A model generated the notes under the pieces. It was not told the origin of the DNA. It ran no database searches and worked only from the letters and a program-made list of their open reading frames with translations. Positions 1 through 31,477 of a stretch of 31,477 nucleotides of DNA are shown here, piece after piece (within the stretch, counting starts at the first letter, position 1; each line of letters starts with the position of its first letter). The DNA is taken from positions 1 through 31,477 of IMG/VR virus record IMGVR_UViG_3300033273_000114, one strand, 5' to 3'. Source of the DNA: a virus. Both the position numbers and the translations under genes were made by a program.

Positions 1-330
1 AGCAGTTGTAAGATTTCCTGTAAGATTAAATGCAGCATAAGAAGAAGCGTCTAAATTAATAGTACCACTTGTGGTAGATATATCTTGAATTGCAGTATAT
101 CTTGGTGCTAATTGGTCGTGGTCTACTCCATCATTAGTAATACTTAATGTAACATCTCCTGTTGAAGAACTTGCTGTAATACCTGTGCCTCCTGTTATAC
201 TACCTACATCTGCTGCATCGTCATTGTACAGTTCAGTAAAGTTGTCGTTTACTTTGTCAAAGGCAGTTCTTAATGGGTCTCCTGTACCATCGTTTGCTGC
301 TGTACCTATATTAATTACTTGTTTTGCCAT
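1..330 (-). CDS. Tail fibre or spike protein, N-terminal part (runs off the left edge)
   Basis: The reading frame starts at 330 and stays open for 110 codons to the window edge, so the C-terminus is missing. The N-terminus carries the pattern NIGTAANDGTGDPLRTAF followed by KVNDNFTELY (about residues 7-35), which I know from the start of many phage fibre, spike or appendage proteins, where it probably attaches the fibre to the virion. The rest is Thr/Ser/Gly-rich and beta-prone, as fibre shafts are. It is the last visible gene of the structural run, six bases after the 74-residue gene. Receptor binding is inferred; the tip domain lies outside the window. Confidence 0.75.
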   Translation of the reverse strand, partial: MAKQVINIGTAANDGTGDPLRTAFDKVNDNFTELYNDDAADVGSITGGTGITASSSTGDVTLSITNDGVDHDQLAPRYTAIQDISTTSGTINLDASSYAAFNLTGNLTTA

Positions 331-336
331 ATTTTT

Positions 337-561
337 TTATAATTGTGTTTTATCTGCTGTAAATACTGCATTATCTGCCGTTAAATTACCTCCAAAATAG
401 CTAACCATATCTGCTGTAAACGGTGTTACTGGAACTGTCCCCCAACAGGTAGGAGCAGAAATATCGTTAACAGCAAAAGTTGACCATTGCGTGTTTTGAC
501 CCCAACTCTCGTTGGTAATCATTTCACAGTATATCTTTCCCCAATTTATTTGATTCGCCAT
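337..561 (-). CDS. Small conserved virion-associated protein (74 aa)
   Basis: A 74-residue protein beginning MANQINWGKIYCEM. It is rich in aromatic, Thr and Asn residues, has no membrane segment and contains two cysteines. Its start lies inside the end of the 38-residue gene upstream and its stop is six bases before the fibre start. I recall similar short proteins next to connector and fibre genes in flavobacterial phages, but I cannot give a function. Position suggests a minor structural or fibre-attachment part. Confidence 0.6.
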   Translation of the reverse strand: MANQINWGKIYCEMITNESWGQNTQWSTFAVNDISAPTCWGTVPVTPFTADMVSYFGGNLTADNAVFTADKTQL

Positions 562-640
562 CTCTCTTTTTTAAATAACTATTTAATTTGATTTCGTTTT
601 CTTTTTTAGGTTTATAAACCTTCCTCTTTTTCTTTTCCAT
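524..640 (-). CDS. Very small Lys-rich protein (38 aa)
   Basis: The ATG at 640 shares a base with the TGA stop of the connector gene (TGATG), a coupling seen throughout this genome. The product is 38 residues long, with about a third Lys or Arg (it starts MEKKKRKVYKPKKENE). It overlaps the next gene by 38 bases. The overlap start supports translation; no domain is recognised. The composition would suit a nucleic-acid-binding or head-internal peptide, but that is only a guess. Confidence 0.45.
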   Translation of the reverse strand: MEKKKRKVYKPKKENEIKLNSYLKKRDGESNKLGKDIL

Positions 641-1137
641 CATAAAACCCACCCAGTAAAGTTCACATCTCTCTCCGGATACATACCATCATTCTGGTTA
701 GTGACATATTCAGGATATAAAGAACTGTTATAGTTCATATGATCCATAAATCTTTGTGTATAGAACTCAGCAGTTTCAGTTGCGTGATTTGCAAGGTTCT
801 TAATTTCAGACTCACTCACAGATGTAGCATTCTCTGAATTATGCTTATATATTCCCCCGTTAGATATTTGATATGCTGCATAAGGGATATAAGTCGCTTG
901 AGTATACCAAATAAGCATTGGCTTAATATAATCATTAACTAATGTTTCGTAATTACCAGATAGAGTACCTGCTATAATTTCATTTTGTAATTTCTCATAT
1001 AATTTAGTGCCTAGGAATTGCTGAATCTCAGTATCCTGGGCCACCTCAACAAATTGAATTAATTTATCAGCATCTAGATTACCGTCAAATATTGACTTTC
1101 TCTTAAGCTCCTTTAGTGTTATAAATAATGCCTTCAT
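640..1137 (-). CDS. Head-tail connector (adaptor)-like protein
   Basis: A 165-residue, largely helical protein directly after the portal gene. Its length, its position and the motif of an N-terminal 'FDGNLDADKLIQFVEVAQD' helix followed by 'IQQFLGTKLYEKL' fit the small helical adaptors (gp6/gp15-like) that sit beneath the portal and close the DNA channel. I know this protein type from Bacteroidota phages, where it is usually annotated only as a structural protein. The call rests on context more than on catalytic motifs; there are none. Confidence 0.6.
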   Translation of the reverse strand: MKALFITLKELKRKSIFDGNLDADKLIQFVEVAQDTEIQQFLGTKLYEKLQNEIIAGTLSGNYETLVNDYIKPMLIWYTQATYIPYAAYQISNGGIYKHNSENATSVSESEIKNLANHATETAEFYTQRFMDHMNYNSSLYPEYVTNQNDGMYPERDVNFTGWVL

Positions 1138-1138
1138 A

Positions 1139-2416
1139 TTATTCTTCCTCGTTAGGTTCTACTATTTCAGGTTCAACCTCTGTGTTTAACAACTCTTCCT
1201 CCTCTACTTTCTGACTAGATAGTTTCTCACCAGTCTCTTCCTCTCTCTTAATCTTAGTTGCGATATTGTCAAGTTCTGTAAACTCAATTGGTTGAAGAGT
1301 AGTGAAGTATAGGTCCAATAAGATACCGTTGAATGCAAGTAATTCTTTGAATGCATCAATAAGTAAAGTTTGGAATGGTCTAATAACAATATTGTCCATA
1401 AGGATAGAAGCAGTTCTAAGTTCTTCAGCATTATTACCGAATCCAGTATTGTCTTTAATACCCAATAAGATAGGTGATACAACACCGTGACCAATCATAA
1501 TCTTTTCTCTACTTTCCTTTGCTAAGAACTCATATTGAGCGTGAGCATCCGGTAAGTGTATAGGTTCAACTGTAGACTGATCTTCTGAGCTTTCATTAAA
1601 GGCTAGTATAAATCTACCTGCATTAGAAGACCCACTGAATTTATCATATATCTTTCTTTCGATTCTCTCTTGAATCTCATCAGAAGGAATACCATTATTA
1701 AAGTTCAATAATAAAGAGGGTTGCAATCCATTCTTGATGTTGTTTAAATGATAGTTTGATACCTCTTCCTCTAAAGAACAATATTGTAGACACCCTTGAT
1801 AATCTACTGGTGAGTAATAATAGAACCCTGCTCTATACGGTTTAACGCAGTATATTTCGATCTTATCTGACTTGCCACCGTTTTTATATGAAGGGATTCT
1901 TTTAGGCTTGTCAGAGGGCTTTATATTGGCCCAATCAGGGTGATAGTAATATCCTTTCACTTTACCATCTTTAGCCTTCTCAGCTCTTAACGTTTCCATA
2001 GGGAAGTGATAAAGACCGGATATCTCTCTCTTACCACTCTTATATACCACCTGGATAGCAGCTTGACCTAACATTTTAAGGTCATTAACCATCTTCTTAA
2101 CGTCACTAGGTCTTAATAGACTTTGCATCTTACCGAACATCTCAGGCTTCTCTGTTGAGTCTGTTGCGTTTAGTCCTCTACCATAAACCATATCAACGAT
2201 ACCATTGATACATCTTGAGTTTGTTGGACTACCTAAATACCTTTCTATAAGTTCAGTGAAATAATCATTATTGTCACCATACTCAACCCAATCATTACGA
2301 GTATTCTCTTTTACGCTTGGGATTTCATAGCCGGATAGATTAAGCACTCTCATACTGTTTTTAACTTCCTTAGGAGCCTCTATCTTTCTAGCTGACCTTA
2401 TTGTTTTTCGACTCAT
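1139..2416 (-). CDS. Portal protein
   Basis: A 425-residue protein of normal portal length. It has an N-terminal region with 'YGDNNDYFTELIERY', then 'SRCINGIVDMVYGRGL', as in SPP1/HK97-class portals, a central beta-rich stem and clip region, and an acidic tail ending in runs of Glu. The portal forms the dodecameric DNA channel at one capsid vertex and docks the terminase. It overlaps the preceding 118-residue gene by four bases (ATGA) and is followed after one base by the connector. Unusually for a phage, the portal comes after the major capsid gene in the direction of transcription. Confidence 0.85.
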   Translation of the reverse strand: MSRKTIRSARKIEAPKEVKNSMRVLNLSGYEIPSVKENTRNDWVEYGDNNDYFTELIERYLGSPTNSRCINGIVDMVYGRGLNATDSTEKPEMFGKMQSLLRPSDVKKMVNDLKMLGQAAIQVVYKSGKREISGLYHFPMETLRAEKAKDGKVKGYYYHPDWANIKPSDKPKRIPSYKNGGKSDKIEIYCVKPYRAGFYYYSPVDYQGCLQYCSLEEEVSNYHLNNIKNGLQPSLLLNFNNGIPSDEIQERIERKIYDKFSGSSNAGRFILAFNESSEDQSTVEPIHLPDAHAQYEFLAKESREKIMIGHGVVSPILLGIKDNTGFGNNAEELRTASILMDNIVIRPFQTLLIDAFKELLAFNGILLDLYFTTLQPIEFTELDNIATKIKREEETGEKLSSQKVEEEELLNTEVEPEIVEPNEEE

Positions 2417-2769
2417 ATTATAATATATTGTTGCTCTTCTGTTTCGGAATCGTGTTGATCATATCCGTCTGTGTTTAATGTATGAGATATTGTAGTATCC
2501 GTTTTAGAAGTGCAATAAACCTTATCTCTATAAAGTAATGTATCACCTTGCTTTATCTCTATTGAGTAAGCACTGTCCTCTGATAAAATACTAAAAGTAC
2601 AGTCGATATCTAAAAAGTTACCGTTTATAGTAGACGTTAAAGCCTCTAATGTTTCTGTCTTTCTAGTACCATCTTCCTTAATCACTAACTCTAAATCACT
2701 AGCCTCAGTGTATTCTCTAGGGATTATACTTATAGTTTGACTGTCTGTACTTGGTAATAACCTTATCAT
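2413..2769 (-). CDS. Small beta-rich structural protein before the portal (118 aa)
   Basis: A 118-residue acidic protein with alternating hydrophobic and polar residues typical of a small beta-sandwich; it has no signal peptide or membrane segment. Its TGA overlaps the portal ATG by four bases, so the two are probably translationally coupled. It follows a strong terminator (2802-2833), so it either depends on read-through or has a promoter I could not identify. Function unknown; a head-completion or neck role is possible from context. Confidence 0.6.
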   Translation of the reverse strand: MIRLLPSTDSQTISIIPREYTEASDLELVIKEDGTRKTETLEALTSTINGNFLDIDCTFSILSEDSAYSIEIKQGDTLLYRDKVYCTSKTDTTISHTLNTDGYDQHDSETEEQQYIII

Positions 2770-2801
2770 ATAAGTATAACTAAATAACTTCGTTTTTGTT
2801 C

Positions 2802-2833
2802 AAAAAAATAGGGCGACCAAACAGCCACCCTAT
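2802..2833 (-). terminator. Rho-independent terminator after the tail-tube gene
   Basis: Read on the minus strand, AUAGGGUGGC pairs with GUCGCCCUAU (10 bp with two G-U pairs, loop of six bases) and is followed by seven U. It lies 23 bases beyond the tail-tube stop codon. Partial termination here would raise capsid and tube mRNA over portal mRNA. Confidence 0.85.
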
Positions 2834-2855
2834 AATTATCAAATGAAAATTACTA

Positions 2856-3404
2856 TTAAGAGTTAGTTCCCTCTGTAATAGTAACTGTTGCAGAAGCCAT
2901 TCCGTCAAATGGATCAGCAGCAGTAGGTGAAGCAACAAAGTTTGCAGGTTTTGTCTCCATACCACTCAAAGTAAGCGTGTACCCTGAAAGGTCTCCCATA
3001 GCAGCACCAGTTACAATTGTTCCTCCAGACACATCAGCTCCGTGCTCAAGACCCATAAGGAATACATTTCCGTTATAGTCTTCAACCGCAACGTGTGGTC
3101 TACCGTAAGCTAATAACTTGATTTCTTTGTGATCTTCCTTAGAAAGTTTCTTAAGTGTCAAGTTTAGCGTTTGCTCAAAGAATGTTGTACCATTCTCTCT
3201 TGAAGCTGTAATAGTTTGCTCGAAGCTGCTATTACCCTTCAATTCATATTTGTAAGCAGTAAAAGTTCCAGACAAATCCGTAATCTCGTCATCAGTTTGT
3301 GTTACGGTTCCTAAATCACCATAATCTACAAAATAAATCGCTCTGAGACCTCCAACTACGTCTTTGCAGGGTTCTTTTCTACCTTTAGTTAAATCACAAA
3401 ACAT
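2856..3404 (-). CDS. Major tail tube-like protein
   Basis: A 182-residue protein with the patterns 'AIYFVDYGDLG', 'YELKGNSSFEQTI', 'KKLSKEDHKEIKLLAYGRPHV' and 'MGDLSGYTLTLSGME'. I associate these with the abundant tail structural protein of flavobacterial siphophages, normally placed near the capsid gene. Length and predicted beta content suit a tube subunit that stacks as hexameric rings around the tape measure. It is bracketed by two terminators (3418-3450 before it and 2802-2833 after it), consistent with a separately tuned, highly expressed gene. The tube assignment is from family memory and context. Confidence 0.65.
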   Translation of the reverse strand: MFCDLTKGRKEPCKDVVGGLRAIYFVDYGDLGTVTQTDDEITDLSGTFTAYKYELKGNSSFEQTITASRENGTTFFEQTLNLTLKKLSKEDHKEIKLLAYGRPHVAVEDYNGNVFLMGLEHGADVSGGTIVTGAAMGDLSGYTLTLSGMETKPANFVASPTAADPFDGMASATVTITEGTNS

Positions 3405-3417
3405 ATTATAAGGTATT

Positions 3418-3450
3418 AAAAAAGAATAGGTAGGCTTTTAGGCTTACCCA
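3418..3450 (-). terminator. Terminator-like hairpin after the major capsid gene
   Basis: On the minus strand GGGUAAGC and GCCUACCU pair over 7 of 8 positions (one A-C mismatch), with loop CUAAAA, and the stem is followed by AUUCUUUUUUAA. It lies between the capsid stop and the tail-tube start. The imperfect stem suggests leaky termination or an mRNA 3'-end stabiliser for the capsid message. Confidence 0.6.
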
Positions 3451-3477
3451 CCCTTAATAGTTAATTAATTGTTATTC

Positions 3478-4431
3478 TTAGTTAGCAGAGTTAGTGATAC
3501 CATAAGTTACGATATCATCAACAATACCATACTGTACACCTGCAGTAAATCTCATTACGATTCTTACGTTTTGAGAGCCATCTAGGTCAGCCATATCGAT
3601 AACTTTAACTTCGTTGTGGTCAGATAATAGACCAGTACCGAAGAACAAGTTAGATTTTTCAGCAGCGATTGCAGTGTTGTCTCCAAGACCGTTAGCTACG
3701 AACAATTTAACACCGTCAAAAGAAAGTGATCCATTATTCCACCACTGAGTACCCATAGCGTTTGTACCTGCAGCACCTAAACCAGAGGCACCAAATCCAC
3801 CTAAAGCTCTTACATAAGCTCTAGCGATATTTTGTGATACATAAACGTAAAGGTCTTCAGCACCGTAAAGAGCAGAAGGGATAGCATCTACGATCTTACC
3901 TAACTCAGTAATTACGTTAGAAGCAGTTACTGTAGTACCAGAAACTTCGTTAGCAGCCGGTAAAGCAGCATCAGCAGCTAAGATAGTAGAGAATCCATCA
4001 AACTGTCCGTTTGTAGAAGTGTCACCTGCCCAGATAGACTGCTCAGTTCTTTGAGCAACTTTAGCTGCAACGTGTGCAATTAAGAAGTCAGAGAATTGAG
4101 AAGGCATATTGCTGTGTGCAGAATACCCCATAGATAAAGCCTCCCAGTCAGATACGAAGTCTTTCTTACAAAGTTGTAGGTTAACTTGTTGCTCTTCTGG
4201 TTGAAGGATTCTTTCAGTAAGTGTAATAGTTGAAGTAGGATCGAAATCACAAGTTGCATCCTTAACGATATCGTCAGTAGCCACTTTTTTGATCACCTCT
4301 TTTAACTTTACATTCGGTTTTACAGTGATACCACCATTAGAGATAGTAGCACCCTCAAGTAGAGCAGCAGCGATATATTCACCTGCGAACTCCCCTGCGT
4401 AAGTAGTAGTAATTGATGTAGTTGTTGCCAT
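3478..4431 (-). CDS. Major capsid protein (HK97 fold)
   Basis: A 317-residue protein with an N-terminal arm, a segment 'CKKDFVSDWEALSMG' and an Ala/Gly-rich A-domain-like region with 'GAEDLYVYVSQNIARAYV', followed by a beta-rich C-terminus ending near 'RFTAGVQYGIVDDIVTYG'. This is the pattern of HK97-fold capsid proteins of Bacteroidota phages, and the size fits. It sits just after the acidic scaffold-like gene, the usual pairing, with the protease further upstream. Codon choice is clean and non-repetitive, consistent with high expression. Confidence 0.85.
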   Translation of the reverse strand: MATTTSITTTYAGEFAGEYIAAALLEGATISNGGITVKPNVKLKEVIKKVATDDIVKDATCDFDPTSTITLTERILQPEEQQVNLQLCKKDFVSDWEALSMGYSAHSNMPSQFSDFLIAHVAAKVAQRTEQSIWAGDTSTNGQFDGFSTILAADAALPAANEVSGTTVTASNVITELGKIVDAIPSALYGAEDLYVYVSQNIARAYVRALGGFGASGLGAAGTNAMGTQWWNNGSLSFDGVKLFVANGLGDNTAIAAEKSNLFFGTGLLSDHNEVKVIDMADLDGSQNVRIVMRFTAGVQYGIVDDIVTYGITNSAN

Positions 4432-4458
4432 TTTTGGTAATTTAGATAATTGTGTTTA

Positions 4459-4914
4459 TTATTTATTTAATCTTGCTAAAACTCTATCAAGAGTAGTTGC
4501 AGGTCCGTTTTGAGAGTATAAATGTAAATTCTTACTCTCTGTTGCGTTCTCTGGGCTGTGAGTTAAAGGTTGTTCATCAGCAGATAGTTCTTGAGGAACT
4601 TCTTGCTTAGACTCTTCTTTAGCCTCTAATTGACCCATTAGTTTTTCGACCATAGCCTTAACTTCGGCTAATTCCTCTCTGGTTGCATAAGACATTTCTG
4701 CCTCTTCAGCAGCAACCTCTTCGGAAGCCTCCACTTCAGGAGCTTCCTCTAACTGTACTTCTTCTTCATTAACTTCTTCAGTTGCAGACTCAAGTTGTAC
4801 TTCTTCTTGTACCTCTTCCTGCACTTCTTGTTGTACAGCTTCTTGAGTTTCAATCTCTTCAGTTGAAGACAAAAGCACATCCTTTAGTTTAGAAACGATT
4901 TCTGTTGCTTTCAT
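4459..4914 (-). CDS. Scaffold-like acidic protein
   Basis: A 151-residue, extremely Glu-rich protein. Residues about 20-75 consist of repeated QEEVQ/EEVQLE units, followed by a coiled-coil segment ('REELAEVKAMVEKLMGQLE') and a short C-terminal helix 'LDRVLARLNK'. A low-complexity acidic helical protein immediately before the capsid gene, with a protease gene upstream, is the normal profile of a capsid assembly scaffold that is digested during maturation. The short helical C-terminus would be the capsid-binding element. No sequence family is recognised; function is inferred from composition and position. Confidence 0.7.
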   Translation of the reverse strand: MKATEIVSKLKDVLLSSTEEIETQEAVQQEVQEEVQEEVQLESATEEVNEEEVQLEEAPEVEASEEVAAEEAEMSYATREELAEVKAMVEKLMGQLEAKEESKQEVPQELSADEQPLTHSPENATESKNLHLYSQNGPATTLDRVLARLNK

Positions 4915-4964
4915 AAAAATTGATGTTTATAATTATTACTGATTAAAAATATATTGTTGTATTT

Positions 4965-5120
4965 TCAAGTGCCGTCACCAGTCACATTACCAACCCCTTG
5001 GGCTTGTAAAGAACCATCACAGCATTTTCTTGAATACGTTTTACCGTCTTTGCAAAGACAGCCTCTGCTACCACCTTTAGGTGAAGAGTAGCTTGGTGTA
5101 GCTTTCATTTTGTTTTTCAT
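4965..5120 (-). CDS. Small Gly/Cys-rich conserved protein (51 aa)
   Basis: The ATG at 5120 overlaps the TGA of the gene before it (ATGA), so I prefer this start to the longer in-frame one at 5165. The 51-residue product contains 'RGCLCKDGKTYSRKCCDGSLQ' with four cysteines in about 14 residues. I have met this motif as a small protein or protein tail in the head region of many Bacteroidota phages. Its role is not known to me. The cysteines could bind a metal; they follow a CxC...CC pattern. Confidence 0.65.
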   Translation of the reverse strand: MKNKMKATPSYSSPKGGSRGCLCKDGKTYSRKCCDGSLQAQGVGNVTGDGT

Positions 5121-5752
5121 AAACTTGCATTCTGTGTTCGTTGAATAAAAAATATGATGTCCCAAATTGATGAATCCCTGCCGTCTGACATTATTCTTGG
5201 TGTCAATCCATTTGCAAGGGCGTTTGCATCAATGTAATATTGAAACATAATATGTTGTTTTTGTGTTTGGTTGTTTCCTTTATAATATCCAAGTGACATA
5301 TTGATTCGGTCGTAATCGTCTGCACCAGTCAAACTGAATTCAATATGTGTTTGATTTGTGTTTGATGTTGATTTCTTAAAAACAACTGTCATTTGGTAAA
5401 CGTCATTTTCATTTATTCCGACAATTTTATTTGATGTCGAATTATAAAAATCAATTGATGAATGCGAACGATAAACGGTTGCACCATCATTTGGAAGTGT
5501 AACTTCGACACCGTCTGACAATGTTAATTTATTTGAAGACGTATAAGTGGAATCATCATATCTTGCCCAACCCAAGTTTTGTACAGCACCAAGATTCTGT
5601 GGATATACAATAACATTCTCTCCATTATGACCCATATAAAGGGCTGAGTCAGTGCGTAGCATTGCACCGTTCTCTATATTAACTGAAGATACCTCAGACT
5701 CTGTAGTATCTTGAACGTGTACTCTATATGAAGTATTCTTTGTTGTAGACAT
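5117..5752 (-). CDS. Capsid decoration or head-fibre candidate (211 aa)
   Basis: A 211-residue protein lying between the protease and scaffold genes. The first 60 residues (MSTTKNTSYRVHVQDTTE..., then 'GHNGENVIVYPQ') form an attachment-like N-terminus. From about residue 65 the sequence reads as an all-beta, jelly-roll-like domain with many Thr, Ser, Asn and Asp and no cysteine. Gene order and fold type suggest a protein displayed on the capsid surface. The DNA of the C-terminal half (about 5160-5560) uses codons such as GAC and GTC that differ in flavour from its neighbours, so that domain may have been exchanged. No catalytic motif seen. Confidence 0.5.
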   Translation of the reverse strand: MSTTKNTSYRVHVQDTTESEVSSVNIENGAMLRTDSALYMGHNGENVIVYPQNLGAVQNLGWARYDDSTYTSSNKLTLSDGVEVTLPNDGATVYRSHSSIDFYNSTSNKIVGINENDVYQMTVVFKKSTSNTNQTHIEFSLTGADDYDRINMSLGYYKGNNQTQKQHIMFQYYIDANALANGLTPRIMSDGRDSSIWDIIFFIQRTQNASL

Positions 5753-5754
5753 AT

Positions 5755-6774
5755 TTATTGTTTAGGTACGCAATTAGGTACTTTTCTACCGTTCTTAGTT
5801 TTAAATCCAATCATTTCATATCCTTCCTGGCAAGGGTTTACATCCTCTAACTCCTCTAAGCCCTTAAGTTTAGATTCAGTCCAATTAAGCATACTTTTAC
5901 CTCCCCACAAGAGATAACTGATAGTGCCACAAGCCTCAGGCTTACTAGGATCATAATATTCAGCAGCTCTACTTAAGTAAGAGTAAATTCTTTTCAAGGT
6001 TGACACTGTAAATTTCTCTTTTCTAGCTAATTGCTGTCCTCTGACTTTACCTACCTGAGTTGCACACTTATTACCTAATTCTTTATTCCTTTTTATACCT
6101 AATTTAGCGTTATTAGATGCAGATTCTGGATATCCACCATAAGACTCTAATTCAACCTCTTCAGATAGGCTTTCTAAGGCTTCTAGGAGCTCATATTCTG
6201 CGTTTAATTCCTCTAGACACTCTGAACATAGACTTTCTGGTAAAGATTCCTTAGGACCGTCCATTTTATCTGCAAAATAGCCTTCAATAGAGAATCCTTT
6301 GACTTCACCCGCCTTAACTTGATTCCAAACGTCATCATTATTGACTTTTACAGACACCATCCAGGTTCCTATAGGTAAATTGAAGTCGTATTTTCTAGAT
6401 TTATCCTTTTTTTCGTCTTCTATAATCCAAGATTCGACTACAGACATACCTTGGAGCTCTACATTATGCTCTAAAGTGCTGTTATTCTGATTTCCCTTCA
6501 TTAAAAACAGTTCAGAAGCCTTTCTAACGGTATCTTCAGAGAAAAATATGTAATATTCCTCGTCACCACTGTTTCTATATATCTTTTTGTTAGGAATTAG
6601 GGCTGCACCCATCAAAATCCTCTTTTCTTTGTCTACTTCAGCAAGTTTTACCTCTTTGTGCTCCTTTAAAGCGATAAAATCCTCTTCAATAGCCGGATTT
6701 TCTACAACTGAGATAGCTTCTATGCCGCTAAACTCATTTTCCTCGTCTATAATAAGTTCTATAATACGTTCCAT
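5755..6774 (-). CDS. XkdF-like prohead protease fused to a C-terminal phage domain
   Basis: A 339-residue protein. Residues 1-170 match the XkdF-type prohead serine protease pattern: 'MGAALIPNKKIYR' (55-67), 'NNSTLEHNVELQG' with candidate catalytic His103, 'VESWIIED', 'GTWMVSVKVNND' and 'GFSIEGYF' with candidate Ser162. It would cleave scaffold and capsid precursors inside the prohead. Residues 180-215 are an acidic linker. Residues 215-305 form a second domain ('GYPESASNNAKLGIKRNKELGNKC', 'YSYLSRAAEYYDP', 'CGTISYLLWGGK') that I know fused to phage head proteins but without a known function. The end ('GRKVPNCVPK') is a short Cys motif common in such proteins. The next gene starts two bases after the stop. 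Confidence 0.75.
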   Translation of the reverse strand: MERIIELIIDEENEFSGIEAISVVENPAIEEDFIALKEHKEVKLAEVDKEKRILMGAALIPNKKIYRNSGDEEYYIFFSEDTVRKASELFLMKGNQNNSTLEHNVELQGMSVVESWIIEDEKKDKSRKYDFNLPIGTWMVSVKVNNDDVWNQVKAGEVKGFSIEGYFADKMDGPKESLPESLCSECLEELNAEYELLEALESLSEEVELESYGGYPESASNNAKLGIKRNKELGNKCATQVGKVRGQQLARKEKFTVSTLKRIYSYLSRAAEYYDPSKPEACGTISYLLWGGKSMLNWTESKLKGLEELEDVNPCQEGYEMIGFKTKNGRKVPNCVPKQ

Positions 6775-6811
6775 ATATAATTAACTATTTATTGCTTATG
6801 CGTTCTATATT

Positions 6812-8758
6812 TTACCCTAAAGAACTTGTGTTCTGTATGTTTCTATCAAGTTCGGATGCCTCTTTAATGTCTTTATGTACTACAAATGCTCTAAGTGGTT
6901 TCTCTTGTTGTGCTGAAACAGATTGTGCTAATTGTGACTCAGGTGAAGCACCTACTACATTAAAGTCTGGAGCTTCAACTCCTCCTCCTCCGCCACCGCC
7001 TCCCATAGAGGGAGCCCCTAAGCTAGATAATGCCGTTTGAGCTTTCTTTCTAGCTGCCAGGATTGATGCTATAAGTCCTCCAATAGTAATCGCATATGTA
7101 GCTATACCTACAGGACCTAATTGTCTAACAAATTCACCTAATGAGAATTGAGCATCAGCAACAGATTCTACAGAGTTTGCAATTATTCTAACTTGAGCAT
7201 TTTCAAATATCCTTTTTCTTTCATCAAAATCAGCCTTGATTTTCATTATCTCTTCAGCTATAAGTAACGATTGTTTTATAGTGAATAAATCTCTCTCTGC
7301 CTTTATCTTTCTCTCTTGGGCTTTTATCTCTCTTCTTTCAATATCGGCTAAGGCCTCTCTCTGAGCATCCCCAGTTAATTTACCGGAATGAAGCGCATAA
7401 TCCCTCTCTCTTTTTAATGCATCCATTCTAGCATCGTGATATGATAGTATTACGTCAGATACATATTTAAGAGATTGCTGTGTAGCCTTAAACAATTCAG
7501 TGACTTGTTTTGCTTGGTCTTTTATAAATTTAAGACCATCTTTTAGGTTCTCTTGATTTAGTTGTTGAGCCTTGTTGAATTCGTCACCTAATCTGTTTAA
7601 TTCCTCAACACCTTCCTTCGCACTATCATAAACAGGTTTATATATGTTCTGAACCCTCTCTAATCCCTTAACAAGTATTTCTTGACCATATTTATTTACA
7701 TCTAAAAAGAAATCTTTGAGCTCACTATCAAATTCAAGTATCTTCTGTCTTATTCTTTTACTTGATTTAGCTCTACCACCTTTTGGGTCTTTAAATAATT
7801 CATCTAATAAATCCTCTTCACCAATAATTTTTATTAATGCCTTTAATTGATCCCTTAGATCTTTTCTTTCCTCCTCAAATCTTTCTCTTACCGCTTCTTT
7901 ATTTCTCTGTATTACTGTTTCAGTGGCCTCAATAATACCAGACACCCCACCTTGTAATGCTTGATTTATCTGTTGTATTCTTTGAGCTTCTATTTGACTT
8001 CTTTTATCTTCTTCAGCTTGTAATGCAACTTGCTCATTAACTTCACTCTTCAATAATTCAGTGTAAATCTCCTCTATTTGTTTCTGAGCTGCCGTGGCTT
8101 TAGCTAATCGTTCTAGAGATTTTATCTTTAAATCTATCTGTCTTCTAGATTCTGCTGTTAACTGTCCATTTTCATCAAGAGATATATTTAAATCTTTATA
8201 TTCTGCGTTAGCCTTAGTTACGGCTCTTTGTAATTCTTCAGTTGAAACCGTATTGTCATCAACAGTCTCTAATAATATTTTTAAGTTTGATCCCGCTGCT
8301 GCTGATGCTATGCCTATCTTATCAACCTCATCAGTAGCTTTAGATGTACTACCTGCAAAATAATCTAATGCTGCAATTGCGGCTTGAAAAATAACTATAA
8401 ATCCTAAGGGACCTTTAAATGCATTTAACAAAGCCGTCATACCCTTTTGGAACCCTCCGGTAGTGGCTATTAAGGTAGTCATCAAGGTGGATAATTGAGA
8501 CAAGTTATTCGCAACACCTCGAATACCATAAGGCATATCTGATATGGTTCTACCAAGTTCAACGAGCGTTGCACCCGCTAAACCAGTCTTGTCAATCATT
8601 GGGTTAAGGCCGTCTTGCGTAGTCTTTTGTAGACTTTTATTTAAACTCTTTACGGCGTTGTCAGCCTGTACAAAACCCTTTGTTAACCCCTCTATCTTTA
8701 CCTTACCTTTGTCATTTATCTCAATGACATAAGTCAGTTTGTTTTTCTTTTCAGCCAT
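6812..8758 (-). CDS. Tail tape measure protein
   Basis: A 648-residue protein, long and mainly helical, with 'VELGRTISDMPYGIRGVANNLSQLS' near residues 67-92 and hydrophobic segments around 104-135, the hallmark of tape measure proteins in Bacteroidota phages. A long coiled-coil core (Lys/Glu/Gln-rich, about 190-520), a second hydrophobic region near 540-590, a run of eight Gly and a short basic C-terminus follow. The length would correspond to a tail of roughly 100 nm if the usual rise per residue holds. It sets tail length and is ejected with the DNA. The 47-residue gene before it overlaps its start. Confidence 0.85.
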   Translation of the reverse strand: MAEKKNKLTYVIEINDKGKVKIEGLTKGFVQADNAVKSLNKSLQKTTQDGLNPMIDKTGLAGATLVELGRTISDMPYGIRGVANNLSQLSTLMTTLIATTGGFQKGMTALLNAFKGPLGFIVIFQAAIAALDYFAGSTSKATDEVDKIGIASAAAGSNLKILLETVDDNTVSTEELQRAVTKANAEYKDLNISLDENGQLTAESRRQIDLKIKSLERLAKATAAQKQIEEIYTELLKSEVNEQVALQAEEDKRSQIEAQRIQQINQALQGGVSGIIEATETVIQRNKEAVRERFEEERKDLRDQLKALIKIIGEEDLLDELFKDPKGGRAKSSKRIRQKILEFDSELKDFFLDVNKYGQEILVKGLERVQNIYKPVYDSAKEGVEELNRLGDEFNKAQQLNQENLKDGLKFIKDQAKQVTELFKATQQSLKYVSDVILSYHDARMDALKRERDYALHSGKLTGDAQREALADIERREIKAQERKIKAERDLFTIKQSLLIAEEIMKIKADFDERKRIFENAQVRIIANSVESVADAQFSLGEFVRQLGPVGIATYAITIGGLIASILAARKKAQTALSSLGAPSMGGGGGGGGVEAPDFNVVGASPESQLAQSVSAQQEKPLRAFVVHKDIKEASELDRNIQNTSSLG

Positions 8759-8894
8759 TTACTCTTCTTTTAACGGATTGTTTTAACTCTTTTAACGTCT
8801 CGGGTGCTTTATACTTGCCCTTGGCTATATCTATAATAGGATCAACTCCAAAGAAGTCATCAGCCTTTAATAAGTCAACTATCTCTCTAATCAT
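8751..8894 (-). CDS. Small helical protein between tail tip and tape measure genes (47 aa)
   Basis: The ATG at 8894 overlaps the TGA of the 752-residue tail gene (ATGA), and the gene runs eight bases into the tape measure gene, which supports real translation. The 47-residue product starts MIREIVDLLKADDFFGVDPI and is mixed-charge and helical with a basic C-terminus. No membrane segment and no known domain. Its place suggests a small tail assembly factor. Confidence 0.6.
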   Translation of the reverse strand: MIREIVDLLKADDFFGVDPIIDIAKGKYKAPETLKELKQSVKRRVNG

Positions 8895-11149
8895 TGTACT
8901 ATCTCGTTTGAAAATATATTTAACAACTCTATTTCAGACTCTCCAGTCATTAGGTTTGTTGTTATTGAATTAATCCTAAAAATCTTATCTTGTATTTTTA
9001 CTTGGTCATTAAGTCTATAATTAACTACAATATTTGTAGGTAATAATGCTCTAATCTTAAACATTCTCTTGAGTGGGTTGAATACACTTTCCACATAAGA
9101 CTTGTAAAATACATTATATAGAGAATTACTGTCAGCCCCATAGTTAACCGATTGCCATTCATTAACCTCTTGGTCAAAATTCAAAGAATATGAAGGTGCG
9201 GTTGTGGTATTACCGGTTTCATTACTATTTGAGGGTCTCCAGTAACTTGTTAGTCCTGTAGGTGGCGAAGTAGATATCCAATTTATCTTACCTCCTCTAC
9301 CTGAGTTAGCATTACTCGCTTCTGGCAAATCAGTTTCTCTTATAGCATAGAATAGTAAAGGAGCTATCATCATTGTGTCGTAATCTCCCGTATTTTCACT
9401 AATATTAGCATCAAATTCACCACCGGCACAATATCCCCACTGAATTAAGGTGCTCGTAGTTGCATTTGGACCTAGATTAACACCTAAATCAACTAGTCTT
9501 TCATATTTCATATGCGAGAATGGTAATGATATTTCATATTTATTACCTCTATCGATATCGGGGAAGTTTCTTCTTACGTTAAATTCAGAATCACCAAACA
9601 CTTCATTAAATTCCTCAAAGTGATGCTCCATAAGAACAGTATTCGTCTCTTGATATTTAAACTCTATATCCGTAAATGGTAGCACTGAGTTTACCGTATG
9701 CTGAGTTACGTCAAAATACTTATCTAAATCTATAAGGCCGCCCAGATTATTATTTACGGCATCAGCATAATAATTATCTAAAGTATCTATATATACCTTG
9801 CCGTATTCAGGGTCTCTTCTATCATCTATAAAATATGCCGTTAGATTGAACATTTTAAACAGACCGGTTAGAAAGTCTATAACTTTCATTTTAGGGAATC
9901 GGTCTAATATTATTATCTCACTAGTGGTGGTTTGTCCTGCCGAGCCGGTTGCTGTATAATTGTAAGTTGTTTGTTGACCAGAGATAGAACTTGTAAAAGT
10001 AATATCTAAATCCGCAGCAGTTATTGTAAATTCACTCTCTGATTGTATTTCAATCTCTATTGTAATGTCCCCCTTGTTATAATCGGAATCGTTTAAATCA
10101 AAATCAAAAACAGAATCACCTAACCCACTCTCCACTCTTTCATTTCCTCTAGTCTTGTCTCTAAATACAACCTTATATGGAACACCTTGATTAGATACTG
10201 TCAAGTCTAGCGATAAGTTGTGGTAGCCAAATACGCTACTTAAACTAATATCACTGCCATCAAATTCAGCACTTGCTAAAGGAGTTCCTGTGGTTGTATA
10301 GCCAGTTAATTTGTGTGAGAATAGATATCCTTCGCCATCATCCAAGTCGTTAAATTCACCTTTCTTGCTATTAACCCAAAGATATAGATTATCGAATGCA
10401 TCAGATCCAAAAAAGTCTCTAGTGAATTCAAGATTGTATTGATTCTCTATAGCTTCAATAATATGAATCGATCTTATGGCGGGTTTTAAATCAGTGTATT
10501 CTAATCCTCTTGTTGTATCTCCGTTAGGGGTATTTGGAGTCCCAACAATTTCGTCGTGATATAAATTACCGGATGAATTATAAAAATCAACAGGAACTGG
10601 ATCGTCAGAATTAAAGAACAATCTTTTTTTAGACGTTATTAATGGGTATATAATTGAGTTGGTTTGACTGTTTAAATTTAGTCCATTAGTAAATCCATCT
10701 CTAACATTAGCCTCGCTGTATTCGTGATCATAATTACTCAGATAAGTTAAGTCTGTCAATTCATCATCTCCAATCAAATCCCTTAATGAAACCGTATTCC
10801 CATAAAATATAATCTCATAAGAAAAGGCTTTGTTATTCTTCATATTTACACTGTTTAGGTATATTTTACCCTCCCTAAACGGTGTACTATTTATATGTAA
10901 TATTGCTTTCCTCTTTTTCCTAGAATCAAAAGCATTCCCAGTGATATTGTAGTTATAGAAATGTCTAAATATCTTGTTGTTTGTGTCTGATGCAGGTACT
11001 GAAAATGTCTGAGAATAGTCAGTGAATACTTTGCCGATATCTCTAATGTCCTGTATAGATGAAGTTAGTTGTACTGTTTCATCATCAAACAAGTCTACAA
11101 GTGGATAGTTACCATCATTATCCTCAATATACAACTGAAGTTTCTGCAT
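8891..11149 (-). CDS. Tail tip / baseplate protein (752 aa)
   Basis: A 752-residue protein rich in beta strands. Its N-terminal 150 residues ('FTDYSQTFSVPASDTNNKIF', 'HINSTPFREGKIYLNSVN', 'YEIIFYGNTVSLRDLIGDDEL') are a pattern I know from tail proteins next to tape measure genes in flavobacterial phages. The middle is Thr/Asp-rich and the C-terminus has another compact domain ending 'MTGESEIELLNIFSNEIV'. Such proteins form the tail hub or tip that docks the receptor-binding parts. It shares one base with the 357-residue gene before it. No enzymatic motif seen. Confidence 0.65.
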   Translation of the reverse strand: MQKLQLYIEDNDGNYPLVDLFDDETVQLTSSIQDIRDIGKVFTDYSQTFSVPASDTNNKIFRHFYNYNITGNAFDSRKKRKAILHINSTPFREGKIYLNSVNMKNNKAFSYEIIFYGNTVSLRDLIGDDELTDLTYLSNYDHEYSEANVRDGFTNGLNLNSQTNSIIYPLITSKKRLFFNSDDPVPVDFYNSSGNLYHDEIVGTPNTPNGDTTRGLEYTDLKPAIRSIHIIEAIENQYNLEFTRDFFGSDAFDNLYLWVNSKKGEFNDLDDGEGYLFSHKLTGYTTTGTPLASAEFDGSDISLSSVFGYHNLSLDLTVSNQGVPYKVVFRDKTRGNERVESGLGDSVFDFDLNDSDYNKGDITIEIEIQSESEFTITAADLDITFTSSISGQQTTYNYTATGSAGQTTTSEIIILDRFPKMKVIDFLTGLFKMFNLTAYFIDDRRDPEYGKVYIDTLDNYYADAVNNNLGGLIDLDKYFDVTQHTVNSVLPFTDIEFKYQETNTVLMEHHFEEFNEVFGDSEFNVRRNFPDIDRGNKYEISLPFSHMKYERLVDLGVNLGPNATTSTLIQWGYCAGGEFDANISENTGDYDTMMIAPLLFYAIRETDLPEASNANSGRGGKINWISTSPPTGLTSYWRPSNSNETGNTTTAPSYSLNFDQEVNEWQSVNYGADSNSLYNVFYKSYVESVFNPLKRMFKIRALLPTNIVVNYRLNDQVKIQDKIFRINSITTNLMTGESEIELLNIFSNEIVQ

Positions 11150-12222
11150 TATCTAACTGAATTTAATTCGTTATAAGCGTATTCAAAGTTTACAGTGAAG
11201 TTCAATAATTTGTCGTATCTATGATCTTTATAGGCTATCTCACTATCGGTAGGATTAACTGGGAATACTTTACTCCCTTCGTGAATCCAAACATATTCTG
11301 ACTGCATTAATTGTTGTATAACCTCGTTATAGTCATCACAAATAAACCCTGTGTTTAAGACTAGTGATTTTTTAGAGTTAACATTAAACAGTCTATCTGT
11401 TGGGGATGAGGTTGCATAGAATGAAGCATTGGAGGCCGCTTGAATAGTGTTTATCTTATATTGATCACGGCTAACATTAGCACTCTCCATTCTTCTGCCG
11501 AAGAACCATACATCTTGTAGTGCACCAAATTTATTTATAAATGTAACTTTGTATGGAGTATTCTTGCATTCTTCTATAAAGTTGATATAAACAGTGAACG
11601 ACCTACCGTCTTCTGTTGTAATATTGACTTCGTTTGCAGTTACTGTAGGTGGTGTAGCATCCTCAGGCTCCTTAGGTAAATCGATACTAGTCATATCGGC
11701 TGTTAGTAGTTCAGTGTCTGTTCTATAAACAGTTGTATCTGCCTTCAAAGGGAATGCCACCCCATCATAAGTGTCTGGGGCTTGATAAGTTTGTCCGTCA
11801 TAATATGACACACTGTAAAGACCATCCTCTTTATATAAAGGTATTCTAACCGGCTCACCCTCTTTCCAGTAAATACAAGTATTTGATTGCTGTAATGGTG
11901 AATCTAACTGAGGGTTTATCTCATCCTCAAAATAACCATACCCAAGGGTGACTAATCTAGTTCCGTTACTTGTATTTGTTGTAGCATCATCAAAAGTGTT
12001 GGTTATCTCCCAGGATGCCCAAGCACTTAATTTAGCCGTGTCGTAATTGCCATCAAAAGAAACATCAATATAATCTTTGATTAATTCAGATATTTCAAAT
12101 AGTATAACGCTTTCACCAGGTATAACTGTTTTGTTTATTGTATAATTAGGATCGCCACTATAAGTTAATGGCTGACCTTCATATACCCATAATTTTAATT
12201 CTGCACTTTCTAACGCTGCCAT
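11149..12222 (-). CDS. Tail protein, probable distal tail or baseplate part (357 aa)
   Basis: A 357-residue beta-rich protein. It starts MAALESAELKLWVYEGQP and contains 'FINKFGALQDVWFFGRRMES' around residue 240 and 'ALQ...' type strands typical of a tail tip component in Bacteroidota phages. It always pairs, in my memory, with the large tail protein that follows it here. Its stop and the next start share a base. No membrane segment and no catalytic motif. Exact role is inferred from position. Confidence 0.6.
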   Translation of the reverse strand: MAALESAELKLWVYEGQPLTYSGDPNYTINKTVIPGESVILFEISELIKDYIDVSFDGNYDTAKLSAWASWEITNTFDDATTNTSNGTRLVTLGYGYFEDEINPQLDSPLQQSNTCIYWKEGEPVRIPLYKEDGLYSVSYYDGQTYQAPDTYDGVAFPLKADTTVYRTDTELLTADMTSIDLPKEPEDATPPTVTANEVNITTEDGRSFTVYINFIEECKNTPYKVTFINKFGALQDVWFFGRRMESANVSRDQYKINTIQAASNASFYATSSPTDRLFNVNSKKSLVLNTGFICDDYNEVIQQLMQSEYVWIHEGSKVFPVNPTDSEIAYKDHRYDKLLNFTVNFEYAYNELNSVR

Positions 12223-12231
12223 AATAATGCT

Positions 12232-12705
12232 CTATATATATTGTCTTTTAATCAAAGGATAGTATATCTGCTTTGCTTTATATTTTTTATTTAATTCTAG
12301 TTGCACCTCTTCAGTTATTTTTTCTTCATCAAACCAAATGTCAAATACGATTAAATCATATTCCTTGTCTTGAGTGTAATCAAAAGCATCACCTACACTT
12401 ATACTTACATTATCTGATAAATAATCCAATATGTTTACGACTTGCACAAGCTCCTCGTCTTTCTCAATAACATCTACAGTCGCGCCTTTGTCATTAGCCA
12501 ACCACTGAGGTATAACACCTAACCCTAATCCGAAAACTAATGCGGTCTTATATTCCCCAGATAACTTGTCTATCATAAAATCTAAATATCTACTCTCTGA
12601 ATAAAATCCATCCTTGCAATAGAAGAGGACATCATCACATCTATTTTCGATTGTGAAGTTGACCCCTTCGTAGGACATTATTGCATTATAGTCTAAATAC
12701 TTCAT
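12232..12705 (-). CDS. Spermidine-synthase-like / SAM-fold protein in the tail module
   Basis: A 157-residue protein with a nucleotide-binding Rossmann core: the glycine loop 'ALVFGLGLGVIPQWL' (residues 55-69), an acidic strand end 'VDVIEKDEELV' (78-87, Glu81 in the position that binds the ligand ribose), 'VGDAFDY' (104-110) and 'YDLIVFDIWFDEE' (116-128). This order is that of the polyamine synthase branch of class I SAM-fold enzymes. It lacks the N-terminal tetramerisation domain of full spermidine synthases. Three bases separate it from the large repeat protein before it. Whether it modifies a tail protein, the host or a metabolite cannot be told. Confidence 0.65.
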   Translation of the reverse strand: MKYLDYNAIMSYEGVNFTIENRCDDVLFYCKDGFYSESRYLDFMIDKLSGEYKTALVFGLGLGVIPQWLANDKGATVDVIEKDEELVQVVNILDYLSDNVSISVGDAFDYTQDKEYDLIVFDIWFDEEKITEEVQLELNKKYKAKQIYYPLIKRQYI

Positions 12706-12708
12706 ATC

Positions 12709-14190
12709 TTATGGACAGCTTGGGCATAATGTTGGTCCTGCCGTTTTAATACCATTTACGAACGTATAATAATATCCAGCCTCATCAGGAGGCATTATAT
12801 AAGCTGTACCCGAATGTAATGTTGTACAAGTACTATCGAATGCATAGAATCTGTCAGATGATGCCACTGTTGTATTGTTGAAGTATTGTACACCTCCTTT
12901 AGCAGTACAACAAGCCTCTTCTGCTGAATTTATACTTCTATAGATTGCTATTCCAGTACATAAAGGTGGACAGCCTGTATTTCCAGTGTCTGTAACCGTA
13001 CCTACGCTAGTACCTGAAGTAGCCGTACCACTCACCGTATAATATGTTGAACCTACTACAACTCTATCACCAATACTTAAATTGATTTCTGTAGTTGTTT
13101 GTCCGGTTATAAAACCAGTTGCTGAAGGATTACACCTAGTCAACGAATAATAATTGGTTGCGGGGGTTGTACATCCTCCTGCACCACCTACTTTATCACA
13201 ACAATCTGCACAATCAGAATATGGTGATGTAATGTCATTTGTATTTGCACTTCCATACCCCGCAACTTCATAACAGTCACCGTTATAAAGTACACTAGAA
13301 TAAACCCCCATAATCTGTACGGTAGAACGTACGTTTATAGCGCCTCCGCCATCACATCTCTCTACTAGAGTGTAGTAATATGTTGTAGCGGGGCTACCAG
13401 TTGCCGTATCTGTACAGCTTGTCAACGTAGCACCTGTATTTGAATATCCTGCGGGTACTGTAATGTTTGCAGTATATGTAGCACCCCCTGATTCATAAGT
13501 TGACGGTGATACACTATTTAAAATACCATTTGAAGTGGCATCTACACCAATGACAATAGTAGTTCCTTGTGTACCATCTGAAACCTGGAAATTAGCCTCA
13601 CTACAAGTGAATAGCACTGCATCTGGTGCACCTGGATCTGGATCGGGGTCATTAATGTCAGCAGGTGCTGTTTGTCCCGTAGCTGTGTCCGTACAAGTTG
13701 TTAGTACGTCTCCCGCATTAGAATATCCAGAAGGTACTGTAATGTTAGCGGTATATGTTGTCGTACCGGATTGATACGTTGAAGGACTGACTGAATTTAA
13801 TATAAAACTGTTTTGTGTACTAGCTGAAACAGCTTGACCTATAACACCATCAGCAACATTAAAAGATGCTTCTGTACAAGTCCCTACAGGTAATCCTGTA
13901 CCCCCGGTTGCATTATCATTACAAAAGACTAATATCTCTCCTGCGTTATCATATCCTTCAGGGGCAGTTATATTGGCATAATAAGTTGTTTCACCACTTT
14001 GATAGGTTGTTGGGAATACACTATTAAGAGTTCCTTCTTGAACTGTAGCATCAACACCTAAAACAATATTTTCACCAGTAATACCGTTTATAATATGGAA
14101 ACCCGCCTCTTCGCAAGTAAATGGGTTCGGTGGAGGTGGATTAGAGTCAATATAGTAAGGACTTCTTGTGTTTATTCTTTTATCAGCCAT
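12709..14190 (-). CDS. Repeat-containing, Cys-rich adhesin-like tail protein (493 aa)
   Basis: A 493-residue protein with no signal peptide. After a Pro-rich lead it has three tandem domains of about 70 residues starting at Cys26, Cys105 and Cys196. Each runs from a C-E-A-x-F motif through 'LNSVSPSTYxSG', 'TYTANITVPxGY' to a second Cys in 'CTDTATG'. The last 220 residues contain at least fourteen more cysteines, including CADCC, EACC and a closing CPSCP. Repeated Ig-like beta domains plus a Cys-rich C-terminal end look like a receptor-binding fibre or adhesin. Many cysteines are unusual for a phage protein folded in the cytoplasm. Confidence 0.55.
   Translation of the reverse strand: MADKRINTRSPYYIDSNPPPPNPFTCEEAGFHIINGITGENIVLGVDATVQEGTLNSVFPTTYQSGETTYYANITAPEGYDNAGEILVFCNDNATGGTGLPVGTCTEASFNVADGVIGQAVSASTQNSFILNSVSPSTYQSGTTTYTANITVPSGYSNAGDVLTTCTDTATGQTAPADINDPDPDPGAPDAVLFTCSEANFQVSDGTQGTTIVIGVDATSNGILNSVSPSTYESGGATYTANITVPAGYSNTGATLTSCTDTATGSPATTYYYTLVERCDGGGAINVRSTVQIMGVYSSVLYNGDCYEVAGYGSANTNDITSPYSDCADCCDKVGGAGGCTTPATNYYSLTRCNPSATGFITGQTTTEINLSIGDRVVVGSTYYTVSGTATSGTSVGTVTDTGNTGCPPLCTGIAIYRSINSAEEACCTAKGGVQYFNNTTVASSDRFYAFDSTCTTLHSGTAYIMPPDEAGYYYTFVNGIKTAGPTLCPSCP
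13400..14115 (-). repeat. Three protein-level tandem repeats in the tail adhesin gene
   Basis: Repeat units of about 70 codons begin near 14115, 13878 and 13605. Repeats 2 and 3 are the most alike (both contain LNSVSPSTY and TYTANITVP), repeat 1 is more diverged. The linker between units 2 and 3 encodes an Asp-Pro run (DPDPDPG). Confidence 0.75.
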
Positions 14191-14240
14191 CTTTTGTAAT
14201 CTTCCTTTATTATATAACTTTATTTAATTGAATTGTAACC

Positions 14241-14708
14241 TTAACTCTTCTTAGCATTCGGTGTAGCTTGATTTATTTTATCTTTTAAATCTTTACCGTA
14301 TGCATCTAATAAGTCTTTTGTTATTCTAGGCTCGAACTTGTCTATAACGATATCTATAAATCTAGTCGGTTGAATACCCTTGGTAGCTATAGATTGCCCA
14401 ACCAAAAATATTTGCTGTTTAAGTGTTGGTATTTTACCTGATCTTAATTCCTTAGGTTTAATATTATGTTTATTAATCCATTCGGCTATTTTTAATGGTG
14501 GTGGGAATTTACCTGGTTTACGACCATAATTGACGTTGACACCATATTCATTCATATAGATACCAAAACCATCTCTATTTCTTAGTTTTATTGCCTTAAT
14601 ACTCTTCTCTAAATCACTACCAGGCTTCTTGAGCTCCCTCTTTAACTCTGCAACTACAATCTTCTTATAGTTATCTATAACTTTTTGTATGCGATTCTGC
14701 TTGGCCAT
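14241..14708 (-). CDS. HK97 gp10-like neck / tail-completion protein
   Basis: Start taken at 14708, where ATG overlaps the TAA of the preceding gene (TAATG). The 155-residue product has 'YKKIVVAELKRELKK', a central 'GFGIYMNEYGVNVNYGRKPGKFPPP' and 'IDIVIDKFEPRITKDLLDAYGKDL'. This pattern (N-terminal helix, an exposed Tyr-Gly-Arg loop, C-terminal helix) is typical of the gp10-like family that joins head and tail. The 'AEWINKHNIKP' element is shared by many members. Located with the tail terminator candidate, as expected. Confidence 0.6.
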   Translation of the reverse strand: MAKQNRIQKVIDNYKKIVVAELKRELKKPGSDLEKSIKAIKLRNRDGFGIYMNEYGVNVNYGRKPGKFPPPLKIAEWINKHNIKPKELRSGKIPTLKQQIFLVGQSIATKGIQPTRFIDIVIDKFEPRITKDLLDAYGKDLKDKINQATPNAKKS

Positions 14709-15169
14709 TAGCAAATAGTATGCTCGTTGTTCGGTAACTCAATATCTATTGTAGCAACCCAACCCGCTAATTGATTCTCAAAGTTGTCCATTAGTGGTGA
14801 AGCTGTTATATCAGTTGTAACTTGCAAGTTATCCTCAAATAAATCACCTCTACGCAGCTCTTGCTGTATATCATTTACAACTTGCAATTGAGTGTTTAAG
14901 ATATCCTGTAGATTATCGTTACCGTAGATGAGGTCTTCATCAGTTAATTCATTTGTTTTATCGACTACGTCAAGACAAAATACCTGTATAGTAGCTGTTA
15001 TTATATGTGGTGCGAATGTAACGTCTCCCATTGATATATGGGATAATGGATAGATAGTTGTTTTGTCCAGATCAACCTCCAGTATATCCCCGAAGGTAAC
15101 TGTATTAGTAATTCCATTCTCCTTTATTTTGTCGTTTAGCTTTTGTATTACGGTGTATACTTGTCTCAT
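14708..15169 (-). CDS. Tail terminator-like / tail completion protein (153 aa)
   Basis: A 153-residue protein starting MRQVYTVIQKLNDKI with a beta-rich core and an acidic middle. It follows the tail chaperone: its ATG at 15169 overlaps the TGA of the -1 frame of that gene (ATGA), and the next gene (gp10-like) starts on its TAA. Size and neighbourhood match small tail-completion proteins that cap the tube. I know similar proteins from Bacteroidota phages but no firm family name. Confidence 0.55.
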   Translation of the reverse strand: MRQVYTVIQKLNDKIKENGITNTVTFGDILEVDLDKTTIYPLSHISMGDVTFAPHIITATIQVFCLDVVDKTNELTDEDLIYGNDNLQDILNTQLQVVNDIQQELRRGDLFEDNLQVTTDITASPLMDNFENQLAGWVATIDIELPNNEHTIC

Positions 15170-15938
15170 TTAGTCTTTTGTTTTATCATTTTAGCTTCTA
15201 ACTCATTTTTCTCTTTTTCAAATTCTAGCCAAGTCAAACATTCGGAAGCTGATAGTTTTGCAACTTCTTCAAATTTTGTGACATCTCCTCTAGCGATTGC
15301 ATATATTGATTGATACCATCCCCATTTTGCTCCAAATCCTTTGTTAGTTCCGAATCCTTCTTCAGCTTCTCCGTCAAAGAGCCCAGTAAATAACCCGACA
15401 AAACGTTCCCTAAACGATAAAAAAAAACAATTGCACCCAAAGCTACATTTACCGGAGCATCTTTCATCACCTCAGCATACTTATCTGAACCCTCGTAGTC
15501 TTCTATTAGGTATAAATCCCCTTTACGGAATGTTATCGGTCTATATAATACAGCTAGTGCTTTGTGTATCTGTTGCCAATCACTTATATAATTATCCAAA
15601 TCAACAAACTCCCCTAAACTAATGTCATCTAGCTTAGGTATGAAACCGAAGGTCACACTATCCCCGTTTGGGTCTGTTAATGTAAAGTCCCTCTGCAAAG
15701 GTGTATCCTCCTTAAATATGTTTATAATGTGGTTTATTACCTCTGAGAATTTAGCTAAAGGTAACTTATAAGCCTCCTTCATTGTGACTCCACAGAATAT
15801 CTCTAATACTTTCAGATTGATGAATTCTGTATCATCTGCATCTTCGTTATTCTCCACAACCTTAAGATACTTTTGATACTGACTCAACTTAATACCGGAC
15901 AACTCTCTTGGTACTTCTAAAGTAAACTTTTGACTCAT
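15166..15938 (-). CDS. Tail assembly chaperone, -1 frameshift fusion form (257 aa)
   Basis: The frame starting at 15938 is read to codon 173 and then shifts back one base on a run of nine T (15427-15419). The -1 frame continues for 84 codons from about 15420 to a TGA at 15166-15168. It encodes a convincing domain: 'FGAKWGWYQSIYAIARGD', then 'KFEEVAKLSASECLTWLEFE' and a basic helical end. This is the pattern of tail chaperone C-terminal parts, equivalent to lambda gpGT. The TGA overlaps the ATG of the next gene, as expected only if this frame is translated. The fusion would bring tube subunits to the tape measure. The alternative, a sequencing error in T9, is discussed in the findings. Confidence 0.8.
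15234..15938 (-). CDS. Tail assembly chaperone, unshifted form (234 aa)
   Basis: I place the start at 15938 (MSQKFTLEVPRELSGIKL), not at the upstream in-frame ATG at 15959, because the seven extra residues look like leader. The protein is helical and acidic, with 'YQKYLKVVENNEDADDTEF' near the start and 'LDDISLGEFVDLDNYISDWQQIHKALAVLYRP' in the middle, typical of gpG-like tail chaperones. After the T9 run it continues for 61 codons in its own frame, with a plausible charged tail ('LTEKLKKDSELTKDLEQNGDG'), so about 186 bases are coded twice. It heads the structural run, just downstream of a promoter-like site. Confidence 0.8.
   Translation of the reverse strand: MSQKFTLEVPRELSGIKLSQYQKYLKVVENNEDADDTEFINLKVLEIFCGVTMKEAYKLPLAKFSEVINHIINIFKEDTPLQRDFTLTDPNGDSVTFGFIPKLDDISLGEFVDLDNYISDWQQIHKALAVLYRPITFRKGDLYLIEDYEGSDKYAEVMKDAPVNVALGAIVFFYRLGNVLSGYLLGSLTEKLKKDSELTKDLEQNGDGINQYMQSLEEMSQNLKKLQNYQLPNV
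15419..15427 (-). promoter_or_regulatory. Slippery T9 run for -1 ribosomal frameshifting
   Basis: The mRNA reads GUU UUU UUU UAU. The run allows the heptamer U UUU UUU with both tRNA-Phe able to re-pair in the -1 frame. The -1 frame is open from here to the ATGA overlap with the next gene. No strong stem-loop is evident to me just downstream, so a long homopolymer alone may drive slippage by ribosome or polymerase. Confidence 0.75.
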
Positions 15939-15976
15939 ACCTATATAACTAAACAACAACTGTTTTGTACTAGAAT

Positions 15977-15984
15977 CAAAAATA
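15977..15984 (-). promoter_or_regulatory. Candidate promoter -7 element for the structural genes
   Basis: On the minus strand the bases read TATTTTTG, matching the Bacteroidota -7 consensus TAnnTTTG. The spaced -33 TTTG is poor (ACTG at about 16003-16006). A start near 15970 would leave a leader of about 30 bases before the ATG at 15938. A weak -33 would fit a late promoter that needs the phage sigma-like factor or another activator. Confidence 0.4.
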
Positions 15985-16024
15985 AAACACTTTGAAAATA
16001 ATCAGTTATATATCTAGATAATCA

Positions 16025-16049
16025 ATAGGGGCTCCTACAGAGACCCCTA
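16025..16049. other. Stable inverted repeat in the intergenic region
   Basis: TAGGGGCTC and GAG-A-CCCCTA pair over nine positions around a five-base loop with one bulged A. There is no U run on either strand, so it is not a standard terminator. It lies about 50 bases upstream of the candidate structural-gene promoter, where it could be a protein-binding site or an RNA end for the convergent plus-strand unit. Confidence 0.5.
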
Positions 16050-16126
16050 AACTATTAACCAGACCTTAGATTATCATAAAACTTTTAGTCAGAGAAGGGT
16101 AAATACATTCTTTTTTCAAATCATCC

Positions 16127-16157
16127 TTTTTATTTCCAATCTACTTTATTATATTTG
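16127..16157 (+). promoter_or_regulatory. Plus-strand Bacteroidota promoter (TTTT-N19-TATATTTG)
   Basis: TTTT at 16127-16130 and TATATTTG at 16150-16157 are spaced by exactly 19 bases, one base from the host primary sigma consensus. It points rightward, against every protein gene. Transcription would start near 16162-16165, at a perfect inverted repeat. Confidence 0.65.
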
Positions 16158-16160
16158 TAA

Positions 16161-16240
16161 TAACAATGTCTGTTTCATTGTTAAATAGTTTTATGTTATT
16201 TGTTCAAGCCTCCTGTTTTAGCTCTTTCAGGGGGCTTTTT
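16161..16240 (+). ncRNA. Candidate plus-strand small RNA of about 75-80 nt
   Basis: Downstream of the rightward promoter lies a perfect 8-bp hairpin (TAACAATG, seven-base loop, CATTGTTA; 16161-16183), a 22-base AT-rich linker, then a terminator hairpin ending in U5 at 16240. Only a 31-codon frame (16166-16261) fits inside, and it reads through the terminator, so a non-coding RNA is more likely. Because the first hairpin overlaps the expected start site it may instead be an operator in the DNA. It is not antisense to any gene in the window. I do not recognise an RNA family; the flavo-1 class is one to compare. Confidence 0.5.
16206..16240 (+). terminator. Rho-independent terminator on the plus strand
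   Basis: AAGCCUCCUG (16206-16215) pairs with CAGGGGGCUU (16228-16237) over ten positions including one G-U, with a 12-base loop, and is followed by UUU. There is no rightward gene upstream, so it must end a short non-coding transcript. Confidence 0.8.
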
Positions 16241-16253
16241 CAATACCCTTTGA

Positions 16254-16351
16254 TTTTTTAAAACCTAATACCTCGACTACCACTATCTTCATTTTACGTT
16301 GAATTTTTAAAACCGCATACCTCACCACCCGATACATTCATTTTACGCCGT
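16254..16351. repeat. Two imperfect 49-bp direct repeats
   Basis: Units 16254-16302 and 16303-16351 share TTTTTAAAACC, then ATACCTC, ACC and TCATTTTACG at the same spacing. They are adjacent and non-coding. The region 15960-16493 as a whole holds no gene; these repeats, the small RNA unit and the hairpins are all I can see in it. Confidence 0.7.
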
Positions 16352-16493
16352 TTTAAGGCATTATCTCGGGCTTAAGCATATAATACCCTCCAGGAGAGGA
16401 GAAAGTCTCTTAGAGGGGCTGAAAATAAGGCGATCGGCACTACCATTCAAAATACTTATATTCTTTTTCAATTCATTAGCAAAATAATAGTAC

Positions 16494-16532
16494 AAAAAAA
16501 CCGCCTCAAATATTTAACTATTTAAAGGCGGT
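16494..16532 (-). terminator. Strong terminator closing the small-protein cassette
   Basis: On the minus strand ACCGCCU...AGGCGGU forms a 7-bp GC-rich stem extended inward by UAUUU/AAAUA, and it is followed by seven U. It lies 28 bases after the last small gene (stop at 16561) and isolates the cassette from the structural genes. Confidence 0.9.
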
Positions 16533-16560
16533 CAAAACAAACAAACGAAAAAAAGTGTCT

Positions 16561-16695
16561 TTATTCTTTATTTAAAATGTTGTCATAATTTTCAAAAGAT
16601 ATATTTTTACTAAAGTTTATTTGGTTAGATAGAAAGTACTTGTTATCTAGTTCAACTAAATAAAAAGGTTGATTAAGTTTTTTAATATACTTCAT
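16561..16695 (-). CDS. Small hypothetical protein, last of the cassette (44 aa)
   Basis: Its ATG overlaps the TGA of the zinc-ribbon gene (ATGA), and its TAA lies just before the cassette terminator. The 44-residue product starts MKYIKKLNQPFYLVELDNKY, is rich in Asn, Lys and aromatic residues and has no membrane segment or Cys. No family recognised. Confidence 0.6.
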   Translation of the reverse strand: MKYIKKLNQPFYLVELDNKYFLSNQINFSKNISFENYDNILNKE

Positions 16696-16829
16696 TCTGT
16701 TTTATTTTTTATTTCGGGTAGTCCGTATTCATTTAAAGCTATACTCATATCTAAATAAAAACCGCAATAGGAGCACAAAAAATTGTCCGGTTCATTTTCT
16801 TTATTACAACAGCTACAAATTTTATTCAT
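16692..16829 (-). CDS. Small zinc-ribbon-like protein (45 aa)
   Basis: A 45-residue protein with CSCC near residues 5-8 and CSYC at 19-22, two knuckles of a compact zinc ribbon, followed by an acidic tail. It overlaps the genes on both sides (eight bases before, four after), which argues for real translation. Small zinc ribbons in phages often bind host proteins or nucleic acid. Function unknown. Confidence 0.65.
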   Translation of the reverse strand: MNKICSCCNKENEPDNFLCSYCGFYLDMSIALNEYGLPEIKNKTE

Positions 16830-16944
16830 TTTCTTTTGTTTTATATATTGATACTATTTGCTCATCTGTTGAATTGTCTATATAATAAGTATGTTTGTCA
16901 ATTGTTATGTATAAACTTTTTTCGGTTCTTATATCTATTTTCAT
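16822..16944 (-). CDS. Small hypothetical protein (40 aa)
   Basis: A 40-residue protein starting MKIDIRTEKSLYITIDKH. It alternates hydrophobic and polar residues like a small beta hairpin sheet, has no Cys and ends in Lys/Glu. It starts one base after the stop of the gene before it and overlaps the zinc-ribbon gene. No family recognised. Confidence 0.55.
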   Translation of the reverse strand: MKIDIRTEKSLYITIDKHTYYIDNSTDEQIVSIYKTKENE

Positions 16945-16945
16945 T

Positions 16946-17071
16946 TTAGTATTTATTTAAGGTTCCAAATTTATTATATCTATTATCCTGGGACAAAAAT
17001 ATTTTTTCTTTATTCCTTTGTTCCTTTTCTCTTAGTTGCTGTATTAATTCTTTGTCTATTATTATATTCAT
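16946..17071 (-). CDS. Small charged helical protein (41 aa)
   Basis: A 41-residue protein. Residues 5-24 are a Lys/Glu/Gln-rich amphipathic helix ('DKELIQQLREKEQRNKEK'), the rest is Asn/Tyr-rich. It starts four bases after the stop of the GP88-like gene and ends one base before the next start. No family recognised. Confidence 0.55.
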   Translation of the reverse strand: MNIIIDKELIQQLREKEQRNKEKIFLSQDNRYNKFGTLNKY

Positions 17072-17075
17072 TTTA

Positions 17076-17828
17076 TTAAAGTTTTATCAGTTGTTTTTTT
17101 CTTTGTTCTATCGGGGCCGTTACTACAAAACCGGTAGTATCTTTTTTAGCCTCACCTTTTGCCCGGAGCCCGAACACAACATTTTTATTGTAGATCATTA
17201 CTAGGTCACTGGTATCACCGTCAATAACTTTAAAGCCCCGCCAATATTGTGGGAGCTCCCCGGCAAAAACTATTGAAACGTTTGCACCCTGGTTAAGTGC
17301 GGTTAAAGTTTGGCTTTCATTATCTTCGGCCCTAGAAAAAGTTAGATAGTAATTAATATGGTCTTTATACTTTTTTACTTTGCCTAGTATTTTTGTATAA
17401 TCGTAAAAAATAGCGGTAGGATATAGATCCGCAATATCTAAAGAAGCGTATTTTTTTAGCAAATAAACAAAGTCCTGGTCACTGGTCCCGTTTAAACGAA
17501 ACGCAATTTTCTCTCCTATCTTTTCAGCTTTTGCCGTTTCTCTTATTATTTCACTTGCAAGCTGTTTAATAAATAAACTTTTATTATAAATAAAATAGTT
17601 TGTTTTATTTATCCTGGAGCTCTGTACATTTGAAAATTTACCCCGCCCCGCTGTAAATAGACAAGCGGCCGCACAGCCCTTTGAAGCCATTGGACAAATA
17701 TTTATTTTCTTTTCGTTTTGGTTGTATGGTGCCAAATAAAGGATAAAAGTTTTTAAATTATTTTTTTTTGTTTTGGCGTTTGTTATCCCTGGACTCAATA
17801 GTTTTTTTGGTATTGTATACTTTTTCAT
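17076..17828 (-). CDS. GP88 / DUF7227-like protein with a C-x6-C-x3-C motif
   Basis: A 250-residue protein. Residues 44-63 hold 'CPMASKGCAAACLFTAGRG' with Cys45, Cys52 and Cys56. Further conserved-looking blocks are 'RLNGTSD' (111-117), 'FYDYTK' (141-146), 'YLTFSRAEDN' (161-170), 'VIDGDTSD' (201-208) and 'GLRAKGEAKKDTTGFV' (220-235). I recognise this arrangement from a widespread phage family (gene product 88 or DUF7227) whose activity I do not know. The three cysteines could hold a metal or Fe-S cluster and the alternating strands suggest a barrel; both are inferences. It overlaps the WYL_2-type gene by four bases. The gene uses more CCC/CCG/GGG codons than its neighbours. Confidence 0.7.
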   Translation of the reverse strand: MKKYTIPKKLLSPGITNAKTKKNNLKTFILYLAPYNQNEKKINICPMASKGCAAACLFTAGRGKFSNVQSSRINKTNYFIYNKSLFIKQLASEIIRETAKAEKIGEKIAFRLNGTSDQDFVYLLKKYASLDIADLYPTAIFYDYTKILGKVKKYKDHINYYLTFSRAEDNESQTLTALNQGANVSIVFAGELPQYWRGFKVIDGDTSDLVMIYNKNVVFGLRAKGEAKKDTTGFVVTAPIEQRKKQLIKL

Positions 17829-18169
17829 TTTAAGATAGTTTTATTTAATTCCTTAATATTTTCAATACTTTGATCAATTACGAGATCACTAACCCAATAT
17901 TTAACGCCGGATATTTGCACCCACACAACAGTTGAAAGGTTAATGAACCTTTTAGCCTTGTTAATATCATCAACCTTTTTTAATAGCTGCAAATCAACAA
18001 CCGGGAGCAAATTTTTAGCAATAGGATCAAAAGATAGTCCTATACCTTTATCACCTTTTTTTACCCCGGTGCGGGCGTTTATTATTCTAGTTGATCCGTC
18101 TTTTTTAATAAATTTAGCGGTGAAAATTTTTCCACTAGTCATATCATTAAGTAAATTTTTGTAAGTCAT
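17825..18169 (-). CDS. WYL_2 (DUF2693)-type SH3-fold protein
   Basis: A 114-residue protein. Residues 13-42 ('SGKIFTAKFIKKDGSTRIINAR', then 'TGVKKGDKGIG') match the phage family annotated as WYL_2, Sm-like SH3 beta-barrel, followed by the expected 'LLPVVDLQ' and 'RFINLSTVVWVQISG' strands. Such proteins may bind nucleic acid or nucleotide ligands, but no member that I know has a proven role. It has its own ATG after a gap of 27 bases from the membrane microprotein and overlaps the GP88-like gene (ATGA). Confidence 0.65.
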   Translation of the reverse strand: MTYKNLLNDMTSGKIFTAKFIKKDGSTRIINARTGVKKGDKGIGLSFDPIAKNLLPVVDLQLLKKVDDINKAKRFINLSTVVWVQISGVKYWVSDLVIDQSIENIKELNKTILK

Positions 18170-18196
18170 TTTGATAAAGTTTAAAATAGTTAATAA

Positions 18197-18334
18197 TTAA
18201 AGGCCCCACGAAGCGGAAGAAAAACCGCCTTGAATGATGCCGTGGTAAAGTGCCAAAGCCAATAAGGCTAAGATAGGTAAAGCAATTAAAATCTTTGTTG
18301 CTTTGTCTAAAAAAGAAATAAATTTTGTTTCCAT
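18197..18334 (-). CDS. Single-pass membrane microprotein, first gene of the cassette (45 aa)
   Basis: A 45-residue protein starting METKFISFLDKATK, with one hydrophobic segment (about residues 14-32, 'ILIALPILALLALALYHG') and a short Gly/Ser C-terminus. It begins about 27 bases after the -7 element of a host-type promoter, so it is likely the first and best-translated gene of the cassette. I chose this frame over a competing longer one because of the clean membrane segment and start position. Candidate roles include membrane-acting host takeover or superinfection exclusion. Confidence 0.6.
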   Translation of the reverse strand: METKFISFLDKATKILIALPILALLALALYHGIIQGGFSSASWGL

Positions 18335-18360
18335 TGTTTTGATAGTTTTTAAAGTTCATT

Positions 18361-18394
18361 CAAATATACAATAAATTTTTAAGTAATTAACAAA
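18361..18394 (-). promoter_or_regulatory. Host-type promoter of the small-protein cassette
   Basis: Minus strand: TTTG (18394-18391), 22 bases, TATATTTG (18368-18361), matching the Bacteroidota consensus TTTG...TAnnTTTG with a slightly long spacer. It lies just upstream of the ATG at 18334. Confidence 0.65.
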
Positions 18395-18643
18395 AATGTA
18401 AAAAACTTTTATTTGGTTGCTATCAATAATAGGTACGCGTTAAAAAATCTTTTTTAATACGCAAGGAAAAACAAACTTTTTTTTGGTGCTAAAATATAGT
18501 TTTTTTGGGGAAACTATAAAAAGACGTGAGAGCGATTTTAAGACTATTTAAGCTAGGTTTATCAATTCTAGGTGGGGGAGTGCCTAAAATAAAATACAAG
18601 CCCTTAGAACGAAAGTTGCAAAATGCAACCAAACCTCATCAAC
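18395..18643. other. Non-coding region with three inverted repeats
   Basis: No gene is visible. It holds GCGT-TAAAAAA/TTTTTTAAT-ACGC (18437-18462, two-base bulge), a perfect 8-bp repeat TATAGTTT/AAACTATA with loop TTTTGGGG (18495-18518), and GTTGCA/TGCAAC with a three-base loop (18615-18629). Together with the iterons next to it this looks like an origin, packaging or partition-type control region. Confidence 0.5.
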
Positions 18644-18751
18644 CTACTATGTTTAAGAACCTACTATGTTTAAGAACCCACTATGTTTAACGATACTGAT
18701 TGCGTTTAAGAAGATCTACTATGTTTAAGAAACCCTACTATGTTTAAGAAT
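18644..18751. repeat. Iteron-like array, consensus CTACTATGTTTAAGAAC
   Basis: Copies begin at 18644, 18661 and 18678 (period 17; the third is weaker), at about 18696 (degenerate, CTGATTGCGTTTAAGAAG), and at 18716 and 18735. All face the same way. The last copy touches the stop codon of the HNH gene. The core ATGTTTAAGAA is kept in four copies. Confidence 0.85.
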
Positions 18752-19249
18752 CTACAAAATTTTATTTCCCTTCGATAAATTTTCTTCTTTCCAAAGTGGT
18801 TGAAGATTTGTGTAGTGACAAAGTTTTTCCATCTCTTCCTTTGTCTTGGCTGAAGATAGAGGTATTATATGATCTATATGCCATTCACCGTGATTCTCCC
18901 AGGTCATTCCTTCAGTGAATTGAGATTCGATATGTTTAAATGCTGTTTCATAATCAGTGCCAAGCATATCTATATTACCAGAATTTTTAGTCCAATAATT
19001 AGCAGTAAAAGCCACAGATGTTCTTGTTCTTAAATTTTTTTTAAATTTGTAAAGAGGGTCGTTTTTCCTCCTATTCTTACTATAGACTCTACGATATGCA
19101 TTAGTTTTATCTTTATTCTTTTTTCTATATTCAGATGCATATTTATTTTTGCAAATCTTGCATTCGTTACCAACGCCATATTTTTTCCCTTTGTTCTTAT
19201 GAAACTCTTTTAGGGGCTTTATTTCTTTACAGGTATAACATTTTTTCAT
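18752..19249 (-). CDS. HNH endonuclease with N-terminal zinc knuckles
   Basis: Start taken at 19249 (MKKCYTCKEIK), five bases after the TerL stop; an earlier in-frame ATG would overlap TerL by 56 bases. The 165-residue protein has two CxxC pairs (Cys4/7 and Cys30/33), a basic middle (36-75) and an HNH core: Trp123-His-Ile-Asp126-His127 'IIPLSS', then 'CHYTNLQPLW' (Asn148) and 'ENLSKGNK' (Asn157). Free-standing HNH nucleases beside terminase genes can take part in cos cleavage, as in HK97; others are homing nucleases. Here it sits between TerL and an iteron array. Confidence 0.8.
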   Translation of the reverse strand: MKKCYTCKEIKPLKEFHKNKGKKYGVGNECKICKNKYASEYRKKNKDKTNAYRRVYSKNRRKNDPLYKFKKNLRTRTSVAFTANYWTKNSGNIDMLGTDYETAFKHIESQFTEGMTWENHGEWHIDHIIPLSSAKTKEEMEKLCHYTNLQPLWKEENLSKGNKIL

Positions 19250-19253
19250 AACA

Positions 19254-20459
19254 CTATCGTATGACATAACTCCCTTTGTTTGCATTTGCAAGGAAGTATT
19301 GAACTGCATAACGTAGGCTATCCATATGGTGATTCCATTTATCTATTGGCCTTTCATTCCTACTGTGCCATACATAATTATTCAGTTCCTTTATAAGCTC
19401 TAAGGAATCTGGGTCAATAACTAAATCAAAGTCCTGTATCAATGCTATCCCGGTTAGAATACTACCCTGCCTCTTTATTGCAGGTTTTACATTACAATAT
19501 ACTTTGAGCTCCTGGAGCAACCTAGGCTCTGCTGAGTCACAGACAATAAGTTCATCCTGGGCATATCTCCTATTCATTTCCCCTATCTCTTTCGTAGAAA
19601 GTCCAACTTTGCAGTACATTGTCTTTAACCACATTTTCTTACGATCTTTATCAATAGCTACTTTCAGTAGCACCGTAGGGTCTACAGAAAACCCAAAGTC
19701 TTGCCCATATATATAAGGGGCATATTCGTTGAATGGTCCAATAGTCCAACGGGTGAATACAACACCATCAGCTTTATCTAACCAACCACCGAGTATCTGG
19801 TGATTATATTTATCTGGTCTACGTCTACGAATCTCTTCTATCTGCATAAGGAAGGAGTCGGATAGGTGCTCCATATTATCTTTGAACGTAGTGTGAATAT
19901 AAGTGATATTATCCTTCCAACCGTTATGTCCACCATTAACAGCCTTAGCCGCAAAGAACCTTTGATATATCCAGTGCTCCTTAGTCGTAGGGTTTAATAT
20001 AAGGATAACTCTATTGGGTTTATTCTTAGCCCTTACAGACTGATCTATCTTGTCAAAGTCATCTTCATTAATAAGTTCCTCTGCCTCATCCAATACAAAC
20101 GTTGTAATACCTTGTAGGGACTTCAGAGCAGCCGTTTGATTACCTGCTGAGGTCTTGATACCTTTAAAGATAATAGAGCTCCCTGTGGACATATTTAGTA
20201 TCTCATCCTTAGTTATTCTGAAGTGCTCAGAGATACCATACAACTCTATCTTTTCTATAAACTCTGGAATAATAGACGTAGAGGCTGAAGACATAGTGTA
20301 ACGAGTGAACAGTATCTTATGACCTTGTTCCATTGTCAAGAGGGCTAGGAATGCCCCTACAGCAAAAGATTTACCACTACCTCTACCACCGGTTACAACA
20401 AAGTATCGGCTATCATTACCTAGTGCTTGATATTTAGGGTTTAGTTGTGGTACTGACAT
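19254..20459 (-). CDS. terL: Terminase large subunit (PBSX/phage type)
   Basis: A complete 401-residue packaging motor. ATPase part: Walker A GGRGSGKS (24-31), Walker B 'TFVLDEAEE' (120-128, Asp124/Glu125), coupling motif 'ILILNPT' (about 151-157). Nuclease part: 'YGQDFGFSVDPT' (Asp254), 'ELIVCDSAEPR' (Asp308), 'NHHMDSLRYAVQY' (Asp380), the RNase H-like acidic triad. It cuts concatemers and drives DNA into the prohead through the portal. It overlaps a 43-residue gene before it and is followed directly by the HNH gene. Confidence 0.95.
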   Translation of the reverse strand: MSVPQLNPKYQALGNDSRYFVVTGGRGSGKSFAVGAFLALLTMEQGHKILFTRYTMSSASTSIIPEFIEKIELYGISEHFRITKDEILNMSTGSSIIFKGIKTSAGNQTAALKSLQGITTFVLDEAEELINEDDFDKIDQSVRAKNKPNRVILILNPTTKEHWIYQRFFAAKAVNGGHNGWKDNITYIHTTFKDNMEHLSDSFLMQIEEIRRRRPDKYNHQILGGWLDKADGVVFTRWTIGPFNEYAPYIYGQDFGFSVDPTVLLKVAIDKDRKKMWLKTMYCKVGLSTKEIGEMNRRYAQDELIVCDSAEPRLLQELKVYCNVKPAIKRQGSILTGIALIQDFDLVIDPDSLELIKELNNYVWHSRNERPIDKWNHHMDSLRYAVQYFLANANKGSYVIR

Positions 20460-20565
20460 TATCTATATTTTTTGTCCTAAGAAACGAAGGTAAAGACTTA
20501 CCGTCTGGTGTATACCTATAGCCTAATATAGGGTTGATACCATAATCCCACCAATTGTCTGGCAT
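20434..20565 (-). CDS. Small protein between TerS and TerL (43 aa)
   Basis: The ATG lies one base after the TerS-candidate stop and the gene runs 26 bases into terL, so the spacing fits a coupled series. The product starts MPDNWWDYGINPILGYRYTP, with aromatic-rich N-terminal half and a Ser/Thr/Lys tail. No membrane segment and no family recognised. It may help assemble the terminase. Confidence 0.55.
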   Translation of the reverse strand: MPDNWWDYGINPILGYRYTPDGKSLPSFLRTKNIDNVSTTTKP

Positions 20566-20566
20566 A

Positions 20567-20986
20567 TCATTCTTCCTCTGACTCATCTGTAATATCAATT
20601 ATATCCGGATCATCATTCTGACTATCATCATCCTGATTACCTGCAAACAAGTTCTTAATATTTATATTCACTTTAGGTTTTCCTTCATTCATATCTTGAT
20701 CCTCTGGCTTACCATATTTATATTCAAATAATAATTTAAGGTGAGGGAATGAATCCTTGGCCTTCTCTGCTAGTGATTCCCAGGCTGCTTCCTCAGACCC
20801 AAAGACCCTTTTCATTGCGTTTAAAGCATAGATGTTAACTCTATCCCTCTTAGCCTTGTTCATAGCACTAGGGGTAGCCATAACCTTCTTAACGGGCTTG
20901 TTTACCTTTTCACCCCTCTTCCTACCGTTGTTCTTTCTACCATCAGTAGGTTTAACGTACTTCCTTTCTTTAGGTTTTCTACCCAT
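20567..20986 (-). CDS. Terminase small subunit candidate
   Basis: A 139-residue protein just before terL. The first 45 residues are strongly basic (MGRKPKERKYVKP...), the middle is helical ('VNIYALNAMKRVFGSEEAAWESLAEKAKD', 'LKLLFEYKYGKP'), and the last 25 are very acidic (DDDSQNDDPDIIDITDESEEE is the closing stretch). The middle block resembles TerS-type or phage DNA-binding proteins in which a helical domain follows a basic tail, and the 'YKYGKPED' phrase is common in such proteins. TerS binds the packaging site; the nearby iterons are a natural candidate. Position is the main argument. Confidence 0.65.
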   Translation of the reverse strand: MGRKPKERKYVKPTDGRKNNGRKRGEKVNKPVKKVMATPSAMNKAKRDRVNIYALNAMKRVFGSEEAAWESLAEKAKDSFPHLKLLFEYKYGKPEDQDMNEGKPKVNINIKNLFAGNQDDDSQNDDPDIIDITDESEEE

Positions 20987-21974
20987 AAACTACATCTTTT
21001 ATCTTTTTAGCTACTGCCTCTACTACGTCTACGGTTACGGCATTACCGCACATCTTATACCTCTGAGTATCTGAAATTAAACCTTTTTCTCCGTATTTAG
21101 TCGAATTATCTGGAAACCCTTGTAATCTTTCGCATTCTATAGGAGTTAATCTTCTTATCTTTGAATCAATAACCGCTTGTTCACATCCAGTATCTAAAGT
21201 TTGAGCGATACCTTTACCTACTCTTCCTCTTCTAGTTTTAGAGTTAGGGTTAGAATAGTTTAGAGAATCTCCTTTTTTTATTATTTCAAATCCTTTTTTA
21301 GTATTTACCTTTATATAAGTATCGTCGTTACCCATTTTATAATATCTGCTGCTTATTTTTCGTGAATATGTATTTTGCTTACTTGTTGATTCCCTTGTTT
21401 TGTTCCCGATCTCTTTAGTAAAGTTTTTATTAATTTCTCCGATAGGAAATATTTCTCCTCTACTTTTTTCTCCAGTATATCCGACAAGGTAGACTCTCTC
21501 TCTATTTTGGGGTAGAAACCACTTTGTATTAAGCAATTGCCATTCGAGTCTATAACCCCCAACGTTGGTAAACGCTTGCAGGATTGCTGCAAAGTCTTGG
21601 CGATTGTTTGAGCTGAATGTTCCTTTAACATTTTCCCAGATAAAAAAATCTGGTCTGCATTCTTTGATAAGCCTAATCGCTTCAAGGATAAGACTTGATC
21701 TTTCTCCAGACATACCTTTCCTTCTTCCTGCAAGACTAAAATCCTGGCAAGGGCTTCCGAAGGTGATTCCATTGATTCTTGGTAATTCTGACCCTCGAAC
21801 ATCTGTAACTGATCCGACATACTTACTATCTTTAAAGTTATGTTTATATACTTGTATTGCGTATTTATCTATCTCTGAATTATAAGAGTTGACTTTAAAT
21901 CCGGCTCTCTCTAATCCAAGGTGAAAACCACCTATACCACTAAACAAATCAAGTAAATTAATCTGCACTCCCAT
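20979..21974 (-). CDS. DNA (cytosine-5-)methyltransferase
   Basis: Start placed at 21974 (MGVQINLLDLFSGIGG); the longer frame from 22049 would add 25 residues that lie inside the preceding gene. The 331-residue enzyme has all main motifs: I 'LDLFSGIGG' (8-16), IV 'GSPCQDFSLAGRRKG' with catalytic Cys76, VI 'ENVKG' (114-118), VIII 'QNRERVYLVGY' (156-166), a target-recognition region (about 170-265), IX 'RRLTPIECERLQGFP' (274-288) and X 'YKMCGNAVTVDVV' (306-318). It moves a methyl group from SAM to cytosine C5. No partner restriction enzyme is visible, so it probably protects phage DNA. It overlaps the TerS candidate by eight bases. Confidence 0.93.
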   Translation of the reverse strand: MGVQINLLDLFSGIGGFHLGLERAGFKVNSYNSEIDKYAIQVYKHNFKDSKYVGSVTDVRGSELPRINGITFGSPCQDFSLAGRRKGMSGERSSLILEAIRLIKECRPDFFIWENVKGTFSSNNRQDFAAILQAFTNVGGYRLEWQLLNTKWFLPQNRERVYLVGYTGEKSRGEIFPIGEINKNFTKEIGNKTRESTSKQNTYSRKISSRYYKMGNDDTYIKVNTKKGFEIIKKGDSLNYSNPNSKTRRGRVGKGIAQTLDTGCEQAVIDSKIRRLTPIECERLQGFPDNSTKYGEKGLISDTQRYKMCGNAVTVDVVEAVAKKIKDVVYG

Positions 21975-22227
21975 TATGTTTATTATATAAGAAGTTATAT
22001 ATGGACCATATTGCAAATGGCCATTCAGATTGGCTGTATAGTTTCTCACCTATCCTCTTCTCACCACCAAACTCAACCATCAGTTTAAACTTAACACCTA
22101 GCTTCTGCTTGTACTTAAGTTCTTTAAACTCCACTGGTACAGGATATATTTTATAACCCCTATCCATACACCACTTAGCGGCCTCTTGGTTTATTACAGC
22201 CTCCGGTATTCTATCTGACTTCTTCAA
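21958..22227 (-). CDS. Hypothetical protein (89 aa)
   Basis: An 89-residue protein starting MKKSDRIPEAVINQEAAKWCMDRGYKIYPVP... it has a short helix, strands ('KYKQKLGVKFKLMVEFGG') and a final Trp/Tyr-rich segment. I have a weak memory of similar proteins in flavobacterial phage replication regions but no function. It overlaps the DnaA-like gene before it by 17 bases and the methyltransferase after it by 17. Confidence 0.6.
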   Translation of the reverse strand: MKKSDRIPEAVINQEAAKWCMDRGYKIYPVPVEFKELKYKQKLGVKFKLMVEFGGEKRIGEKLYSQSEWPFAIWSIYNFLYNKHNGSAD

Positions 22228-22723
22228 TTTCTTTCTGTATCATATCATTAACAACACTCATAAGTCTTTTCTTACCTACATTAGTCGAACGACCAACATA
22301 ACTTGAGCTGTCGTAACTTTTAATCTCTTCAACCAAAAAATTATATCTAGATAATAATTCCTTGTACTTAGCCTTTATCCTTTTGTATTTGTCTTCAAAC
22401 ATCTGTTCAGAGGTAGCGAAAGGATAATTGTCTTCTATATCTTTACAGGCATCAATAACTAGTCTATCCAATTCACTATAGTAGGACATCAGTCTCCTGT
22501 CATAACTAAGCCAACCATCTAATCTATTGAGTGCGTTAATAACACAAGCGTGATCTCTACCTACAAATTTACCTATAGCATCTAAAGACAACCTAGTGTA
22601 CATTCTAGTGAATCTATAATAGAAAGCTCTAGCTTCAACATACTCTCTTTTACGACTCCTTGTTTTTAGTTTTAAGCTGAAGTATTCCTCAACAATTCTT
22701 TTAATCTCTGTTTCCTTATTCAT
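22211..22723 (-). CDS. DnaA domain IV-like DNA-binding protein
   Basis: A 170-residue protein. Residues 12-85 read like the C-terminal DNA-binding domain of DnaA: 'LKTRSRKREYVEAR' (19-32), 'RLSLDAIGKFVGRDHACVINALNR' (44-67), with the Gly-Arg-Asp-His signature that contacts the DnaA box. The AAA+ ATPase domain of DnaA is absent; instead a helical, Lys-rich C-terminal half (about 95-170) follows. It could mark the phage origin, compete with host DnaA, or act as a transcription factor. It sits among replication and packaging genes. Confidence 0.75.
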   Translation of the reverse strand: MNKETEIKRIVEEYFSLKLKTRSRKREYVEARAFYYRFTRMYTRLSLDAIGKFVGRDHACVINALNRLDGWLSYDRRLMSYYSELDRLVIDACKDIEDNYPFATSEQMFEDKYKRIKAKYKELLSRYNFLVEEIKSYDSSSYVGRSTNVGKKRLMSVVNDMIQKEIEEVR

Positions 22724-22733
22724 CAGTTGTTAT

Positions 22734-22985
22734 TTATAAATTATACTTGTTATCTAGTTCTAGGGCAATTAATTTTAATTCAGAATAGGTTTTGTAGTCC
22801 GCCTCATCTATAGCTTTCTTAATACCTGCACAAGCCTCATAGTTCTCTAACTTCTCCTGGAACTTTAATTCCAAGTCTAGTTCATAGACAGAGACTCCTT
22901 CAAGTAAACTTAATATGGTGAGATAATAATACAAACCTTCTTCTTCTTTGAACTTCTTAGAGGATTCCCCTAATGGTGTAGTCAT
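22734..22985 (-). CDS. Hypothetical protein with UVR-like helix (83 aa)
   Basis: An 83-residue helical acidic protein. 'FQEKLENYEACAGIKKAIDEAD' (about 43-64) resembles the short UVR-type coiled-coil helix found in UvrB/UvrC and many phage proteins. It overlaps the exonuclease gene before it by 29 bases and stops ten bases before the DnaA-like start. No other domain seen. Confidence 0.55.
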   Translation of the reverse strand: MTTPLGESSKKFKEEEGLYYYLTILSLLEGVSVYELDLELKFQEKLENYEACAGIKKAIDEADYKTYSELKLIALELDNKYNL

Positions 22986-23745
22986 TCAATTTACTTCTTT
23001 TATCTATAAAGTATTCCTTATAGGTATTAACACACTGCTTGACTTTATTACCGCCAAGCTCTCTAGTCTCATCACTGAGTTCAAATATTCCTATATCACC
23101 AGTGCCTTTCTCTATTACAACAAAAGTGAATTTAGTCACCCCGAAGAGCTCACAGTAAATCCACCCCTGCATATCATAGTGCCAAGTGTACTTAGCTGCT
23201 CTCTCCCAACCATCTAACTTAGCTGTTGTCTTAAGATCAACAAGATGACCATCCTTAAGGTAGTCAGCCTTACCTCTAAAGGGCAAACCAAATAGTTCAC
23301 CGATAGCAGGTGTTTCTGCTGTGCCACCGGTAAATAGTTCATTAGCGTGACTGTTGAACCTAATAGCATTACAAAGTTCATTAGCCTTGTTGAGTTCACT
23401 AGTGAGCATTGCCTCCCTACCACTTGCTTTAGCATAAGCCTGGGCTTCTGCAAACGTCTTTGTTTTTCTACTGCTCATATCACTAAAGACATATTTATTA
23501 TGTAGTTTTTCCTCTTCCAGTACAACGGTATGTATCAGCCTACCCTCTCTTAATGGAGCTGCATCTGAATTAACCTCTTTTGTTTTATTGAAGTATGTCT
23601 TCGGTGATTTGTATAAATCCTTAGCTGATGAAGACGATAAGGCATTCTGTCCTAGGTAGCCATAATAAAAGGAGTCATCATCCATCTTCTTAAGGATTTC
23701 ATCCACCTTCCATTCTTTACCGTCAAATAGTGTTATTGTTTCCAT
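22957..23745 (-). CDS. PD-(D/E)XK exonuclease (exodeoxyribonuclease VIII / RecE-like)
   Basis: A 262-residue protein with the RecE-like layout: 'LSSSSAKDLYKSP' (36-48), 'REGRLIHTVVLEEE' with His72, 'LPFRGKADYLKDGHLVDLKTT' with Asp161, Asp170 and Lys172 (the D...DxK core), and 'TWHYDMQGWIYCELFGV' with Gln193. This matches phage PDDEXK exonucleases that chew 5' strands to make single-stranded DNA. With the ERF-type annealing protein upstream (29516-28965) it forms a plausible recombination pair, although the genes are far apart. Confidence 0.8.
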   Translation of the reverse strand: METITLFDGKEWKVDEILKKMDDDSFYYGYLGQNALSSSSAKDLYKSPKTYFNKTKEVNSDAAPLREGRLIHTVVLEEEKLHNKYVFSDMSSRKTKTFAEAQAYAKASGREAMLTSELNKANELCNAIRFNSHANELFTGGTAETPAIGELFGLPFRGKADYLKDGHLVDLKTTAKLDGWERAAKYTWHYDMQGWIYCELFGVTKFTFVVIEKGTGDIGIFELSDETRELGGNKVKQCVNTYKEYFIDKRSKLNDYTIRGIL

Positions 23746-23789
23746 ACAACTAAGCTAACCTTTTTTTTAGATATACACAATTGTTATAA

Positions 23790-24275
23790 TTATAATTTCA
23801 TAAAAGCCATCCAAATAGTTATTCCATTCCTTCTGGTCTTATGTCCAAACAAAGGTTCAACTCCTGCCAACTCTATAATTTCTTTAGCTTTTATTCTAGA
23901 CTCAGCCCATTTAAATATAAGTATGCCCTTATCTTCTAAAACTCTAAAACATTCCTTAAAACCTTTTGATATCTCGTTTTTCCAATCCTCATCTAAACTG
24001 CCATACATCATACCCATTATTGAGTCTTCTTTACAATTGGTTATATGTGGAGAATCGAATACAACTAATTTAAATGAATTGTCTTCATAAGGTATATTTT
24101 TAAAGTCAGATATATAATCAGGGGAAACAGAAAATTTCTGACCCTGCCTACCAGGAAAAACATATTCGCCCTCTCTCTTGTCAAGGTATATAGCATTTGG
24201 ATGACTCTTGTCAAACCAAAATTGTTTACCCCCACAACAAACGTCCAATATGAATTTATCTTTAGGCTTTTCCAA
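23790..24275 (-). CDS. Class I SAM-dependent methyltransferase
   Basis: A 161-residue single-domain enzyme. 'FILDVCCGGKQFWFD' (8-22) is the SAM loop, Asp32 ends strand 2, 'LVVFDSPH' (70-77) stands at motif IV where adenine methyltransferases have (D/N)PPY, and 'GILIFKWAES' is strand 5. I recall phage relatives with DPPH here; the Ser in place of the first Pro is a small deviation. Target unknown; DNA or a small molecule is possible. It has a 44-base gap before the exonuclease gene. Confidence 0.7.
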   Translation of the reverse strand: MEKPKDKFILDVCCGGKQFWFDKSHPNAIYLDKREGEYVFPGRQGQKFSVSPDYISDFKNIPYEDNSFKLVVFDSPHITNCKEDSIMGMMYGSLDEDWKNEISKGFKECFRVLEDKGILIFKWAESRIKAKEIIELAGVEPLFGHKTRRNGITIWMAFMKL

Positions 24276-24282
24276 ATTATAA

Positions 24283-24531
24283 TTATTTACCGGTTAAATC
24301 TTTTTCATTCATATGAGCCTCTAGGATATATCCGTCTAAAGGACTGATAGCCGCTATAGCTCTATATATCTTTCTACTCATTAGCTTTACAGCTTTCTTC
24401 TCTGTCATTGTTGAATCTATCCCTAGATTAGTGTACATCCAAGCATCCTCTTTTAGGAGTTCATCAACTTTTCTTTTCACTGTCCAGGTCTTGTACCCCT
24501 GAATCTTTCTTATCTTCTCGTCGGTTATCAT
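24283..24531 (-). CDS. Hypothetical protein (82 aa)
   Basis: An 82-residue mixed-charge helical protein ('IQGYKTWTVKRKVDELLKEDAWMYTNLG'). Its start lies inside the end of the coiled-coil gene before it and its stop is seven bases before the methyltransferase start. No family or motif recognised. Confidence 0.5.
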   Translation of the reverse strand: MITDEKIRKIQGYKTWTVKRKVDELLKEDAWMYTNLGIDSTMTEKKAVKLMSRKIYRAIAAISPLDGYILEAHMNEKDLTGK

Positions 24532-24631
24532 TTTCTTTTTCTAATTTTTCTATTTTGTATAAGGCTACCGCCAATGCCTGTTGAAGAATTTTAATATCCT
24601 TCTGCATCATTATAAGACTAGCTTCTTTCAT
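24464..24631 (-). CDS. Small coiled-coil protein (55 aa)
   Basis: I choose the ATG at 24631 (MKEASLIMMQKDIKI), which overlaps the stop of the 48-residue gene before it, rather than the ATG at 24658. Residues 10-35 form a coiled coil ('ILQQALAVALYKIEKLEKEND'), the tail is Lys/Asp/Glu-rich. It overlaps the 82-residue gene by 68 bases, more than usual here, so one of the two could be shorter than drawn. Confidence 0.45.
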   Translation of the reverse strand: MKEASLIMMQKDIKILQQALAVALYKIEKLEKENDNRREDKKDSGVQDLDSEKKS

Positions 24632-24764
24632 CCTTGTATATTTGATTGCATACTGCAAACCTTTGGTCTACAGTTCTAAATTCTTTAATCATCTCCGGAT
24701 TAATCATACATCTCTGCACGAACTTCTGTTGAGTTTCCTCTGGTGTTGGTTTTGGTAGTGGCAT
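24618..24764 (-). CDS. Free-standing 'CMxNPEM...AVC' motif protein (48 aa)
   Basis: A 48-residue protein starting MPLPKPTPEETQQKFVQRCM, then 'NPEMIKEFRTVDQRFAVCNQIY'. This two-Cys module is usually seen as a terminal part of phage portal, protease or head proteins. Here it stands alone in the early region. Its function is not known to me. The start lies one base before the stop of the 32-residue gene. Confidence 0.6.
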   Translation of the reverse strand: MPLPKPTPEETQQKFVQRCMINPEMIKEFRTVDQRFAVCNQIYKDERS

Positions 24765-24765
24765 A

Positions 24766-24864
24766 TTATTTTCCGTTTATAAAATCTAATACTAACTTTA
24801 TTATTAATATCACTGAAGCAAATCCTGCTAAGTATACTATAAAGTTAATTATATCTAAAATCAT
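24766..24864 (-). CDS. Membrane microprotein (32 aa)
   Basis: ATG at 24864 overlaps the TGA of the preceding gene (ATGA). The 32-residue product is one hydrophobic helix ('INFIVYLAGFASVILIIKLV') with Asp/Lys ends. It is one of several tiny membrane proteins placed between enzyme genes. No family recognised. Confidence 0.5.
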   Translation of the reverse strand: MILDIINFIVYLAGFASVILIIKLVLDFINGK

Positions 24865-25121
24865 TTCTGAGATTTAATTTTCTCTATATATAATATTGCA
24901 TCCATAAGCTCCTCTTGTAAATGATTAAGGAATTTATAGAATCCATCAGGGGAGTCGTGCAAAGTAGTGCCATACTTGTCAATACCTTTCTTGCTCCTAT
25001 CCCTCATTACACTTATAACCTTTTCGACTATAAGGTCCTTTGTTTTGTGCTCGTAAGTGGAGTCCATAGTCCATCTGTCTCCGAACTGCATCTCCACCCA
25101 TTTCTTTAAACTATCACTCAT
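24861..25121 (-). CDS. Nucleotide pyrophosphohydrolase-like protein (86 aa)
   Basis: An 86-residue helical protein. 'RSKKGIDKYGTTL' (42-54) and 'HLQEELMDAILYIEKI' (67-82) resemble the all-alpha NTP pyrophosphatases of phages (dATP/dGTP diphosphohydrolase or MazG-like), where EExxD binds Mg2+. It would adjust nucleotide pools. It is shorter than full MazG and lacks the second ExxD helix that I could identify with certainty, so activity is not assured. Overlaps the next and previous genes by four bases each. Confidence 0.55.
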   Translation of the reverse strand: MSDSLKKWVEMQFGDRWTMDSTYEHKTKDLIVEKVISVMRDRSKKGIDKYGTTLHDSPDGFYKFLNHLQEELMDAILYIEKIKSQK

Positions 25122-25498
25122 AACACTTCAGCATCAATCACCTCAAGTAAGGCAATCTCTTTATCTATTAAATTATTATTTGCAAATTCAGTTGTAGCCT
25201 TTATCTTCTTAGTAAACCACTTAGGCTCAACATTATATAGATTCCATCTATAAACTCCTTCTGGAGTGTAATTAATATAGATAGGTATGTCTAGGTTATC
25301 CTTGCACTTAAGGACCATAGCATCATACTTCTTCTTCTCTATAAGTAATGCATCAAAGTGCTTAGTTCTGCACTTTAATTCTATTCTGTGAAATGTAATC
25401 GGACTGTAACAATCCCACCTACTCATTTGACTTTTAGCCTTGACCAGGTCAGGATAATGATCTTTTCTTAGATATTCGAAAAGTTGTTGTTCAATCAA
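25118..25498 (-). CDS. Possible PD-(D/E)XK nuclease-like protein (126 aa)
   Basis: A 126-residue protein. 'SRWDCYSPITFHRIELKCR' gives Asp29 and Glu40-Leu-Lys42, the spacing of a D...ExK nuclease core, and 'LLIEKKKYDAMV' follows as the next helix. The remaining strands ('DIPIYINYT', 'GVYRWNLYN') complete a small alpha/beta fold. A structure-specific nuclease or a recombination accessory is plausible. Overlaps the gene before it by eight bases. Confidence 0.5.
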   Translation of the reverse strand: MIEQQLFEYLRKDHYPDLVKAKSQMSRWDCYSPITFHRIELKCRTKHFDALLIEKKKYDAMVLKCKDNLDIPIYINYTPEGVYRWNLYNVEPKWFTKKIKATTEFANNNLIDKEIALLEVIDAEVL

Positions 25499-25928
25499 GA
25501 TATTGTTTATATAGTCTCTCTAGTTTCTTAATCCTGTTCAACACACAAGAACCACACCCACTGGGTTTGTCAGACGTATTAAACACCCTATTGTAAATAG
25601 TATACAGCTCTCTAACCTTCTCTGCGGTTATTGACTTAACCGCCCATAACTCGTCAGAGAAAACATCTGTTAGATAATCAAACTCTTGTTCTGTAAAGCA
25701 ATTAGGTTTATTGTAAGGGAATAGGTAATTGAGTTTCTCCTTGCGTTTATCGCACCCACAGTCTTCACCGGCCACAAACTCAACAGCCTTCTTAATACCC
25801 GTAGCCTTTGTCAGCTTTTCAATACTATCACCTAATCCGGAGGAATCGCTTTCATATCTAGCAACCCATTCTTTGTAACGTTTAGTTCTTTTGTCTTTTG
25901 GTTTTGGGGGGATTTGATCTTCACTCAT
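25491..25928 (-). CDS. Conserved phage protein with Cys pairs (145 aa)
   Basis: A 145-residue protein: basic Pro/Lys-rich lead (1-25), 'IEKLTKATGIKKAVEFVAGEDCGCDKRKEKLN' around 36-67 (Cys57/Cys59), 'PNCFTEQEF' (Cys77) and 'SGCGSCVLNRIKKLE' (Cys125/Cys128). I recall this arrangement in many Bacteroidota phages with no function assigned; the cysteines are placed for a zinc site. Its ATG overlaps the stop of the 39-residue gene (ATGA). Confidence 0.65.
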   Translation of the reverse strand: MSEDQIPPKPKDKRTKRYKEWVARYESDSSGLGDSIEKLTKATGIKKAVEFVAGEDCGCDKRKEKLNYLFPYNKPNCFTEQEFDYLTDVFSDELWAVKSITAEKVRELYTIYNRVFNTSDKPSGCGSCVLNRIKKLERLYKQYLD

Positions 25929-26044
25929 ATCTTATTGTTTAAAAAATACATATACATATTAACTATCTCTCTGGAGGATTTACCCTCCAAGTCTTCATAC
26001 ATTACATTAAACCAATCTATGAAGTCTAGCAATTCATCTTCCAT
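25925..26044 (-). CDS. Small acidic protein after the sigma-like gene (39 aa)
   Basis: ATG at 26044 shares a base with the TAA of the sigma-like gene (TAATG) and the TGA overlaps the next ATG (ATGA). The 39-residue product (MEDELLDFIDWFNVMYEDLE...) is an acidic amphipathic helix. Its coupling directly to the sigma-like gene makes a modulator of that protein conceivable; nothing proves it. Confidence 0.55.
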   Translation of the reverse strand: MEDELLDFIDWFNVMYEDLEGKSSREIVNMYMYFLNNKI

Positions 26045-26616
26045 TATTTCGGATCTATTAGATTAAAATCTCCATTTAGATAGTCTTCGAAGTCTTCACC
26101 AAACTTACTCTTAAGTATCTCCTTGTAATTCTTACAACTATTAAAAATGGATGTCACGGATATCTTAGTTTCCTTCGCAAGTTTACGCATACTCATATCC
26201 GTCTTATAGTACAGCTTAAATAGCTTTTTATCATACCAGTGATCCCAAGACTCCACCTCTTCATTTATCTTCCTTAAAATAGAAGCCTCGGCCATCTCCT
26301 TCTCATAATTCACCTCCTCGTAGATGATATTATCACTAGTATTAAAAACATATTCGCTATCGTAATTGTCTATTCTGTAGACAACATACTTCGACTTAGC
26401 TTTAGAATAGTCACTCCAGAGATTCTTTATTGTTATGTAAACATAAAACTTATTAATCTCTGTTTCATTATACATTATCTTCTCAGGGTTATCCACATAT
26501 TTGTTTAGCCTAAGATAAGTCTCGTGAACAAAGTCCTCGACTATATCTTCAGGTATGCCAATAGACAGACCCATAGCTATCCAAACATTATGGTTTTTAC
26601 TGAGAATCTCTAACAT
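26044..26616 (-). CDS. Sigma-70-family-like transcription factor
   Basis: A 190-residue protein with a two-domain sigma layout. Residues 22-75 ('PEDIVEDFVHETYLRLNKY', 'FYVYITIKNLWSDYSKAKSK') resemble sigma region 2, which contacts RNA polymerase and the -10/-7 element. Residues 128-170 ('YDKKLFKLYYKTDMSMRKLAKETKISVTSIFNSCKNYKEILK') resemble the helix-turn-helix of region 4. A 50-residue acidic linker joins them. It could direct host polymerase to late promoters, including the one before the structural genes. Start overlaps the gene before it by 20 bases. Confidence 0.7.
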   Translation of the reverse strand: MLEILSKNHNVWIAMGLSIGIPEDIVEDFVHETYLRLNKYVDNPEKIMYNETEINKFYVYITIKNLWSDYSKAKSKYVVYRIDNYDSEYVFNTSDNIIYEEVNYEKEMAEASILRKINEEVESWDHWYDKKLFKLYYKTDMSMRKLAKETKISVTSIFNSCKNYKEILKSKFGEDFEDYLNGDFNLIDPK

Positions 26617-26764
26617 TTAATGGTATGTGTATAAAAACTATCCCTAGACTAATTCTAAGTAGATCAAAGACTAAATCACCCTCCTCGAAAGAAGAGTGAT
26701 GTATGTCCTCTAAATAATCAATTCCTAAAAGGAATCCTTTAATAAATTCAAGTTGTATATTCAT
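26597..26764 (-). CDS. Small hypothetical protein before the sigma-like gene (55 aa)
   Basis: ATG at 26764 overlaps the TGA of the membrane microprotein (ATGA); the stop lies 20 bases inside the sigma-like gene. The product (MNIQLEFIKGFLLGIDYLED...) has two moderately hydrophobic stretches and an acidic centre with His-His. No family recognised. Confidence 0.5.
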   Translation of the reverse strand: MNIQLEFIKGFLLGIDYLEDIHHSSFEEGDLVFDLLRISLGIVFIHIPLNVRDSQ

Positions 26765-26883
26765 ATTGCATATTTAAGTTTCTTTATGACTACCATCATT
26801 ATGTACACCCAAAGCATACTAGTCATCATAAAGGCGGTCAATAATAGACCATAAGTAAAAGTCTTCTTAATCAATTTTCTCAT
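26761..26883 (-). CDS. Membrane microprotein (40 aa)
   Basis: ATG at 26883 shares a base with the stop of the nuclease gene (TGATG) and its own TGA overlaps the next ATG. The 40-residue protein has a basic start (MRKLIKKTF) and one Met-rich membrane segment ('YGLLLTAFMMTSMLWVYIMM'), predicted N-in by the positive-inside rule. No family recognised. Confidence 0.55.
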   Translation of the reverse strand: MRKLIKKTFTYGLLLTAFMMTSMLWVYIMMVVIKKLKYAI

Positions 26884-27332
26884 CACTTAGATTCTTGGTT
26901 CTCTAATATTAATTCTACAACTCTATCACATTCCTTTTGGTTCTGTGGCTTATATAGAGTGTACGCAGGAAACTGTTCAGCAATTAATCTTTTGAACAAC
27001 TTCCATCTCATAGGGAATGACTCATTAGCTCTACCCTTGGTCTCAATTATAAAATCCTCACCGATAAAGTCCGGTGTATACTTAATTGGTAATATCTTCT
27101 TAGAACCCCTATTACGAAACTCACCCTTGTTATTGGCTTGTCTCTCGTAAGATTCATTAGGGAAATCAAACTTGTCTATAAGGATGAATGTCTCTCCCTC
27201 ATATTCAGCTTTGATTTTATTTTTCTTTAATACCATATACATATATCTCTCTAATCCTGAAGCAAACCTGATTCCGTCATATGTTATCTTCTTTGCTTGT
27301 ACAGGACCTTTCTTCCTGGATTTTCTCCTCAT
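26883..27332 (-). CDS. PD-(D/E)XK endonuclease, Holliday-junction-resolvase-like (DUF1064 type)
   Basis: A 149-residue protein: basic lead, 'YDGIRFASGLERYMY' (18-32, with the Ser-Gly-Leu-Glu helix), 'YTPDFIGEDFIIETKGR' (85-101, Asp88, Glu97, Lys99), and a C-terminal helix 'RWKLFKRLIAEQFP'. This is the usual layout of the DUF1064 phage nucleases related to junction resolvases. It may trim branched replication intermediates before packaging. It is flanked by membrane microprotein genes on both sides. Confidence 0.75.
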   Translation of the reverse strand: MRRKSRKKGPVQAKKITYDGIRFASGLERYMYMVLKKNKIKAEYEGETFILIDKFDFPNESYERQANNKGEFRNRGSKKILPIKYTPDFIGEDFIIETKGRANESFPMRWKLFKRLIAEQFPAYTLYKPQNQKECDRVVELILENQESK

Positions 27333-27403
27333 TCGTCAATTCTCTGAATTAGTGCAAATAATAGCACTATTAAGATAACGAAAAACGCAACATATAATAT
27401 CAT
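27329..27403 (-). CDS. Very small membrane microprotein (24 aa)
   Basis: Only 24 codons, but both ends overlap neighbours by ATGA (27400-27403 and 27329-27332), an arrangement unlikely by chance. The product is a single hydrophobic helix ('MILYVAFFVILIVLLFALIQ') with a charged end (RIDE). Confidence 0.5.
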   Translation of the reverse strand: MILYVAFFVILIVLLFALIQRIDE

Positions 27404-28233
27404 ATTCTTAAATATTTATCCTTGTCTATTTCTTCTGGGATAGTTTCTAGTATATTAGGTAAACCGTAATTGTCTACCTCAAAAGCAAATTTGTCAAAAG
27501 AGAAGCCCCTGCTTCGCATACATTTGACTATTGCTATATTCTTTTGGTCTGATAATTCTAATGCTATTTGTGTCTCTGCTTTCTTCTCTAAGAATGAACC
27601 TAAGTGTCCGGTAGGTTTCTCTGAGTTCCAATTCGAATGAATTGCTGTGATTATATGGATATTCAGTTCTTGAGTCCATTTCATTAAATACTGAACGACC
27701 TTGCTAGATTCCTTTAGATCATTACTGTCTAACATTAAATCTACAATACCATCTATTATAACTAACCCAATATCAGGAGTATTGTTCAAGTGCCAGTCAA
27801 TAAAGTCTAGTCTTTCCATTGGGGAATACCGTCTAAGGGCATAGGTAAGATAGTCATCTGACTCACCGCAAGTATCTGTAACTCTGCGGAATACTCTGTG
27901 AGCGTGGAATCTACCCTGCTCAGTATCGTAGTGAATAAGTTTTTTATTGTCTCTATAACCTTTCATAATCTTTGTTCTATCAGTTTCACCGCACATATAG
28001 GCCATTGCTATAAGTGAAAGGAAGAACGTCTTTTTGCTTTTAGGAGGAGCTTGTACAAAGCTGAAATTGCCGTAACTACCAATACCAATGGGGAAAGGAT
28101 TAGGACCACCACTATAGCCAAAAGAGATCGCAAGGGGTGGGAGCGAAACTTCTGCTTTAGGATCAACATAGCTATCCTCCAGGATTCTTTTGTATTTTGT
28201 TTCATAATCAATTTTGAGTTCGTTCATATTCAT
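27400..28233 (-). CDS. RecA-fold (AAA_25-like) ATPase, possible replicative helicase
   Basis: A 277-residue protein. 'FSFVQAPPKSKKTFFLSLIA' (57-76) stands at the P-loop; the usual Gly before the catalytic Lys is replaced by Lys (SKKT). 'IHYDTEQGRFHAHRV' (100-114) matches motif 1a with Glu105, 'IGLVIIDGIVDLM' (155-167, Asp161) is Walker B, and 'IITAIHSNW' (194-202) is motif 3. This resembles RepA/AAA_25 hexameric helicases. No separate DnaB-type helicase or polymerase is in the window, so it may load or drive replication. Overlaps the previous gene by 26 bases. Confidence 0.7.
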   Translation of the reverse strand: MNMNELKIDYETKYKRILEDSYVDPKAEVSLPPLAISFGYSGGPNPFPIGIGSYGNFSFVQAPPKSKKTFFLSLIAMAYMCGETDRTKIMKGYRDNKKLIHYDTEQGRFHAHRVFRRVTDTCGESDDYLTYALRRYSPMERLDFIDWHLNNTPDIGLVIIDGIVDLMLDSNDLKESSKVVQYLMKWTQELNIHIITAIHSNWNSEKPTGHLGSFLEKKAETQIALELSDQKNIAIVKCMRSRGFSFDKFAFEVDNYGLPNILETIPEEIDKDKYLRI

Positions 28234-28642
28234 CCTTGGTGTTGTAAACTATAGCATCCTTAACGAATAGCTTTATAGCTTCAGATATACTTCCATATGG
28301 CTTCAGTTGATTATTGTTTGCAATATCTAAAGCCATAATATTATTTTCTAAACTTCTATAGTTGTATTTAGACGGTGTGTTTAATACAAAACACAATTTG
28401 TCAATTAACATATGTTTAATAAACTCATAACTGACTTCTTCAATATAGTCTTGATTAAGTTCAAACATATGATCTACATACCAAGAAGCTAATCTTTCAA
28501 GGTGTATTGTTTTATCTTTATAATGATTATCTAAGGAAGCACAGTGCTCTACGATATCATTAAAAGCTCTCTTCTCTACCCAAGTCATATTATTCTGCTT
28601 GGATAAGTATTCGGACAATATTTTAATCTTGTTATCTATCAT
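28208..28642 (-). CDS. Hypothetical helical protein (144 aa)
   Basis: A 144-residue all-helical protein (starts MIDNKIKILSEYLSKQNN) with a terminator just before it and the ATPase directly after it. Overlap and order suggest that it is a partner of the ATPase, for example a loader or primase-interaction domain; the size resembles DnaB-type N-terminal domains, but I see no diagnostic residue. Confidence 0.55.
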   Translation of the reverse strand: MIDNKIKILSEYLSKQNNMTWVEKRAFNDIVEHCASLDNHYKDKTIHLERLASWYVDHMFELNQDYIEEVSYEFIKHMLIDKLCFVLNTPSKYNYRSLENNIMALDIANNNQLKPYGSISEAIKLFVKDAIVYNTKDEYERTQN

Positions 28643-28644
28643 AA

Positions 28645-28672
28645 TAAAAAAGGAGGGACGTTTCCATCCCCC
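28645..28672 (-). terminator. Terminator or attenuator with a GAAA tetraloop
   Basis: Minus strand: GGGGGAUG - GAAA - CG-U-CCCUCC, an eight-pair stem with one bulge and a GNRA loop, followed by six U. It lies between the OB-like gene and the ATPase operon, so the first three early genes can be made in excess. Confidence 0.8.
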
Positions 28673-28680
28673 GTTTTAAT

Positions 28681-28947
28681 CTAGAAGTTTAAACCGTCAA
28701 TAACGGATTCCTCTGCTTTGGGTTGGCCATTACCAACCGTCTTTCCATTCCCTAAATAAACTCTAGGTGTTTTAGCTTCTCTTTCTTCTTTAGTTTGGGA
28801 CATAATAATAGAAGCGTTGTTCCCATACTGATCAGCTTCATCATTAAGAAAAATAGTAACGTTGATATAGCTACCCTTTTTACCTTTGATGACTTTAGAC
28901 TTCTCTACTTTAGTTAGGTCTAAACTTGCATTAACAATTGTACTCAT
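28681..28947 (-). CDS. Small OB-fold-like, single-strand-binding candidate (88 aa)
   Basis: Start at 28947 (MSTIVNASLDLTKV) preferred over the ATG nine bases earlier. The product has 'KVIKGKKGSYINVTIFLNDEADQYGNNASIIMSQTKEERE', the pattern of a small beta-barrel protein in Bacteroidota phages placed next to ERF proteins. It probably binds single-stranded DNA; this is from context and family memory. Only 17 bases separate it from the ERF gene. Confidence 0.6.
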   Translation of the reverse strand: MSTIVNASLDLTKVEKSKVIKGKKGSYINVTIFLNDEADQYGNNASIIMSQTKEEREAKTPRVYLGNGKTVGNGQPKAEESVIDGLNF

Positions 28948-28964
28948 AATAAACATTTAATTAA

Positions 28965-29516
28965 TTAAACTAAACTCTCAAGTTCTTTTTTGAGTGTAGA
29001 ACTCACACTATACTTTTTAAATACCTCACTAATATCACCACCACTAGTAATATAAGATACGACTCTTTCGTAAGCTGCATCCTTTTTAGTCAGACTGGGT
29101 TTAGCTGAATAATTAGTTGCGTGGTCATTAGTGGCATCCGCATCTTTAGTATCATCTAATAAGAATAGATTACCTAAAGCATATTTCTTTGCATATGAAG
29201 AGGCTGAACCCGACTTCTGTGGCATTTGCATACCTTTTGCATTCAATTCGATAAAGGCATCATCTTGGGCCTCTATAGACGAATTAGGGTCTTCAGCATC
29301 AATAATCTTTGCTGTAGCAGTTACACAAGGCATACCGCATATCTCTTGAGTCACATTACTGACTTTTACACTAACCTTATATTTCTTAAGGTAAGGTTTA
29401 AGTGCTTCAAGGATATCCTCTGCACTTCTGTACTTGTAATTACCAAACTTGTTAGTCTGGTTCTTTGGAGCCTTGAGCTCCGTTTGAATTGCTAGTAGTT
29501 TTTCTACAATGTTCAT
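28965..29516 (-). CDS. ERF-family single-strand annealing protein
   Basis: A 183-residue recombinase of the ERF superfamily: 'NYKYRSAEDILEALKPYLKKY' (26-46), 'GMPCVTATAKIIDAED' (61-76), 'GMQMPQKSGSASSYAKKYALGNLFLLDD' (95-122) with the Gly-Ser...Tyr-Ala-Lys-Tyr-Ala motif, then 'DDTKDADAT' (121-129). The C-terminal 50 residues form a variable helical tail. It pairs complementary single strands after resection, probably with the RecE-like nuclease. Confidence 0.85.
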   Translation of the reverse strand: MNIVEKLLAIQTELKAPKNQTNKFGNYKYRSAEDILEALKPYLKKYKVSVKVSNVTQEICGMPCVTATAKIIDAEDPNSSIEAQDDAFIELNAKGMQMPQKSGSASSYAKKYALGNLFLLDDTKDADATNDHATNYSAKPSLTKKDAAYERVVSYITSGGDISEVFKKYSVSSTLKKELESLV

Positions 29517-29535
29517 AATAATAAAAATTAATCGG

Positions 29536-29721
29536 TTAAACTTCTTCCCTTACAATTTCTTTCCTCACTACATCCTTATACTCAACAGGACATTCTGGAT
29601 CACATACTTCAAACAAGAAAGTTCTCAGTCTATCAATCTCTTCAGCATCTTCTCTAGTCTTTTTCTCTAATGCAGATATCCTCATAGTAAAGTAAGAGGA
29701 AAGGTCATAAAAGTGTTTCAT
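29536..29721 (-). CDS. First early gene: small coiled-coil protein (61 aa)
   Basis: A 61-residue protein, starting MKHFYDLSSYFTMRISALEKK, with an amphipathic helix, a CDPEC pair and an acidic/basic C-terminus. It is the first gene after the lysis-module terminator, so it is probably the lead gene of the early transcript. Upstream sequence (29722-29794) holds only a weak promoter match (TTTTTTTG at 29753-29746 with TTTG 22 bases before). No family recognised. Confidence 0.55.
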   Translation of the reverse strand: MKHFYDLSSYFTMRISALEKKTREDAEEIDRLRTFLFEVCDPECPVEYKDVVRKEIVREEV

Positions 29722-29794
29722 TGTTATATATTTTTGTCTAAGTTACAAAAAAAACATTATCTACAAATATTTTAACAAACTTTAACATTTGCAT

Positions 29795-29831
29795 AAAAAA
29801 AAGAAGGTAGACTACTTTTCTTCGTCTACCC
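29795..29831 (-). terminator. Strong terminator ending the lysis module
   Basis: Minus strand: GGUAGAC (29830-29824), loop of 11, GUCUACC (29812-29806), followed by UUCUUUUUUUU. It stands between the M15-like gene (stop at 29884) and the early run. Confidence 0.9.
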
Positions 29832-29883
29832 TCCCTCTCCAAGAATTAATGTCCGATTAATTGCATTATAAAATTAATACAAC

Positions 29884-30249
29884 TTACGTTATAAACCAAA
29901 TCATATCCGGTTTTAAATCATCATTATCAACGTGAATGTATTTATGGTGCAGTCCAAATCTCCTAAATCCTACCATAGACAGTGCCTCAACGATTTTAAG
30001 ACGTTTCTTGGCATTTACACATTCTATATGTGCTGCCCTACCTATTAAGTGAGAAGATGTCGTAGAAGCCTTGTAATGGACTGTATTATGGAAAGAACTA
30101 ACATACCCACTAAGTATCTTAAATCTAATACCTGCAATATCTCTAGCTTCATCTAGCATAGCAATAAATTCCCTATCCATATATTTATATCCAGAACCTG
30201 GTAATCCTGGACAATCAAATTCCTCAAAACGAAAGTATTTATATTCCAT
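29884..30249 (-). CDS. M15-type peptidase paralogue with altered catalytic residues
   Basis: A 121-residue protein with the full M15A layout: N-terminal 'YKYFRFEEFDCP' (3-14), 'FKILSGYVSSFHN' (43-55), 'SSHLIGRAAHIE' (65-76) and 'KYIHVDND' (103-110). The zinc motif HxxGxAxD has His67 but His74 where Asp is expected, and the Arg normally following SGY is Val50; the final HxD (His106/Asp108) is intact. Zinc binding could survive with three His, but catalysis may be changed or lost. It is clearly related to the peptidase at the right edge (shared 'SSHLIG' and 'GFRR' blocks). Confidence 0.8.
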   Translation of the reverse strand: MEYKYFRFEEFDCPGLPGSGYKYMDREFIAMLDEARDIAGIRFKILSGYVSSFHNTVHYKASTTSSHLIGRAAHIECVNAKKRLKIVEALSMVGFRRFGLHHKYIHVDNDDLKPDMIWFIT

Positions 30250-30280
30250 TTTGTGAAATTAACCAAAAAATATATATTTG
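30250..30280 (+). promoter_or_regulatory. Consensus plus-strand promoter (TTTG-N19-TATATTTG)
   Basis: TTTG at 30250-30253, exactly 19 bases, TATATTTG at 30273-30280: a full match to the Bacteroidota primary-sigma consensus, pointing rightward against all protein genes. The first base abuts the start codon of the minus-strand M15-like gene. Confidence 0.75.
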
Positions 30281-30285
30281 CAAAA

Positions 30286-30380
30286 CGGTAGCAGTAAATC
30301 TACCTTAAAAATTACCAAACTTCTATAGGGATATAGTTGGATCAGATACTTTGAAATTTTGTTTTTCTAGGGGGCTTTTT
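30286..30380 (+). ncRNA. Candidate plus-strand RNA of about 95 nt
   Basis: Seven bases after the -7 element starts a hairpin GGTAG/CTACC (30287-30304), followed by CTATA-GGGA-TATAG, a GNRA-type hairpin, and a U-rich end at AGGGGGCTTTTTC (about 30369-30381). The same last 13 bases end the plus-strand unit at 16240. No open frame of note fits. There is no clear stem for the terminator here, so the 3' end is uncertain; transcription could run on into the pyrimidine tract. Confidence 0.4.
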
Positions 30381-30430
30381 CTTTTCTTTCTTTCTTTTTT
30401 TAACCCTTTTTTCTTTCTTTCTTTTCTTTT
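30376..30430. repeat. Homopyrimidine mirror repeat (H-DNA type)
   Basis: The plus strand is all C/T in two arms (30376-30401 and 30407-30430) around AACCC. The left arm read backward equals the right arm (T6-7, C, TTT, C, TTT, C, TTTT, C, TTTT) but for one T. Such mirror symmetry is the requirement for an intramolecular triplex. The 30250-30440 interval has no minus-strand gene. Confidence 0.85.
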
Positions 30431-30440
30431 GAAGTTGTAT

Positions 30441-30575
30441 TTAACGACCTTGTCCTCTATACTTCTTCTTATAGTTCTTAGAAGACTTTAGATGACTTGT
30501 TTTAGACTTACTGTGTACCCCAGGTCGTTTAACCTTAGAACCGCCTTTATAATTACTTATTTGAAGTTTAGCCAT
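30441..30575 (-). CDS. Small basic protein (44 aa)
   Basis: ATG at 30575 shares a base with the holin TAA (TAATG). The 44-residue product is highly basic (MAKLQISNYKGGSKVKRPG..., ending YKKKYRGQGR) with about 14 Lys/Arg. I recall near-identical small proteins in flavobacterial phages near lysis or structural genes, with no role assigned. It may bind DNA, membranes or cell-wall polymers. Confidence 0.7.
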   Translation of the reverse strand: MAKLQISNYKGGSKVKRPGVHSKSKTSHLKSSKNYKKKYRGQGR

Positions 30576-30994
30576 TACTTATTGAATTTAACACCAATCT
30601 TATCTGCGGTTCTAGCACCAAAATATCCACATAATACCCAGGTTAATAAACCTGAAGTATCTGTAGTATCTAAACCTAAATACCAACCAATAATATATGC
30701 TATAGTTAATACGGCTAAAGTAAGCGGTCTAACATTCCTTGCTAACCAACTTTGTGAATGACTGTCTGCAACCCATCTACGAGTTACTCCATCTATCTCA
30801 GCCCTCTCTAATTCAAGTTTCTTCAGTGCAACTTGTTTATCCTCCTCTGACATTGGAGACCCACCTATAATGGCTTGTATAACGTTACCCGCTAAACTAT
30901 CCCCTGCTACAGCTCCTACAACGTCTGGTATCTTCTCTAAAAGGAATTTACCTACTTGGGTATCTTTAAATTTCTTCTTAGGGGTTGTTGACAT
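30575..30994 (-). CDS. Holin (GTA_holin_3TM-like)
   Basis: A 139-residue protein: N-terminal Gly/Ala-rich hydrophobic helix (about 22-44), charged helix (50-75), 'SWLARNVRPLTLAV' (82-95), two clear membrane segments (88-107 and 114-128) and a basic end. The 'RNVRPL' motif before the first segment is the sign of the GTA_holin_3TM family. It would form the pore that frees the peptidase. It lies between the lipoprotein gene (17-base overlap) and the 44-residue basic gene. Confidence 0.75.
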   Translation of the reverse strand: MSTTPKKKFKDTQVGKFLLEKIPDVVGAVAGDSLAGNVIQAIIGGSPMSEEDKQVALKKLELERAEIDGVTRRWVADSHSQSWLARNVRPLTLAVLTIAYIIGWYLGLDTTDTSGLLTWVLCGYFGARTADKIGVKFNK

Positions 30995-31145
30995 AACTGA
31001 TATAAAGTTGTTGTGCTAATCTTATTTCGTGGGGGTTATCCTTGCAAATGTCTTTAGTTAATTCTTTATATTCAGCTATTCTTTGTTTTCTTGCACTTGC
31101 ACAACTTACTGTCGTTGCAACAAGTAATATTAGTATTATTCTCAT
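30978..31145 (-). CDS. Small lipoprotein, outer-spanin candidate (55 aa)
   Basis: A 55-residue protein with a classical short signal (MRIILILLVATTVSC, cleavage before Cys15; lipobox-like TVSC) and a mature part of 41 residues containing a second Cys and a helical Gln/Arg stretch. It overlaps the start of the holin gene and the end of the 62-residue gene in other frames. Rz1-type outer spanins have this size, a lipobox and nested genes. No membrane-anchored inner partner (Rz) is obvious, so the pairing is uncertain. Confidence 0.6.
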   Translation of the reverse strand: MRIILILLVATTVSCASARKQRIAEYKELTKDICKDNPHEIRLAQQLYISYVNNP

Positions 31146-31260
31146 AACGTTTGTTTGTTTGTAGAAGTAAAACTTCTGTTAGTTTGTCGATACTCTTGCG
31201 TATCTCCTTGAGTTCATTTCTTAAACCGTTACTCTTTACGGTTATTTCGTTTTTTGCCAT
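31072..31260 (-). CDS. Small coiled-coil protein overlapping the lipoprotein gene (62 aa)
   Basis: A 62-residue soluble protein: helical coiled coil (about 12-35, 'LRNELKEIRKSIDKLTEVLLLQ') followed by an Asn/Lys/Cys-rich tail (five Cys in 20 residues). The last 74 bases overlap the lipoprotein frame, so the tail may be constrained by that gene. Lacks a membrane segment, which argues against a standard inner spanin. Starts 18 bases after the peptidase stop. Confidence 0.55.
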   Translation of the reverse strand: MAKNEITVKSNGLRNELKEIRKSIDKLTEVLLLQTNKRYENNTNITCCNDSKLCKCKKTKNS

Positions 31261-31278
31261 AACGTGCTTCCTACGGTA

Positions 31279-31477
31279 TTAGTAAGTCCATACGGAGTTT
31301 GGTTTTGAGTCATCGGTGTCACAGTGGATAAATGTCTTTGCAACTCCAATTCTTCTGAATCCTGCTTTGATGAGTGCGGACAATATAACATACCTGTCGT
31401 GTCCTCCTCCAACAGCAATATCTGCTGCGACTCCAATAAGATGTGAGGAATTCGGCACACCACCGACTTCGGCATTG
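31279..31477 (-). CDS. M15 zinc peptidase, C-terminal part (runs off the right edge)
   Basis: Sixty-five codons from the window edge to TAA at 31279-31281; the N-terminus is outside. It holds 'SSHLIGVAADI', a full HxxGxAxD zinc motif, then 'GFRRIGVAKTFIHCDTDD' with the HxD pair. This is an L-alanyl-D-glutamate or D-Ala-D-Ala type M15 endolysin that would cut peptidoglycan cross-bridges. A competing frame over the same bases is a shadow without any motif. The intact motif contrasts with the altered paralogue at 29884-30249. Confidence 0.85.
   Translation of the reverse strand, partial: NAEVGGVPNSSHLIGVAADIAVGGGHDRYVILSALIKAGFRRIGVAKTFIHCDTDDSKPNSVWTY

Follow-up and report, generated by a model that had tools for sequence, protein, structure and literature searches.

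A conserved run of at least nine T and a long overlap selected in two reading frames in a putative tail-type gene of Bacteroidetes phages

Two-frame genes in tailed phages

Frameshifting in the tail-assembly genes of phages is a textbook means of controlling a protein ratio, and a conserved -1 change in a phage tail-type gene is in itself already known. The closest analogue of the gene described here is G/GT of lambda, together with E/E' of P2 and gp13/14 of HK97. In these systems an N-terminal domain is encoded in one frame and a second domain in the -1 frame, and an in-phase slippery sequence between them yields two products with a common N-terminus. The slip lies near the end of the first ORF, with 5 codons of the 0 frame remaining in lambda, 6 in P2, and at most 16 in HK97, and the chaperone gene stands directly or nearly before the tape-measure gene. 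In this study, a 31,477-nt stretch of viral DNA (IMG/VR record IMGVR_UViG_3300033273_000114; the window) and its relatives were found to carry a gene of similar architecture that has no detectable homology to lambda G/GT. Its C-terminal domain is likewise in the -1 frame relative to the N-terminal domain at all distinct junctions, whereas its 0-frame tail continues for 52 to 87 codons past the slip in 270 of 275 complete junctions (median 61), so that the two-frame overlap is about ten times that of lambda G/GT. A sequence-only reading of the window had already set the long tails of this gene against the late slip of lambda-like systems, and the codon counts for lambda and P2 bear it out.

The two-frame gene lies on the minus strand, and a plus-strand A9 at 15419-15427 appears as T9 in its message. 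The 0-frame ORF (15234-15938; 234 aa) runs from an ATG at 15938 to a stop ending at 15234 and reads the run as GTT TTT TTT TAT; homologues of it were found in hundreds of phage contigs in viral contig searches. Its first 173 codons (15420-15938), which end with GTT TTT TTT, form the N-terminal part shared by both frames, for which the AlphaFold2 model was mostly confident (mean pLDDT 80.6). Past the run, the 0-frame tail stays open for 61 codons (15237-15419) up to a TGA at 15234-15236, and the AlphaFold confidence drops to about 50 in the last part of this tail. When one T is re-read at the run, the -1 frame is open for 84 codons (15169-15420; LSFRE...KWGWYQSIYAIA...ECLTWLEFE) up to a TGA at 15166-15168, and residues 31-84 of this tail are modeled as a helical domain with a pLDDT of about 75-92. 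The -1 stop and the ATG (15169) with which the next gene begins share the sequence ATGA; among relatives, the ATG of the next gene is at the -1 stop or no more than 4 nt from it in 223 of 275 junctions. A stretch of 186 nt including the 0-frame stop (15234-15419) is dual-coded. In the third frame, a TAG stands two codons past the run (15410-15412), where a product with a one-base deletion would terminate; the same spacing is found in 183 of 186 junctions, but since this stop is perhaps forced by the two overlapping coding frames, it was not relied upon. The sequence-only reading had recognized the T9 run with U UUU UUU in phase, the ATGA overlap, and a 0 frame open for 61 codons past the slip with about 186 bases read twice, and all of these hold for the minus strand. 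The slip itself, which had been placed in the middle of the first frame, comes after codon 173 in a frame of 234 codons, at roughly three quarters of its length.

To describe the junction in relatives, more than 370 loci were gathered from viral contigs with the 0-frame protein, the -1 tail, and mixed alignments as queries. Removal of identical 120-nt junctions gave 282 distinct ones, with one locus (L091) excluded because its contig begins inside the tail. The run could be counted in the 280 distinct junctions with enough upstream sequence: it was T9 in 267, T10 in 12, and T12 in 1, and no run of T8 or shorter was seen among them. The tail domain is -1 relative to the N-terminal domain in 282 of 282 distinct junctions, and a single-frame fusion of both domains was found in none of them, two cultured phages included. 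The sequence-only reading had named two observations that would speak against it, namely relatives with ten T and one continuous frame, and relatives with stops in either tail. The 12 junctions with ten T differ through substitutions or extra codons, and their domains remain in separate frames. Early 0-frame stops, after 15 to 25 codons, were seen only in the P12024 phages and one related contig (L247), which are the clear short-tailed exceptions. Five junctions (L330, L311, L345, L371, and L376) carry an extra Phe codon after both TTT codons; it is TTC in four of the five, despite TTT being the commoner codon, as though longer runs were avoided.

The P12024 phages provide the cultured representatives of this gene. 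Nonlabens (Persicivirga) phages P12024L and P12024S possess a homologous site (genes 40/41 and 38/39, respectively; 29% protein identity) with an identical T9 and TTTAGGGA context and the same -1 tail domain. They differ in having a 0-frame tail of just 25 codons, and their records annotate two hypothetical proteins. No long match to a cultured phage emerged from nucleotide searches. When 84,980 bacterial and archaeal genomes were scanned, only one related locus was found, in a Bacteroidetes MAG, indicating that the gene is found mainly in phage contigs. The viruses that bear it infect aquatic Bacteroidetes, and they form a large and widespread phage group.

Slippage at the ribosome or at RNA polymerase

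The slippery heptamer of the form X XXY YYZ is present as T TTT TTT in phase at every junction, and an in-phase U UUU UUU is enough for ribosomal slippage. Classical ribosomal -1 slippage, in which tandem tRNA-Phe would slip on U UUU UUU and the nine-base length would be incidental, is thus a serious contender, to which we give a little less than an even chance. The shift of known chaperone genes is ribosomal (PMC5009743), and lambda (G GGA AAG) and P2 (T TTT TTG) slip alike. The two flanking Ts could stem from the conserved V/L and Y/W residues; they may be held by amino-acid constraint on these codons, and a plain heptamer would then be enough. However, T7 and T8 are absent from the 280 junctions, and where a T is lost on one side of the run, nine are restored via the other side: in L313 (GAT TTT TTT TTG) and L377 (TTT TTT TTT CTG), the run is shifted against the codons yet still nine long. 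Moreover, folding without pseudoknots gave no signal of RNA structure around or downstream of the site (mean z about 0), and no enrichment of a Shine-Dalgarno-like element near the run was found across junctions. Help of the Shine-Dalgarno type for ribosomal slippage is less expected in this host group, which seldom uses such sequences according to a study on Flavobacterium johnsoniae (PMC8710568).

The strict conservation of at least nine T agrees with RNA-polymerase slippage as well as or better than with ribosomal slippage. Nine is the slippage-prone run length in many bacteria, and a 9T run conserved across all homologues is regarded as a mark of purposeful transcriptional slippage (PMC1088944). 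The present run has both properties, being at least nine long in all 280 junctions and exactly T9 in 267 of them. In addition, the codon before the run ends in G more often than codon usage predicts (17 seen against 3.6 expected, z 7.8), which is a nucleotide-level signal that coding does not explain. With a G-ending codon there, the upstream end of the nine-base hybrid is occupied by G, which matches the consensus of the elemental pause, G-10 Y-1 G+1 (PMC9291695); directly past the run, A predominates, against G in that consensus. In the window, the two codons before GTT TTT TTT occupy 15429-15434, and G-ending synonyms are enriched at both across lineages (z 7.8 and 4.3). Taken together, the length of at least nine, the sliding of the run in L313 and L377, the G-ending codon, and the lack of structure or Shine-Dalgarno signals lean toward the polymerase. 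Slippage mainly at transcription is favored rather than proven, with a likelihood just above even. Unlike the case of lambda G/GT, the strict run of nine or more T and the lack of RNA structure hint at the polymerase at least as much as at the ribosome, and slippage of either kind would yield an identical product.

Transcriptional slippage on 9A or 9T runs has been described in Shigella mxiE, Thermus dnaX, and IS elements, wherein a run of nine is likewise conserved in length among homologues and the shift joins two ORFs; no such case in a phage tail-type gene was found in the literature searched. In Potyvirus, the long overlapping ORF of P3N-PIPO is likewise reached via polymerase slippage; this involves a viral RNA polymerase in a plant RNA virus, and the likeness is an analogy only. 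A second nine-base run is present in the window at 17761-17769 (T9 on the plus strand, A9 in the message), near the start of a minus-strand GP88-like gene (17076-17828).

Under the reading that we consider probable, this is one gene with a hard-wired -1 change and two selected tails, G/GT-like in its working, with slippage mainly transcriptional. Most products would end in the 0 frame (234 aa in the window). RNA polymerase would add one U on the nine-base run in some transcripts, perhaps with a contribution from ribosomes that slip on the in-phase U UUU UUU, and the resulting minority product, of about 257 aa, would carry the -1 tail domain instead. The common helical domain would thus be made in excess, along with a minority form bearing an extra domain, and both would be used in tail assembly. 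The two products, their ratio, the level of slippage, and the role in tail assembly are all predicted from sequence comparison. The broader proposal, that this group of Bacteroidetes phages sets the ratio of two tail-assembly proteins via RNA-polymerase slippage rather than ribosomal frameshifting while overprinting a selected C-terminal tail of 52-87 codons, is tentative and somewhat short of an even bet.

Function and gene neighborhood

The gene order around the two-frame gene bears on a role in tail assembly. The next gene (14708-15169, minus strand; 153 aa), which overlaps the -1 stop, belongs to phrog_30964, a family of unknown function, and is followed by a tail completion or neck-like gene (14241-14708, minus strand) with a weak match to phrog_5. 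Upstream, in the same orientation, lies the terminase large subunit (19254-20459, minus strand). A candidate tape-measure gene (6812-8758, minus strand; 648 aa) was identified via its length, its coiled coil, and its match to a virion structural protein of Cellulophaga phage phi10:1 instead of via a named family. This candidate is 6.4 kb downstream of the two-frame gene in the window and 4.6 to 8 kb downstream in relatives, whereas the chaperone genes of lambda, P2, and HK97 are adjacent or nearly so. The common folded N-terminal domain, the helical domain in the -1 frame, and the position two genes before a tail-completion-like gene resemble a tail assembly chaperone pair; the position of the slip and the distance to the tape-measure candidate depart from the lambda G/GT pattern. 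Thus, the gene may well work like a G/GT pair, and we lean clearly to this analogy, but it is not filed as a member of that family.

Searches of Pfam, PHROGs, and PDB sequences gave no named function for either part of the gene. Foldseek and VIA-align returned no meaningful match against the PDB, where absence from the lists leaves a shared fold possible, and BFVD returned only uncharacterized phage proteins and one very weak chaperone-labeled hit (E 0.64). Nothing was found with hhalign against the chaperones of lambda, HK97, and phi10:1, each of which entered as a single sequence. The identity as a tail chaperone, which the sequence-only reading had asserted, is therefore not borne out by any family, fold, or profile match, and the tape-measure candidate is 6.4 kb off. 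A frameshifted structural or connector gene that is no tail-assembly chaperone would agree with this lack of homology to known chaperones, and with a location downstream of the terminase and far from the tape-measure candidate. Nevertheless, we judge it unlikely, though not negligibly so: tail assembly genes are the standard site of a conserved -1 change in tailed phages, the two-frame gene precedes the tail-completion-like gene, and no other chaperone would fit into the short gap that separates a 752-aa gene from the tape-measure candidate.

Several features of the neighborhood deserve mention in their own right. The gene order at 640-9000 of the window, all downstream of the two-frame gene, is unusual: it contains the tape-measure candidate, a protease, a capsid-like gene, and a tail-tube-like gene, and then the portal and a DUF6712 gene. 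In P12024L the terminase adjoins the two-frame gene, and in the window HNH-like and GP88-like genes lie between them (17000-19310). In phi10:1 (KC821618; L238:13252-13954), the tail protein gene gp084 and gp086 flank an unannotated ORF of about 124 codons. An A8 run is situated close to the end of this ORF, and the tape-measure-like gp087 follows a short distance on; here phi10:1 probably has a chaperone pair of its own that slips late in the conventional manner. In Flavobacterium phage 6H (KC959568; L388:10047-10927), considered here as a distant structural relative, a 191-aa gene ends just past a T6 run, and protein-like sequence goes on in other frames across an unannotated gap. This junction may represent a different shift or a sequencing error; judged by its length, the 191-aa gene is the likely source of a weak Foldseek hit (R9VW65).

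Selection in two frames and its implications

The openness of the 0 frame was evaluated by recoding, in which the -1 tail was given synonymous codons at observed usage in 60 lineages less than 70% identical. For the window alone, an equally long open 0 frame arose in 2.7% of trials. Across the lineages, 58 of the 60 had P below 0.05 for the open 0 frame, and the mean open length in the simulations was 5 to 24 codons; as the lineages share ancestry, these P values do not amount to 60 independent tests. A substitution test was performed on 62 independent, non-overlapping sequence pairs, with changes scored by their effect on each frame. Within the overlap, and relative to the doubly silent rate, dNS/dSS, for changes with an amino-acid effect in the 0 frame only, was 0.26 (95% interval 0.21-0.32), and dSN/dSS, for those with such an effect in the -1 frame only, was 0.17 (95% interval 0.13-0.22). 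Doubly silent sites are few (82), and dNS/dSS rests on 45 doubly silent changes, so the agreement with tail-only and N-only rates matters. In a regional test, 0-frame-changing substitutions were set against synonymous changes in the part of the tail beyond the overlap; their relative rate was 0.34 over the first ten codons, 0.55 within the linker, and 0.68 in the conserved KWGWY part. These ratios and regional rates indicate that both frames are under purifying selection, a conclusion that is strongly supported; in the 0 frame, selection is strongest near the slip and weaker, though still present, toward the end. The comparison of synonymous and non-synonymous changes in both frames, which the sequence-only reading had proposed as a check, thus revealed purifying selection in each, and the stretch qualifies as dual-coding in that both frames are also open beyond chance.

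It is improbable that the 0-frame tail is unselected, being open by chance or merely avoiding early stops. Its last part is weakly constrained, at 0.68 of the tail-only synonymous rate, and is modeled with a confidence of only about 50, and the P12024 phages and L247 manage with 15 to 25 codons. However, an open frame is improbable under recoding in 58 of 60 lineages, and amino-acid-changing substitutions in the 0 frame are suppressed in all three parts. Less probable still are two separate overlapping genes, the second with its own start. The records of P12024L and P12024S are annotated in this manner, with an ATG at the 0-frame stop, but of 186 junctions, 175 lack an ATG in the -1 frame upstream of its conserved core and 123 lack any ATG, GTG, or TTG there, indicating that the -1 tail needs the shift. 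A homopolymer sequencing error is excluded in practice, and so is phase switching of the DNA from T9 to T10 or back. Long homopolymers are error-prone, and these genomes contain further T9 runs (33 in 1377 kb of flanking sequence), but the -1 relation is constant in every distinct junction, including the site of the two cultured phages, and no in-frame variants were seen.

In sum, the fixed run of at least nine T, the constant -1 relation, and the selection on two frames give strong support to a programmed -1 frame change with a dual-coded stretch as the most likely explanation of this locus. The frame change and the dual coding put forward by the sequence-only reading therefore stand, while a slip at the ribosome and the identity as a tail chaperone are putative. 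In the open-access literature searched, no account of this site in Bacteroidetes phages was found. What is new is that the run of at least nine T is obligatory, that the overlap is long and doubly selected, and that the gene lies in a detached position. The known examples compared here slip at the ribosome and end their first frame within a few codons; in the present group, hundreds of phages retain nine or more T along with two long C-terminal tails that overlap. The annotation of such genes can also be corrected: gene-finding programs miss the second domain or separate it from the first, as the P12024 phages illustrate. For the study of sequence evolution with two frames read at once, the overlap is a clean, naturally occurring data set, and polymerase slippage as a means by which phages may set the ratio of tail proteins becomes directly testable.

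Follow-up and report, generated by a model that had tools for sequence, protein, structure and literature searches.

Early takeover regions of phages are known, and so is the GP88 family (PF17338, the mycobacteriophage gene 88 type), to which no function has been assigned. In T7-like phages, the region before the phage RNA polymerase gene is read first by the host polymerase, and the class I early region of these phages encodes small proteins that are read at the start of infection. Small proteins are likewise read at infection start from the Pleft early operon of cluster A mycobacteriophages, according to PMC5712189. Both the T7-like class I region and the Pleft operon carry GP88, as does the locus described here; unlike them, it is a 1.9-kb block set inside the packaging/late gene order and has a terminator of its own. 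The GP88 profile that we built matches LHTSCC gp90 and Kampy gene 87, but our protein is ~31–44% identical to the family's listed members in isolate phages, and its gene lies between the terminase and the late genes instead of at an end of the genome. The radical SAM enzymes offer a further comparison, because spore photoproduct lyase, QueE and lipoyl synthase are among the best structural rows for the two types of GP88, A and B, that occur at this locus. In the GP88 model, as in these enzymes, three cysteines follow the first long barrel strand, where the cluster would sit; in GP88, however, they are spaced CX6CX3C or CX5CX3C rather than CX3CX2C, row identities are at most 15% and Z scores stay below 8.

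Our search of the literature on GP88 and on radical SAM proteins in phages returned no paper on the GP88 family. A toxic-protein lead, LHTSCC gp83 (ribosome co-precipitation; PMC7474061), was set aside, as gp83 is SprT-like and the GP88 member of that phage is gp90, of which a search of that paper's main text gave no mention. The 'gp88' genes in PMC11797047 are other genes of that name, and the 'gp88' in PMC8066314 is an unrelated protein. As far as this literature goes, three points appear to be new: a predicted radical-SAM-like model for both GP88 types, a shared early position of GP88 in unrelated phages and its repeated exact replacement at one locus. A radical-SAM-like early GP88 under repeated allele exchange would give a widespread family its first mechanistic hypothesis, and near-identical phage pairs that differ at GP88 are direct material with which to test it.

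A seven-gene block between packaging and structural genes

The window that we analyzed is the whole of IMG/VR virus record IMGVR_UViG_3300033273_000114 (31,477 bases), and all genes identified in it lie on the minus strand. A preliminary description of this DNA had proposed a self-contained cassette of seven tightly coupled genes that splits the packaging genes from the structural genes, and both points hold. The block consists of seven minus-strand ORFs separated by 27, −4, 4, 1, −8 and −4 nt, with the terminase upstream and neck-like, head-protease and portal genes downstream. We regard the seven ORFs as true genes because all have relatives in other phages and dN/dS values of 0.05–0.44, indicative of purifying selection (23 comparisons, two of which gave no value owing to a stop in the chosen stretch of locus L021 and one of which had a saturated dS). 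The cassette falls within the stretch of lowest G+C content among 296 sliding windows (29.9% versus 35.3%), and a cytosine methylase gene is encoded elsewhere in the window. The upstream flank comprises the terminase large subunit gene and an endonuclease VII-like gene (18752–19309) that overlaps it; the latter is full-length in two of 38 spanning loci, is reduced to the overlap in other relatives and is likely a mobile gene.

The host of the virus is probably a Flavobacteria-like bacterium. We tentatively assign it to the Bacteroidota because of the type of promoter, the translation start contexts and weak DNA matches of the terminase gene, among which a faecal phage and phages of Bacteroides and Riemerella rank highest. 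A scan of a bacterial genome collection found no relative of the terminase.

The first gene of the block, c1 (18197–18334, minus strand, as are all features below unless stated), encodes a 45-amino-acid microprotein with a single transmembrane (TM) segment; most close relatives likewise encode a TM microprotein as the first gene behind the promoter, and its several versions are dissimilar in sequence. It is followed by c2 (17825–18169), a 114-amino-acid WYL_2-type protein (Sm-like SH3 barrel; phrog_2267, E = 1.3e-13). For this gene the name WYL_2 is carried by the homologues, 20 of 33 of which match PF10902 at E up to 0.01 (best 1.9e-10), and not by the window protein itself, which scores 14.9 bits against a Pfam cut-off of 26.7. 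The third gene, c3 (17076–17828), encodes the 250-amino-acid GP88 protein (subfamily A, phrog_1617). Two small proteins come next, c4 (16946–17071; 41 amino acids, dN/dS 0.19–0.31) and c5 (16822–16944; 40 amino acids, dN/dS 0.10 against locus L004). The zinc ribbon named in the preliminary description corresponds to c6 (16692–16829; 45 amino acids, dN/dS 0.07–0.23), which has two CXXC pairs but matches the DZR profile at E = 9e-4, under the Pfam cut-off, and is best called zinc-ribbon-like. The block closes with c7 (16561–16695), a conserved gene for a 44-amino-acid protein. A PADLOC search with all seven proteins gave no match at E up to 1, which is a weak test because the library models the defence proteins of hosts.

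Conservation among related phages

We compared 19 terminase-seeded relatives that reach the first downstream gene. WYL_2 is present in 16 of these loci, and GP88, c7 and the promoter motif are each present in 15; among the 13 relatives with terminase identity of at least 80%, WYL_2, GP88 and c7 occur in all 13 and the promoter motif in ten. A wider set of 38 non-redundant loci has GP88 in 34 and WYL_2 in 30, counts that are biased because part of the set was found with GP88 itself. At the other extreme, locus L054 has just 187 nt between the two anchor genes. No copy of GP88 was detected elsewhere in the records, possibly fragments, of the four terminase-seeded loci that lack it, and a search of 19 whole records with the Pfam model gave exactly one GP88 match in 18 and none in one.

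These counts speak against the view that the block consists of added genes (morons). Such genes should be absent from some close relatives, and we reject that identity because all 13 carry WYL_2, GP88 and c7 in a fixed and syntenic block; an own promoter and terminator, also expected of morons, are present at the level of motif and folding only. The preliminary description had held that a block universal and syntenic in its relatives, and transcribed only with late genes, would count against its reading, and the first half of this picture is what the close relatives present. The block keeps its place and gene order but exchanges its parts, as seen in the exchange of GP88 types described below and in the unlike TM microproteins of the first slot. 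A wide partnership of WYL_2 with GP88 was also considered and set aside as weak, because beyond this phage family just ten of 64 non-redundant loci have WYL_2 close to GP88. In locus L047, a low-complexity stretch (8321–10508; repeated V and C in translation), possibly an assembly artefact, separates the two genes.

Promoter, terminator and translation starts

The host-type promoter attributed to the block is borne out at 18361–18394, 26 nt before the first gene, where the sequence reads TTTG-N22-TATATTTG and the motif is conserved across loci. The Bacteroidota promoter consensus is TAnnTTTG/TTTG, as given in PMC2483708. Of 31 loci, 21 have TTG-N17-23-TAnnTTTG upstream of the first cassette genes, where dinucleotide shuffles predict 2.87, and upstream of terminase ORFs it occurs in 0 of 56; a strict match is missing in three close relatives (L018, L030 and L045). 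A generic E. coli-type scan did not single out the cassette promoter and found 30 promoter-like sites in the region against 28.9 expected. At the other end, the strong intrinsic terminator at 16494–16532 was likewise upheld, with a folding energy of −16.5 kcal/mol (z = −5.46) that none of 200 shuffles equaled.

The starts of translation are also distinctive. All seven cassette genes have an A at position −3 of the start codon, compared with 17 of 39 other genes, and AAA directly precedes ATG in five of seven against three of 39 (Fisher P = 8e-4). Flavobacterium favours an A-rich start context in which A at −3 is a positive determinant, according to PMC6847099. The start contexts of the cassette accordingly resemble those of the host type, a signal to which the general A-richness of the block contributes.

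GP88 as an early gene in other phages

The position of GP88 in isolate phages bears on when the cassette might be expressed. It comes third among the genes of HTVC134P and second in both HTVC309P and CRP-143, in each case ahead of the phage RNA polymerase gene; the GP88-bearing T7-like phages infect Pelagibacter and Roseobacter. It is also gene 2 of Lo5R7ANS, where the stretch examined is without a polymerase gene, and gene 1 of HMO-2011, and in the Limnohabitans phage DC31 it ends a long run of small genes that includes WYL_2. In mycobacteriophage Kampy, GP88 is gene 87 (E = 4.7e-34). RNA-seq of this phage at 5 min shows expression largely confined to genes 82–88, according to PMC4626039, and a table of that paper gives gene 87 an 18.3-fold change from 15 to 30 min (P = 7e-18), which we read as a fall because late genes carry the opposite sign.

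Early, host-driven transcription is our best guess because of these gene positions, the published Kampy data and the conserved promoter. By analogy with its relatives, the cassette is probably expressed early in the present phage too.

Predicted fold of GP88

The GP88-like Cys-cluster protein noticed in the preliminary description is a true family member, scoring 121.8 bits (E = 5e-35) against a PF17338 cut-off of 24.4. The family is widespread among viruses: 265 of 50,697 phage records contain a match, and the viral-contig stretches examined include 505 relatives. A scan of the genome collection with GP88 gave one weak match, in a Paceibacterota metagenome-assembled genome, that the Pfam model did not confirm; the controls were silent too, so absence is not implied.

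An AlphaFold model of the window protein reached a pLDDT of 88.9 and a pTM of 0.87. After structural re-alignment, the best 20 rows of solved structures were all radical SAM enzymes (Z = 7.0–4.8), and the first protein of another kind stood at rank 21 (Z = 4.6). We take these rows to be radical SAM partly from general knowledge of the enzymes. The top row was spore photoproduct lyase (Z = 7.0, 4.7 Å over 176 residues), and others were SuiB, QueE, ChlB, NifB, a viperin-like protein, lysine aminomutase, TigE, LIAS, RlmN and queuine lyase. Type B, modeled only from B sequences, placed lipoyl synthase at ranks 1 and 2 (Z = 6.3 and 6.1), with 12 radical SAM enzymes among its best 20 rows; glycoside hydrolases matched it nearly as well, and its cysteine region was poorly modeled (pLDDT < 50). 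A partial TIM-barrel core with the cluster loop after strand 1 is what a radical SAM enzyme would have; in type A, Z is at most 7.0, and values below 8 may reflect nothing more than a common layout of the barrel.

C45, C52 and C56, placed after the first long strand of the model (26–30), are invariant, and the three cysteines are kept in 54 of 54 type A and 41 of 41 type B sequences, spaced CX6CX3C in 52 of the A sequences and CX5CX3C in the remaining two and in all 41 of B. The polar residues N113, D117, D143, S165 and D205 vary little or not at all and lie at or near strand ends in the model. The canonical CX3CX2C radical SAM motif (PF04055) is absent from all of these A and B sequences. Against Pfam at E up to 1, c3 matched GP88 alone and not the Radical_SAM profile, and against NCBIfam at E up to 0.1 it matched nothing. 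Foldseek against the PDB gave no match under E = 0.09, the weak matches being mostly generic barrels, and a sequence search of solved structures gave nothing meaningful. In a viral structure library at E up to 0.001, the named matches were GP88 and DUF7227, besides 'Gp37/Gp68-like', uncharacterized and unnamed proteins; the first protein named radical SAM stood at rank 50 (E = 1.1).

We call GP88 radical-SAM-like rather than a member of that superfamily because its cysteines depart from CX3CX2C, it matches no radical SAM profile and Z stays below 8. On the strength of the models, a radical-SAM-like fold is likely; that the protein is catalytic as an enzyme of this kind we would put at even odds.

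Repeated exchange of GP88

The GP88 slot is occupied either by type A or by type B (phrog_1392), and the latter is also above the PF17338 cut-off (132.6 bits). Eight of the 13 close relatives have A and five have B. The two types share ~22% identity over 158 aligned columns and are linked by profile comparison with 95% probability (E = 2e-8), the A profile having been built without B rows to avoid circularity. Mapped on a 63-row terminase tree, the occupant changes between A and B nine times, at least eight of which are forced by well-supported branches. Loci L006 (A) and L032 (B) encode identical terminase proteins and are 91–97% identical in DNA up to the start of GP88 and again from its stop, with nothing alignable between; L008 and L031 show the same exact replacement within flanks that are 97–98% identical. 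GP88 has been swapped repeatedly for a distant homologue, as if in an arms race with the host. Repeated exchange of this kind among near-identical phages is more usual for host-facing parts. Loci L189 and L212 represent two GP88-B genes on one 129.5-kb contig.

Possible roles of the block

The reading that we favour, with a probability of roughly 0.58, is a conserved cassette for early host takeover or counter-defence that the host RNA polymerase transcribes and that is built around an exchangeable radical-SAM-like GP88. In a family of Bacteroidota phages, the host polymerase would read the cassette from its own promoter and stop at its own terminator, so that GP88 would be made at the start of infection. 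It would then most likely modify a nucleic acid, nucleotide or protein of the host (or of the incoming phage), and in this way gain control of the cell or stop a defence from acting. Further parts that interact with the host would be the TM microprotein and the tiny proteins, and WYL_2 may act as an adaptor or regulator with a small SH3 barrel. That the purpose is takeover or counter-defence seems reasonably probable, and we favour it because diverged alleles are exchanged rapidly, because GP88 is absent in some relatives and because of the TM and tiny proteins that accompany it. The early host control or anti-defence role of the preliminary description stands in part: the conserved promoter, host-type starts, early GP88 elsewhere and repeated exchange support it indirectly, but no cassette protein matched a defence-related family in the PADLOC search.

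The structural comparisons would also suit an early enzyme that serves the phage itself, acting on its DNA, RNA or nucleotide pool, in a cassette for early metabolism. Several of the structural neighbours of GP88 act on nucleic acids or nucleotides, the nearest structures are spore photoproduct lyase and QueE for type A and lipoyl synthase, TYW1 and queuine lyase for type B, and the window also encodes the cytosine methylase; we nevertheless think this rather unlikely, given how often A and B replace each other in near-identical phages and that some relatives have no detectable GP88. If instead the cysteines held zinc or a cluster of purely structural function and the barrel had no catalytic activity, GP88 could act by binding and sequestering a factor of the host. 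The non-canonical spacing, the low Z of the type A rows and the low model confidence around the type B cysteines would fit, yet the near-invariant polar residues sit at or near strand ends, as those of an active site would, and on balance we consider such a binder unlikely. Least probable is an accessory, moron-like cassette expressed independently of lytic growth, for instance by lysogens to exclude superinfecting phages: its own promoter and terminator, the TM microprotein and the low G+C content agree with it, but the block occupies one position in all 13 close relatives, the genome collection holds no detected terminase relative and no integrase was found among the window proteins scanned (a subset of ORFs).

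Returning to the takeover or counter-defence cassette, a more far-reaching and quite tentative version of it is that GP88 is a virus-restricted, divergent radical SAM lineage, serving as a first-line early weapon of unrelated phages of Bacteroidota, Alphaproteobacteria and Actinobacteria. Two anciently diverged alleles would be exchanged at one locus as hosts counter each, and the protein would modify a conserved host molecule (such as tRNA, rRNA or a nucleotide signal), disabling defence or redirecting the cell.

The non-coding region behind the terminator

The cassette terminator is followed by a conserved non-coding region of 530 nt. On the plus strand, 16150–16240 contains a candidate small RNA of ~80 nt, in which a TAnnTTTG element precedes, by ~48 nt, a G+C hairpin and a T run. 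Rfam gave nothing above the gathering score, this candidate included. The same pattern recurs in 17 of 50 distinct regions scanned, including 12 of the 13 close relatives (terminase identity at least 80%), and the stems differ between relatives yet stay paired. Adjacent to it, 16250–16350 contains two imperfect direct repeats (around ACGTAAAATGAA...GAGGTAT..GGTTTTA..AAATC, minus strand) that are kept in nine sequences and possibly mark a regulatory or origin region.

Follow-up and report, generated by a model that had tools for sequence, protein, structure and literature searches.

It has long been asked whether selection has given H-DNA a biological role, because mirror repeats are commonly regarded as unstable by-products. 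Copying can create and maintain direct and inverted repeats, but not mirror repeats. MALAT1/ENE-type triple helices are formed by U-rich motifs and contain two antiparallel near-mirror strands. A homopurine-homopyrimidine mirror repeat is the H-DNA motif (PMC9171763, PMC4666352), and an intrastrand-triplex motif of E. coli is reported as not found in phages (PMC4666352). At the human mitochondrial origin (LSP/CSBII), transcripts are about 120 nt long and terminate at a G-rich block, and a G-rich stretch is described as essential in ColE1 RNA II (PMC6317783). In Bacteroidota, small RNAs transcribed by sigma-A have just before the RNA a TAnnTTTG box, the flavobacterial sigma-A -7 consensus (PMC9723704).

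The locus that we analyzed belongs to a 31,477-base virus record from IMG/VR (35% G+C, nearly all genes leftward), the whole of which we call the window. What a first-pass annotation had marked there as a promoter-hairpin unit appears from comparison with relatives to be the 5' part of a single-copy phage element of about 180 bp. The element resembles MALAT1/ENE triple helices in its two antiparallel U-rich near-mirror strands, but its RNA has no visible purine strand, its arms are 17-28 nt long and it is carried by a phage. With H-DNA it shares a pyrimidine mirror repeat with a short loop (PMC9171763, PMC4666352), whereas here paired changes across many phages keep the symmetry, and each genome has a single such repeat in a constant position behind a structured RNA. 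With ColE1 RNA II and the mitochondrial LSP/CSBII region it shares a promoter, an RNA and a G-rich non-template stretch some 85-120 nt on (PMC6317783), but it adds a pseudoknot and, after the G-run, a triplex-forming mirror, and its G-run is shorter and not universal; the likeness is one of layout, not of demonstrated sequence kinship, and an origin role for the element is putative. Like the sigma-A small RNAs of Bacteroidota it has a TAnnTTTG box just before the RNA (PMC9723704), but it has no intrinsic terminator, carries a pseudoknot and a mirror tail, and is not in Rfam.

Layout and gene neighborhood of the element

The annotation had described a rightward promoter with an exact 19-base spacer, two hairpins and a closing 13-mer shared with another unit of the window (unit 1), and each of these is present (Table 1). 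The 13-mer, AGGGGGCTTTTTC, lies at 30369-30381 and at 16229-16241 and nowhere else in the window. Beyond what had been annotated, we find a pseudoknot and, directly downstream, a perfect mirror repeat with 24-nt arms and a 6-nt loop, that is, a homopyrimidine mirror of the H-DNA type, into which the 13-mer runs (TTTTCTTTTCTTTCTTTCTTTTTT-TAACCC-TTTTTTCTTTCTTTCTTTTCTTTT). The arrangement TTTG-N19-TAnnTTTG occurs once on the plus strand of the window against 0.145 expected per strand in order-1 simulations, and the window has both boxes of a Bacteroidota sigma-A promoter, TAnnTTTG with an upstream TTG.

Table 1. Positions of the element's parts, its neighbors and unit 1 in the window
Feature	Position	Strand	Remarks
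Unit 1, small-RNA-like with intrinsic terminator	16150-16241	+	shares only TATATTTG and the 13-mer with the element
terL	19254-20459		not adjacent to the element in the window
M15-type peptidase/endolysin	29884-30249	-	one flank of the element
-33-type box TTTG	30250-30253	+	starts right next to the ATG of the leftward endolysin gene
-7 box TATATTTG, Bacteroidota sigma-A type TAnnTTTG	30273-30280	+	in 55 of 56 copies
P1 hairpin GGTAG/CTACC	30287-30304	+	outer pair CG/AU/GC/UA across 42 sequences
Pseudoknot, GTAA (30294-30297) with TTAC (30312-30315)	30294-30315	+	paired changes
P2 hairpin CTATA-GGGA-TATAG	30323-30336	+	flanked by conserved ACTT and TTGGATCAG (30337-30345)
Conserved TTTTGTTTTTCT and G-run GGGGG (30370-30374)	30357-30374	+	alignments A1-A3
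Perfect homopyrimidine mirror repeat, H-DNA motif	30377-30430	+	arms 30377-30400 and 30407-30430; loop TAACCC 30401-30406
Small basic ORF, 44 aa, ends ...NYKKKYRGQGR	30441-30575	-	usual neighbor in the window's lineage
Holin	30575-30994	-	adjoins the basic ORF

In the window, the element sits between the holin and basic ORF on one side and the endolysin on the other, all leftward, and the closest annotated phage by the window's terminase is Nonlabens phage P12024S (52.6% identity). Throughout the window's lineage it lies between lysis genes and early genes. In a co-oriented sublineage, amidase, holin and basic ORF precede it and NinG follows, and in one member (L107) a primase/helicase-like gene lies about 2 kb further on. 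The annotation's picture of a plus-strand unit that opposes its flanking genes at a module boundary was borne out in the window, but its suggestion of control over opposing transcription does not describe a conserved role. Compared across relatives, the element is intergenic with an orientation independent of gene direction: it is co-oriented with its neighbors in L027, L089, L091, L094, L099, L105, L107, L109, L119 and L135 and in most second-lineage copies. Antisense control of lysis genes as a conserved role is ruled out by the same variation.

Several features of the surroundings can be recorded here. In the window's lineage, most copies have beside them a short basic ORF ending RGQGR/K, which also occurs in element-free relatives (L073-L086). 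Upstream of the endolysin, L062 and L063 have the same RNA part with different mirror arms and different downstream genes, a contrast by which the element appears to mark a module joint. Contigs end about 150 nt or less from the element in L095, L104, L158, L165, L183, L188 and L160/L194, and one 29-kb contig carries it at either end; the contig ends near it are most simply read as assembly breaks. In L050-L065, words like TATACTATGTTTA occur once or twice just past the mirror and are possible binding sites.

Conservation in relatives

The pattern search in other phages that the annotation had proposed was run and gave 46 viral-contig stretches, in three length classes: 107-110 nt for this element, 92-98 nt for unit 1 and 81-86 nt for a further group that has a true terminator. 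A search based on the endolysin, and blind to the element, gave 39 loci. Judged by eye, the unit and its TAnnTTTG stand upstream of the endolysin in 25 of these and are absent from 12, while the other 2 loci are truncated. With two further pattern scans the total came to 154 instances on viral contigs, or 108 distinct copies, from viruses whose hosts are marine and freshwater bacteria. The scan patterns were TATATTTG and the 13-mer; GTTGGANCAG and the tract; and the T-tract, G-run and left arm. Because copies were picked by those letters, their invariance is partly imposed; the right arm and the P1 and pseudoknot stems lie outside all patterns, and of P2 only the last G before TTGGA falls within one, that of the GTTGGANCAG scan.

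The copies form three groups: the window's lineage, the sublineage co-oriented with amidase, holin, basic ORF and NinG, and a second, Flavobacterium-phage-like lineage. In the last of these, L154 has a terminase closest to that of Flavobacterium phage 11b (47.2%) and carries a sigma factor two genes upstream. R1, a model built from the window's lineage, finds the co-oriented sublineage at E 1e-4 to 1e-9 and matches the second lineage only at E 0.2-0.8, so homology there rests on the shared plan of T-tract, G-run and mirror and of ACTT-stem-TTGG, a core of which the third pattern scan (T-tract, G-run, left arm) required part.

Conservation of the promoter in relatives had been named beforehand as a test of the unit, and the -7 box is conserved in the window's lineage. 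Of the 56 copies from that lineage and the co-oriented sublineage with enough upstream sequence, 55 have TAnnTTTG 3-7 nt upstream of P1, against a chance of about 0.012 per 26-nt stretch. It is still present in 41 of 42 when copies matching the TATATTTG search pattern are set aside, and its variants among these copies include TACATTTG, TATCTTTG, TACTTTTG and TATGTTTG. The -33 region is weakly conserved, with TTG at a spacing of 17-22 in 22 of 56 relatives of the window's lineage, and the TAnnTTTG box is absent from second-lineage copies. In the window we infer an RNA 5' end at about 30287.

The RNA part was compared in three alignments, from which 6 of the 108 copies, with less than 125 nt upstream, were omitted: A1 (42 distinct cores), A2 (44; nine co-oriented rows and L135 are in neither) and A3 (36 second-lineage sequences, without eight TCTCC-type rows, whose register differs). 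Across P1, the pseudoknot and P2, 98.3% of the cells in A1 are paired, against 88.5% in shuffles and at most 52.5% in slid controls. Seven of the 14 pairs changed on both sides (4.1 in shuffles), a number that 0 of 500 shuffles reach, though shuffle counts are not probabilities, since these controls ignore relatedness; the covariation score is 0.282 against 0.103. The second lineage follows the same plan in other letters, with 97.9% paired (87.9% in shuffles, at most 38.9% in slid controls) and five double-change pairs (2.7 in shuffles; 5 of 500 reach five). Further pair types were not above shuffles (174 of 500 in A1, 315 of 500 in A3).

The pseudoknot is paired in 100% of the A1 cells, eight sequences having an A-U to G-C change on both sides. 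Second-lineage copies pair GTC/GAC, GGC/GCC or GAC/GTC instead, with U-A, A-U or G-C as the third pseudoknot pair in A3. P2 has both-side changes at all five pairs in relatives, and the second lineage has a third hairpin, P3, with compensatory variation. Compensatory changes support P1, P2 and the pseudoknot as elements of the predicted RNA. The non-Watson-Crick cells of A1 are 10 G.T and 3 A.C, which favors the plus strand as the RNA, while in A2 the two are about equal (33 and 32) and say nothing on the strand; one sublineage there is out of register. Folded alone, the 98-nt RNA of the window has an unremarkable minimum free energy (z = +0.45). The fold's pseudoknot and its lack of a terminator account for this, and support for the fold comes from comparison. 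That fold contains no strong stem with GGGGGC and no intrinsic terminator; the element's GGGGGC has no matching 5' arm and leads into the mirror repeat.

Other identities were tried and rejected. A conserved peptide through the pyrimidine tract is ruled out by frames that, by eye, differ in L145/L147, L146 and L196, and a tRNA by there being none in the window. Pistol-like ribozymes have a hairpin-plus-pseudoknot order and a second pairing; such a ribozyme is ruled out here, as that second pairing is absent and Rfam gives no match. Rfam release 15 has two sub-gathering matches in the window, both elsewhere than at the element, and 0 matches at E up to 1 across 13 element loci. No copy was found in 84,980 bacterial genomes, where the sole match was a coding false positive, and R1 gave one match in 395 Bacteroidota genomes, a false positive without a mirror; both results come from strict filters and are weak evidence, and a looser pattern was too unspecific for use in the 395 genomes. 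Neither the motif nor a Py/Pu mirror of at least 13 nt occurs in Nonlabens phage P12024S (whole), in 31.0 of the 36.0 kb of Flavobacterium phage 11b or in 41.2 of the 53.7 kb of Cellulophaga phage phi10:1. Nucleotide searches of the phage collection, which like the genome collection is incomplete, gave nothing relevant, and we found no phage H-DNA/pseudoknot element in the open-access literature.

In 107 of 108 copies the arms of the mirror repeat reach 17 nt or more and mismatch at one position at most; a contig end cuts the remaining copy. The repeat comes in 31 arm/loop types with 19 distinct arm pairs. A copy's own arms match over a mean of 20.2 nt, whereas exchanging arms between copies lowers this to 11.8, and none of 5000 permutations attains the observed sum. 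Since picking the best register favors symmetry, we added a reading of T-runs and C-spacing outward from the loop that does not maximize it, excluding 14 of the 108 copies, whose loops are long or interrupted or which meet a contig end. Between the arms, the second and third spacings are alike in 15 of 16 types, and the inner T-runs are correlated (r = 0.80, 94 short-loop copies). Among 44 disjoint closest pairs with differing arms (registers chosen for symmetry, nine too-short copies left out), 43 changed both arms and one only the right arm; in some close pairs the RNA parts differ by only 0-3 edits though the arms differ. The 1.83 Mb of viral loci, counting overlapping ones, contain 136 perfect Py/Pu mirrors whose arms measure 17 nt or more, and all 136 belong to the element; each of 26 records holds one copy of it. 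A C-to-G change recurs at the same right-arm position in several sublineages (e.g. L015, L022, L063), and in some copies this G spoils the symmetry at a single position, which counts against upkeep.

Evolution preserves the mirror symmetry while the arms differ between phages. Such symmetry is required where two antiparallel pyrimidine strands read one purine strand, as in H-DNA or an RNA clamp, and its preservation points to a three-stranded nucleic-acid structure, presumably at one spot per phage genome. RNA helices were established from evolutionary evidence of the same kind as these paired arm changes, which copying leaves unexplained.

Readings of the element

RNA polymerase would start at about 30287 and make the folded RNA. 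As the polymerase crosses the G-run, about 85 nt from this inferred start, and the mirror, the non-template pyrimidine strand could fold back as a third strand into an intramolecular triplex (H-DNA), and the RNA could meanwhile stay paired to the purine template. The R-loop/triplex would keep the DNA strands apart at a single defined site in each genome, where it would most likely serve to prime DNA replication, or to gate it, close to the late/early boundary, as a transcription-primed origin; the nearest alternative use of the same structure would be a polymerase roadblock at that boundary. A single intergenic copy, indifferent to gene direction, with an RNA fold that runs into the mirror without a spacer suggests cis-coupling of transcription and triplex, and the order of promoter, structured RNA and G-run resembles that of R-loop-primed origins, for which reason we rate an R-loop/H-DNA origin or gate first, a roadblock second and a clamp RNA third. 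NinG as a neighbor in the co-oriented sublineage, and the primase/helicase-like gene of L107, speak for a use in replication. We hold this favored reading tentatively, giving it somewhat less than an even chance. That the element forms a new class, with a pseudoknotted RNA hard-wired to a selection-kept DNA triplex as a transcription-primed H-DNA/R-loop replication origin, is possible though doubtful. A promoter about 100 nt before a G-rich non-template stretch is present in the window; in relatives its -7 box is restricted to the window's lineage as described above, and the G-run has at least four Gs in 95 of the 108 copies and only two or three in 13. GC skew makes no switch at the element, where the one-directional genes mask it and leave no information on an origin, and a DnaA-box-like word was found in only 1 of 108 copies of up to 280 nt. 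If an origin or gate is correct, the element may reveal a new way of starting or gating phage replication, and a small phage element with a defined promoter and RNA makes a role for H-DNA directly testable.

Other uses of the same parts are conceivable. Folded RNA and H-DNA might act as a roadblock or insulator that stops RNA polymerases at the late/early boundary, replacing or supplementing a terminator. The element's place between lysis and early genes, or between amidase-holin-basic ORF and NinG in the co-oriented sublineage, would suit this, and intramolecular triplexes are described as impinging on transcription, with (GAA)n blocking it (PMC9171763). However, a strict block in the window would split a lysis cassette whose holin, basic ORF and endolysin all run leftward, the element contains no terminator hairpin, and a pseudoknotted RNA with its own promoter would be superfluous, all of which makes a roadblock rather unlikely. 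The mirror might instead belong to a trans-acting small RNA whose 3' pyrimidine arms clamp a purine-rich RNA or DNA single strand into a triple helix, much as the U-rich motifs of MALAT1 do. Antiparallel pyrimidine arms gripping one purine strand must be mirror images, and the unit has its own promoter and, in the window's lineage, an orientation independent of its neighbors. Yet the window holds no purine target elsewhere beyond weak 3-mismatch matches, and by eye no conserved purine tract lies in the same transcript. Since the mirror's own purine complement is always at hand, H-DNA at the DNA level is favored, and we regard a trans clamp as distinctly unlikely.

A DNA site for recombination or packaging, with the RNA fold secondary, would account for L062 and L063 being alike up to the mirror and then differing as at a module joint, and for the contigs that end close to the element or carry it at both ends. 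These ends, however, scatter on both sides as assembly breaks would, the element is not next to terL in the window, and the compensatory changes in the pseudoknot call for RNA or a single strand, so that such a site seems very unlikely. Least probable is an ordinary low-complexity tract beside a small RNA, with a mirror made by chance or polymerase slippage. The tract is a simple T/C run, but slippage lengthens one run and makes no matching change in the other arm, and with the permutation result, the changes to both arms in nearly all close pairs and the lack of any other such mirror in the 1.83 Mb, this is almost certainly not the explanation.

Unit 1 and look-alikes

The annotation had taken the two units to be built on the same plan, and here it did not hold up: unit 1 lacks a TTG at the -33 spacing and ends in a true terminator. 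It consists of a 5' hairpin and a classical terminator with GGGGGC as the 3' arm (fold z = -5.5), the 13-mer forming the 3' arm and tail of that terminator, and its relatives (L024, L030) keep the hairpin, a U-rich linker and the terminator. The 13-mer common to both units is best read as convergent, and unit 1 is a separate, ordinary-looking small-RNA-like unit. In Nonlabens phage P12024S (L205), at about 10,180-10,260 after a holin-like gene, TATATTTG, a short RNA and a terminator hairpin sit, without a mirror, at the corresponding lysis/early boundary. At 15960-17075 the window has about 1.1 kb of non-coding DNA, with several imperfect repeats, which separates structural genes from the gp88-like gene. 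The 81-86-nt set in other phages (L003, L005, L043 and others) has a plan similar to that of unit 1.
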